Virus record (IMG/VR): IMGVR_UViG_3300033153_002551 | Span: 1-45,317 of that record | DNA length: 45,317 bases | Origin: a virus | Reading direction: 5' to 3' (one strand) | In this document: piece after piece, positions 1 through 45,317 of the stretch | Numbering within the stretch: position 1 is the first letter of the stretch | How the letters are laid out: every line of letters begins with the position of its first letter | The notes under the pieces: generated by a model | What the model was told of the DNA's origin: nothing | Databases searched by the model: none | What the model saw: only the letters and a program-made list of their open reading frames with translations | Position numbers and translations under genes: made by a program

Positions 1-114
1 AAACTTAGGTTTTGCTTATGCATTCAGACTTGCTATGACTCGTCATAAGGTCATAGTGTATTAATTATAAAGGATTTTTATGGCAATTCAAAATTCAGGC
101 GGATTTTTATCTGC
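1..114. repeat. Terminal overlap, left copy (circular assembly)
   Basis: These 114 bases are identical to 45204-45317. They cover the leader and first codons of the capsid gene. This is what a circular assembly opened at an arbitrary point looks like. The break lies inside a transcription unit, so it is not a natural genome end. True physical ends cannot be read from this window. Confidence 0.95.
33..56 (+). promoter_or_regulatory. Two alternative hairpins in the capsid gene leader
   Basis: CTATGAC (33-39) pairs with GTCATAG (50-56). TATGAC (34-39) can instead pair with GTCATA (42-47). The same left arm therefore has two partners, GTCATA and GTCATAG, 8 bp apart. The structure ends 23 bases before the capsid ATG and just ahead of the AAAGGA ribosome binding site. 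It could be a processing site, a translational control element or part of a late promoter. The pairing is seen; the role is inferred. Confidence 0.45.
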
Positions 115-1129
115 AAAAGTTACGGCAATTTACGACAGAATGTTACTTACTCGTGCGGTAGACAATCAAGTATGGGATATGTTCGGACAAGCTAAAACTG
201 TTCCTGCAGGCTCAAATACAAAGAAAGGTTTCGCATATAGATACAAAAATATCTTACCTGCAACTACTCCTTTAGCTGAATATGACGGTACTGTAAAAGG
301 TGCTAACAAAATCGTTCGTGAAGAAGTAGAATATGCAGTTGGTCACTATGGTGATTACATCATTTATACTGACGAACTTGACTTATATGACTACGATAAT
401 ATCCAGTCATCTTTCATGGACATCCTTGGTGACCAAGCTGATATGACTGTAGAAACTATCCGTCGTGATGTTCTACGTGGTGGTACTAATGTTATTTATG
501 CAAATGGTGCTGTATCTCGTTTAGCTATGGTTGACGCTGAAGTTGCTTCTGCAGGTGATGGTCTTGCTGTACTAAATGACTTCAAAATCGCTGCTCTTAA
601 ACTTAAGAAACAACGTGGTCGTAAATTTAAAAAGGTAATTGCAGGTACTGTTAAAGTTGGAACTACTCCAATTCGTTCTGCATATATCGGTGTTATTTCT
701 CCTGAAGTAACTGAAGATTACCGTGGTCTTGATAAATGGAAAGATGTTGAAGATTATGCTGATTACAGCAAATCAATCAATGAAGATGAAGTTGGTGCAT
801 TAGGTGATTTCCGTTTCGTAGAGTCATATAACAATGACCCTGTAGAACAAGTTGCAACTGATACTGAGACTTACAATGTATATCTTACTATCTTAATGGC
901 AATGGATGCTTACGCTACAACTACATTACGTGGTAAAGGTGGTATCAAATCTATCACTAAACCTCTTGGTTCTGCTGGTGCAGCTGACCCTCTTGACCAA
1001 TATGGTACAATCGGTTGGAAAGCAATCACTGGTGCAGCTATTCTTAATGAAGCATGGTTAATCCGTATGGAACAAATGGTTTCATTAGAAGATTCAACTG
1101 AGAAACACTACTACGACTATACAGTATAG
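80..1129 (+). CDS. Major capsid protein
   Basis: A 349-residue protein that I call the major head subunit. It directly follows the portal and acidic scaffold genes across the circle junction, which is the usual place for a capsid gene. The sequence fits an N4 gp56-like or other podovirus HK97-fold coat protein: a hydrophobic N-terminal region, a segment around residues 85-120 rich in Tyr and Asp (GHYGDYIIYTDELDLYDYDN), a mixed alpha/beta middle, and no membrane segments. AAAGGA lies five bases before the ATG. Codon use is skewed to GGT, CGT and GCT compared with neighbours, as expected for a highly expressed gene. The order portal, scaffold, capsid is seen; the fold is inferred. Confidence 0.85.
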   Translation: MAIQNSGGFLSAKVTAIYDRMLLTRAVDNQVWDMFGQAKTVPAGSNTKKGFAYRYKNILPATTPLAEYDGTVKGANKIVREEVEYAVGHYGDYIIYTDELDLYDYDNIQSSFMDILGDQADMTVETIRRDVLRGGTNVIYANGAVSRLAMVDAEVASAGDGLAVLNDFKIAALKLKKQRGRKFKKVIAGTVKVGTTPIRSAYIGVISPEVTEDYRGLDKWKDVEDYADYSKSINEDEVGALGDFRFVESYNNDPVEQVATDTETYNVYLTILMAMDAYATTTLRGKGGIKSITKPLGSAGAADPLDQYGTIGWKAITGAAILNEAWLIRMEQMVSLEDSTEKHYYDYTV

Positions 1130-1186
1130 TAGCTAGCTAGGGCTTAGGCTCTGGCAATATAAACAACTAATATAAAAGGAGCCTTA

Positions 1187-1561
1187 ATGGCTGAAACAAA
1201 AGAAAACCCTACTTCAACTGGTACTAAACTTGGTGAAGAACTAGGTAAACCCGATACTAAAGGCAATAACACTGGTATTGCTAAAGTAAGAAAACACAAA
1301 ACTCTTGGTGAATACAAAAAATGTATTGTTCACTTAACTAGACATGCTCAAGCTAATAGCAACGTATTCGTATCTATTGGACTATACACTGCTGAATTTA
1401 AACCTGAGATTGAAGTTCAATTGCCAACTGCAATTATAGATTTCTTAAAAGGTGCAAGCACAGTTGAGCATTACTTTGATGCAACAGCTAAAACTGAGAA
1501 TGGAAACACTGGTGCTCACCTTAGTCGTCTAGCGAAGAAGTATATCGTAGAACTGGTATAG
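1187..1561 (+). CDS. Small head-associated protein (unknown)
   Basis: A 124-residue protein just downstream of the capsid gene with a strong AAAAGGAG site. The first 35 residues are polar and rich in Gly, Thr and Lys, probably disordered. The rest looks like a compact beta-rich domain (KCIVHLTRHAQ, VFVSIGLYTAEF). The position suggests a head decoration, head-fibre or completion protein. The first 57 bases after the capsid stop contain GCTAGCTAGGGCTTAGGCTC, but no clear terminator. I recognise no family. Confidence 0.6.
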   Translation: MAETKENPTSTGTKLGEELGKPDTKGNNTGIAKVRKHKTLGEYKKCIVHLTRHAQANSNVFVSIGLYTAEFKPEIEVQLPTAIIDFLKGASTVEHYFDATAKTENGNTGAHLSRLAKKYIVELV

Positions 1562-1565
1562 ATTC

Positions 1566-2060
1566 ATGCCATTTTTTGAGGGAGCTGCGGGAGCAGTTGC
1601 TGGTCAAGCGGCAAATCAATTAGGTTCAGATGCAATTCTTCAAAGTATTTTCAATCCTGCTATGATACAAGGAACTGATGCTATAGTTAATTCTGCACTA
1701 GCTCCATCAATAGCTAATATTGGTGTAGAGGGTGGAATGGATGCATTATTAAATGCTTCATTAGGGAATGCCGCTATAGGTAGTACCGCACAAAATGCTT
1801 TACAGCAAGGTGCTGGTAATATATTCGGTGTCGGTACAAACATGGGTGAACAAAGCTTTGGTAGTCAACTCTCAGATTTATTCGGAGATAAGGGATTTAA
1901 CCAAGCTGTAGATACAGGATTCAAAGGCTTTCAACTAGCAGATACTATGGGTGCTAGAAAAGATGCTCAGAAATTTCAGAATGAGCAATTAGCTATGTCC
2001 AAGGATGCATATAATAGGAACGTTGAGGCTGATGAAAAAAGACAGTCACTCAACTTTTAA
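1566..2060 (+). CDS. Internal virion (ejection) protein, T7 gp14-like position
   Basis: A 164-residue protein rich in Gly, Ala, Gln and Asn with several amphipathic helices. The C-terminal end (FQNEQLAMSKDAYNRN then EADEKRQSLNF) resembles the tail of small phage internal core proteins, where a charged helix follows a membrane-active Gly/Ala-rich part. It starts four bases after the previous stop with no clear Shine-Dalgarno site, so it is probably translated by coupling. It is the first of three genes ending in the very large protein, the order small-medium-giant seen for T7 gp14, gp15 and gp16. The assignment rests on composition and order. Confidence 0.55.
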   Translation: MPFFEGAAGAVAGQAANQLGSDAILQSIFNPAMIQGTDAIVNSALAPSIANIGVEGGMDALLNASLGNAAIGSTAQNALQQGAGNIFGVGTNMGEQSFGSQLSDLFGDKGFNQAVDTGFKGFQLADTMGARKDAQKFQNEQLAMSKDAYNRNVEADEKRQSLNF

Positions 2061-2062
2061 TT

Positions 2063-2974
2063 ATGGCTATGCAGTTTAATCCATACAAGACATCGGCTGT
2101 ACCAATTGGAAGTAATCAATCAGTTATAGCACAACTAACCGGACAGGTTGGGAATGCAATTGGTGGATTAGGTCAATCGGTACAAGATGTAGGAACGGGA
2201 ATTCGTTCAAGTAAAGTTGCTGAGTTAATTGGCAGTGGAGCATTGAAAGGAATGAATGAACAGCAAGCTAGACAGGCTATAACATTAGCAGGTCAAGGTG
2301 CAGTGGACAAACAGACACAGAGCAATATTAATACTCTTCTCGGTGGTAAACAATCGGCTGAGCAAGCTAAGGTATTGGCTGATGCGAAACTTATGGCTGG
2401 AGATAAAGCTAATGCATTGACTCAACTTGGTATTAAATCAAGAGAGGACATTGCTAAACGTAGTGATGCTACAAGCAGAGCAAACGTTAAAACAACAACT
2501 GACCTATCTAGTTCTAATAGACTATTGAATGAAATGGCGGATATAGAATCAGCTAAGGTTGCTCAGAAAAATAAACTTGAACAACTTGGCTTACAAGCTT
2601 CGTTGAAACCAGGTGCTAAGACTGATGTTAAAGATATTGCAAAAGATATTAAAACTATGGGTGGTATCGATGAAATGATTGATAGTGCTCAGAATAAGAT
2701 TAGTGACAGACAGACATTTGTTGAAAGAGATTATTCTCAGAAGTCAAAAGACACTGTAAAAGGAGCTGTAAAAAGTTCCATACTAAATAACAAGTATTTG
2801 GCTGACCAATTCAGAATAGACCCAGAGGGATTTACTACTATGGTAATAGACCAACTTGGTACTACTGATGAATCATTATTCAATCCATTTGGAGAGGATG
2901 AGTGGATTCCAAATATAACTAAAGATACAATTGCTGACTTAGAGAAAAAGCTAAAGGCAATGAAGGGGAAATAA
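2063..2974 (+). CDS. Internal virion (ejection) protein, second of the cassette
   Basis: A 303-residue, mostly helical protein with a Gly/Gln-rich N-terminus, an Ala/Gln/Lys-rich central helix (about residues 60-190) and a more ordered C-terminal part ending in a Lys-rich tail. There is no signal peptide and no clear membrane segment. The start could be codon 1 or the Met two codons later. Only two bases separate it from the gene before and one from the gene after, so the three are one translational unit. Role as an ejection or core protein is inferred from position and helical composition. Confidence 0.5.
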   Translation: MAMQFNPYKTSAVPIGSNQSVIAQLTGQVGNAIGGLGQSVQDVGTGIRSSKVAELIGSGALKGMNEQQARQAITLAGQGAVDKQTQSNINTLLGGKQSAEQAKVLADAKLMAGDKANALTQLGIKSREDIAKRSDATSRANVKTTTDLSSSNRLLNEMADIESAKVAQKNKLEQLGLQASLKPGAKTDVKDIAKDIKTMGGIDEMIDSAQNKISDRQTFVERDYSQKSKDTVKGAVKSSILNNKYLADQFRIDPEGFTTMVIDQLGTTDESLFNPFGEDEWIPNITKDTIADLEKKLKAMKGK

Positions 2975-2975
2975 T

Positions 2976-5900
2976 ATGGCTGATAGATTAAGTGATATAG
3001 ATTTATATGAGGGACTCACTAAACGTGGGGAACTCCGTGACGCTATACTCGACCCAGTAACAAGTGGAGAAACATTCGTTAATGAAGTTGCTCTAGGTGG
3101 TGCTGGTGCTATAAGAAATATTAGTAACCTACTAGGCAACGTACCTGATGTTCTACTAGAGGGACGTGATAGTGCAGCTTTTAAGAACACTAAGAAAGTA
3201 CTCGAAGATAGAACAAAGGGTGATGCAGATAGAATATTAGATTTGCTTAAAGTTCCATTTCAAGATACTGCATACAGTCCGACTGATGCAATACTTGGAG
3301 AGGGAGTAACTACAGGTTTATATGAATCTATAGAAAAAGATAAGCAAGCTCTACTTAAGAAGCAAGAGTTAGGAAAACAATTTAGTGGCGGTGGTTTCGG
3401 TACCGTCGCTGCTGAGATGTTCATGGCTACTCCAATTATGCGTGCAGGCTCAATGAGAAGCACAAGTAAAGCATTGGAACTTGGTTTAAGTAAAGTAGAC
3501 ACTGCTAAAGCTGTAACCGTAGATGCATTGCGAAATGCTGGTATATTCGGTACTACTGAGTTTGGCTTAGCTAAACTATATGGTAAGACCGATGAAGAAG
3601 CGACAGGTAACGCACTTGCAGCTGCAGCTTTAGGTCTAGTTGGTAGCCCACTAGTTGGAGCAGGTAAAGGAATAGCACGTAGTTTAGGTGCAGAAGAGAG
3701 AGCTCTTAGAGCTGACTTTGAAGCAGGCGGTAGTCGTGCAGGTGGTGGTAAACCTCCTGAGATGGACGACCCAGACTTAGCTTTCCAAGAACCTAAAACT
3801 CCAATGACTGAAGCTCAAAAAAGTAAAACAATAGTCGAAGACGTTGAATATGATGTTGTTAGTCCAAAAGAAATAGATGGAGAACCGTTAACCGGTCAGA
3901 CATTTGTTCCAACTGTAAGTAACCCTAAGAAGTACACTTACAAGTTCGGTGTCAATGGTAGGGTTTATAACGAGCAAGCACATTTGCTTGCACCACAAGG
4001 CACTGCTGAACAAAAGGCTTCGTTGAAGATTAGACAGAAAGGATTGGTTGAAAATGCAGAAGCAGAAGTAAACCGTAGACTTGAATTCTATGACAAGGAC
4101 CAAGCGTTACGTTCAGCGTACGGACAAACACAAACTAAGTTCAAGGGCAAAAAAGAATTGTCCACAACTGAATCTATGGCCAAAAGGACTTCCTTTGAGA
4201 AAGCTCAATACCGTAACATTCTGAAAGATGATAATGTTGCAAGAGAAGTGAAACTTGAAGCTAGAAAGAAGTTAGAAGATATTCGAGATGTAAACGTAGT
4301 TAAAGAAACTGCTGCTCAACTTAAACGTGGAACTGAGAAGTTCTTGAAGCAACGTAAACTTAAAGAGCCAAGTGGACTTAAAGAACGTGACATTGATTTG
4401 AATGCTGAACATGAAGCCTACGTAAAGTCATTAGGAAACAAAGGTGGAAAAGACCAACGTGGAACTTTTGATTTAGGCACAACTAAAGGTCGTAGAGAAT
4501 TACTTGGTGGTGTAACTAAAACTATGGATAAAGAGAAAGCTATCAAAGCGATAGACAACTTAGAAATCCAAGAGAAGTTACGAGCTAAGGACTTCGATTA
4601 TAAAAACATTACTGATGAGCAACGTAAATTATATCGTGATGAGATAGCTGAGATTGAAGATTACTTCCACACAGTATCTGACATCAATGCATTCAAAAAG
4701 GGTAACCTTACTCCAGAGCAATTTCGCTTTAGAGCTAAGCGTAGACTTGATGAACAACTCGCAAAAGGTGAAGATGGTAAACCATTAACAAAAGAAGAAG
4801 CGGAAGAAGTAATAACTTCTAACGTTAAAGCTTATGAAGAAATTGGTATACACGTAGAGAAGCCTGAGTTGAAAGTTACTGACGATTCAGTACAAGCTCC
4901 AAAGAAAGGCAAAGGTAAAACTAAGCCAAAAGAAGAACCTGATAGAACCGCAGATATTGAAAAGGCGAAGAAGATACATGAAGACTTAGTCAGCACTATT
5001 AAGAAGTTTAGAGATACTGGGTTAAACCCTAGACGTACTTCCAAAGCTGGTGACAAAGGTGGACAACTAAAACTTAGTAAAAATATAGTTGATGATATCA
5101 AAGATGGAATACTCTCTGATGTTGAGATAGCAAATAAGACTGCACCTAACGTTCTGAATGAAGGACGAAAGGAAGCCATTGAAGCTGCTAGAGCACTTGC
5201 AAATCGTAAGGTTAGCGTAACTAAAGCTAAGGAATTAGGAATTAAGAAACCTGTTGGATTGCCTCAGAATATCCTATTCAAAGATACGGTTGTGGATGCT
5301 AGTAACTCTGTAATGCAGGTTGCTACTGTCTTGTTAGGTAACTCAAATCTTGCCAAACTGTCAAAGTTATTTGGTGGTAAAACAGATGTGAGAACTGTCA
5401 TAGGTGAAGAACTTACGAAGAAGCTTGGATATAAGGTCGATAAGGATATGGTTAAGCCTGTCTTTATGACTAAGAATTATGGACAAGGTGATAAAGGTTT
5501 AGTCAACAACTTGATGAAAGATAACAAGTGGGATAGACGTAAGGCTACTGAATTCCTTGAGGCTTATTATAAAGCTGAGGGTGATTTGATACCTGAACTT
5601 AAACAACTGCAAGACTTAGTTCAATCTAGAATTAAAGTTGGAAAAGCAAGTGAGGTCGAATGGACTCTCCCTGATGGGTTAGTGGTAAAACTCAACTTTG
5701 CTAAAGAGCTTGATGGAACTTATTCTATTAAGGGTAAGGATATTCCAATAAGTATTAAGAGCGCTTCTATTGATGAAATGAGTCGTGCCTTAATGCCTAA
5801 TATAATTCACTCTGTGGATGCATATGTTGCAAGACGTATGAATGCCAAAGGTATACCTACAGTTCATGATGCTTTCACTATACCTAAGGGTATGGAGAAA

Positions 5901-8885
5901 ATGGCTGATGCTGAGTATACTAAGATTATGCAAGAGATTAACGATAGCTCGTTACTTGATGACATACTTAAAAACATTGGTGTTGATTCTAAATCACTTC
6001 CAAAGCGTGACTTACCTAGTTCTAAAATTGCTGAGTCAGAGTCTAAACTCGGAGTTGAGCATACTGCTGGAAAAGCAGAAGAGGTTCAACCGAGAACTAT
6101 GGACGTTAGCAAATCAAATACAACTGAAGAAGTAATGCGTGACTATATGGCTTCTAGTAATGTTCGACAACTTTCAACACCTCAACTTATAGATGGGCTA
6201 GTGAATGAATCGTCGTACAGAACAATGTCTGTCGCAAAAGAAACTGATGATGTGTTTGAAAGACAAATAGCATTGGCTCACCAATCAGCAACATATAATC
6301 CTAAGATGGAAATTGATGTACCTGATGGTGTGAATAAAGAAGTTTGGAATAGAGTCCAACGTGACATATTCAATGAAGCTAGGTCTAAACTGGAGTACAA
6401 TCCGTTGTTGCGTGATACGTTACAAGGCAATAGAAAATACTTTAATAAGCAAGGTAAAATCGTAGGTGATGACAAACAGTCGTTACAGCAATTTATTCAA
6501 CGTGAAATTCGGAATGACCGTAAGTTAGATAAGTTGAGAAATGCAGATGAGAAAGAAGCGTTAAAGACAGTAGGTAAAGACTATGAATCAGTTAAGAAGA
6601 AAGTTGATTCGTGGAGTACTGAAAAGAACTTAAATGAAGACCAACTCTCTGCAAAGAAAACTGTAAATGAAGCTTCTGGTGCTGAACCTGAACCTATGCA
6701 TCGTGAGACATTAGATGGAGTCAAGAAATACTTTACAGACCAGTACAAGAGTACTGTAGAGAGTAAGGCTTTTAGACGTTTGTCTAATATCCGTAAGACT
6801 CGTGATAGAGAAGTGCAGTATGAAGCTGAAAAGGTTTACATTGAACTTGATAGATTGATGAAAGCATCTAAGACTAAATCGAAAGATTGGACTAAGCACA
6901 TACTTAACACTGACTTTCACTCTATACGTCACATGGACAAAGATGTGGCTATGGACTATGCTAAAGAATTTGATTCGGTTTACCAAAGAGCTAAGCCTTA
7001 TATAGACCAACATGTCAAAGCACTGAATGACAAATCACAACAAACGGGATATTATCTCAATAATGCTAGACAGATTGCTGATGCGGTTGGACTCGACGCA
7101 AGTCATGCTCCAATAATCGATAGGCTTATATCTGTGAAAGCAATGACTGATGATGGTTGGAAGTTTGTTGATGAGAACCGTGGTTCAGAACTTTGGGATA
7201 TGTCTATGAATATCATGAAAGAGAATAGAGTCAAGTCAGCTGAGAACTTTGCTTCTAATCCACAAGGATTCGTTAAAGGATTCACTAAAGAGTACTACGG
7301 AAGTGGTAAGCAATTAGTTGGAAGAAAAGTAATGTGGGATGCTGAAGACAAGGCTGCTCAAGGGTTAATCCCGATGGAAGCTGAAGCTAAGAAAGTTGGT
7401 AAGGTTACTGACAAAACTAAAGTCCCTTACAGCAAATTTAAGAGTCGTGAAGAGTTGCTTGATTATGCAGCTGCAAACGATTTGAAGGTTACTGATAAAG
7501 GCTTTAGACAAATTGAGAATGCTGATTTAAGAAACCAAGCAGGACGTAGTGATGACTTTACGAGAATACTCTCAGAGACGTCTCACTCTATTGACCAAAA
7601 GATGGCTGATAGAATGACTTCTACAGATATACTTAAAGAACTTGATGCAGAAGATTCTTTAATCAGTACTAAACCAAAAGATAACTTTCGTGAAATAACA
7701 ATGGATGAGCGTAATGCTATGCCTCATTCACTGCAAGGTAAAGTTAGATATGTTCATAAAGACTACATTGATAGAATTGTAGGTCGCAGAGAAACAAGAC
7801 TAGTTCAAAAGGGAAGAGACGTTGCTGGTGCAAACCAACGATGGAAGATTGCCGACAGACTACTTGGTGACTTTGTTGCTAACTTCAAACAAAATGTTGT
7901 ACTGAAGAATATATCTTCGTTTAAGAATGCTATACTTGTTAATCAAACTATTGCGACTATGGCTGGAGTTACTCCGACTAAGTCTTATAGATTGCATAAA
8001 GAAGCTATGAATCAAATTAAACGTAATGATAACTTAAGAAGCAAGATTGCACTATTGAAAGTACAGGGTAAACCATATAAGCATATACAGAAAAGATTAG
8101 AACAATCTGACTTATATCAAATGGAACAACTTGGACTCTCACTTAATCAACTTGATGGTGTTCGTGGAGATAGTTCTCTACTCGCACATATGTTATCTGA
8201 CTTTACAGGTAATCGCTTTGATAAGATTGCTAATGAAGTTCTACTTAATCAAAAAGGGAAAGCTGGTAAGTTCACAACTTCAGTCTTCTCTACTATTGAT
8301 ACACAAGGTAGATATACTGTAACTAAGCAATTCATTGAAGATGGTTTTACAATGCAAGAAGCAGTAAACAAAGCAAATGGTTTATTTGGTGACATGGATG
8401 AGATGGCTCCAGTCCTAGTGGAAGCTATGGATAAATATGGAGCTATACCGTTCTTGAAATGGTATACTCTGACATCACCACAGTTAATGAAATTAGCTAA
8501 AGATAATCCAAAGAAAACTGCAATGTTATCAGTTGCACTTTATGCTATGTCAGCAGAGACAGACATGAACTTCAGTACGGTTAATCCGATTGAAGCTATG
8601 GTTGACTTCGCAGATAATGCCATGAGTTTAGATTACTTGGAAGCAGTTACTAAGAAAGGGTTTGTTAATCCTACTATTAGAAAGCTGACTCCATATGTCG
8701 TTCCTAACGCATGGCAGGATATAGATAGAGTGTTCACTGATGTAGGTGAAGAATATACATTAAGACCGGGAACTAAGCGTAAGGCTTACAACCCATTGGT
8801 TAAAGATAGAATTGGAGCTCCGTGGTCTGAAGATAGTTTAGACTACCGTGGGTTTACACAAAAAGTAATACAAGGAACGAAATGA
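2976..8885 (+). CDS. Giant virion-type RNA polymerase / ejection protein
   Basis: A 1,969-residue protein with a single-subunit (T7-family) RNA polymerase palm in its middle. Motif A is VVDASNSVMQ with catalytic Asp774. Motif B is KPVFMTKNYGQG with Lys827 and Tyr835. Motif C is MPNIIHSVDAYVARRM followed by VHDAF, with His964 and Asp965. A WTLPDGL segment lies between B and C. Residues 1-260 are Gly/Ala-rich and helical; 260-700 are highly charged; 1000-1969 are helical, with a hydrophobic C-terminal part (GAIPFLKWYTLTSPQLMKLA) as in large phage polyvalent or ejection proteins. N4 virion polymerase has the same plan but about 3,500 residues. I could not find a DxxGR motif upstream of motif A. 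The gene overlaps the next by ATGA. Confidence 0.8.
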   Translation: MADRLSDIDLYEGLTKRGELRDAILDPVTSGETFVNEVALGGAGAIRNISNLLGNVPDVLLEGRDSAAFKNTKKVLEDRTKGDADRILDLLKVPFQDTAYSPTDAILGEGVTTGLYESIEKDKQALLKKQELGKQFSGGGFGTVAAEMFMATPIMRAGSMRSTSKALELGLSKVDTAKAVTVDALRNAGIFGTTEFGLAKLYGKTDEEATGNALAAAALGLVGSPLVGAGKGIARSLGAEERALRADFEAGGSRAGGGKPPEMDDPDLAFQEPKTPMTEAQKSKTIVEDVEYDVVSPKEIDGEPLTGQTFVPTVSNPKKYTYKFGVNGRVYNEQAHLLAPQGTAEQKASLKIRQKGLVENAEAEVNRRLEFYDKDQALRSAYGQTQTKFKGKKELSTTESMAKRTSFEKAQYRNILKDDNVAREVKLEARKKLEDIRDVNVVKETAAQLKRGTEKFLKQRKLKEPSGLKERDIDLNAEHEAYVKSLGNKGGKDQRGTFDLGTTKGRRELLGGVTKTMDKEKAIKAIDNLEIQEKLRAKDFDYKNITDEQRKLYRDEIAEIEDYFHTVSDINAFKKGNLTPEQFRFRAKRRLDEQLAKGEDGKPLTKEEAEEVITSNVKAYEEIGIHVEKPELKVTDDSVQAPKKGKGKTKPKEEPDRTADIEKAKKIHEDLVSTIKKFRDTGLNPRRTSKAGDKGGQLKLSKNIVDDIKDGILSDVEIANKTAPNVLNEGRKEAIEAARALANRKVSVTKAKELGIKKPVGLPQNILFKDTVVDASNSVMQVATVLLGNSNLAKLSKLFGGKTDVRTVIGEELTKKLGYKVDKDMVKPVFMTKNYGQGDKGLVNNLMKDNKWDRRKATEFLEAYYKAEGDLIPELKQLQDLVQSRIKVGKASEVEWTLPDGLVVKLNFAKELDGTYSIKGKDIPISIKSASIDEMSRALMPNIIHSVDAYVARRMNAKGIPTVHDAFTIPKGMEKMADAEYTKIMQEINDSSLLDDILKNIGVDSKSLPKRDLPSSKIAESESKLGVEHTAGKAEEVQPRTMDVSKSNTTEEVMRDYMASSNVRQLSTPQLIDGLVNESSYRTMSVAKETDDVFERQIALAHQSATYNPKMEIDVPDGVNKEVWNRVQRDIFNEARSKLEYNPLLRDTLQGNRKYFNKQGKIVGDDKQSLQQFIQREIRNDRKLDKLRNADEKEALKTVGKDYESVKKKVDSWSTEKNLNEDQLSAKKTVNEASGAEPEPMHRETLDGVKKYFTDQYKSTVESKAFRRLSNIRKTRDREVQYEAEKVYIELDRLMKASKTKSKDWTKHILNTDFHSIRHMDKDVAMDYAKEFDSVYQRAKPYIDQHVKALNDKSQQTGYYLNNARQIADAVGLDASHAPIIDRLISVKAMTDDGWKFVDENRGSELWDMSMNIMKENRVKSAENFASNPQGFVKGFTKEYYGSGKQLVGRKVMWDAEDKAAQGLIPMEAEAKKVGKVTDKTKVPYSKFKSREELLDYAAANDLKVTDKGFRQIENADLRNQAGRSDDFTRILSETSHSIDQKMADRMTSTDILKELDAEDSLISTKPKDNFREITMDERNAMPHSLQGKVRYVHKDYIDRIVGRRETRLVQKGRDVAGANQRWKIADRLLGDFVANFKQNVVLKNISSFKNAILVNQTIATMAGVTPTKSYRLHKEAMNQIKRNDNLRSKIALLKVQGKPYKHIQKRLEQSDLYQMEQLGLSLNQLDGVRGDSSLLAHMLSDFTGNRFDKIANEVLLNQKGKAGKFTTSVFSTIDTQGRYTVTKQFIEDGFTMQEAVNKANGLFGDMDEMAPVLVEAMDKYGAIPFLKWYTLTSPQLMKLAKDNPKKTAMLSVALYAMSAETDMNFSTVNPIEAMVDFADNAMSLDYLEAVTKKGFVNPTIRKLTPYVVPNAWQDIDRVFTDVGEEYTLRPGTKRKAYNPLVKDRIGAPWSEDSLDYRGFTQKVIQGTK

Positions 8886-9292
8886 TTGAAGGATGGATGA
8901 TAAGCTTATTAATAGCAATTATTACACTCGTAGCTAGCTACGCAGTAATGAAAAGTAATGTTGCTAAAAGTGCTAAAACCATTGATACTCTAGTCAACGA
9001 AAATAAGGTCTTAAACGACTTTATGACTAGTAAAGCGCCTCTGCTTAACCATTTGTCCAAGAAGGAGAACTTCGTGGATGGAAAGATTGAAGAGATGGGT
9101 AAAGAGATAGTTGAGATTCGTACTCAAATGGCTCAAGTACCTACTATGAAGAATGTACGAGATGAGTTCGTTTCGAAGGAGCTGTTTCGACAAATGGAAA
9201 AGCATATGGACGAGAAGTTCGATGGTTTGCAAGTTATGCTAATGAAGGTTTTAGCTAATCAAGAACGTATGGATAGTAAACTAACACAGTAG
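8882..9292 (+). CDS. Membrane-anchored coiled-coil protein, probable i-spanin or small holin
   Basis: A 136-residue protein with an N-terminal membrane segment (about residues 5-22, MISLLIAIITLVASYAVM) followed by a long charged coiled coil with no Pro breaks until late. This is the topology of inner-membrane spanins and of some single-segment lysis proteins. It overlaps the giant gene by four bases (ATGA) and precedes the holin, so it opens the lysis block. No lipoprotein partner (o-spanin) is visible nearby. Spanin is the better call from the long periplasm-compatible coil, but a structural tail role cannot be excluded. Confidence 0.5.
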   Translation: MIEGWMISLLIAIITLVASYAVMKSNVAKSAKTIDTLVNENKVLNDFMTSKAPLLNHLSKKENFVDGKIEEMGKEIVEIRTQMAQVPTMKNVRDEFVSKELFRQMEKHMDEKFDGLQVMLMKVLANQERMDSKLTQ

Positions 9293-9379
9293 TGACAAAC
9301 AGATGTGAAACGTGTTGCGTTTCCGTCTTATCATTATCTGCGGTTAGTCCTCAGTACGTATAATGCGATAAGGATTTCA

Positions 9380-9844
9380 ATGATAATTGAAGGTTTTAAG
9401 CTGGCTACGCTTGCTGTCAAAGGAGTAGTAAACTACTTCTCGGATAGCCAAGAGATAAAGAAAGCCAAAGAAGATGGTAAGATTGCTGTATTGAAAGCTG
9501 ATGCAAATCAGAAGATAGCGGTAAGTCAAGCCAAGATAAGAATGGCAGAGAGTGGTCAAACAGATGACTATAATCTAGATAGAATTGCAATGACAAATAT
9601 GAACAAGTCCTACAAGGATGAATTCGTTTTGGGTATATTCCTTGCTCCAATGATAGCGGCATTTTTTCCTGGTTATGCAGGGTACGTAGAGAAGGGATTT
9701 AGTGTAATAGCTAAGATGCCTGATTGGTACATGTATTTAATCGTGGGAATGGTCGTAGTTATCTATGGCATGCGAGGTATGTTAACTAAAGTTTTAGATG
9801 GTCGATTCACTCTATTTAATAAGGGTAAATCATCGGGAAAGTAA
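9380..9844 (+). CDS. Holin, GTA-type 3TM-like
   Basis: A 154-residue protein from the ATG at 9380, which has AAGGA eight bases upstream. An in-frame open stretch reaches back to 9305 but has no comparable ribosome binding site. The N-terminal half is charged and helical (EIKKAKEDGKIAVLKADANQ). Two membrane segments follow at about residues 82-104 and 116-133. This layout matches holins related to the gene-transfer-agent 3TM family. The last codons are TCG GGA AAG TAA, a G GGA AAG slippery heptamer directly before the stop. The lysozyme domain lies in the -1 frame immediately after it. Confidence 0.65.
   Translation: MIIEGFKLATLAVKGVVNYFSDSQEIKKAKEDGKIAVLKADANQKIAVSQAKIRMAESGQTDDYNLDRIAMTNMNKSYKDEFVLGIFLAPMIAAFFPGYAGYVEKGFSVIAKMPDWYMYLIVGMVVVIYGMRGMLTKVLDGRFTLFNKGKSSGK
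9821..9841 (+). promoter_or_regulatory. Candidate -1 programmed frameshift site
   Basis: In the holin frame the heptamer G GGA AAG (9835-9841) fits the X XXY YYZ rule and is followed at once by the TAA stop. An SD-like AAGGG (9821-9825) lies nine bases upstream, about the spacing of the stimulator in E. coli dnaX. A small hairpin TCGAG ATT CTCGA (9866-9878) lies downstream, rather far for a classical stimulator. Slipping by -1 enters the lysozyme frame at GTA (9841). All sequence elements are seen; function is inferred. Confidence 0.6.
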
Positions 9845-10362
9845 GAGGTAGTCATGCCGACTTAATCGAGATTCTCGAAGGGTGGAGACATAAGGTTTAT
9901 GTTGATACCGAGGACAATAAAACTGTAGGATTTGGCTTTAATATGGATGCTGTAGGTGCAATGAAGATTTGGGACGATTTAAATATCGCTCCAGACTTCG
10001 CTAATGTTTATAACGGTAGTGCTATGTTCGATAAGTACAATGGCATGATTTTGTTTGAGCATTTTTGGACTAGAGCTGAAATACAAGCTGAAGATAGAGC
10101 GAAAGAGTTAGGATTAGTTTATGCTGACTTCCCTGAATGGAAGAAGTTTATACTTGCAGATATTGTTTACAATACTGGTAACATCCGTAATTGGACTAAG
10201 GTTTTCACAGAGACAGAACCGGATAAAGTTTTATTCGAAGCTCGTAGAAAACAAGAAGAAATAGATGGCAGAGTTGCTAAGATAGGACACTACTTTTACC
10301 TGATTAATACATTAAAAGATGCACATAAGATTGGATTAGTTGGTGCTAAATATCTGACGTGA
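9832..10362 (+). CDS. Endolysin, GH24 (T4-type) lysozyme, no canonical start
   Basis: The frame encodes a peptidoglycan-cleaving muramidase. The catalytic triad spacing of T4 lysozyme is exact: Glu in LEGW (codon at 9877), Asp in YVDT (9904), nine residues on, and Thr in TVGFG (9922), fifteen residues on. The first ATG in this frame is at 9943, after all three, so starting there would give an inactive protein. From the in-frame TAA at 9826 up to 9943 there is no ATG, GTG or TTG. Expression must come from -1 frameshifting at the end of the holin gene (a 327-residue fusion) or from an ATC codon (9832, six bases after AAGGG). The start given is the ATC option. Confidence 0.75.
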   Translation: MGKVRGSHADLIEILEGWRHKVYVDTEDNKTVGFGFNMDAVGAMKIWDDLNIAPDFANVYNGSAMFDKYNGMILFEHFWTRAEIQAEDRAKELGLVYADFPEWKKFILADIVYNTGNIRNWTKVFTETEPDKVLFEARRKQEEIDGRVAKIGHYFYLINTLKDAHKIGLVGAKYLT

Positions 10363-10690
10363 CGTTGAAGCGAACGTAGTGAGCGTGTCCATCACCAAAT
10401 TACTTGTTATGTGGCGACGTTCATTACTGCAATGAATCATCCATTCTAAAAACTCTAGTCGTTGATGTATTCGTAACCAATTTGTCTAATTAAGTGGAGG
10501 AAAAGAGAAAAAATATTTTTTGGAAACTCGACTCCTCTCTTATTCTTGCCAAATCCTAACAACGTAGTTACAATGTCTATGTAATGACTCAGCACTACGC
10601 TGATTAAGTAGATGTATATAACCTACATATGTAACAATATGTGGTTATGATGTGACCTTTAGGTACATGACAAGAAAAAAAATAGCCTAA

Positions 10691-10733
10691 GGCACAACTC
10701 AAAGTGAGGTTTTAATCTTAGGCGAAACTTAAA
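10691..10733 (+). repeat. 43-bp repeat, copy 1
   Basis: The pattern is GGCACA, eight variable bases, TGAGGTTTTAATCTTA, seven variable bases, CTTAAA. The same pattern with identical spacing recurs at 18010-18052. In this copy the core lies inside a hairpin formed by GCCTAAG and CTTAGGC. It occurs only in the two large non-coding blocks, so it is a candidate phage promoter, operator or RNA element. Confidence 0.6.
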
Positions 10734-11063
10734 CATAAAAGTAGTTACTTTGCAGTTAATTTGCAAATTGCTAGATACCCCCTATACCCGTACAAGGCAG
10801 TATAAGGGTACTACAAGGCAAGATTAATTGTAAAGTGACCTTTGATATGGATAAGTAAAAAAATAATATATAGTAGTATATGGGTATAGCAAACAGATGA
10901 TACAATGTATAAGACTGTAAATGTGTATAATATAGCTGTGAAACGCATATTAAGCACCATACAAGGCGATATAGATGGATAATGATGTTTGGTATAGGTA
11001 GATGAGAAACGTGCTGTAAATGGCTTTATATTGAATAATATAGAAAAATTTAAGTGTTGAGGT

Positions 11064-11074
11064 AGAGTCATTCT
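11064..11074 (+). repeat. AGAGTCATTCT repeat, copy 1
   Basis: An 11-base sequence that also occurs at 11650-11660. Each copy can form a hairpin with loop GTCAT: TAGA/TCTA here, GCAGA/TCTGC in the second copy. The flanks differ but preserve pairing, which hints at a conserved RNA or DNA stem. Confidence 0.4.
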
Positions 11075-11649
11075 AACACCAACATGCAGAGCCAACGGAA
11101 CGCACAGTCTACCCCCCCCCTTATCTACTGTATGTAACCATGAAGCTTCCTTTTTAATCACTGTAAACACCGTAAACTAGGGCATTGTCGTACAATTGCA
11201 CGCAGTTATGTATGTACATGCATTATAATGGCAAGGTATTATGGAAAGGACAGTGCAAATCAACACAATCTATCAGTGCAAAATCACTACCTACCTAACA
11301 CATATCACAGTAAACTCAATCATAACATCAGTATCAATACAACGTAGTTGTCAGTAACCTAACGGTTACAATCTTAGTGGAATGGTGGAGACATCATTTA
11401 TGTTCGCTTGCATCCTAATCAAGCCGTTGGATACTCTCATCGTGAATAGAGTATGGTCACAGCAACTCCTAAGCTTAACATTGGATGACTGATGGAATAG
11501 AACATCAAAGCTTAGCATGAGCCTACATATGCACAAGACCTTCATACGAGGGCAACTGCATGAATCAGTCTAAACACTAGGAATATAGGTATATCAGCCG
11601 GAATGATATACACGTTTGGCAACTACGGGAAATAAGTTGTGACCGATGC

Positions 11650-11660
11650 AGAGTCATTCT
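11650..11660 (+). repeat. AGAGTCATTCT repeat, copy 2
   Basis: Second copy of the 11-base sequence at 11064-11074. Here the stem is extended to five pairs (GCAGA with TCTGC, 11648-11662 region). It lies about 135 bases before the first early gene. Confidence 0.4.
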
Positions 11661-11744
11661 GCTAACAAGGCTATAATGGCTAACTAACAACGCAGTACAA
11701 TCAAATAGGTGTAGTCTACATCTCCAACAAGTTGACAACGTAAT

Positions 11745-11781
11745 AAGGCACAGTAGTTGCCTTGTTCGTGCAAGTATAATA
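11745..11781 (+). promoter_or_regulatory. Hairpin plus TATAAT before the first early gene
   Basis: AAGGCA (11745-11750) pairs with TGCCTT (11758-11763), and a TATAAT follows at 11776-11781, 14 bases before the first early ATG. No -35 box is found at 16-18 bp. TTGACA is at 11732-11737, too far away. The element may serve a phage polymerase rather than the host enzyme. Low certainty. Confidence 0.3.
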
Positions 11782-11794
11782 GAGTGTCAGTAAG

Positions 11795-11992
11795 ATGACG
11801 AATATGAACAAACATTATGTTTGCATGAGTAAGGAATACATCGTGAAGAGAGATATATACAGAAGAGGAACAAACTTCAATAACTTAGTTGAAGCTCTCA
11901 ATGTTATTGTAAAGAAAAGCACAATGGTGGTTATGTATGGAGCCAAAGAAAACGTATTCAGTAAATACGCACTAAAAGGAATAAAGTTATGA
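11795..11992 (+). CDS. Small early protein, unknown
   Basis: A basic 65-residue protein, the first of the early cluster. It has no membrane segment and contains a Lys/Arg-rich middle (KEYIVKRDIYRRG) followed by a hydrophobic helix (NLVEALNVIV). Alternative starts are the Met codons at 11804 and 11825. None has a good ribosome binding site. It overlaps the next small gene by four bases (ATGA). No family recognised. First-transcribed small basic proteins often take over host functions, but nothing here proves that. Confidence 0.5.
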   Translation: MTNMNKHYVCMSKEYIVKRDIYRRGTNFNNLVEALNVIVKKSTMVVMYGAKENVFSKYALKGIKL

Positions 11993-12126
11993 TAGAAGTT
12001 AACGCATTAATGGCAATAGGTATAGTAGTAGTTGGTTCAGTAATTGGACATTTAATCTCACACGCAGTATCGAGATACACAAGCTTTGAACATTGGCTAG
12101 ACAGTCAAGCAAATAGATGGCTTTAA
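11989..12126 (+). CDS. Membrane microprotein, 45 aa
   Basis: A 45-residue protein with one N-terminal membrane segment (MAIGIVVVGSVIGHLISHAV) and a short polar tail with two Trp (FEHWLDSQANRWL). It starts at the ATGA overlap with the preceding gene and stops ten bases before the next microprotein, so it is part of a translated chain. Function unknown. Confidence 0.55.
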   Translation: MIEVNALMAIGIVVVGSVIGHLISHAVSRYTSFEHWLDSQANRWL

Positions 12127-12136
12127 AGGATATATC

Positions 12137-12241
12137 ATGGAAGCAAGAACACAATTAATCATAGCAACAGTAGTTATCTTTGCAATCACATCAGCAGAGA
12201 GAATCATCACAACAATATCATTTCTTAGTGCAATGCACTAG
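12137..12241 (+). CDS. Membrane microprotein, 34 aa
   Basis: A 34-residue product with a single hydrophobic segment (LIIATVVIFAIT) after MEARTQ. The AAAGGA site at 12125-12130 supports the ATG at 12137. It ends shortly before a T-rich stretch (TTGTTTATTTTTTAG). Function unknown. Its small size lowers certainty, but spacing and the ribosome site fit a real gene. Confidence 0.45.
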   Translation: MEARTQLIIATVVIFAITSAERIITTISFLSAMH

Positions 12242-12274
12242 GACTTGTTTATTTTTTAGAGTAAAGGATTTATT

Positions 12275-12409
12275 ATGAACGAACTTGAACACTATAAAGA
12301 CCAACTTAAACGCGGAATTGACATAGAAGATATAACACAAGAAGTAATAAATGAATTACTTGATACAATAATACAATTAATAGATACGATACAAGTCTTA
12401 CAGAAATAA
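12275..12409 (+). CDS. Small acidic helical protein, 44 aa
   Basis: A 44-residue protein, almost fully helical by composition (acidic and Ile/Leu-rich, no Pro or Cys), with AAAGGA at 12263-12268 before the ATG. The next gene has a similar AAAGGA leader (AAAGGATTTATCATG), showing a repeated leader style in this operon. Function unknown. Confidence 0.5.
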   Translation: MNELEHYKDQLKRGIDIEDITQEVINELLDTIIQLIDTIQVLQK

Positions 12410-12422
12410 CAAAGGATTTATC

Positions 12423-12749
12423 ATGGAATATGTACTCATGAGTCTTGCAGTTACATTTAACTTCGTGATAGTTCTATGGAAGCTCAAAAGACACAGATAT
12501 TTAGACAGTTTAGTTGATGTATCAATCACAGGGATACTCTCATTCTTATTCAAAGGTAGCTTTGATGGAATGGTAGTAGCAATGATGACTGGTGCATTCA
12601 TAAGTTTATACTTACTTGCTAATCCAATTAAGTTCACAATGCCTAAAGCATTAATACCTCAACGTAAAACCATTAAAAGAGTATTTATATTCTTTACAGT
12701 TGCATTGCTCTCAGCATTGCTAGTATACATCACACTTAAATTCATATAG
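12423..12749 (+). CDS. Multi-span membrane protein, unknown
   Basis: A 108-residue protein with four likely membrane segments: about residues 2-19, 30-45, 49-68 and 86-107. Basic loops (KLKRHR, PQRKTIKR) suggest an N-out or N-in topology that cannot be settled by eye. AAAGGA lies before the start. It is in the early cluster, far from the lysis genes, so a holin role is unlikely. A membrane protein altering the host envelope or blocking superinfection is possible but unproven. Confidence 0.6.
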   Translation: MEYVLMSLAVTFNFVIVLWKLKRHRYLDSLVDVSITGILSFLFKGSFDGMVVAMMTGAFISLYLLANPIKFTMPKALIPQRKTIKRVFIFFTVALLSALLVYITLKFI

Positions 12750-12758
12750 GAATAAACA

Positions 12759-12944
12759 ATGACTAAGAAGAAACAACAACAAATCAAGCAAGAAGTAATG
12801 AAACTAACAATGGAATTCGTAGATAAAGGTCATGACTTAATCAAGGCTAGAGAGCTTGCAAAAGCTAAGCAATTAAATCACTATGTGATTGACAATAGCT
12901 ATAGTAACAAAGCTCCAAGAATACATCCATGTGCAGGGAGATAA
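12759..12944 (+). CDS. Small basic early protein, 61 aa
   Basis: A 61-residue, Lys/Gln-rich protein beginning MTKKKQQQIKQEV, with two helices and a short C-terminal tail containing one Cys. It stops one base before the next ATG. A nucleic-acid-binding role is possible from charge alone. No family recognised. Confidence 0.5.
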   Translation: MTKKKQQQIKQEVMKLTMEFVDKGHDLIKARELAKAKQLNHYVIDNSYSNKAPRIHPCAGR

Positions 12945-12945
12945 C

Positions 12946-13197
12946 ATGAAAACTATAACACAAGAGAATGCAGAACGATTGATTGAATTTGCAATCAAAC
13001 ACAATGCAATGGTAGAACAAAAGAAGTTTAAAAACTTTGACAGATGTATAGTTCTTACAGTACGTGGTACAGTAGGACTAAGAGTTAATCACAATAACAA
13101 ATCATATGAACTTGAAGACTTTCATGGATTCAACAACAAAATGGACGAACTCAAAAACAAACACACAGCAGTTAGAATTGATGGTTATCATGGATAA
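12946..13197 (+). CDS. Small early protein, 83 aa, unknown
   Basis: An 83-residue protein starting at the ATG at 12946, preceded by GGGAG. An upstream in-frame ATG (12889) lies inside the previous gene and lacks a ribosome site, so it is rejected. The sequence has an N-terminal helix (ENAERLIEFAIKHNAMV) and a beta-rich C-terminal part. It overlaps the following 28-residue gene by eight bases. Function unknown. Confidence 0.55.
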   Translation: MKTITQENAERLIEFAIKHNAMVEQKKFKNFDRCIVLTVRGTVGLRVNHNNKSYELEDFHGFNNKMDELKNKHTAVRIDGYHG

Positions 13198-13276
13198 TCA
13201 TTCAATAAGTATAATAGTATCATTAATAAGCATGGCAATATACATGGTCATGATGCATGACTTAACTCCAAACTAA
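13190..13276 (+). CDS. Membrane microprotein, 28 aa
   Basis: A 28-residue open frame with one hydrophobic segment (SIIVSLISMAIYMVMM). It fills the gap between two genes: its ATG is in the end of the preceding gene and its stop is nine bases before the next start. No ribosome site is clear, so it may depend on coupling. Real but tiny, or chance; placement favours real. Confidence 0.4.
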   Translation: MDNHSISIIVSLISMAIYMVMMHDLTPN

Positions 13277-13285
13277 GGAGATTAG

Positions 13286-13504
13286 TTGGCAATATTCAAT
13301 GACCTAGAACAACCAAAGACAGTTGAGAAACTAAGCATTGATAAGCTAAAAGCTAATCTATCTGAATCTCAATTGAAAGTAGCAAGACAAAACTATAGAG
13401 TCGTAATCACCGAGATGGCTTTATACATGGACGTTAACACTCCAGACATAAAAGAGACGGTTTCACGTGGAGTAATCGAAAGACTACTAATGTACCAAAT
13501 ATAG
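13286..13504 (+). CDS. Small early protein, 72 aa, TTG start
   Basis: A 72-residue protein. The start is TTG at 13286 with AAGGAG (13275-13280) five bases upstream. No ATG lies in frame near this site. It has charged helices (EKLSIDKLKANLSESQLKVA) and no membrane segment. It is followed nine bases later by the next gene. Function unknown. Confidence 0.55.
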   Translation: MAIFNDLEQPKTVEKLSIDKLKANLSESQLKVARQNYRVVITEMALYMDVNTPDIKETVSRGVIERLLMYQI

Positions 13505-13513
13505 GGAAACAAT

Positions 13514-13642
13514 ATGAATGAAGAAATAGATAAGCTTATAGATAAATACACACAATGGTTATCTGAAACTTGGGTAGAAGCAAGAAAGCATACATATCAA
13601 ATAATAATACAAGACCTTAAAGAATTAAAGGAAAACACATGA
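13514..13642 (+). CDS. Small helical protein, 42 aa, coupled to RNA polymerase gene
   Basis: A 42-residue amphipathic helical protein (MNEEIDKLIDKYTQWLSETW). Its stop overlaps the RNA polymerase start (ATGA at 13639-13642), so the two are translated together. GGGAAAC upstream is a weak ribosome site. Being coupled to the polymerase makes a regulatory or accessory role conceivable, but nothing in the sequence proves it. Confidence 0.5.
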   Translation: MNEEIDKLIDKYTQWLSETWVEARKHTYQIIIQDLKELKENT

Positions 13643-14592
13643 ACTTAAATGGACTAACACAGTTAGAAATAGAAGAAGAATTCGATAATACAAACATGAA
13701 AACAATGTTAATGGTAGAATTGGAACTATTCTTACAACACATAGGTGATGAGCATTGGAATACAATGTCAAATCTAATTGGAACTGGAAAAGAAGAAGTA
13801 CTTGAAGATATGTTTATCTATATGTTATCAATACTTGGTAACGAGAAAGTAGGCATGAAGATAGGACTAAACAATAACAATGAAGAAGTAAGCACCAATG
13901 CAAGAACTTGTGTAGCTATAAGCAATGCAAGAGACATTGAAGTTTACAACTTAATTCAAGCCATAGGTGTATCACCTATCATGAACAAGTTATTCGATAA
14001 TCCTATCGATAGATTCAATACAGCAATGGACATAGTAGCTGAATTCGATACAGTCTTATTCGACCTACATAAGAAAACAATCAAGCTTGAGAATGGAGAC
14101 TACACTACAGTAACATATGCTAGAACTGAATTAACATTCAAGGAAGAAGTAGGACTACGTGCTCAATACAATCGTTTCAGACTTCCAATGATTGAAACTC
14201 CTGATGATTGGACAGAGAATAGCAAAGGTGGTTACAAACTCAATAAGAGTAAAGTGACTACAAACAGAGGTGATGGTAATCAACCACAAGAATGCTTAGA
14301 CGTACTCAACAAGCTACAAAGACAACCATATATGCTAGTAGATGGCGTATGTGCTATCAATGAGAATCATTACCTTGTAGAAGAACTTAAACCTAAGTCA
14401 CTATCATACATTGAAGCACAACAAAAAGCTGATATGATTAGCTTAACAACGGAACAAACATATGGAGCACTCAAAGACAAACCATTCTACTTTGAATGGA
14501 AGTTTGACTTTAGAGGCAGACTATACAGCACAGGTTATGACATTAACCTACAAGCTAATAAATACAAAAAGGGAGCTATACAACCATGCTAG
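13639..14592 (+). CDS. T7-family RNA polymerase, N-terminal chain (split gene)
   Basis: A 317-residue product matching the N-terminal half of single-subunit phage RNA polymerase. It contains the PPM-like region (FRLPMIETPDDW, about residues 175-195) and, near its end, the DxxGR-type motif DFRGR (Asp290 to Arg294) in FYFEWKFDFRGRLYSTGY, matching WRGRVY of T7. The protein stops at KKGAIQPC, where T7 continues into the palm. The next frame carries motifs A, B and C. The two frames overlap by seven bases and differ by -1. N4 RNA polymerase II is also made of two chains, but here DxxGR is on the first chain. A one-base assembly error cannot be excluded. Confidence 0.8.
   Translation: MNLNGLTQLEIEEEFDNTNMKTMLMVELELFLQHIGDEHWNTMSNLIGTGKEEVLEDMFIYMLSILGNEKVGMKIGLNNNNEEVSTNARTCVAISNARDIEVYNLIQAIGVSPIMNKLFDNPIDRFNTAMDIVAEFDTVLFDLHKKTIKLENGDYTTVTYARTELTFKEEVGLRAQYNRFRLPMIETPDDWTENSKGGYKLNKSKVTTNRGDGNQPQECLDVLNKLQRQPYMLVDGVCAINENHYLVEELKPKSLSYIEAQQKADMISLTTEQTYGALKDKPFYFEWKFDFRGRLYSTGYDINLQANKYKKGAIQPC
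14565..14592 (+). promoter_or_regulatory. Overlap/frameshift zone of the split polymerase
   Basis: C AAA AAG is in frame at 14565-14571, followed by GGAG (14572-14575), ATG of chain 2 (14586) and TAG of chain 1 (14590-14592). A -1 slip at AAA AAG would fuse the chains with the same inter-motif length as T7. The GGAG ten bases before the ATG instead favours reinitiation. The sequence allows both. Confidence 0.45.
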
Positions 14593-15653
14593 CACAACAC
14601 TTAACTGAACAAGGTCTTAAATGGCTAATGGTAGATATTGCCAATACATATGGTAATGACAAAGCAACAACTGAAGAACAAGTAGCTTGGGTAAACAACA
14701 ACGCTACAGTATTAGAAGCTCATACTCCTGAAGCTGAATCTCCATATGAATACATGAATGCAGTCAATGCATTACGTCAACATCAACGTGGTGAACCTGT
14801 TAAACACATGATGTATGTAGACTGTAGTAATCAAGCACTTCAATTATATGGAGTACTAACAGCAGACTATGACACAGCATATATATGTAATCTTAGCAGT
14901 GGTTCAGTAAGAACTGATGCTTATGGCTTACTAGCTGAACAAATGAACATAGAGTTCAACACAGATATATTCAATCGTAAGAACTGTAAGAAAGCACTAA
15001 TGACTACACTATATGGTAAACGTCATGCTGAAATGGTTATCTTAAATGAAATGAATATATCGCTAGAAGATATAGCAGTACTACTCAATGTAGACATGAC
15101 TGATAATCCAGATTGGTTAGCAGATAAGTTTACACATGCTATGTCAGTAATCGCTCCTAAAGCTATGGAAGCTATGGAGAAGATACAAGCATTAAATGAC
15201 GAAAGAATCGACACATACTATTGGACAATGCCTGATGGTTTAAATGTTAAATATGACGTTAAACGTGATATTCAATATGAAGCTGAAAGAACATCTAAAA
15301 GTGGTATTCGTTTCTCATTCTCAACTGATACGTCAATCTATGGCGGAACTAAATTCAATGCAGGTATGGCTCCAAATGTAATACACAGTGTTGATGGCTA
15401 TGTAGCTAGACAACTCATTCGTTCTATGAATGACAAATACATTACATCAATCCATGATGCATTCGGAGTACATCCTAATGACATACAAGAACTAAAAGAC
15501 AACTATGCTCATATCATGGTAGAACTACTTAATAGTAATCTACTTGAAGACATAATGAAAGAAATAGCAGGTGGTCGTACTTATACAGTACCAACTAAGA
15601 TTAATAATCTTACAGAAGAGCATATCTTAAGCTCTAAATATGCAATAGCATAA
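14586..15653 (+). CDS. T7-family RNA polymerase, C-terminal catalytic chain
   Basis: A 355-residue product with the palm and fingers of the polymerase: motif A YVDCSNQALQ (Asp79), motif B KKALMTTLYGK (Lys136, Tyr143), WTMPDGLNVKYDV, motif C APNVIHSVDGYVARQ, then SIHDAFG (His290, Asp291). It begins with MLAQHLTEQGLKWL, which corresponds to the T7 region just after the KGLL segment, so little or nothing is missing between the chains. AGGGAG ends ten bases before the ATG, so independent initiation is possible. Alternatively C AAA AAG (14565-14571) could allow a -1 shift from the first chain. Motif spacing (A to B 57 residues) is shorter than in T7 (94) and close to the giant polymerase (53). Confidence 0.85.
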   Translation: MLAQHLTEQGLKWLMVDIANTYGNDKATTEEQVAWVNNNATVLEAHTPEAESPYEYMNAVNALRQHQRGEPVKHMMYVDCSNQALQLYGVLTADYDTAYICNLSSGSVRTDAYGLLAEQMNIEFNTDIFNRKNCKKALMTTLYGKRHAEMVILNEMNISLEDIAVLLNVDMTDNPDWLADKFTHAMSVIAPKAMEAMEKIQALNDERIDTYYWTMPDGLNVKYDVKRDIQYEAERTSKSGIRFSFSTDTSIYGGTKFNAGMAPNVIHSVDGYVARQLIRSMNDKYITSIHDAFGVHPNDIQELKDNYAHIMVELLNSNLLEDIMKEIAGGRTYTVPTKINNLTEEHILSSKYAIA

Positions 15654-15663
15654 AGGATAACAA

Positions 15664-15933
15664 ATGTTCGTAACAATAACACACTTAGTTCCATTTCAAA
15701 ATGAACATGAAGTAATAACTGACAAGAAAATAACAATCCTAAATACAGACACAATCAAACGTATTGAATGTGACGTACAACACTGGAAAGGTGGAAGCGA
15801 TATCAAAACAAAGTATATGATAGTATGTGAAATGGGTAAACAATCATGGGATGCAAGTAGCAGAACAATGAGTGTATTCCTAAGTATATACGAATACTAC
15901 ACCGATGAACTACCGAAAGAACTACAGCCTTAG
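15664..15933 (+). CDS. Small protein downstream of RNA polymerase, unknown
   Basis: An 89-residue protein, beta-rich at the start (MFVTITHLVPF) and with aromatic residues near the end (VFLSIYEYYTDEL). AAAGGA lies before the ATG. Its TAG is inside the terminator stem, so it is the last gene of the early polymerase operon. No family recognised. Confidence 0.55.
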   Translation: MFVTITHLVPFQNEHEVITDKKITILNTDTIKRIECDVQHWKGGSDIKTKYMIVCEMGKQSWDASSRTMSVFLSIYEYYTDELPKELQP

Positions 15934-15952
15934 GGTTGTGGTTTATTTTTTT
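15924..15952 (+). terminator. Rho-independent terminator of the early operon
   Basis: ACAGCC (15924-15929) pairs with GGGTTGT (15933-15939, one bulged G) around a TTA loop, followed by a T-rich tract (15942-15953, with a run of eight T). It encloses the stop codon of the last early gene. The next 200 bases up to 16154 contain no gene and no other clear signal apart from an AAGGAG at 16140-16145. Confidence 0.75.
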
Positions 15953-16154
15953 TACGCTATCGCGACTAACAATTGCGTTTCTCGTCTATCGCTTCGTTAA
16001 ACGTTTAGTGACAAGACTAAAAACTTACATTATCGTCCTTGACTCTATTAACTTTAAAGACACATGAACCGTTGATTTAGCTTCGCCCTATAGTGGAAAA
16101 GAAACTTAGTTACTCACAAGAGGAAACATACACTATCTTAAGGAGATAAAGATT

Positions 16155-16403
16155 ATGGCAGAAATTAAAAACACTGGTGCTTTAGCATCAACAAAAAAAG
16201 TATACGCAACTGATGAAGCAGGTATGGAAAAAGATGCAAAAGATTACGCAAGCAGAGACTTTCCACAGACTTTAGAAGTAGTTAGAAAAGCAGGTATTAC
16301 TGAAGAACAACTATCGAGTGAGATTTTAGCTAAAGCTCTAATCCTAGTTAAACTTGGACATATCAGAAAATCACGACTTGAACGTGTTACATTCTTTGAT
16401 TAG
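16155..16403 (+). CDS. Small protein, 82 aa, unknown
   Basis: An 82-residue protein with AAGGAG upstream. It has a Lys/Asp/Ala-rich N-terminal half and a helical C-terminal half (EQLSSEILAKALILVKLG) ending in a basic patch. It opens the second small-gene cluster after the terminator. Function unknown. Confidence 0.55.
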   Translation: MAEIKNTGALASTKKVYATDEAGMEKDAKDYASRDFPQTLEVVRKAGITEEQLSSEILAKALILVKLGHIRKSRLERVTFFD

Positions 16404-16411
16404 GATGTAAT

Positions 16412-16666
16412 ATGTGTAAGTTCAATAAAGAAGAATTCGATAAATTTAATTTTCAATATCCAGACGACAAAACATTCAATGACTTTAAATTCACAGTATC
16501 AAAGATTTCATTAACTGGAGAAGTGTCATATGACAATGATTTAAAATCAGTTATAGTCGGAGCAGTAGAAGTAACGGATGGTAGAACATTGGATTTAATT
16601 CCATTATTCTGGAGCAAAGTAACTGGAAATTGTGGAGACTCACATTTTAGTCTTAAAAGGATGTAA
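16412..16666 (+). CDS. Small protein, 84 aa, unknown
   Basis: An 84-residue protein beginning MCKFNKEEFDKFNF, beta-rich in the middle and with two Cys (C2, C74). AGGATG upstream is a usable ribosome site. It ends one base before the next ATG. Function unknown. Confidence 0.5.
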   Translation: MCKFNKEEFDKFNFQYPDDKTFNDFKFTVSKISLTGEVSYDNDLKSVIVGAVEVTDGRTLDLIPLFWSKVTGNCGDSHFSLKRM

Positions 16667-16667
16667 T

Positions 16668-16907
16668 ATGCAAGATAAAGATTTAGAAAATAACCCAAAT
16701 TACTTTCCAATGTCAAAACCAAGAGAACATATCCATGGTTGGTACATAGTTGGAGATTGGAGAGGAAGCACATTATATCTACGCAAAAACCTTGAAGTTA
16801 AAGAAGGTGTAGGTATAGTAAACATAACAAATAATGGTTGGTTCGATACTAAACAAGATGCTTCAAAAGCAATAGCTGAATATAAAGCTAAATTCAAAGG
16901 AAAATAA
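16668..16907 (+). CDS. Small protein, 79 aa, unknown
   Basis: A 79-residue protein starting at 16668 with AAAGGATG upstream. An earlier in-frame ATG (16632) lies inside the previous gene and is rejected. It contains several Trp and Gly in a beta-like segment (GWYIVGDWRGSTLYLR), which suggests a small folded domain, and a basic C-terminus. Function unknown. Confidence 0.5.
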   Translation: MQDKDLENNPNYFPMSKPREHIHGWYIVGDWRGSTLYLRKNLEVKEGVGIVNITNNGWFDTKQDASKAIAEYKAKFKGK

Positions 16908-16909
16908 CA

Positions 16910-17188
16910 ATGGAAAAGAAAGTATTATTAAGTTCAATAGCATCTATATTTACATTAGGATATGCAAACATGTTCGAAAAAGGACAGATTGCTAACATTC
17001 AACGACCGATTAACTTTAAGCAGTTTAATCTAATTCAATTCCTTATGGATGTACGAGAGTATGCACCATTAAAAGGCTATTACATTAGACCTAATCATCA
17101 GATGAAGAAAAAGATTTACAACAAACATTGTCGAAGATTTGAGCGTAACGCAATCTTTAAAAATTTAACATTCAAAACAGGAGTTTAA
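16910..17188 (+). CDS. Small basic protein with hydrophobic N-terminus, 92 aa
   Basis: A 92-residue protein whose N-terminus MEKKVLLSSIASIFTLGY could be a weak signal or membrane anchor. The rest is strongly basic (KKKIYNKHCRRFERN). It starts two bases after the previous stop with AAAGGAAAA upstream. Nucleic-acid or membrane association are both possible. Function unknown. Confidence 0.5.
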   Translation: MEKKVLLSSIASIFTLGYANMFEKGQIANIQRPINFKQFNLIQFLMDVREYAPLKGYYIRPNHQMKKKIYNKHCRRFERNAIFKNLTFKTGV

Positions 17189-17189
17189 C

Positions 17190-17318
17190 ATGGATTTTAT
17201 GAGTAATATAGCATCAGCTGGAATTGGTTTTTTATTAGCATTTGGTTTTTTAATAGTATATGAAGAAGCTAAAACTAAGTATTTCAATTGGAAAAGAAAA
17301 CGTCATGGCCGTAAGTAA
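17190..17318 (+). CDS. Membrane microprotein, 42 aa
   Basis: A 42-residue protein with one membrane segment (IASAGIGFLLAFGFLIVY) and a very basic cytoplasmic tail (FNWKRKRHGRK). ACAGGAG precedes the ATG at 17190. It overlaps the DUF3310-like gene by 14 bases. Function unknown. Confidence 0.5.
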   Translation: MDFMSNIASAGIGFLLAFGFLIVYEEAKTKYFNWKRKRHGRK

Positions 17319-17562
17319 GCCTACGCACTATGCTAAAGGCATAGACACAATCAAAAGAGCTGAAGCTAACCTCACAGTAAATGAGTGTATAGCAATAGCT
17401 AAATTCAATATCGATAAGTATACTTGGAGAGAAAAGAACCAAGACTTAGCTGATTGCGATAAAGCTATGGTATATCTAAAATGGAGAATCAAATTACTTA
17501 AACGTAAAGCTATGATTGCCATTGACAAAGCTGTACAAAAAGCAGGGAACACTACAAAATAA
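17305..17562 (+). CDS. DUF3310-like phage protein
   Basis: An 85-residue protein from the ATG at 17305. PTHYAKGIDTIKRAEANLT followed by AKFNIDKYTWREK and DLADCDKAMVYLKWRI matches the pattern of the DUF3310 family: an N-terminal P-x-HY-x-x-GI, then a Y-x-W/R-x-x-K, then D-x-x-KA-x-x-YL. Such proteins are common in phage nucleotide-metabolism regions and are often labelled nucleotide kinase, but their activity is not established. An upstream in-frame ATG at 17260 lies inside the previous gene. Last gene before the second non-coding block. Confidence 0.65.
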   Translation: MAVSKPTHYAKGIDTIKRAEANLTVNECIAIAKFNIDKYTWREKNQDLADCDKAMVYLKWRIKLLKRKAMIAIDKAVQKAGNTTK

Positions 17563-17587
17563 AACTCCCATACATCTATAATATATA

Positions 17588-17616
17588 GGCTTAGTGTCTA
17601 AAAGACACTAGGAGCC
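17588..17616 (+). other. Twelve-pair hairpin with three-base loop
   Basis: GGCT then TAGTGTCT, loop AAA, then AGACACTA, a bulged GG, then AGCC. It lies 26 bases after the DUF3310-like gene. There is no T tract after it, so it is not a classical terminator. It may be an RNA processing or phage-polymerase site. Confidence 0.5.
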
Positions 17617-18009
17617 GACCATATAAGATATAGATTGCTCCCTACAAGGAAACATAGCTTCAGCTATAAACAATAATAGTGGCGGAATATGACCCAGTGG
17701 GACTAGCATTTATGCACCCAACAATCAAAGACGCAAAGCAAATAAACTTCAAGCTTATGGAGCGAGTTGTGACTAGAAATGAATTAAAGAATCATTCTTT
17801 ACAAACGCAGAAGAGAACCATTCATAGGTGTAAGTCCTATGACTATTATTAAGTTTACTTTAAGTTTAAAACCTCATCTCATATTGTGCCCTACCCCTAT
17901 AAAAAAATACCTACTCTACGATTCTGGAGTTAAGAATAAGTTACCATACGAACTATGAACTACATCTAAACCATCGTTTTAAAGAAGTGGATACATTTTT
18001 ACGTAGGGA

Positions 18010-18052
18010 GGCACATTTGAGAATGAGGTTCTAATCTTAATTGTAGCTTAAA
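18010..18052 (+). repeat. 43-bp repeat, copy 2
   Basis: GGCACA, eight bases, TGAGGTTCTAATCTTA, seven bases, CTTAAA: the same layout as 10691-10733, with one change in the 16-base core. It ends 34 bases before the -35 box of the sigma-70 promoter, so it could be an operator or an overlapping phage promoter. Confidence 0.6.
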
Positions 18053-18086
18053 TTTACAAATTCATCACATTTCACATCTACAAACA

Positions 18087-18116
18087 TTGACAAACATAGT
18101 AAAATTATGTTATAAT
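18087..18116 (+). promoter_or_regulatory. Consensus sigma-70 promoter
   Basis: A perfect TTGACA (18087-18092) and perfect TATAAT (18111-18116) are separated by 18 bases. Transcription would start near 18123 and read through the tRNA-like cluster into the replication genes. This is the only full-consensus host-type promoter I could find in the genome. Confidence 0.8.
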
Positions 18117-18192
18117 ATATTAGTACTTTAAAAAAGGAAAGCATAAACTGTGCAATATATAGATTGAAGACTATTAAGCTAAAGCTTAACCA

Positions 18193-18270
18193 TGACGATA
18201 GAGCAAAATAATGGCAAAACGTAGGTTGAAAAACTTGCCTCAAGAGGTTCGAATCCTTTCATCGTCACCA
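18193..18270 (+). ncRNA. tRNA-like structure 1 (3' CCA encoded)
   Basis: TGACGAT (18193-18199) pairs with ATCGTCA (18261-18267), followed by CCA. A T-arm AGAGG TTCGAAT CCTTT (18243-18259) precedes the 3' strand, with the invariant TTCGAAT loop. The total length is that of a tRNA. The D-arm is not recognisable, and the anticodon region (GTAGG, TTGAAAAA, CTTGC) pairs only with wobbles and an eight-base loop containing GAA. It is a degraded tRNA, or a tRNA mimic that keeps the acceptor-T half. Confidence 0.5.
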
Positions 18271-18346
18271 ATGCATTTGGCATTAGATTGAGTTGCTTAG
18301 AGTGAATAACGAAGAGTTTCCAATCATGCCATCGGTAATTAAATAC

Positions 18347-18443
18347 GTAACCAAACAAACGGAATGAAATTAAACGAGTACATCCGATATAACATTTGAA
18401 TCAGATGTCAACTAATTTGTGAGTTCAATTCTCACTGGTTACT
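18347..18443 (+). ncRNA. tRNA-like structure 2 with enlarged D-region
   Basis: GTAACCA (18347-18353) pairs perfectly with TGGTTAC (18436-18442). The T-arm is GTGAG TTCAATT CTCAC (18419-18435). An anticodon-like arm ACATT TGAATCA GATGT (18392-18408) has a five-pair stem and seven-base loop, but G at the position where U33 is expected. In place of the D-arm there is a longer hairpin (CGG, bulge A, ATG with CATCCG, 18360-18386). At 97 bases it is about 22 longer than a normal tRNA. Confidence 0.45.
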
Positions 18444-18450
18444 GCATATG

Positions 18451-18554
18451 GACTCAGTAGCTCAGTTGGTAGAGCACTTTTGCGTAATCAATTAATAGCT
18501 TAATACGGATTACAAATGCCGAATAGGTCGTTGGTTCGATTCCAACCTGAGTCC
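18451..18554 (+). tRNA. tRNA-like structure 3 with extended anticodon arm
   Basis: GACTCAG (18451-18457) pairs perfectly with CTGAGTC (18547-18553). The D-arm TA GCTC AGTTGGTA GAGC is textbook. The T-arm GTTGG TTCGATT CCAAC (18530-18546) is perfect. The part between D- and T-arms is 53 bases, not about 22. It folds into a long arm: TTT/AAA, GTAATC/GATTAC, ATTAA/TTAAT with loop TAGC (18496-18499). No standard seven-base anticodon loop can be drawn, so amino acid identity is not assigned. CCA is not encoded. Either an insertion or intron-like element in a real tRNA, or a mimic. Confidence 0.55.
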
Positions 18555-18580
18555 CGAACGGTAGTGATGCCGTTCCACTA

Positions 18581-18595
18581 TACTACATTGTAGTA
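18581..18595 (+). promoter_or_regulatory. Triloop hairpin TACTAC ATT GTAGTA
   Basis: A six-pair stem with a three-base loop closed by C-G. N4 virion RNA polymerase promoters are hairpins of five to seven pairs with a three-base loop with a central purine on the template strand. Read on the - strand, which is the template for the genes to the right, the loop is AAT with central A, so it fits. Promoter function is inferred. Confidence 0.35.
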
Positions 18596-18596
18596 G

Positions 18597-18703
18597 CACC
18601 TCATACTAAGATATTTTCCAGATATGAACAATTATTAATGTTCGAACAACTACGTCGTCTTATGACCGTAGATTATATTACATAGAATAATAACAATGAG
18701 GTG
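18597..18703 (+). ncRNA. Closed structured element, possible RNA
   Basis: CACCTCAT (18597-18604) pairs perfectly with ATGAGGTG (18696-18703). Enclosed are ATAT tttccag ATAT (18611-18625), CTACG/CGTAG extended by GTC/GAC (18650-18671), and ATTAT/ATAAT (18672-18691). A closing helix with several internal hairpins and no open frame suggests a folded RNA next to the tRNA-like cluster. No T-loop is present, so it is not called a tRNA. Confidence 0.4.
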
Positions 18704-18760
18704 TGACTAGAGTGTAGAACACAGAAGACTCCCACAGGAGATGATTTAGTATTCATGGTC

Positions 18761-18798
18761 GTGTCCTATTGCCTATATGCTTCGCATGGCAATGACAC
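18761..18798 (+). promoter_or_regulatory. Long hairpin with GCGAAGC tip, candidate vRNAP promoter
   Basis: GTGTC, ATTGCC and ATGC pair with GCAT, GGCAAT and GACAC around a TTC loop, giving 15 pairs with small bulges on the left side only. On the - strand the tip reads ATGC GAA GCAT, which contains GCGAAGC, the very stable DNA triloop of the GCGNAGC type found in N4 virion-polymerase promoters. It lies 40 bases before the first replication gene and on the correct template strand. Role inferred. Confidence 0.5.
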
Positions 18799-18837
18799 TA
18801 TGAGCTAAATAGAAAGATATTTTAATTGGAGTACTCA

Positions 18838-19197
18838 ATGAATTATACAATCGAGGAACTCCCAATAGACAAAAAAGGAACCGTAATATATATAAATGTA
18901 TTATGGTCAACTAGACTTGAGATAAAGATTGGAACAAAGTATTATACAATAAGAAGACCAAAGGGAAAGCATGAGTTAAATGTAACCGAGGGTGAATTCT
19001 ACGAAGTAATTAAGATTAAGTACGGACGTAGTTATAAGTTAACAATCAAGGAAAAAAAAGTAATAAAGAAAGTAACAGGTCGTTCACAAGAACAGATAAA
19101 GGAAGATGTGAAAGATGAACGTGATGAGTTCTACAAAGAACTTGAAATGAAAACAAGACACAGAGAAGCCGAGAAAGCTGAATTAGATTGGAGATAA
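18838..19197 (+). CDS. Charged coiled-coil protein, 119 aa, first gene of replication operon
   Basis: A 119-residue protein from the ATG at 18838 with GGAG seven bases upstream. A TTG in frame at 18826 is less likely because GGAG lies after it. The N-terminal 70 residues look beta-rich (GTVIYINVLWSTRLEIKIG); the C-terminal part is a Lys/Glu-rich coil (QEQIKEDVKDERDEFYKELE). No family recognised. As the first gene after the promoter block it may be a regulator or replication accessory protein. Confidence 0.55.
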   Translation: MNYTIEELPIDKKGTVIYINVLWSTRLEIKIGTKYYTIRRPKGKHELNVTEGEFYEVIKIKYGRSYKLTIKEKKVIKKVTGRSQEQIKEDVKDERDEFYKELEMKTRHREAEKAELDWR

Positions 19198-19199
19198 AG

Positions 19200-19283
19200 A
19201 TGAAAATGTTAAAGAAAATAGGTTGGATTGTATTCATTATAATAGGTACAGCAGTAGGACTTATACTAGGATGGATGGAATGA
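19200..19283 (+). CDS. Membrane microprotein, 27 aa
   Basis: A 27-residue frame with Lys-rich start and one membrane segment (IGWIVFIIIGTAVGLILG). Its TGA overlaps the next ATG by ATGA, typical of real packed phage genes. Preceded by GGAGATAAAG. Function unknown. Confidence 0.45.
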   Translation: MKMLKKIGWIVFIIIGTAVGLILGWME

Positions 19284-19393
19284 GTCCAGAGTTACAAGAT
19301 GTATTACCATATTTAGTACTATCAGCATGGGAATGCTTAGCATTAGTAGGTATTATAATCGGATTTATAATAGAGGGGAAAATGAATGACTAA
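19280..19393 (+). CDS. Membrane microprotein, 37 aa
   Basis: A 37-residue frame with a hydrophobic C-terminal half (CLALVGIIIGFII). It begins at the ATGA overlap and ends eight bases inside the next gene. Function unknown; placement between overlapping genes supports translation. Confidence 0.45.
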   Translation: MSPELQDVLPYLVLSAWECLALVGIIIGFIIEGKMND

Positions 19394-21623
19394 ATTAGAA
19401 GTAGTAGAGAGTGAGCTAGATAGCTTAAATGTATTCACAGGTGAATTAAATGAAACAGCAAAGTTAATGACTAAAGTATTAAGCGATGAAATACCATTTC
19501 ATATGTCTATTACTATTGCAAATTATACTATGTCTTCATTCGTAGGACACTTCCACTACAAGATAAAGATGGAAGCTGATAACTTAGTTCCACCTAACAT
19601 GATTGCATTCATACTTGCAAAGTCTGGAGCAAAGAAAACATCATCAATGCTTACATTAGAGAAAACATTAAAATGTGGATATGAAATATTAGAAAGTCAT
19701 AGAAAAGCAAAAGAAGCTAAGCTTGCAGAGGAACATGATATTCAACCGAGAGTACTCAATCCTCTATCAAATGCATTAGCAACTGAAGCTGGTATGATAC
19801 AACGTTTAAATGATTTCAAGGATGAAGGATTAGGATTACCATCAATGTTTGTTGATGAAATCTCAACTGAACTTGCAACCAATCCGGATATGATACCTAA
19901 TATTAAGTTAGTATCACAACTATTCGATGTAGGTGAAATGAAGTCTAAACCACTTAAAGACAGAGAGATGCAATCTGAAGAAGTAGTTGGAATGGGAATG
20001 ACAGCATTATTTATGGGTTCAGAACATGGACTACTTGAAGACGAAGCTATCTTACGTAAGTTTGAAACTGAGTTTATATCTAAGTTAAGTCGTAGAGCTT
20101 GGTTTGTATATCCTGAATTTATAGAAAAGGTACTAGACCTTAGCAATATAGATGAACTTTTGATAGATATTGATGCTAGAGAAAGCGACAAGAAAGAAGT
20201 AATGACAAAGATAAATGCTATATCAACTCAAGTAACACTAAGTGCTATTGAAGAAGATATTAACATTATCAATATAGATGAAGATGCAAGAAGATTGTAT
20301 AGAATCTATGCTATCTATTGTGAAGAGAAAGCTAAAGATATCGGTGATGAAGCTCTAAACCTAGAACAACAACACAGACATTGGAAAGCATTCAAAGTAG
20401 CTGGTGTATATGCAGTATTCAATAGTGCAAATGACGAGAAACGTAAAGAAGAACCTATCAGTATAACAATGCAGGATTTAAAAGAAGCTATAAACATGGC
20501 TGAATTAACTGCTGATGACTTAGGTAAGTTCATACAGAAAGCTAAACGTGAGACTTACGAGATAATGGTTGAACACTTCCTTACAGGTGGTGCTGAATTA
20601 ACAGTACATGAAATGATAAAAATGCAATGGATTAAAAAACAATCAAACTTAAAAGATATGATTATCAATGCTAACTCAAAGTTAGGCATACATGGTAGAA
20701 TAGAAGAGTTTGGTGACAGAGTATTGTTTGACGTTTATGAACAGTTAGAGCCAACAGAGAGTATCTATGCTTCATTCAAGTTATTACCTAACTTAGAGAA
20801 GATGATAGAAGCTGAGATTGAAGCTAATCCGGAGAATGACAATCCAAGAAAGACAGCAAAGGATAAGCTTGGTTGGATGATTAGAGATGGTTATGAATAC
20901 AAAGAATCTAAGTTTGAGAAACTTGCAAATCTATTAAGTAACGACTGTGCATACACTCCATTTGATTTCAAAGGTGGAATACGTGGCAAAGATAACGTTA
21001 TGAGTGGAGCTCAATTTATAGTTCTAGACGTAGATGATGATGGTATGTCAATAAATGAAGCATTCGATTTACTTCAAGACTACAAATTCTTAATGGCATG
21101 TAGTTCAAACAAAGATAACCCATATAAGTTTAGAGTAATACTTCCATTGGATGTAGTTATAGATATAGATAGAGGTAAGTGGAAACTATTTATGCAACAA
21201 GTTGCTAGTCATCTTGGTATAGATATAGATTTACTACCTCAGTCACAAGTATACTATGGTTTCTCAGACAGAGAAGTACTCAGCAATATGGATGGAGACC
21301 CACTAGAAGCTAGTGAGTTAGTAAAACTTATAGTTAATCCACCTAAAAAAATAACGTTACTACCACGTAGAATGTTAAATGAGAAGTGGAAAGATAGAAT
21401 GAATGAGTTTGCATATGCTTATAATGTTAAGTCTGGAGAAGGACTCCACTTATCACTATTTAAAGCAATGAAGCATGCTTATGATTTAGGATTTAGTTAC
21501 GAAGAGAATGTTGGTTTACTTGACGATATAATAAACTATATTGAAGACGAACCAAGAGGTGGATTCTTAGACTCATTAGAGTCACAAAGAATAGAAGCAT
21601 ATGGAGAACAAGAAGATGAATAG
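19386..21623 (+). CDS. DUF3987-like/primase-type replication protein
   Basis: A 745-residue protein, the largest of the replication block. Residues 78-86 (AKSGAKKTS) look like a P-loop in which the usual Gly before Lys is Lys. FVDE at 155-158 resembles a Walker B. Both fit DUF3987-type phage helicase/primase proteins. The C-terminal third contains FIVLDVDDDG with Asp548 and Asp550, then NPYKFRVILPLD, the layout of an archaeo-eukaryotic-type primase or PrimPol active site. A role in priming, possibly polymerisation, is inferred. No other replicative polymerase is visible, so this is the prime candidate for replisome core. GGGGAAA precedes the ATG. Confidence 0.55.
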   Translation: MTKLEVVESELDSLNVFTGELNETAKLMTKVLSDEIPFHMSITIANYTMSSFVGHFHYKIKMEADNLVPPNMIAFILAKSGAKKTSSMLTLEKTLKCGYEILESHRKAKEAKLAEEHDIQPRVLNPLSNALATEAGMIQRLNDFKDEGLGLPSMFVDEISTELATNPDMIPNIKLVSQLFDVGEMKSKPLKDREMQSEEVVGMGMTALFMGSEHGLLEDEAILRKFETEFISKLSRRAWFVYPEFIEKVLDLSNIDELLIDIDARESDKKEVMTKINAISTQVTLSAIEEDINIINIDEDARRLYRIYAIYCEEKAKDIGDEALNLEQQHRHWKAFKVAGVYAVFNSANDEKRKEEPISITMQDLKEAINMAELTADDLGKFIQKAKRETYEIMVEHFLTGGAELTVHEMIKMQWIKKQSNLKDMIINANSKLGIHGRIEEFGDRVLFDVYEQLEPTESIYASFKLLPNLEKMIEAEIEANPENDNPRKTAKDKLGWMIRDGYEYKESKFEKLANLLSNDCAYTPFDFKGGIRGKDNVMSGAQFIVLDVDDDGMSINEAFDLLQDYKFLMACSSNKDNPYKFRVILPLDVVIDIDRGKWKLFMQQVASHLGIDIDLLPQSQVYYGFSDREVLSNMDGDPLEASELVKLIVNPPKKITLLPRRMLNEKWKDRMNEFAYAYNVKSGEGLHLSLFKAMKHAYDLGFSYEENVGLLDDIINYIEDEPRGGFLDSLESQRIEAYGEQEDE

Positions 21624-22050
21624 AGATATTATAAAAGCAAATAAAGATGCATTTGATAAATGGTTAAAAACAGGTAGAGTGTGGATTAAACACGGTTTTA
21701 ACTCTAAATGGAGCTTACAGGATTCAGGATGGACAAATAAATACGTAAAATACATAGCCAATGACGAATATGCTGAATTAGCAATAGCTCAAACTGATGG
21801 AAAACAAATACAATATTATGATGTTTACAATGAATGGAAAAATATAAAGAATTTAAATAGAGCTTTAAGCTATGATACAAACTTTAAAAAATACAGAATT
21901 AAACCTGAAAATACATACGTTAAAACTGTATCATACTATAATGATAAACGTGGCGTTACTCATGTGACAGAACAAGTTGAAGTGTCTGAAAATGATTTTA
22001 AAGATGCAATTACTGCAACCGGAAATTATATGTTCAGAAAGATTCCATAA
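21616..22050 (+). CDS. Unknown replication-operon protein, 144 aa
   Basis: A 144-residue protein from the ATG at 21616, eight bases inside the end of the primase-like gene. A Met 15 bases earlier is possible. It is rich in Lys, Asn, Tyr and Trp with mixed alpha/beta character (AFDKWLKTGRVWIKHGFN). Its stop overlaps the exonuclease start by one base. No family recognised. Confidence 0.55.
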   Translation: MNRDIIKANKDAFDKWLKTGRVWIKHGFNSKWSLQDSGWTNKYVKYIANDEYAELAIAQTDGKQIQYYDVYNEWKNIKNLNRALSYDTNFKKYRIKPENTYVKTVSYYNDKRGVTHVTEQVEVSENDFKDAITATGNYMFRKIP

Positions 22051-22862
22051 TGATTTACAATATAGCAATAGACGCAGATAGCTTAATTTATAAATCTGCA
22101 TATAGACACCAACTACGTAGTAACAAAGATGTTACTTACACACAAGAAGAAATAGAAGCTTCTTGGAATATAGAATTAGCTTACTTTGAATTCTGTCAAG
22201 AAATTGGGAAGATAAGAAGTGCACCATTTGCAGGTAATGAACCATTACTTGAATATACAAAAGGTGATGAAGTTGAAGTATTAATTGTATTCTCACCTAA
22301 GAAATCATTTAGAAATGAACTATCACCAAGTGGTGTTAAATTCAGAGAGAACAAGAAAGGTGGAGACCCAATAGATTGTGGTTATAAAGCAAACAGAAAG
22401 TCACCATCAATCATTGGATTGAGAGATTTAAAAGTAATGGTAATGGAAAGGCTTAAAGATTGGGTTCAGATTGTAGCTAATGTTGAAGCTGATGATGTAG
22501 TCAATTACTACGCAAGAGAGCATAACTATATGGTTGCAGCAATAGACAAGGATGTCATCAATGCTAATCCTACTCATAGTTATAACTACAATAAGTTCAC
22601 ATGGACTCAACCTCACAGTGAATACGAGATTGAGAAATGGTATTTAATTCAAACTCTAATGGGAGATACAACTGATAATGTAGCAGGAGCACCAGGAATT
22701 GGTGAAACTAAAGCTAAGAACATTGTAGAAGCATTAGACTTAGGTTATCATCTAGATAACATTGTAGAGCACTTCGACTCAGAACATGATGCAATATTCA
22801 ATCATTGGTTGGTACGTATGGACCAATGGAATCCAGACACAGGAGTAGAACTATGGCAATAA
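22050..22862 (+). CDS. 5'-3' exonuclease (FEN/T7 gp6-like)
   Basis: A 270-residue nuclease of the 5'-3' exonuclease family, which removes RNA primers and degrades duplex 5' ends. Metal-binding motifs are present in order: IDADSLIY (Asp8, Asp10), GYKANRK, VEADDVV, AAIDKDV, and MGDTTDNVAGAPGIGETKAKN. The last holds the helix-hairpin-helix DNA-binding loop. Length fits the family. Its end overlaps the next gene by ten bases. In a phage without DNA polymerase I this supplies the only obvious primer-removal activity. Confidence 0.85.
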   Translation: MIYNIAIDADSLIYKSAYRHQLRSNKDVTYTQEEIEASWNIELAYFEFCQEIGKIRSAPFAGNEPLLEYTKGDEVEVLIVFSPKKSFRNELSPSGVKFRENKKGGDPIDCGYKANRKSPSIIGLRDLKVMVMERLKDWVQIVANVEADDVVNYYAREHNYMVAAIDKDVINANPTHSYNYNKFTWTQPHSEYEIEKWYLIQTLMGDTTDNVAGAPGIGETKAKNIVEALDLGYHLDNIVEHFDSEHDAIFNHWLVRMDQWNPDTGVELWQ

Positions 22863-23065
22863 ATATAGAGCCTGAATTTGAAAAGCATTTACGTGCACTT
22901 AAGGTGTTAACCAAATTTAAACAAGAAGCTAATCCATTGATTTTAACACACACATCAGTTAATTCATCATTTGAGTTTGCAAAGACACAAGATGGAACTG
23001 ACTTTTGGTGGAACATATCTGTAAAGATTAGACATTTAAATCTAAACAAGGAGGATAAAGCATGA
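22853..23065 (+). CDS. Small protein, 70 aa, unknown
   Basis: A 70-residue protein starting at 22853 inside the end of the exonuclease gene. An in-frame ATG upstream (22805) would overlap the exonuclease by 58 bases and is less likely. It has a basic helix and a C-terminal segment FWWNISVKIRHLNLN. No family recognised. Between it and the next gene a 12-codon frame (23062-23100) exists, not annotated. Confidence 0.45.
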   Translation: MAINIEPEFEKHLRALKVLTKFKQEANPLILTHTSVNSSFEFAKTQDGTDFWWNISVKIRHLNLNKEDKA

Positions 23066-23117
23066 AAAAAGTACTATTTCTAGCTGGAGTCGTCTGCTAG
23101 ATAAATAAGGAGAATAC

Positions 23118-23792
23118 ATGGGAACACCAGTATTAGTAATAGGAGATAGTGGCGAAGGAAAAAGTACGATGATACGTACATTACCACCTGAGCGAACAAT
23201 AATTCTTAACACAGAAAACAAAGATATGCCATTTGAACATGCAGATAAATTCGTAAATAAGATTATGGATTCATATAAGAAACTTGATGGAACTTTAGAT
23301 GCACTTATGACAGAAGCTGGTGAGGGAAAGTATGACTATGTTGTACTGGATTCCTTTACATCAGCTACAGAAATAATCAATAGATTTGCAGAGTTTGCTT
23401 TCAAAGGTTTTGACCAATGGAAGAACTACAACTCTATGATTGTAGAATTAATTATAAAGATTAAGAAGTTAAAACAACAAGTATTCGTTATTGCAATACC
23501 TGAGCAAAAAGACGTAGGCTTCAATGACTATAAATCTTATGCTCGTATCAAAGGTAAGGAACTAAAGTATGGACATCTTGAAAAAGAATTCGCAATCGTA
23601 TTATTCACAAACGTGATATATGATATGGAATCTGGAGAGATGACCGATGTTGAAATGCTGTATAAACCAAATAGGAACAATACAGCTAAAGCACCAATAG
23701 GACTATTTAAGAGTAGACCTAAGAACGATGCTTTATTCATAGCAAAGGCTATTCATGAATTCTATGGAAGAGAAAAAAAAGAAGTTAGTTAA
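23118..23792 (+). CDS. Sak4-like RecA-fold ATPase
   Basis: A 224-residue ATPase with Walker A GDSGEGKST (residues 9-17) and Walker B YDYVVLDSF. The layout, with a short N-terminus before the P-loop and a hydrophobic strand ending in IAIPEQKD, fits Sak4/RAD55-type phage recombination ATPases, which work with a ssDNA-binding protein in annealing. The probable ssDNA-binding gene lies three genes downstream. AAGGAG precedes the ATG. Other phage RecA-fold ATPases cannot be excluded. Confidence 0.65.
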   Translation: MGTPVLVIGDSGEGKSTMIRTLPPERTIILNTENKDMPFEHADKFVNKIMDSYKKLDGTLDALMTEAGEGKYDYVVLDSFTSATEIINRFAEFAFKGFDQWKNYNSMIVELIIKIKKLKQQVFVIAIPEQKDVGFNDYKSYARIKGKELKYGHLEKEFAIVLFTNVIYDMESGEMTDVEMLYKPNRNNTAKAPIGLFKSRPKNDALFIAKAIHEFYGREKKEVS

Positions 23793-23997
23793 TCAACTTA
23801 TAGCACACTTCGAGGGTGACAAAGCAAGAGTAAAGGCAGTAGGAGATGGATGCAAATTACTAGGATATGACCTCAGCAATGAGAAGAACCTAGATGCAAT
23901 CGTGAAACATCCTGAAGCTTTCTTTACTATTATTACAATGTCAGACTTTGGAGTGTTAAATAAATTAGATGAAGCACTAACAATATTAAAACAATAA
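23764..23997 (+). CDS. Small helical protein, 77 aa
   Basis: A 77-residue protein starting at 23764 (or nine bases earlier), overlapping the end of the ATPase gene. Lys-rich N-terminus (MEEKKKKLVNQLIAHF) and a leucine-rich C-terminal helix. Function unknown. Placed between recombination genes. Confidence 0.5.
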   Translation: MEEKKKKLVNQLIAHFEGDKARVKAVGDGCKLLGYDLSNEKNLDAIVKHPEAFFTIITMSDFGVLNKLDEALTILKQ

Positions 23998-24007
23998 AGG
24001 AGATGAA

Positions 24008-24526
24008 TTGGATAAATTCACAAAAGCAAATGCATTCGCATTTTTAAACAACTTAGCAGACTCAGTAGAGTTCGCAACACCAGAGGATAAAGCATTATTC
24101 TTATCAGAAGTAAAAGACAACTTCGAACCACAAGCAGGTGGTGGAGCATCTAAGAATCCATCTTTCAAAGATGAAATCACAGGTGTAATGATGCATTACT
24201 GTAGATTTAAACAAGAGTTTAGACCTGAATCAGAAATGAACATGTTCCAAGGTAAATCTAAAGGTGCAAGTAAACTTGCTGCTAAACATGATTACGAACT
24301 TGGTAAGAAATTCAAAGAGCTTAAAGATAAAGCATTAGATTCATTCAAGTCTGGTGATTACACTGCAGGTGCAGATTTTGGTGTTCAAGCAGATGAGCTT
24401 GACGCAACACGTAAAGTAGCAAGTACATTCGATGACGAAAACTTAGCATACTTAGTAGTAGTTGAAGAAACTACAGAAGACGAAGCTTCAACTGAAGCCG
24501 TAGAAACAAATGGAGAAGAATCATAA
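24008..24526 (+). CDS. Recombination-region protein with acidic tail, 172 aa, TTG start
   Basis: A 172-residue protein that begins with TTG at 24008, six bases after AAAGGAG. The nearby ATG (24003) is in another frame. Residues 1-50 are helical. HYCRFKQEF sits in the middle. The C-terminus is strongly acidic (EETTEDEASTEAVETNGEES), as in proteins that interact with ssDNA-binding proteins. It overlaps the next gene by one base. No family recognised. Confidence 0.55.
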   Translation: MDKFTKANAFAFLNNLADSVEFATPEDKALFLSEVKDNFEPQAGGGASKNPSFKDEITGVMMHYCRFKQEFRPESEMNMFQGKSKGASKLAAKHDYELGKKFKELKDKALDSFKSGDYTAGADFGVQADELDATRKVASTFDDENLAYLVVVEETTEDEASTEAVETNGEES

Positions 24527-25155
24527 TGGGTTTTCAATTAAATTTAGATAAAAATGCAGCACTAGGTGCTGGTAGTGGTGGCGGAATAGACACAGGTGTT
24601 CATACAGTAACAATCGTTGGAGCTTTCTTAGTAGAGACTAAGAACGGTAACAACACAATTGACTTAGAGCTTGAAACAAAAACTGGTGCTAAAGGTACTG
24701 TATACGGTATGTGTATTGATGAAACATGGAAATCTGGTGCTAAGAACTACGATTATCCAAGATGGCAAGAACTTGCCGCTGTACTTAATATGGCTACAGG
24801 TGCTACTGCTCCAGTTAAACGTAAAGACTTCAACGGTGTTGAATCAGATGCTGTTGCATTCACTGAAATCACTGGTCAAAAAGTTCAAGTTGCAATTCAA
24901 GTTGAATTAGATATCAATGATACAAATGGTAAAGAAACACGTAAACGTAAACTTAACCGTACTTTCTTTGCAACTGGTCATTCATTAGCTGAGAAACAAT
25001 CTGGTTCTGAAGCTAAACAATCAATCTCACTAGGTAAAAACCTTAAAGATTATGCAACTGCAGCCTATAAAGCAGCTCAAGCAAATGGTGGTGCAACTAC
25101 TGCAGATGCAACTGAACCAAATGAAGCGTCAGCTCCTGATACAAGCCTAATCTAA
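24526..25155 (+). CDS. Probable single-stranded DNA-binding protein
   Basis: A 209-residue protein with a Gly-rich N-terminus (GAGSGGGIDTGVHTVTI), a beta-rich central domain of OB-like character, and an Ala-rich, acidic C-terminus ending SAPDTSLI. That tail resembles the partner-binding tails of ssDNA-binding proteins, though it does not end in the usual hydrophobic tip. Neighbouring genes (Sak4-like ATPase, exonuclease, ligase) support a DNA-binding role. Codon use is biased to GGT, GCT and CGT, as for an abundant protein. Function is inferred. Confidence 0.5.
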   Translation: MGFQLNLDKNAALGAGSGGGIDTGVHTVTIVGAFLVETKNGNNTIDLELETKTGAKGTVYGMCIDETWKSGAKNYDYPRWQELAAVLNMATGATAPVKRKDFNGVESDAVAFTEITGQKVQVAIQVELDINDTNGKETRKRKLNRTFFATGHSLAEKQSGSEAKQSISLGKNLKDYATAAYKAAQANGGATTADATEPNEASAPDTSLI

Positions 25156-25565
25156 TGTCTGAAAATTCATTAGGTGACGTAGAACCACAAGAAACTTACG
25201 AAGAGGCTAAAGAAAGACTTTCATTCGAAATTGACAACGGTCAGAAAATGAAACGTCTTCTTGATAATAAAGACTTCGTTGACTTATTTGAAGAACAATA
25301 CATCAAAGCTTTCGCTGTAACTAATGTTTACAACATGGCAGTATATGATGAAGTTACACGTGCTAGAACTATGGAAAAAATGGTAGCTAGAAGCGTATTC
25401 ACTAAGTTTATTGAGGGTGTTATTGGACAAGGTAATGTAGCTGTAAGAGAACTTCAAGAAATTGGAGATGACTTAGCTGCTGCTGCTGAAGAAGCTGAAG
25501 GGCCGATTCCTGATGAAGATACAGTAGAAGTAGAATTAGTAGATGGACCAGAAGCTCAAAGCTAA
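25155..25565 (+). CDS. Acidic protein, 136 aa, unknown
   Basis: A 136-residue acidic, mostly helical protein. It overlaps the previous stop by one base and the next start by 23 bases. The C-terminus is a Glu/Ala-rich tail (AAAEEAEGPIPDEDTVEVE). Highly acidic small phage proteins can mimic DNA, but there is no direct evidence here. Function unknown. Confidence 0.5.
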   Translation: MSENSLGDVEPQETYEEAKERLSFEIDNGQKMKRLLDNKDFVDLFEEQYIKAFAVTNVYNMAVYDEVTRARTMEKMVARSVFTKFIEGVIGQGNVAVRELQEIGDDLAAAAEEAEGPIPDEDTVEVELVDGPEAQS

Positions 25566-26067
25566 GCCAATACTTAGAGTCTATGGTAAAAAACCACGAG
25601 CAAGTAAGACTAGTAGAAGAATCCATTTCAAAGGGTTCGACTTCTTCTTACACCGCTCAAAAGCAGAGACTGGTGGACATATAATGATTTATTGGGACAA
25701 AGTTCCATATCCATGCATTAAGTTGCTAGTATACAACGACGATGATGATATCGAAGAAAAAGCTACTGAATGGATTGATAACAACCTAAGCAGAATTATA
25801 GATAAATTCCAACGATTAAAAGATTACGCTCATGTTCCAAAGGAGTTTCTATCAAAGATGAATCCTAATGGAAAGCATGATTACAAAATAGTAGAAGGCT
25901 CCAATAGGGACGCATTCTTTCAATTAACTGTAGTAGATAATGATGGTAAATATTTATATCTGTGGTGCAATCCAAATGAAGCTCCCGTTAAAGCATTAAA
26001 AGGCAAGCACGTCTTAGACGGAGAAAAGATACTTATAGAGTATCTAAAAAGAAAGGAAAACGTATGA
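25543..26067 (+). CDS. Unknown protein, 174 aa
   Basis: A 174-residue basic protein with aromatic-rich stretches (IHFKGFDFFLHRSK, IMIYWDKVPYPCIKLLVY). The ATG at 25543 lies inside the previous gene and lacks a clear ribosome site, so coupling is likely. It overlaps the MazG-like gene by four bases (ATGA). No family recognised. Confidence 0.5.
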   Translation: MDQKLKAKPILRVYGKKPRASKTSRRIHFKGFDFFLHRSKAETGGHIMIYWDKVPYPCIKLLVYNDDDDIEEKATEWIDNNLSRIIDKFQRLKDYAHVPKEFLSKMNPNGKHDYKIVEGSNRDAFFQLTVVDNDGKYLYLWCNPNEAPVKALKGKHVLDGEKILIEYLKRKENV

Positions 26068-26543
26068 CAAATACGATACTACAAAGATTAGTAAACTTCA
26101 ATATAGAACGTGGATTAGATAAACAAGATTTTGACTTGAGAATTGCATCTATGAATATACTTGAAGAACTATTAGAAGCTCATGGAGTACACGACGTTAA
26201 AGAACGTGTAATTACTTCACAACTGTATTTAAAACTATTAGGAACGGTAGAAGAAACTAAGATGTATTATCCAACATTATATAAGCCAACAACTGAGGCT
26301 GACATAATTGATGCATTTATGGACATAACTGTATATTCATTTGGTGAACCATTAAAGATGAACTATAGTCCTATACAATGTTTAAACCAAGTAACATCAG
26401 AAATATGTTCTAGAACAGGAACAGTTGTTGATGGTAAATTTCAGAAAGATACATCAGAATTCGCTAAGAGTCAATGGACTAAAGCTGTATTCTATAAAGG
26501 TGAAGATATCTTCGAAGAGTTTGGTGGCAACGTTGAAAACTAG
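26064..26543 (+). CDS. MazG-like nucleotide pyrophosphohydrolase
   Basis: A 159-residue all-alpha protein. EELLEAHG and, later, EADIIDAFMDITVYSFG match the E-x-x-E then E/D-x-x-D metal-binding pairs of MazG-type NTP pyrophosphohydrolases, which cleave nucleoside triphosphates or alarmones. It sits directly before the ribonucleotide reductase, a frequent phage arrangement. The assignment relies on these motifs and the context. Confidence 0.6.
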   Translation: MTNTILQRLVNFNIERGLDKQDFDLRIASMNILEELLEAHGVHDVKERVITSQLYLKLLGTVEETKMYYPTLYKPTTEADIIDAFMDITVYSFGEPLKMNYSPIQCLNQVTSEICSRTGTVVDGKFQKDTSEFAKSQWTKAVFYKGEDIFEEFGGNVEN

Positions 26544-28575
26544 AGCTGACGTAGTAGTAAGAAGAACGTATGCTAGACCATTAGATGAAGATGAAAATAC
26601 ATTTGAAACGTGGGAACAGATATGTGCAAGAGTTAAACGACACCAGAATTGGTTATGGACTAGAGCCAAAGGTAAAGCATTAACTAAGACGGAATTAGCT
26701 GAGCTAGATGAGTTCGAAGAACTTATGATAGAGCGTAAGCTATCTGTTTCGGGAAGAACCCTATGGTTAGGTGACACAGACGTTGCTAAGACAAGAGAAG
26801 CATCACAATTTAATTGTAGCTTTACTGAAGTTGAAACTGTATTTGATATAGTTGATGTACTTTGGTTATTAATGCAAGGATGTGGTGTAGGCTTTAAGCC
26901 AATCGTTGGAACTCTTAATGGATTCAAGAAACCTATTAAAGACATTGAGGTTGTTAGAACTTCAAGAACTGAGAAAGGAGGAAAAGATTACAATGAAGAA
27001 ACGTACAATGAGGAAACGAAAGTATGGACTATCAAGGTTGGAGATTCAGCTGAATCGTGGTCTAAAGCGGCAGGAAAGCTTTTTGCTGGCAAAAGGAATG
27101 TCGATAAGCTCATCTTTGATTTCAGTGAGTTGCGACCTGCAGGTGCTAGACTCAAAGGTTATGGCTGGATATCCTCAGGAGATGAAGCAATCAGTATCGC
27201 TTTTACTGCAATTGCAAGAATCCTTAATAGAAGAGCCGGACAGCTCCTTACAAGAATTGACATACTTGATGTGGTCAACTGGTTGGGAACTATTCTGTCG
27301 TCCAGAAGAAGTGCTCAAATTGCATTGTTTGAATATGATAAACCTGAATGGAGAGAGTTCTCAGTAGCCAAACGTGATTATTGGCAATGCAAAGATTGTT
27401 GCTCTCACAATACAAAGGTTAATGTATGCCAAGATTGTGGTTCGACTAACGTTGATATTCAACGCATTCAAAGCAATAACTCTTTAGTATTCTATGAACA
27501 ACCAACGAAAGAACAACTTACTGAAGTCTTCAATATAATGGAAGAGTCAGGTGGTTCAGAACCAGGTTTCGTAAATGGACGCACAGCATTAGCTAGAGCT
27601 CCTTGGTTTAGAGGAAGTAATCCATGTTGTGAAATACTACTTGGTAATAAAACTTTCTGTAACTTAGTTGAAATAGATATTGCTAAATTTAAAGGTGATA
27701 CAGTAGGTATGCATAGAGCTTTACACTTAAGTGCAAGAGCAAACTATAGACAGACTTGTGTTAACTTAAAAGATGGTATGCTTCAAGAGGCATGGCACTT
27801 AAACAATGAATTCTTAAGATTATGTGGTGTAGGTTTAACCGGAATAGTACAGCGTGATGACTTAAACGAGTACGATATAAGTACAATGCAAAGAGTTGCA
27901 ACATCATCAGCTTACTCAATGGCTAAACAACTAGGCTTACAACAACCTAAGAATGTAACAACTATTAAACCAAGTGGAACTTTATCAAAAGTAATGTCAA
28001 CAACTGAAGGTGTACATAAACCGTTAGGTAAATACATCTTCAATAACATTAACTTCGGTAAGAATGACCCTATACTTCCAGCTTTAAGGCAAGCAGGATA
28101 TGAAGTATACGATAATCCTAACTTACCTGATGAAGGAACTTTAGTTAAGTTTCCAATAGCATGGGACTCAGTAGCTTTCACAAAAGTTAAGAACTCAAAT
28201 GGTGAAGTCATAGAAATTAATGATGAATCAGCGATAGTTCAACTTGAAAGATACAAAACATGGCAAGTGCATTGGTGTCAACAGAACGTATCTAATACGA
28301 TTAGTTACTCACCTGATGAAGCACCTGCAATTATTGATTGGCTACTTAAGAATTGGGAACACTATGTTGGTGTATCATTCTTATATAGAGCAGACCCTAG
28401 TAAGTCAGCTGAAGATTTGGGATACCTTTATCTTCCACAAGAAGTAACAACTAAAGCAAAGTACGATGAATATGTAGCGGGATTATCTCCTGTTAACTTT
28501 GACGGGTTAGAAGATTCACTAGACAACGAGATGGAAAGTCTCGAATGTGCTGGTGGAGCATGTCCTGTCAAATAA
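26533..28575 (+). CDS. Class II (B12-dependent) ribonucleoside-triphosphate reductase
   Basis: A 680-residue enzyme that makes deoxynucleotides. The proposed start is TTG at 26533 giving MKTRADVVVRRTYARPL; the open frame runs further back but only through the MazG-like gene. Cys95 (FNCSF) and Cys376 form the active-site pair. Cys365 in NPCCE is the radical Cys, 11 residues before Cys376, as for Cys408/Cys419 of the Lactobacillus enzyme. A zinc-binding-like CKDC and CQDC pair lies at about residues 290-310. The C-terminal Cys672 and Cys677 are the redox-shuttle pair. No small subunit gene is present, as expected for class II. It needs adenosylcobalamin from the host. Confidence 0.88.
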   Translation: MKTRADVVVRRTYARPLDEDENTFETWEQICARVKRHQNWLWTRAKGKALTKTELAELDEFEELMIERKLSVSGRTLWLGDTDVAKTREASQFNCSFTEVETVFDIVDVLWLLMQGCGVGFKPIVGTLNGFKKPIKDIEVVRTSRTEKGGKDYNEETYNEETKVWTIKVGDSAESWSKAAGKLFAGKRNVDKLIFDFSELRPAGARLKGYGWISSGDEAISIAFTAIARILNRRAGQLLTRIDILDVVNWLGTILSSRRSAQIALFEYDKPEWREFSVAKRDYWQCKDCCSHNTKVNVCQDCGSTNVDIQRIQSNNSLVFYEQPTKEQLTEVFNIMEESGGSEPGFVNGRTALARAPWFRGSNPCCEILLGNKTFCNLVEIDIAKFKGDTVGMHRALHLSARANYRQTCVNLKDGMLQEAWHLNNEFLRLCGVGLTGIVQRDDLNEYDISTMQRVATSSAYSMAKQLGLQQPKNVTTIKPSGTLSKVMSTTEGVHKPLGKYIFNNINFGKNDPILPALRQAGYEVYDNPNLPDEGTLVKFPIAWDSVAFTKVKNSNGEVIEINDESAIVQLERYKTWQVHWCQQNVSNTISYSPDEAPAIIDWLLKNWEHYVGVSFLYRADPSKSAEDLGYLYLPQEVTTKAKYDEYVAGLSPVNFDGLEDSLDNEMESLECAGGACPVK

Positions 28576-28592
28576 CATTTCCTATATCAACC

Positions 28593-28751
28593 ATGACGGT
28601 TAAGGAAGTGCGTAATGCTAAAGTTAGAAAAGTAAAACACAAAATAATGACGTTAGAAGATTACTATAATATAGAAGATAGTATCTGTCAACTAACAAGG
28701 TTAAGAGCTTATCAACTTGCTGATATATTCGGTAAGTATAAGTTATTTTAA
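28593..28751 (+). CDS. Small protein, 52 aa, unknown
   Basis: A 52-residue basic protein (VKEVRNAKVRKVKHKI then a helix). The ATG at 28593 is chosen because the open frame before it overlaps the reductase end. The Met at 28647 is another option. No clear ribosome site. Function unknown. Confidence 0.4.
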   Translation: MTVKEVRNAKVRKVKHKIMTLEDYYNIEDSICQLTRLRAYQLADIFGKYKLF

Positions 28752-28803
28752 GTTTACTTGTAGGTCACTCTACGGAGTGGCTTATCAATTAAATGGAGAT
28801 TAA

Positions 28804-28932
28804 ATGTTTATAGTAATGAGAAATAATTGTGAAGTTGGAAAGATATACACTGATGACAAAGAAAGAGCTAAGGAATTAGCAATAGAAATATATGGAAATG
28901 AAGCTACAATAAAGGAAGAAGAAGATGAATAG
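28804..28932 (+). CDS. Small acidic protein, 42 aa
   Basis: A 42-residue protein (MFIVMRNNCEVGKIY then an acidic helix ending KEEEDE). ATGGAGATTA gives a GGAG before the ATG. The stop overlaps the next gene's start region by eight bases. Function unknown. Confidence 0.5.
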   Translation: MFIVMRNNCEVGKIYTDDKERAKELAIEIYGNEATIKEEEDE

Positions 28933-29179
28933 AAGAGGATTTTTAAAATCATTAGTTGCTACGATAGCTACAGCAACAGTTGTAAATGCTTCACATGAAG
29001 AAAATGAGCAAGTACTTGATATAGAACCTGAATATGATAAGGATAAACACTTATCTGAATTAAAGGCTGATTACAAATTAGCTGACAAAGTAATAGGATT
29101 CTACGATAGAGAACTGATGAAAGCAATGCAGGAAAAAACACTATTCGGTGAGTTTGCAAAAGCAGGGAAGATATCATGA
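28925..29179 (+). CDS. Small exported protein with twin-arginine-like signal
   Basis: An 84-residue protein beginning MNRRGFLKSLVATIATATVV, followed by NAS. RRGFLK matches the Tat signal motif (S/T)RRxFLK except for the first residue; a hydrophobic stretch and an AxA-like cleavage site (VNA) follow. The mature part (about 60 residues) is acidic and helical, with no cofactor motif. Tat export of a phage early protein is unusual. It overlaps both neighbours by four to eight bases, so it is well embedded in the operon. Confidence 0.6.
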   Translation: MNRRGFLKSLVATIATATVVNASHEENEQVLDIEPEYDKDKHLSELKADYKLADKVIGFYDRELMKAMQEKTLFGEFAKAGKIS

Positions 29180-29430
29180 CACGAACAGAGGCTCAAATAA
29201 GAAATAGAAAAGTATTTAGATTGAGAGGAATGCTACCGGGAATTGGAAGCTTAATTCCAGATGATGTTAAAGAGAAAATACCAACAGGAAGATTATTCAT
29301 ATTCGAATCTGTAGCACAAGAGATTATAGATATACTTGATGAACTTAAACGAAGTAGATGTAAGCATAAGCCTCAATACATAGAAGATGGACATTGTTAT
29401 ATATGTGGACAGAAAATGGATGAATTATAA
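29176..29430 (+). CDS. Small protein with C-terminal zinc-finger-like Cys
   Basis: An 84-residue protein starting at the ATGA overlap. The C-terminal end contains CKHKPQYIEDGHCYICGQK, with C, H, then CxxC, which could bind one zinc. The N-terminal half is basic (TEAQIRNRKVFRLRG). A DNA- or RNA-binding role is possible. Function unknown. Confidence 0.5.
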   Translation: MTRTEAQIRNRKVFRLRGMLPGIGSLIPDDVKEKIPTGRLFIFESVAQEIIDILDELKRSRCKHKPQYIEDGHCYICGQKMDEL

Positions 29431-29582
29431 GAGCTTACTTCGTAGGTGGAAATAAAGATGGCGACATCGAACACGTTGAAGATGAGATAGTATTAATTCA
29501 GTCAACAACTGAAGACAGTGAATGTAATTATTTCAGAGTAATGACAATGGATTTTAAAGCAATATTTAAGGAGAAGAAATGA
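29424..29582 (+). CDS. Probable small gene lacking a usual start codon
   Basis: Between the zinc-finger-like gene and the ligase, the frame from 29424 is open for 52 codons and ends at TGA overlapping the ligase ATG (ATGA). The product (AYFVGGNKDGDIEHVEDEIV) looks like real protein and fills the only gap in this packed stretch. From the in-frame TGA at 29421 to its late Met codons there is no ATG, GTG or TTG. ATT (29424) or ATA (29427) would be needed, or a frameshift. Could also be a decayed gene. Confidence 0.4.
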   Translation: MIRAYFVGGNKDGDIEHVEDEIVLIQSTTEDSECNYFRVMTMDFKAIFKEKK

Positions 29583-30439
29583 TATTCATAAAACAATGTA
29601 AAGGTAAAGACTTAAGCAAAGTAGCTAAGTCTAAACTGCAAAAAGGTTTGTACTACGTATCGAAGAAGTATGATGGTAACTATGTTCAGATACATAAAAT
29701 TGGCAATGAAGTTATATTCTTTAGCAGTGGTGGAATAAGATTCTACTTAGAAAATATAGCTAAACAACTAGTCTTTCTGAACGATGGAGTAAACTTTGTA
29801 TTGGAGGCTGAATATATTGCAGATACAGATGGTAGCTTAGGTTCACGTGGAGCTTGTACTACAACTACATTTAGAACTAACACTAAGAAAGGTATTGAAA
29901 ATACAGATACACTAACTAAAAGATTCATGGTATTTGATTGTATATACTATCACGATAGTAAACACTTTAGGACTGCACAATGTCCATCAGAGAGAAACTT
30001 TGAATACAGAAAGCTTGACTTAGGACTATTAAATCTTGGACAGAACTTACTCAAAGTAGAACATCATTTAATTGATTTTGATGTAGCAGTAGTAAGTGCT
30101 AGAGCTTACGTTGATAATGGTGGTGAGGGATTCTTTGCTATTAAAGCATTCCATCAATATGAAGAAGGCAAGAGAACTAATGATGCAATTAAGATTAAAT
30201 TTTATCCTACAGTATGGTTGAAATGTACAGGAACTAAACGTGGTGATGGTAAATACTTTGATATGATTGGGTCACTTGACCTAGTCGATGAAAATGGAAT
30301 AACAGTAAATGTAGGTGGAGGATTAAGTGATGAGCTAAGAGCTAAGTCACCTGATTACTTCATAGATAGAATGATTAAAATAGAGTATGAATCTTTCGAT
30401 AAGACATACGTACAATTAAGATACAAGGATATAAGATGA
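29579..30439 (+). CDS. ATP-dependent DNA ligase
   Basis: A 286-residue ligase that seals nicks. Lys30 in KKYDGNYVQI is the adenylated Lys of motif I (KxDG). FVLEAEYIA is the motif III region. SRGACTTT and a C-terminal OB-like part (VWLKCTGTKRGDGKYFDMIG) follow. Compact length, as for phage ligases of this type. AAGGAG precedes the ATG. Follows the start-less small gene and overlaps ThyX by four bases. Confidence 0.85.
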   Translation: MIFIKQCKGKDLSKVAKSKLQKGLYYVSKKYDGNYVQIHKIGNEVIFFSSGGIRFYLENIAKQLVFLNDGVNFVLEAEYIADTDGSLGSRGACTTTTFRTNTKKGIENTDTLTKRFMVFDCIYYHDSKHFRTAQCPSERNFEYRKLDLGLLNLGQNLLKVEHHLIDFDVAVVSARAYVDNGGEGFFAIKAFHQYEEGKRTNDAIKIKFYPTVWLKCTGTKRGDGKYFDMIGSLDLVDENGITVNVGGGLSDELRAKSPDYFIDRMIKIEYESFDKTYVQLRYKDIR

Positions 30440-31194
30440 TAGTAGAATTAATACATTATACACCATTGCATGTATGTAGCGATGCAATACGTAAATGTAG
30501 AAATAGCCAAAAACATAGCGATAGTGAAACGCTTAAAGACTGTGAATTGTCTAAGTTATATATAAATCAAGGAGAAGTTTTAGCTAGAGGTTTAGTATAC
30601 AATAAGATAGGTCCAAAAGATATGGCACTTATCAATAAGATTGGTAATAAAATGAAGCATAGTTCTACATTAGAACATTTAGTTTATCATTTCGATATCA
30701 GTGGTATTAGTCGTGCAGTATTACAAGAGTTTGCTCGTCATAGAATTGCAGGAATAACTGTAAAGTCAAGTAGATATACACTCAAAGAACTTAAAGATGT
30801 TACACTTGGCGTATATGCTGAGGGTGAAATGTTATGGAACTTAAAAGAGACAGAAAAATTTTTGGTAAACTCGGGTGAAGAATTGGTTGACGAGTGCTCT
30901 AGAGGTGCACTTTGGTCATTACAAAAGATATTGAAAGCAGGTATCTCAAATGACAAGGCTAAATATTGTATGCCAGAGTCGTACAAAACTGAGTTGTCAT
31001 GGACTATCAATGCTCGTTCATTACAGAACTTCTTAATGTTAAGAACTGGTAAGGACGCATTGTGGGAGATTCGTAAATTAGCATATGAAATCTTCAATCA
31101 ATTACCTGAGGAACATAAGTATCTATTCACGGATAGTTTATATATAGAAAAAGTAACATTATCAGATGGAATTAAGAAATCATTGGACATATAG
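30436..31194 (+). CDS. thyX: Flavin-dependent thymidylate synthase
   Basis: A 252-residue enzyme that makes dTMP using FAD and folate. The ThyX signature RHRX7SxR is exact: RHR at residues 101-103, Ser111 and Arg113. The upstream LEH and the TLEHLVYHFDI segment also fit. Together with the B12-dependent reductase it increases the dNTP supply. Overlaps the ligase by ATGA. Confidence 0.92.
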   Translation: MIVELIHYTPLHVCSDAIRKCRNSQKHSDSETLKDCELSKLYINQGEVLARGLVYNKIGPKDMALINKIGNKMKHSSTLEHLVYHFDISGISRAVLQEFARHRIAGITVKSSRYTLKELKDVTLGVYAEGEMLWNLKETEKFLVNSGEELVDECSRGALWSLQKILKAGISNDKAKYCMPESYKTELSWTINARSLQNFLMLRTGKDALWEIRKLAYEIFNQLPEEHKYLFTDSLYIEKVTLSDGIKKSLDI

Positions 31195-31311
31195 TCCAGT
31201 GGTGTTAACTGACTGAAGTCATAGCGTAGAGTAGCAGAAGCAGATTAAACGTGGAGCACGAGCCTATGATTTCCTTGAGATAACAAGTAAAACAATTACA
31301 AAGGAGGTCGA
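31195..31311. promoter_or_regulatory. Leader before the packaging genes
   Basis: A 117-base gap separates ThyX from the terminase genes. It contains TGACT GA AGTCA (31209-31220 region), CGTG GAG CACG (31250-31260, four pairs, three-base loop), and AAAGGAGG near its end as a strong ribosome site. A late promoter is expected here, but I could not define one. Confidence 0.4.
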
Positions 31312-31842
31312 ATGAATAAAGAAATAGTGGCTTTGTCTGAAGATACAGATGCATTAGAAATAATAAGAAAACGTTTTAACGTAGAACAAGACAGATTCAA
31401 TAAAGGATTAGAGTTTGTTCAAGCGGTAATGGATGGAGATTCCAAGAACGCAGCTTATATCAAAGCATTTGGAGTCGAGAAAGACAAGGCGAGACAAGTA
31501 TCATCACAATTTCATAGAGGTAAATGGATACAGGCATTAATTGCTTATATGCGTCCTGAAGATGATAGCTTATACTTTGGTGAGATAAAAACAATCATAG
31601 CTAAAGGAATGGAAATAGTTAAAGACCCAAGGTCTTCTCCAAGAGAAAAGACTGAGGCAATGAAAGCTTTACAACCATTCATAAAAGCTGAAAACAATAG
31701 ACTCGAAGTCGATATCAACGTTACAGATACCACTGGTGATTCAATCGTATCTCAATTAACTGACAAGATAGCTTTATTAACTAAGGCTGGAAAAATGGTT
31801 AATGAAACGGGAGATATAATAGATGTCGAATTTATTGAATAG
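31312..31842 (+). CDS. Small terminase subunit
   Basis: A 176-residue protein. Residues 40-75 form a helix-turn-helix-like DNA-recognition region (NAAYIKAFGVEKDKARQVSS), followed by helices and an acidic C-terminus that could contact the large subunit. It sits immediately before the large terminase, overlapping it by 20 bases, the usual place for the DNA-recognition subunit. It is read by a strong AAAGGAGG site. Family recognition is from layout rather than a specific motif. Confidence 0.7.
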   Translation: MNKEIVALSEDTDALEIIRKRFNVEQDRFNKGLEFVQAVMDGDSKNAAYIKAFGVEKDKARQVSSQFHRGKWIQALIAYMRPEDDSLYFGEIKTIIAKGMEIVKDPRSSPREKTEAMKALQPFIKAENNRLEVDINVTDTTGDSIVSQLTDKIALLTKAGKMVNETGDIIDVEFIE

Positions 31843-33385
31843 GAAGCAAAACTTTGTTAGACCTGACTACACCAAACCTTATAAGATTGGTGAAACGTCA
31901 AGGATGTTCTTTTCGTGGATTAACATTCATGTAGCTAAAGAACAACACAAAACACCTAGAATGCATTATCAAATGATTGATGAATTAATAGGTACGGATG
32001 AACAAAACGTTCAAGCAATGGTTCATCGTGGTGGAGCTAAATCTACTGTGTTTACCAACTACGTACCTATATTCGTAGCAGTAACCGGACAGTTACCAAA
32101 CTTTGGTATAGTCCATAACTTAGTCATATTCTCAGCTACTATTGAGCAAGCAATTGAGCAATTAAAAGGAGTTAGAGATTTATGGGATGGTAGTGATGTA
32201 CTTCAAGAATTCTTAACATTAGCAAAAGACAAAAGAGGCAAGACAATTGCTGATAAAGTTGATTACATATGTTGGGAGAATAGAGAAGGACATCGTATAC
32301 ATATCCAAGCTAAGGGTGCTGGACAGTCTATGCGTGGTACAAAGAAGAATGGTTTTAGACCTCAGCTATTGATTTTTGATGATATCTTAGTTGATGCAAT
32401 TCTTACTTCTGAGACCGAGAGAAAGAAACTTAAAACGTGGTTCTATTCTACTGTAGCCAATTCAGTTGATGTAAGTCATTATAAGAAAATTGTTGTAGGT
32501 ACGCCTATGACTGATGATGATTTACTAATGATAATGTTACGTAGTTCAGAATACAAAAGTGTTAAGTTTCCAATTGCCGATGTATTCCCTTGTCCTGAAG
32601 AAGAGATAGTGTCGTCGTGGAAAGACAGGTTTACACCTGCTAGAATCATGGCGCAATTCAGAGAGGCAAAGGAAGCAGGAGCTGAAGCAGACTTTTATAG
32701 GGAGATGATGTTGGAAGTAGTAAATGATGATATGAGAATATTTGAAGAGAAGTGGTTTAAGTATTACAAATACAGTGATATTAAAGAACAGCTTCCAAGA
32801 ATGAATATTTTCACAACGATGGATTTAGCAGTAACAAAGAAACAGAGTGGTGACTTTACGGTTGTAATTACAATCGGAGTTAACTCTGATGGACATTGGT
32901 TTATACTGAAGATTGATGTAGGTAGGTTCAATCCAACCGAAACAATGGACGTGCTATTCAAGCATGTAGAGATGTTTAAACCACATGAAACTAAAGCTGA
33001 GAAAGCTGCATTGCAACAAGTTCTAGACCACTTTATAGAACAACGAATGATTGAAACTGGTACATACTTTAATTATGATGGACTAGTAAATAACTCATCA
33101 GTATCTAAAGAGTTTAGAATTAATGCATTGCAACCAAAGATGAAAATGGGACACATTCACTTTCCAATCGATATAGACCAAACGGCTATGGCTGAGCTGG
33201 AATATGAAATGAAAGGATATATTAAGACTGGTGCAACAACTGCTCATGATGATGCAGTAGATTGTCTAGCTAATTTCCTTGACCCTGAATTCATAATCAC
33301 TCCTGACGCAAAGTCTGGAACTGAAATTGAAGGAGACGAATATGATTTCTACGATGAAGAAGTTGAAGATAGTTATTATCTCTAA
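31823..33385 (+). CDS. Large terminase subunit (packaging ATPase-nuclease)
   Basis: A 520-residue packaging motor protein. Walker A is HRGGAKST (68-75), Walker B is LLIFDDILVD. The nuclease region shows TTMDLAVTKKQSGDFTVV (metal Asp) and, later, HDDAVDCLANF. Length and motif order fit terminases of N4-like and other podoviruses. It packages DNA through the portal encoded at 42154. Overlap with the small subunit suggests coupled synthesis. Confidence 0.9.
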   Translation: MSNLLNRKQNFVRPDYTKPYKIGETSRMFFSWINIHVAKEQHKTPRMHYQMIDELIGTDEQNVQAMVHRGGAKSTVFTNYVPIFVAVTGQLPNFGIVHNLVIFSATIEQAIEQLKGVRDLWDGSDVLQEFLTLAKDKRGKTIADKVDYICWENREGHRIHIQAKGAGQSMRGTKKNGFRPQLLIFDDILVDAILTSETERKKLKTWFYSTVANSVDVSHYKKIVVGTPMTDDDLLMIMLRSSEYKSVKFPIADVFPCPEEEIVSSWKDRFTPARIMAQFREAKEAGAEADFYREMMLEVVNDDMRIFEEKWFKYYKYSDIKEQLPRMNIFTTMDLAVTKKQSGDFTVVITIGVNSDGHWFILKIDVGRFNPTETMDVLFKHVEMFKPHETKAEKAALQQVLDHFIEQRMIETGTYFNYDGLVNNSSVSKEFRINALQPKMKMGHIHFPIDIDQTAMAELEYEMKGYIKTGATTAHDDAVDCLANFLDPEFIITPDAKSGTEIEGDEYDFYDEEVEDSYYL

Positions 33386-33396
33386 GGAGGTGGTCT

Positions 33397-33825
33397 ATGG
33401 TCTTGACTGATTTTAAAGTTCTTTGTTTATCCAAAAGTATGAACAGAGAGAAATTACCAGTTAATACAGACTTTATACCAAAGGTCTATAGTGCACTTAA
33501 ACGTGTAGCTAAAGATACGGTTCCACTAAGACTAGTAGTCAACGATGGAACAGGTCAACAAATAATGAGGAAGGCTGATGAGTTCATGCTTATTAGATTT
33601 CCATTTCCACCTAGAGTAGAAGATGATATCATAGATATTGATGATGCATTGCTTGATGCAGTTGCATTATTCACTATGGCTGGAATAGAACTTTCACGTT
33701 CACAACAGTACATGGGATTATACTATGCTGAGATTGAACTTAATAACGAAAGGCTAGTTGAGACATTCTTGCAAGATGCAAGTAACGATAGTCCTCACTC
33801 TAGTGCTGCACAGGTATTCGCATAA
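33397..33825 (+). CDS. Head-tail adaptor-like protein, unknown
   Basis: A 142-residue protein with a very strong AAGGAGG site. An N-terminal basic part, a central segment (LIRFPFPPRVEDDIIDIDDA) and a helical C-terminus. Position between terminase and tail genes is usual for adaptor or tail-completion proteins. No family recognised. Overlaps the next start by one base. Confidence 0.45.
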   Translation: MVLTDFKVLCLSKSMNREKLPVNTDFIPKVYSALKRVAKDTVPLRLVVNDGTGQQIMRKADEFMLIRFPFPPRVEDDIIDIDDALLDAVALFTMAGIELSRSQQYMGLYYAEIELNNERLVETFLQDASNDSPHSSAAQVFA

Positions 33826-34370
33826 TGAGTACGTTTTATCCCGCTGAGATTCAAGACTTACTTGATAGTGACGATAATCAATACGGAGTAATTAGAAATA
33901 GACTTGATGTAGCAGTAGCAGAACTAGAAGTAGTCTTTGCGGAGAACTTTCCTTACACGGAAATAAGAACTGTAGATGGAATTAATTACATATGGACAAC
34001 TTCGTTCTTAGATAAATGTATGATTGCATTTTCTACAGGCAGTCTAAAGGATATGAATGCTCAAGAGTTAGCTATATGGTATGATTATGTAGCATATGCT
34101 GATGAGAAGAGCACTTCTGCAACTGACGATATGTTAGGTGGAACTGCAATTGGATGTACTGTACCTGATGCAAATGGCATATCATATGCTATCAATTCAG
34201 ATTACGTTATATCTTCGGTTGAATGTAATGACCCAATTGAAAACTATCCTAGAGAAGCAATAATGAAGTCTTTAGACCAAGTGTTCGTTGATATGACGAA
34301 TTGTGACCCGTTCAATACCGACAATACTCTTGAAGGTGAACTAGAAGATGTATCGCCATGTGCGGTATAA
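33825..34370 (+). CDS. Virion-region protein, 181 aa, unknown
   Basis: An acidic 181-residue protein with mixed alpha/beta character and several Cys. It precedes the fibre genes. Probably a tail-completion or fibre-attachment protein from position. No motif recognised. Confidence 0.45.
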   Translation: MSTFYPAEIQDLLDSDDNQYGVIRNRLDVAVAELEVVFAENFPYTEIRTVDGINYIWTTSFLDKCMIAFSTGSLKDMNAQELAIWYDYVAYADEKSTSATDDMLGGTAIGCTVPDANGISYAINSDYVISSVECNDPIENYPREAIMKSLDQVFVDMTNCDPFNTDNTLEGELEDVSPCAV

Positions 34371-34385
34371 TAATAAGGAGAATAA

Positions 34386-36164
34386 ATGGCGACTAATGTA
34401 CCTGAATTTATCAGTATAGTTAGACACATAAGGGATGTGATATATCCCGATGTATTAGCAAAGCAAGCAGCGGCGGCAATAAGTGCTACAGCAGCAAGCG
34501 CAAGTGCTAGTTCATCAACAATATCAATGTGGAAGTCATTGGCTTCTGAGTTGTCAGCTCACAGTACTGCAAATGAAGAGATAGACGTCTTTGTTAAAAC
34601 TTATGTATCAAACGATGATGGTACTTTTACTATTACAGATACAGATGAGTACAGTGCTAAACATCACCAAGCGTATGCAGATAATGCAGATGCAGTGATG
34701 ACTATGACGAATAAATTCTTAGATGATAAATCTAATTATATTCATGCAAATGCAATTCACTTTAGAATCAAACCAACTACTGATTTACTCCCCGGAGATA
34801 TAATCGAAGCTATTGGATTTGATGTAGAGAACAAGGCTACTATAGTTCAAAAGAGAAACAGTAACGATACAATCGCTATTGGTATGATTGAACATGCAGT
34901 TCTTGCGGATGAGATTGATTTAGCAATTAAAGATGGATTGATATCCGGAAGAGATACTTCAATATATCCTGAGAATACAGTATTATTCCCAAACGATGAT
35001 GGTGGACTATCAAGTATTAGACAAGAAGGAGTTTCTCAACCATTTGCAATCGTATTTAGTTCACATGCAACTGAAGGCGTATTATTCATATTGGTTCAAC
35101 AACCACTAGAATTACCAATTCAAACTGGAAGTGCAAACAAATATTTAAAGACTGATGGAACAACTGTTACATGGTCTGATGTTGTTTCTTCAGCAGGACA
35201 AGGATTAAGTTATTTCCTAGGAAGTAACATGGATGATGCAGAGAATTATGATTTAACTACATTCCCAAGTCCTGGAGCTGAAGTTGAAGTTATACAAGCA
35301 GCTAGTGATTCAGCTACTGCATTCCCAATGGAAAGATATATAACTGAAGAATTAGGTGGAACATTAATTAATGGTGGACTATGGGTTTTTAATACATATG
35401 CAAGTGTAGATAGCACTGCTGGTCTTAGTGAAATCTTAATAAACCTTAATAAATCAGTTGCAAAAGCTGGAGTTATAACTAGTTCTGGAAGTGGTAATAC
35501 AAGAACATTTACAGCGACTGAATCTACGTTCGTTGCAGGTGATGCCAATGCTGATATAGTTGATGCTAGTGTAATTCAAACAGATGAAGGTACTTTCTAT
35601 ATTGATAACTACATAAATGATAAGGTTGTCGAAGCTACATCATCTAATGCTGGTTATGTGAATGAAACTGAAGTTACTTTTACAATGATGTATAAACTAT
35701 TTGGTGTATCAACTGGAGAAATCAATAGTGTTACTCCATTGTTACATGAAACTCAAACGGTAGAACAAGAATTTGTAATCGACAAGGAAGATAAACTCGT
35801 TGCTTCATACTTTGCAGCAAATGATAATCCTGGAGATAAGCTAATTTCATTATATAAAGGTGGAACTGAAAACTTCACTAACATTATAACTCCGTTGGTT
35901 TATAGACACGATGCTTTATCTGGATTAAACGATGGTGATTATCAACACTTAACAGTTAATGAGAAAGATTTATTAGCAAGTGGTTCTGAATCTGCAGATA
36001 CATTACATCATCATACATCAAGTGGAATAAGTGAGGTTGCTGAATATGTAGTACTTGGTAGAAACACAGCTGGAGCTGGTAATGCAGAACAACTAAGTAC
36101 TTTACCAGACGTAATAATGACAGCTATAGATGAAGCTCTCGGAACAGAATATGAAGGACTGTAA
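34386..36164 (+). CDS. Tail fibre / baseplate-like protein, 592 aa
   Basis: A 592-residue protein. Residues 1-75 form an Ala/Ser-rich helical stalk (AAAAISATAASASASSST). The middle is beta-rich with Gly, Asn and Thr. HHHTSSG sits near residue 540. Such low-complexity N-termini and beta-rich bodies are typical of phage tail fibres. AAGGAG precedes the ATG. The stop is directly followed by the next fibre gene. Exact role (proximal fibre or tip) is not decided. Confidence 0.6.
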   Translation: MATNVPEFISIVRHIRDVIYPDVLAKQAAAAISATAASASASSSTISMWKSLASELSAHSTANEEIDVFVKTYVSNDDGTFTITDTDEYSAKHHQAYADNADAVMTMTNKFLDDKSNYIHANAIHFRIKPTTDLLPGDIIEAIGFDVENKATIVQKRNSNDTIAIGMIEHAVLADEIDLAIKDGLISGRDTSIYPENTVLFPNDDGGLSSIRQEGVSQPFAIVFSSHATEGVLFILVQQPLELPIQTGSANKYLKTDGTTVTWSDVVSSAGQGLSYFLGSNMDDAENYDLTTFPSPGAEVEVIQAASDSATAFPMERYITEELGGTLINGGLWVFNTYASVDSTAGLSEILINLNKSVAKAGVITSSGSGNTRTFTATESTFVAGDANADIVDASVIQTDEGTFYIDNYINDKVVEATSSNAGYVNETEVTFTMMYKLFGVSTGEINSVTPLLHETQTVEQEFVIDKEDKLVASYFAANDNPGDKLISLYKGGTENFTNIITPLVYRHDALSGLNDGDYQHLTVNEKDLLASGSESADTLHHHTSSGISEVAEYVVLGRNTAGAGNAEQLSTLPDVIMTAIDEALGTEYEGL

Positions 36165-37733
36165 ATGAAAATAACACAACATTTAAAAGACTTAGCTGAT
36201 GCAGTAGCATTAAGCGGTGCATCTAATGTAATTACAAACGGTGCAAAAACTGGTGGAGCATTAAGTTTAGATTCGGTTGAGGCAACCGGTTCTATTCCAA
36301 TAATCTACACTGGTAACGGAACAACTCAAGACATAACAACTCCAATGAAGATTGCAAATGACAATGGTGATGGCTCAACTTTAGCTCAACCTTGGACTAA
36401 TGTAGCTTCGTATACAGTTGGAGAAGTAGCTATTGATGATAGTGCAAGTGGTGACCAATTAGCTTATGAAAATATAACTGGAACTAATTCTTCAACTAAT
36501 CCACTTCTAGATACAACTAACTGGAAGTTGGCTACTAATCAATATGGTGGTAGATTTAGATTTAAAAATAGAGATGCTACTGATGATAATAAATGGTTTG
36601 ATTCAATCAGAAGAGAACTAAATAACATCGAAAGTAACACAACTGCTATTGAGGCTAACCTAGCCAATTCATTAACTACAATTGGAGTATCAACTTTAAC
36701 TGTTGGTTCAGATGTAACTGTAAATACAAATGCAGAAGACTATGTAGTATGGGTAGACCAAACAACTAGAAAAACAGCAGGGTATCGTACAGATGCTGGT
36801 GTAATGCAAAATAGTAAGAACAACGTTGGAACTGACTTAATGGTTAAAGATTCAGCTGGTAATCCTATTATAGAACATTACAATCCTACAACTGGATTTA
36901 GTATCACTATGGATAATGGTAATGGTGTAGCTGGTAGAAGTATTCCACATAGTTTACAGAGTAAGCCTAGCTTTATCACTAAAAAGAAATTGACAACAGA
37001 AGTACATTCATGGGCAGGATATGATAAGATAAGTGGTGCTACTAAATATATGTTATTAGATACAACAGCAGCAGCAGCAGCAAGTAGTATAGTATGGAAC
37101 GATACTGAACCAACAGAAGAGAATTATACAGTAGGTACATATAATGGTACTAACACAAACAATGAACAATATATCTCATACCTCCAAGCAGACTCAGCTA
37201 ACCACTACATAGGTGCATACACTGGTTCAGGTGTAGTAGGTAATGTAGTAGACTTTGGTTTAGATATGACTGTAGCTGGTAGTTATGTGATGATGAAGAA
37301 ATTAAATGGTACTGCAAATTGGTGTATATTTGACAACACTAGAGGAGGAGTATATCAATTGCAAGCAGATACATCTGCTAGTGAATATAGTGATAATCCA
37401 ATATCTTTCACATCCAATGGTGTTAGCATTGATAATACTAATAATAATTTCAATGCTTCAGGTGGATTATATCTTATCCAAGCATATTCACCTAAATATG
37501 CACAACCTACTGATGGAAGTGAAATTGGTGTAAATGCAGATATAGACTTAACTTATACTCAAGGTATAGGACAAGTTAATTTACAAGAAACTACATTAGC
37601 TCATACAATTGACTTAAGTGCTTTTGCAGGTGATACAGCTTATATACTTAAAGAGAGAGGCAGTGATGCTATAGGACTTATACAGAATCTAGGTGTAGGT
37701 CAATCAAGAATTGATGCTGATAGATGGGGTTGA
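36165..37733 (+). CDS. Tail fibre / receptor-binding protein, 522 aa
   Basis: A 522-residue beta-rich protein with Gly, Asn, Thr and Ser repeats, a short coiled coil (RRELNNIESNTTAIEANL) and a lectin-like region containing NGTANWCIFDNTRGG, as in several marine phage fibre proteins. It ends RIDADRWG and then TGA. The next frame, overlapping by 23 bases, continues with a discoidin-like domain. The two may be one fibre interrupted by a +1 shift at TGGGGT, or two genes. Confidence 0.6.
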   Translation: MKITQHLKDLADAVALSGASNVITNGAKTGGALSLDSVEATGSIPIIYTGNGTTQDITTPMKIANDNGDGSTLAQPWTNVASYTVGEVAIDDSASGDQLAYENITGTNSSTNPLLDTTNWKLATNQYGGRFRFKNRDATDDNKWFDSIRRELNNIESNTTAIEANLANSLTTIGVSTLTVGSDVTVNTNAEDYVVWVDQTTRKTAGYRTDAGVMQNSKNNVGTDLMVKDSAGNPIIEHYNPTTGFSITMDNGNGVAGRSIPHSLQSKPSFITKKKLTTEVHSWAGYDKISGATKYMLLDTTAAAAASSIVWNDTEPTEENYTVGTYNGTNTNNEQYISYLQADSANHYIGAYTGSGVVGNVVDFGLDMTVAGSYVMMKKLNGTANWCIFDNTRGGVYQLQADTSASEYSDNPISFTSNGVSIDNTNNNFNASGGLYLIQAYSPKYAQPTDGSEIGVNADIDLTYTQGIGQVNLQETTLAHTIDLSAFAGDTAYILKERGSDAIGLIQNLGVGQSRIDADRWG

Positions 37734-38634
37734 GTACAGTGCTGACTATAAATTATTCAAAGTGCTTGATAAGACAATGGGAGGAACACCAAATGGTTTA
37801 CTTACTAATGGCATTACTCTAAAGCTTGATTATGCCTTAACAAAGGCTAGAAAATTAATAAACTATAGGCTTAATTCTGGCTCAAATATAGTAGCTAGAA
37901 ATCCTAAGGACTGGACTATTGAAGGGCTTGATATAAATGGTGTATGGAATGTTGTAGATACTCAGAGTGGAATAGTGTTTGGTGCAATCCATACTTGGAG
38001 TAGTTTGTTTACTATAGCTTCTCCATCTCTATATTATGGTTATAGATTGAATATAACTTTAAACAATGGTGATGCTACTTATGTTGCTTTTGGGGAGCTA
38101 GAATTTAACTTTGAAATTTCAGATGCACCTTATCTAAACACACTAGATAAAGTAGTATATGACTCAGGTGATGTAGCTACAGACTTAGTAGCATTAGGTG
38201 AATGTAAAGTAGATACACAAGGTAATACATTTGACTTAGTAGAGTATGAACCATTACAGAGTTATTTCAATGATGTTATAGTTCAAGGTGAAGCTAGTCT
38301 AAATAGTAATGTTAAGATAGTTGACTTTGGTACAGTGTTTTCTAATAATAGATATATGTTAGACAATCCTTTTGGTAATGAGAATTATGATGGATGTATA
38401 GCTGAAGTGCAAATATTTGATGAAGGAAAATGGAAAATACCTCACGAAATGATATTGTATACTTCTTCATATTACTACAGAGGAGTAACTGTTGATTTGT
38501 ATGCAGATGGTATAGCTGTAAAAACCAGTGTTAATGGATTGGCACAAGCTAGTATTGGTGATTTTTACAGCAATATAACTACTGCACCATGTAGAGTAAT
38601 AGTAACTAAAATAGGAGATGCAACGGATGCGTAA
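37714..38634 (+). CDS. Discoidin (F5/8 type C)-like fibre protein
   Basis: A 306-residue protein. ARKLINYRLNSGSNIVARN, KDWTIEGLDINGVWNVVDTQ and a later RLNITLN with FGELEFN follow the F5/8 type C (discoidin) pattern: I-x-x-YR, P-x-DW-x-x-x-G-x-x-x-x-x-W, then an E-x-x-F strand. This fold binds sugars in many phage fibres. The ATG at 37714 has no clear ribosome site, which fits coupling or a frameshift from the upstream fibre gene. A second beta-rich domain follows. Confidence 0.6.
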   Translation: MLIDGVEYSADYKLFKVLDKTMGGTPNGLLTNGITLKLDYALTKARKLINYRLNSGSNIVARNPKDWTIEGLDINGVWNVVDTQSGIVFGAIHTWSSLFTIASPSLYYGYRLNITLNNGDATYVAFGELEFNFEISDAPYLNTLDKVVYDSGDVATDLVALGECKVDTQGNTFDLVEYEPLQSYFNDVIVQGEASLNSNVKIVDFGTVFSNNRYMLDNPFGNENYDGCIAEVQIFDEGKWKIPHEMILYTSSYYYRGVTVDLYADGIAVKTSVNGLAQASIGDFYSNITTAPCRVIVTKIGDATDA

Positions 38635-39046
38635 GATACAAGTAAGTGTAGCTGGAGTTTCGACTTTAGTTGCTGAAAACCTACTAACACAAAAATCTAA
38701 TGGAGATTATGAGAAGCACTACAATGCTGACATGAGTCTAGAAACTGCTACTATAGATGCAGAAGCTTTAGCTAAGTTAATCCAAGATGGTGAAACTTTA
38801 GTTGAAAGTATAGTTGATGGTTACATAGATGTTTACAATAAAGCTAACGGTGTTAACTTTGGAAGTGTTGAGAATTGTTTTACATATTCTTTCGACTTAG
38901 AATACGAACATCAACCATTTTGCAATAACATATGTGCATACAAGATATCAATTTGGAAAACTGCAAGAGCTAATCAAGCTATTGCTATTGCTGAAAATTG
39001 GGATGAACAAACATTTTTTGATTCACTCCCTAAGTTTGGTGTATAA
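38627..39046 (+). CDS. Virion-region protein, 139 aa, unknown
   Basis: A 139-residue protein starting at 38627, nine bases after GGAG (an ATG at 38618 is too close to that site). It overlaps the fibre gene by eight bases. N-terminal beta strands, a helical middle and a Cys pair in CNNICAYKISIWK. Could be a fibre chaperone or accessory protein by location. Unknown. Confidence 0.45.
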   Translation: MRKIQVSVAGVSTLVAENLLTQKSNGDYEKHYNADMSLETATIDAEALAKLIQDGETLVESIVDGYIDVYNKANGVNFGSVENCFTYSFDLEYEHQPFCNNICAYKISIWKTARANQAIAIAENWDEQTFFDSLPKFGV

Positions 39047-39312
39047 TGTCTAAAGACCACTGTACCGGATTCTTCGAGAATTGGGTAAGATGGAAGAAGC
39101 CATCATGGAAAGGTTTTGTATTAGCCTCTCTTTTTATATGGGAGGTATTCGCACTAAGTGAACTATGTAAAGAGCATGATAAGAAATGTTCTGCACATAC
39201 ATTTGCTAAGTTACTATGGAAATATAAAGTCGTAAGTGGATTCCTAATATGGCTCGTAGCTACAATCGCATGCTGGATTAAGTTTCCATTCAAGCTATTT
39301 AAAAGGCTATAA
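39046..39312 (+). CDS. Small two-span membrane protein with C..HD..C motif
   Basis: An 88-residue protein with hydrophobic segments at about 23-41 and 62-78. Between them is ELCKEHDKKCSAHTFAKLL; C-x-x-HD near an N-terminal CTGFF recalls small phage proteins with phospholipase A2-like Cys/His-Asp motifs, but the usual CC pair is incomplete. Basic C-terminus. A membrane-active virion or infection protein is possible. Low certainty. Confidence 0.45.
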   Translation: MSKDHCTGFFENWVRWKKPSWKGFVLASLFIWEVFALSELCKEHDKKCSAHTFAKLLWKYKVVSGFLIWLVATIACWIKFPFKLFKRL

Positions 39313-39313
39313 C

Positions 39314-41413
39314 ATGGCAAATGATAGTAATATACCTGTATTTGAGAAATCAGGAAATGGGCTATCATATGATTTAATGACGTTAGAGAAACAAAGGATA
39401 TTAGCATTAGGTTGGTGGAAAGGCCAATTTAAAAGATATCTAAATGAAGTTACCACTAAGAAGTGGATTGACGGAGTATACTGCTATGATACTAACATTA
39501 GAGTTGGAAGGAATTCCTGCTCTAGTACTGAATATAATAGTGCCAAGATAATTGGTGAATACTACGTTGAAGCTGATATAGTTGATAGCTTAAAATTAAT
39601 AAGTGATGGTAGCTTTAACTTTAGTGCTAACGGAGTTACTTATGATATAGTAGGACTTGACTTTACTTCTATAGTAAATGTTAGTGATATTATTGATATA
39701 ATTAATGCAGAGTTATCTGCAACTAAGATATTAATAAATGTCGATGAAGAACAGAAGCCAGTATATTGTGAAACAGATATTTATACTATATGTGATGACG
39801 GTTATGGAAATGATTTATACACCACAATAGAACATAAGAACTTACAGATAGAAACAACATCAAGAGGTGACAATAGCAGTATAACTGAATTGACTCCATC
39901 TTTAGTTGGGACTTACGTAGGTGATTTGCTGTTGCTTAATAAAGCGATAGAAGATGGTTACACAACTGGAGTTAGTGAAAAGGTTGAGAATACTCGTTCA
40001 CTACTAGAAACGATTGGATTCGCTGATAGTGATATAGACCAACTTTGTTCAGACTCTAAGTCTAAAGGAATAGCCGATATAGAACTCACATGGGCTCAAG
40101 ACTACTCTTTCGATAAAGAAGATTTTGAGTACACTGTTGATTTAATTATTAAAGCATTACCATTCCATGACAAGGTTGAAGTGTTTAACTCTTGCGTATC
40201 GTATAGAGATAGTACACATTCAGCTCCGTATACACCAAAGAGTGTTTCGAGTTCATACAATAACTTAGGTTCGTTGAATTCAGAAGAGGGTGAACCATCA
40301 AGACTGCAGGGATTTTACGATGTAATATACAAAGATTCTTGGTTACTAGATATGGAGAATCAAACAATAATAGTCTACGATAACGATGTAGATATTACGT
40401 CAACTATTGATGATACATTACTGAATATATTGAAATCATTACTATGGATTAGTGGCAACAAAGCTATGAATCATGTTAGTAACGAAGTTTATAATACTCA
40501 GAATTATCAATTATCTGACGGTACACTTGAAGAAACATATGTTAAGGTTACAACTAAAGAGACTTATGATGGTTCGTTGAAATCATCATTCGTAGATGAA
40601 TATAAATATTATTCAGCTGATTGTCATGGAAACGTGGACGAAGATGACTATTGTGAGAATGGAACTTATAGTTCAATATACATGAACTACTTATGGCTAT
40701 ATAGAGAGTACGACAATACTTACCAAAATGGTGAGGAAATTGCTGGACTATTCTATAAGAGCGTAAACACATCAGGATGGCTTGGTAGTGAAAGTACAAC
40801 TAAGTTATATATGACTGTAGATGGTCTAGACAGTATATCACCACTTAAGCTTCAAGATTTAATCTCGTCGCATATTAAATTCGGTGTAATTAAGAAGAAG
40901 TGTGGTTCATTCTTTAAGTGTTTCTTCAAAGCAGTACTTAAGTTTATCTCTGAAATATTGAGAATAATATCGTTGTCGTTATACTACATTCCTATGATAA
41001 AGGTACAGATTCAAGCTATGATTTGGATTTCAACCGGAGGAGACAAGTGGGTTACTGATAAGGATGAATTCACAAGATACACTACGATTGTAGTTGCGGC
41101 TATCATTTCAGCATTAGTATCATTTTTTACTATTGGAATAGGTACGCCTGCCGCTATGGCATTCTTCGCTACGATGACTGCATACACAGTTTATTCTGCA
41201 CATAAGAATATTGGTGAATTAAGAGATAGCATAGAATTTCAGAATGAGATTGCAAAGCTAGAAGAAAAAGAACGCAAGTTAATTGAAGAAGATATTGAAT
41301 TAGATAATGGTGAAATAGACGAAAGCATCTTCATGCCACTTAGCGAGGATATGAAGAAAATGGAACATGACCACTTTGGTGATGATTCTATGTATACAAT
41401 AAAATATAAATAA
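39314..41413 (+). CDS. Large virion protein, DUF3383-like region plus membrane tail
   Basis: A 699-residue protein. Residues 90-215 (DGSFNFSANGVTYDIVGLDF, then TTSRGDNSSITEL and GDLLLLNKAIEDGY) resemble the repeated domain of DUF3383 tail-sheath-like proteins. Towards the C-terminus there are two strongly hydrophobic segments (about 535-560 and 590-630, AAIISALVSFFTIGIGTPAA), then an acidic tail. A tail or membrane-penetration protein is suggested. It lies between fibre and FN3 genes. The DUF3383 match is by eye only. Confidence 0.45.
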   Translation: MANDSNIPVFEKSGNGLSYDLMTLEKQRILALGWWKGQFKRYLNEVTTKKWIDGVYCYDTNIRVGRNSCSSTEYNSAKIIGEYYVEADIVDSLKLISDGSFNFSANGVTYDIVGLDFTSIVNVSDIIDIINAELSATKILINVDEEQKPVYCETDIYTICDDGYGNDLYTTIEHKNLQIETTSRGDNSSITELTPSLVGTYVGDLLLLNKAIEDGYTTGVSEKVENTRSLLETIGFADSDIDQLCSDSKSKGIADIELTWAQDYSFDKEDFEYTVDLIIKALPFHDKVEVFNSCVSYRDSTHSAPYTPKSVSSSYNNLGSLNSEEGEPSRLQGFYDVIYKDSWLLDMENQTIIVYDNDVDITSTIDDTLLNILKSLLWISGNKAMNHVSNEVYNTQNYQLSDGTLEETYVKVTTKETYDGSLKSSFVDEYKYYSADCHGNVDEDDYCENGTYSSIYMNYLWLYREYDNTYQNGEEIAGLFYKSVNTSGWLGSESTTKLYMTVDGLDSISPLKLQDLISSHIKFGVIKKKCGSFFKCFFKAVLKFISEILRIISLSLYYIPMIKVQIQAMIWISTGGDKWVTDKDEFTRYTTIVVAAIISALVSFFTIGIGTPAAMAFFATMTAYTVYSAHKNIGELRDSIEFQNEIAKLEEKERKLIEEDIELDNGEIDESIFMPLSEDMKKMEHDHFGDDSMYTIKYK

Positions 41414-41422
41414 AGGAGAAAC

Positions 41423-42154
41423 ATGGCAAATAATACAGATGCATTCTTGGTTGACTACGAAAAGATATCGGTTAAAATGTTGGGTGCAAGCTCAATTCAA
41501 ACTAATATGTTAAAGTCAATACAAGAACTATTTGATAACTTTAGCCTTGATAGTCAATCGTCAGCTCAAGTGCTTTCTGAGATAGCAGTTCAAACTTCAG
41601 TGCAGTATAATAAAGATGCAATTGGTGCCGCAATGGAACTGATTAAACTTGATTATGAAGCTGATGTTAAGAAAGAACAAGCTAAACTAATTATACGTCA
41701 AAAGCAAGGTTACGATGATAATATGCTATTGAAAATAGTTGAACATCAAGCTGGTCTAGCTTCGTTCGCAGTTAATGCAGGAAGTGATACAGCTCAAACT
41801 ACAATTGATAGCCTTAAGCAAAAGATGACTGCCGTTGAGAATAGAGTAATATCTCTTGATGGTGAAGCCCAATGTCCTGCTCCGCCTAATATAACACCGG
41901 TTCCACAGAATCTATCCATTACAAATATCTCTGATACTGTAATTGATTTATCTTGGAGTGCTGTTGCTGAGGCAACTTCGTATCTATTATATAGAGATGG
42001 AGTATTAATTGCAACTCAAGGTAGTTTAACATTTAACGATGATGAACTTGACTTTGAAACTAAATACGCATACAGTGTTAAGGCTTCTATTGCTGGTGTT
42101 GAGTCTGACTTCTCACAAGTAGTAATTGGTCTTACATTGGCTGAGGTTGTATAA
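41423..42154 (+). CDS. Virion protein with C-terminal fibronectin type III domain
   Basis: A 243-residue protein. Residues 1-140 are helical. Residues 152-240 form one FN3 domain (PQNLSITNISDTVIDLSWSA, then TSYLLYRDGVLI and FETKYAYSVKASIAG). Such domains on tailed phages often decorate the surface and help adhesion. AAAGGAG precedes the ATG. Overlaps the portal gene by one base. Confidence 0.7.
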   Translation: MANNTDAFLVDYEKISVKMLGASSIQTNMLKSIQELFDNFSLDSQSSAQVLSEIAVQTSVQYNKDAIGAAMELIKLDYEADVKKEQAKLIIRQKQGYDDNMLLKIVEHQAGLASFAVNAGSDTAQTTIDSLKQKMTAVENRVISLDGEAQCPAPPNITPVPQNLSITNISDTVIDLSWSAVAEATSYLLYRDGVLIATQGSLTFNDDELDFETKYAYSVKASIAGVESDFSQVVIGLTLAEVV

Positions 42155-44157
42155 TGAGTACTGATAATACAGTTGATGAAACAACTACAAACGACAGAGC
42201 CTTTTCAGCTTTCAAGAAAGATTACAAAGCTGCGAAGACTGCAAAACAAAAAGGCATAGATGATTTAATAGCAGATTGGAATGACTTATACTATGGAAAG
42301 AGTAAGGTTCTGAATAAGAATCGCTCACAAATAGTTATGAAAGAGATAGCAAAGCAAATAGAATGGCAGAAGCCTAATATTACAGAGCCGTTTCTATCAA
42401 CGTCACACCCTGTTAGAGTATCATCTCCAAACAGAAAGTACGCTGAGAAATATCTAAATAGTCACTTTACTTCGACATTCAATCGTGATGACTTCATTGA
42501 GCAACTGACAGACGTCAAGCTTAGAGAAGGAACTGCATGGGTTAGAAGTGGATGGAAATCTACGGATAAAACCGAAGAATACACTATGACTATGGATGAG
42601 ATACTTCAGCGTGAAGATGAGCCAACTAGCATTATTAATAATGATGATGGTACTTTCACTGTAGAATTCAAAGTTATTGATGAGAATCATGGTACTGCAA
42701 GGGTATGTAGAAACGAACATTGTTTCCCAGACCCAGGTGCTAAAGTTCATGCAGAGTTAAGATTCTTTGCTGAGAAGAGATTGGTAACGATATCTGAACT
42801 TAGAAAAACTGGATTCTACCCTAAAGAGAAAATCGATGAACTTGTTGATAAACTCAATGAGAAAGACGGTTCAAGACAAGGTTCGTTAGAGAACCAACGT
42901 GACTCAGATGGTGAACAATATGGTCAAGACTATAGACATCAGACTGAAGATGACCCTAGAAAGAAAGTTTCAATTATAGAATACTGGGGATACTACGACC
43001 TTAATGGTGATGGTATCGCTGAACCTGTACTTGCTACTTGGGCAGAGAATGAAGATGTTGATTTAGAATTAACTGATAATCCTCTACCTCGTCAGAACAT
43101 TCCATACTACAATGATGTTTATAGTAAACGTCCATTTAGTCTATGGGGCAATGCTTTGGCTTACTTTATAGGTGATAACCAAAAGGTTAAAACTGGTATC
43201 GTTCGTGGTATATTAGATAATATGTCATTGGCTAATAATGGACAGAAGTTCATAAAGAAAGGAACTCTAGATTACATAAACTTTAAACGTATGCGTAATG
43301 GAGAGAGACACATCGTAGTTAATAAGACTGATGGTATAGAAGATGGTTCATATAATAATTTACCTAATTCTATATTCAACACCTTATCTATGATTACTTC
43401 TGAGACTGAGCAACTGTCTGGAGTTAGTTCCGGAGGCCCTGCATTGAGTAATGATATGCTGGCTAAGGACGACACAGGTGGCATGCAACTTACGATGGCA
43501 CAACAACGAATGGCATCTTTGGTTAGGAGCACATCCAACTTGTTACGTAAAGTAATGGTTGATTGGGTTACTATGGCTGAGGTCTTTTTGGACAACAGTC
43601 AAATCGAAGAGATATTCTCAGAAGAAGAACAGACAGATTATTTTGCCTTTAAGAATTCAATCAAAACGAAGATTAGTCTTAAAGTTGGTACAGATGTAAA
43701 TCGAACTGTAAAAATGCAACAACTTAATATGTTACTTCAACAATCAAAACAACTCGGAGAAACAGTTCCGCCTGATACATTTAATGAATTAGTTGCTGAA
43801 ATGTTTGAGTTATTTGATATGTATGAGAAAGCTGAAGAACTACGTAACTACAAACCTGAACCTAATCCTATGCAACAAAAAGCACAGATGTTAGAGCTAC
43901 AGAAACTTGAACTTGAGAATCAGAAAACGCAGGTAGAAATACAAGCTGCTCAATCTGAAATAGAGAACAAGCGTATGGCTGCACATAAAGGTATGATAGA
44001 CGCGCAAGCTGGAGCTATGTATAAAGAATCGCAAAAAGGTGAGAAGGATGCTAAAGCTGAGAAACATAGAGTTGACTCTGCATTAGAACCTGCCAAAGCT
44101 ATTTCTGAAATGCAAGCAAAAGCACAACAACAAGAACAACAAAGGAGAACCATTTAA
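42154..44157 (+). CDS. Portal protein
   Basis: A 667-residue protein. KPNITEPFLSTSHPVRVSSP in the N-terminal part, a Tyr/Trp-rich central domain (IIEYWGYYDLNGDG), SGVSSGGPALSNDMLA with the following long helix RMASLVRSTSNLLRK, and a C-terminal Gln-rich coiled coil (about 570-667). These fit N4-like/SPP1-type portals. Position before scaffold and capsid genes is typical. It forms the ring through which DNA is packaged by the terminase. Confidence 0.8.
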   Translation: MSTDNTVDETTTNDRAFSAFKKDYKAAKTAKQKGIDDLIADWNDLYYGKSKVLNKNRSQIVMKEIAKQIEWQKPNITEPFLSTSHPVRVSSPNRKYAEKYLNSHFTSTFNRDDFIEQLTDVKLREGTAWVRSGWKSTDKTEEYTMTMDEILQREDEPTSIINNDDGTFTVEFKVIDENHGTARVCRNEHCFPDPGAKVHAELRFFAEKRLVTISELRKTGFYPKEKIDELVDKLNEKDGSRQGSLENQRDSDGEQYGQDYRHQTEDDPRKKVSIIEYWGYYDLNGDGIAEPVLATWAENEDVDLELTDNPLPRQNIPYYNDVYSKRPFSLWGNALAYFIGDNQKVKTGIVRGILDNMSLANNGQKFIKKGTLDYINFKRMRNGERHIVVNKTDGIEDGSYNNLPNSIFNTLSMITSETEQLSGVSSGGPALSNDMLAKDDTGGMQLTMAQQRMASLVRSTSNLLRKVMVDWVTMAEVFLDNSQIEEIFSEEEQTDYFAFKNSIKTKISLKVGTDVNRTVKMQQLNMLLQQSKQLGETVPPDTFNELVAEMFELFDMYEKAEELRNYKPEPNPMQQKAQMLELQKLELENQKTQVEIQAAQSEIENKRMAAHKGMIDAQAGAMYKESQKGEKDAKAEKHRVDSALEPAKAISEMQAKAQQQEQQRRTI

Positions 44158-45176
44158 TGGCACTAGAAGAAGATTTAGAACAAGAGTTGCAGGACATGAT
44201 TGCGGAAGCAGACAAAGAACGCGAAGAGGATTTAGGTGGCGATGATGCTGCTGATGATGATAATGATGGTCAAGAAAAAGAGGATGAAAACTTAGATGAA
44301 GATGAATCTCCTGACAATGACGATGATAATAATGACGATGATGGCGATAGTGACGATGATTCCAATGATGACGACGCTGATAAATTAGACGAAGATGAAG
44401 ACGAAGATGGTGATGAAGATGATTTTGAACCTATTGAAGTTGAGATTGACGGAAATAAGATAACAGTTAATTCACAGGAAGAGTTATTAACTCTCGCTAG
44501 AAAAGGTCTAAAGTCTGTAGATATCAAACCCAATGTTGATTCAGAAGTTGATGCTTTTGTAAAGCAAGCTGGATGGACTAAAGAAGACTTAACTTTATTA
44601 GCTGATGCAAGAAACGGTGATGCTAACGCTATCGCTAAACTTGCTGAGGTAGCTAAGGTTGATGTACTTGATATTGAATCTGAAAAAGCAGGTGATTATA
44701 AACCTACGTTTGAAGTACAGGCTCAGTCTGAAATTGATATAGTTGCTAGTGAAATACTAAATGACACTGAACATGCAACTGTGTTTAAAGATACAGTGAA
44801 AACTTTACCTCAAGACTTCGTACAGACTATTTCGAATGATGCTGGAATGCTTAAGGCGTTCTCGTCTCATCTTAAGAATGGTTTAGCACAAGAGGTTATA
44901 CCTCAAGTAAGAAAAGAAATGGCACTTAAAGGTGGAACATTCTTCGAGAACTACGCTAGACTTGGTCAAGAAGTTTCCAACAAGAGAGCTGATGCTGAAA
45001 AGCCAGCTCCTAAGCAAGAACAAAAGAGAGAAATCTCTGAGAAAGAAAAAAAGCTGAGAGCAAGAGCCGATGGTTCTGACAACTCACAGTCAAGCAAGAA
45101 AACTAAGACAACTGCTGAAGATATACAAAGTATGTCAGAAGAAGACTTCGCTAAGTTAATCGCTCCAAAAGACTAG
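44157..45176 (+). CDS. Acidic scaffold / head-assembly protein
   Basis: A 339-residue protein. Residues 10-95 are an extreme Asp/Glu run. The middle is helical. The C-terminus is Lys-rich (QEQKREISEKEKKLRARADG), the usual capsid-binding end of a scaffold. It is located between portal and capsid genes. It overlaps the portal stop by one base. The 27 bases before the repeat (45177-45203) are G-rich (GGGTGGGAGGGTGG). Confidence 0.8.
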   Translation: MALEEDLEQELQDMIAEADKEREEDLGGDDAADDDNDGQEKEDENLDEDESPDNDDDNNDDDGDSDDDSNDDDADKLDEDEDEDGDEDDFEPIEVEIDGNKITVNSQEELLTLARKGLKSVDIKPNVDSEVDAFVKQAGWTKEDLTLLADARNGDANAIAKLAEVAKVDVLDIESEKAGDYKPTFEVQAQSEIDIVASEILNDTEHATVFKDTVKTLPQDFVQTISNDAGMLKAFSSHLKNGLAQEVIPQVRKEMALKGGTFFENYARLGQEVSNKRADAEKPAPKQEQKREISEKEKKLRARADGSDNSQSSKKTKTTAEDIQSMSEEDFAKLIAPKD

Positions 45177-45203
45177 CATTTATGCTGGGTGGGAGGGTGG
45201 ATT

Positions 45204-45317
45204 AAACTTAGGTTTTGCTTATGCATTCAGACTTGCTATGACTCGTCATAAGGTCATAGTGTATTAATTATAAAGGATTTTTATGGCAATTCAAAATTCA
45301 GGCGGATTTTTATCTGC
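45204..45317. repeat. Terminal overlap, right copy
   Basis: Identical to 1-114 and ends inside the capsid gene. See the left copy. It contains a second copy of the capsid leader hairpins and start. The duplicated capsid start here should not be annotated as a separate gene. Confidence 0.95.

Follow-up and report, generated by a model that had tools for sequence, protein, structure and literature searches.

The DNA analysed here (the window) is the complete 45,317-base virus record IMGVR_UViG_3300033153_002551, the first 114 bases of which are identical to the last 114, as would be seen in a complete genome that has direct ends or was assembled as a circle. When the sequence is followed past the contig ends, the gene order runs from the large terminase through tail genes, the portal, a gp57-type gene and the capsid to a small ejection cassette with a predicted virion RNA polymerase (vRNAP) gene as its last member, the capsid gene being followed by genes for proteins of 124, 164 and 303 amino acids (aa) and then by the polymerase (Table 1). 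The vRNAP open reading frame has exactly the bounds listed, with an ATG start and no internal stops. Together with RNAP1 and RNAP2 of the phage's own RNAPII it makes three RNA polymerase genes, which is a Schitoviridae trait, and a DNA primase (PHROG 2135), a Sak4-like annealing protein, an SSB and an exonuclease are also encoded in the window (PHROG labels).

Table 1. Genes, protein regions and candidate control elements in the window, with the basis on which each was assigned.
Feature	Position	Strand	Basis
Major capsid protein	80..1129	+	PHROG 1357
Gene 1 of the ejection cassette (164 aa), at the place of gp52	1566..2060	+	Weak gp52 profile match (E = 1.1e-4, Prob 57)
Gene 2 of the ejection cassette (303 aa), at the place of gp51	2063..2974	+	Position only
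Predicted compact vRNAP gene, 1,969 aa	2976..8885	+	ORF, PHROG 2051, motifs, C-terminal homology
N-terminal domain, ~residues 1-290, presumed membrane part	2976..3845	+	Hydropathy
GR (DxxGR-like) segment, residues 315-353	3918..4034	+	RNAP1-end match; R329 invariant
Helical insertion, GR segment to motif A, ~residues 354-763	4035..5264	+	Model, spacing
Polymerase palm/fingers core, residues 764-1026	5265..6053	+	Motifs A (D774), B (K827/Y835) and C (H964-D965); fold
C-terminal domain homologous to N4 gp50 2699-3460, residues 1249-1864	6720..8567	+	Profile comparison
Stretch ahead of the early genes in which no gene is listed, candidate early control region	10363..11794	+	Elements conserved in relatives
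C-run in this stretch	11112-11120
Further elements in this stretch	11141-11154; 11555-11579; 11663-11687
RNAP1 of the phage's own RNAPII	13639..14592	+	PHROG 2166; DFRGR motif at end
RNAP2 of the phage's own RNAPII	14586..15653	+	PHROG 2051; 30% identity to vRNAP core
Large terminase	31823-33385		PHROG label
Portal protein	42154..44157	+	PHROG 1216
gp57-position protein, PHROG 2120 (annotated tape measure)	44157..45176	+	PHROG match

The corresponding order in N4 is portal gp59, 58, 57, capsid gp56, 55, 54, 53, 52, 51 and vRNAP gp50, and the vRNAP is also the last gene in phi50-12, phi176, pYD6-A, D517, DSS3phi2 and EcP1. A first reading made from the sequence only had correctly placed the polymerase last in a three-gene cassette, where a third, gp16-like ejection protein would be expected, and had correctly called it much shorter than N4 vRNAP (1,969 vs 3,500 aa); its further claim that N4-type polymerases lie in a different gene order is contradicted by N4 and these six annotated N4-like phages. 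The 303-aa protein gave no match when compared with the gp51 profile (E = 0.12). T7 gp16, the third ejection protein of that phage, shares the gene position and the presumed inner-membrane role of the window protein, and is not known to be a polymerase. The N4 vRNAP has already been described in print as the third of the ejection proteins and as the analogue of T7 gp16 (PMC12633501).

PHROG 2051 (RNA polymerase) matches residues 773–956 of the vRNAP (E = 6.6e-22), and the window RNAP2 matches the same family. Searches of Pfam and of PDB sequences with the 1,969-aa protein returned no credible match, and in tblastn comparisons with phage records the core alone was matched, weakly and mostly by RNAP2 and other phage RNA polymerase genes. 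When the protein was aligned with nine relatives, the residues of motif A (D774 and Q781), motif B (K827, Y835 and G836) and motif C (H964–D965) were invariant in all ten, as was R329 of the GR element, which bears out the earlier description of an open 1,969-residue frame with complete T7-family motifs A, B and C. An AlphaFold2 model of residues 278–1057 (mean pLDDT 69.7, pTM 0.42) matched the N4 RNAPII chain 6dt7_B with a VIA Z of 19.6 and 3.1 A over 237 residues (residues 487–749 of the model, corresponding to 764–1026 of the protein) and also matched T7 RNAP with Z up to 17.9; no N4 vRNAP chain was present among the structural matches listed. A polymerase fold had been anticipated around residues 700–1000, and the palm predicted by AlphaFold2 at 764–1026 agrees with this.

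The layout around this core is unusual. The names DxxGR and TxxGR and the T7 and N4 residue numbers that we use were checked against the sequences. Residues 315–353 match both the RNAP1 end (E = 1.8e-5, Prob 78) and T7 418–446 (E = 8e-4), with the full DxxGR found in only 5 of 10 proteins and replaced by GVNGR in the window; this segment was modelled at pLDDT <50, yet a number of structural alignments put it on T7 417–419. The GR Arg and the motif A Asp are 445 residues apart in the window and 372–510 in the relatives, compared with 112 in T7 and 135 in N4 vRNAP, and motif B lies closer to both A and C than it does in T7 or N4. The intervening insertion, modelled alone, was helical (pLDDT 74.6, pTM 0.40) and had no PDB structural match at E 0.001 or better, which does not show that it is a new fold, and profile comparison found no homology between it and N4 vRNAP. 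It should be noted that the subunit split of N4 RNAPII falls at the same place, as RNAP1 ends soon past its DxxGR. The N-terminal domain, in which the most hydrophobic 19-residue stretches are at 212, 136 and 38, likewise had no homology to the N-terminus of N4 gp50 in profile comparisons. In T7 gp1, N-terminal and thumb domains precede the DxxGR, whereas the GR segment in the window lies only some 40 residues from the N-terminal domain, so that, judging from length, space for T7-type N-terminal and thumb regions appears to be absent. This layout, and the degeneracy of the GR segment in half of the proteins, might be taken to mean that the core has lost its polymerase activity and that the protein serves only in ejection or as a scaffold, but all ten diverged proteins retain the two catalytic Asp residues, Lys and Tyr of motif B and the GR Arg unchanged; as dead enzymes do not keep such invariant residues, we regard a loss of activity as unlikely.

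The connection with N4 is found towards the other end of the protein, where residues 1249–1864 were aligned by hhalign with N4 gp50 2699–3460 (Prob 99.6, E = 7.1e-24, 611 columns). The only other match in 18 comparisons was between the same domain and full-length gp50 (E = 4.7e-23), with the remaining 16 having E values of 0.03 or worse. The sequence-only reading had suggested a lineage distinct from N4, which cannot be reconciled with this homology nor with the N4-type RNAP1, RNAP2, primase, portal and capsid, and the gp50 match led us to abandon the thought that the protein had arisen quite apart from N4. A polymerase of unrelated lineage, lying beside ejection genes by chance, would be in keeping with an N-terminus, an insertion and a gp51-position protein that have no homology to N4 proteins; it is already largely refuted by the C-terminal match, with the same gene order and the N4-type genes just listed as further points against it, and we give it next to no credence. 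Late synthesis of an active polymerase that stays out of the virion is also very improbable, as the core forms one chain with a gp50-type ejection C-terminus and is encoded directly behind the cassette genes.

We have filed the protein as an N4-type vRNAP because of its gp50-like gene position and C-terminal domain, and consider it a compact gp50-type virion polymerase on account of the shared gene order, the C-terminal homology and the N4-type RNAP1, RNAP2, primase, portal and capsid. Points against this are the core, which matches RNAP2 far better than the giant vRNAP core, the lack of the ExDGxxxG and HExxH motifs, and an N-terminus, an insertion and a gp51-position protein for which no homology to N4 proteins was found. 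Both motifs are absent from all nine compact proteins and present in all eight giant vRNAPs (a set of 8 from 381 matching records), and a fused metallopeptidase domain with HExxH is described for the N4 gp50 family (PMC5512222). All nine full-length compact proteins, that of the window included, are also shorter than the reference range for vRNAPs of 2,842–3,820 aa given in an IMG/VR survey of N4-like viruses (PMC10654107). Gene position and C-terminus place the protein in the gp50 lineage, and its length and motifs lie outside the published criteria.

Compared with known systems, the window protein resembles N4 gp50 in being encoded last after the capsid and ejection genes, in its homologous C-terminus and single-subunit motifs, and in having RNAP1 and RNAP2 alongside; it differs from the 3,500-aa N4 protein, which has ExDGxxxG and HExxH, in length and in the loss of both, in a motif A of the D-A/V-S-N-S-x-x-Q type, in the GR Arg to motif A distance and in an N-terminus without detectable relation. 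N4 RNAPII (gp15 RNAP1 and gp16 RNAP2) has the nearest core by profile and by fold (6dt7_B, among the matches listed), and the end of its RNAP1 matches the GR segment. The body of RNAP1 was not found in the window vRNAP, which is unlike N4 RNAPII in being one chain within an ejection protein, with a long helical insertion and a gp50-type C-terminus. The T7 gp1 RNA polymerase has the palm fold and motifs in common with the window vRNAP and, unlike the role proposed for the latter, is a non-virion protein.

No relatives came up when viral contigs were scanned with the full-length vRNAP, and these were found instead by capsid, portal and core-alignment scans, which identified 3, 12 and 15 loci in viral contigs, respectively (six of the 15 were on contigs already found, and L059 was a further full-length relative). 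The core-alignment scan of genome contigs gave two matches, including a 43.6-kb contig binned with a Helicobacteraceae MAG (L071, WTBY01000035.1) in which the gene order is the same and the homologue has 2,041 aa. The nine relatives are located in contigs of 24–47 kb, one of them in this MAG, and the full-length compact proteins range from 1,872 to 2,481 aa (n = 9, including the window); a divergent homologue of 2,112 aa was found in a 35-kb viral record. A vRNAP match was present in six of ten records examined, the other four being fragments of 7–20 kb, and was accompanied by an RNAP2 match in four of the six and in two further records (G011 and the MAG, G013). As binning can be wrong, L071 provides a weak host clue, and we link the phage group to Campylobacterota tentatively by this one MAG; the Campylobacterales listed among predicted hosts in the IMG/VR survey (PMC10654107) are in agreement with it.

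Some relatives show peculiarities of their own. The vRNAP gene of L007 is split, by error or in fact, over two overlapping frames (8654–13543 and 13516–16320, with ORFs of 1,629 and 934 residues) and was omitted from the full-length alignment for this reason, and the vRNAP of AD45-P1 is likewise annotated with a 'potential frameshift'. An extra N-terminal region with RY, then ExxxHG and then TExY is found in the vRNAPs of L050, L051, L052, L007, L059 and L071 and is absent from the window, L048 and L049; a small GIY-YIG-like nuclease domain was suspected by eye at the N-termini of some relatives, for which Pfam gave nothing. L063 encodes (7014–8756) a 580-aa single-chain RNA polymerase with GR and A–B–C motifs that groups with the RNAP2s of N4-like phages and is an unsplit RNAPII-like enzyme.

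The phage itself carries the Schitoviridae hallmarks of capsid, portal and large terminase (by PHROG label), and its portal matches those of N4-like phages and of Alteromonas phages such as AD45-P1 (26–32% identity, among the matches listed). However, Schitoviridae genomes are 59–80 kb (PMC7650795) and the window falls below this range, and DNA polymerase is a hallmark gene of the family in the survey's definition (PMC10654107), whereas a family A DNA polymerase (PF00476) was found in none of the five contigs of 44–47 kb (the window, G001, G002, G004 and G005). A portal tree, in which the outgroup branch is very long, placed seven N4-like isolates in one clade (99/98) to the exclusion of the 13 portals of the compact group (81/76), which came from ten of the 12 portal-scan loci (without the truncated L032 and frame-broken L035) plus the window, L025 and L071. 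We have not filed the phage under Schitoviridae because of genome size, DNA polymerase and portal placement. Pseudoalteromonas phage vB_PunP_Y3, of the Poorviridae, has been described as N4-derived but outside Schitoviridae; this phage is reported to keep an N4-like DNA polymerase (PMC11654794), which was not found in the window's group.

We are confident, then, that the window encodes a compact vRNAP of the N4 gp50 lineage in an N4-like phage of ~45 kb that lies outside Schitoviridae as defined. According to its stated filters, the IMG/VR survey removed proteins of <2,500 aa and required ExDGxxxG, and its high-quality genomes had all seven hallmarks, DNA polymerase included (PMC10654107); as all nine proteins fail the length and ExDGxxxG filters, the compact group would have been missed. 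Among the papers listed in literature searches we found no description of a vRNAP of such short length. The compact layout, the RNAPII-like core, the two lost signatures and the absence from the survey make this a clear new form of the N4 virion polymerase.

The stretch before the early genes contains elements conserved in relatives, which may be early promoters or control sites of another kind. Identical sequences of 25 bases at 11555 and 25 at 11663 are common to the window and G005, and L071 keeps 23 of 24 bases of the 11555 element, while TGAAGCTTCCTTTT at 11141 is common to the window, G004 and G001. The longest chance-shared word in 50 shuffles was 13–15 bases, so that the 25-base matches are not due to chance and the 14-base match alone could be. 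The 11555 element can form a 4-pair stem, which in a single case (L071) is kept by a change on both sides. Each of the five regions examined has a single C-run of 7–10, and that at 11112–11120 is the window's only run of seven or more C or G. The early region has nine short hairpins, compared with 4.05 ± 2.0 in shuffles, and GC-richer hairpins, a few of which were counted twice under two loop lengths, were above the shuffled mean in four of six regions (the window, G004, G005 and G001, but not G002 and L071). We make no claim of hairpin promoters as no hairpin sequence common to the six regions was found. Sigma-70-like sites occurred at chance level (14 vs 16.9 ± 4.8), and an Rfam search gave two matches, both below gathering scores.

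Profile comparisons of the catalytic core gave matches to RNAP2 (E = 4e-35) and to T7-type single-chain enzymes (E = 1.4e-23), and a much poorer one to the core of the giant vRNAPs (E = 6e-4, Prob 28). In a tree without giant vRNAPs, the compact cores and the RNAP2s of the same group were sisters (94/90), and a single clade of all RNAP2s (seven from N4-like isolates and five from the window's group) was disfavoured (p-AU 0.033). These results, the nearness of profile and fold to RNAP2 (the fold among the matches listed), the match of the GR segment to the RNAP1 end and the position of the insertion at the RNAPII split point would all suit a gp50-type ejection protein in which a duplicate of the phage's own RNAPII took the place of the core or served to build it anew, the helical insertion lying where RNAP1 and RNAP2 join, and which would still work as a virion polymerase. 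When the eight giant vRNAPs were added, a single RNAP2 clade was rejected (p-AU 0.008), but the compact and giant proteins now grouped together (49/26), with the alternative of compact cores and own-group RNAP2s only 0.21 log units worse (p-AU 0.36). The giant vRNAPs are also on a long branch, and nearness to RNAP2 may therefore only mean slower change. The trees fit either core replacement or descent shared with the giant vRNAPs, with faster change in the giant line; core replacement is a possible origin that we would stop short of calling probable.

We infer packaging, ejection, early transcription, promoter type and C-terminal function along the following lines. The head would contain a few vRNAP copies, which would leave it after the two smaller cassette proteins, and the N-terminal domain would perhaps hold the vRNAP at the inner membrane. 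Transcription of the early region by the core would yield RNAP1 and RNAP2 among its products, and these would succeed it as the phage's own RNAPII; the C-terminal domain may act as in N4, where it damps activity. More speculatively still, and with considerable doubt on our part, single-subunit virion polymerases might have had two origins, here through a duplicated RNAPII built into an ejection protein of gp50 type. A new helical domain of ~400 residues, where RNAP1 and RNAP2 join, would then recognize promoters in place of the missing N-terminal domain, and might do so at the conserved elements that precede the early genes.

Giant size has so far been treated as a hallmark of N4 vRNAP, and the N4 literature still asks how 3,500 residues can pass through a narrow tail (PMC12633501). 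A version with not much over half the N4 length, with another layout and without the peptidase motif, should be easier to express and helps to separate the needs of an ejected polymerase, presumably a short N-terminus, palm and fingers and a conserved C-terminal domain, from the peculiarities of N4. It also indicates that length and motif filters in surveys of N4-like viruses hide a group. Finally, we note that this 45-kb phage encodes a ribonucleotide reductase (26425–28575) with a weak match to a B12-type insertion domain, an ATP-dependent DNA ligase (29579–30439) and a ThyX thymidylate synthase (30436–31194).
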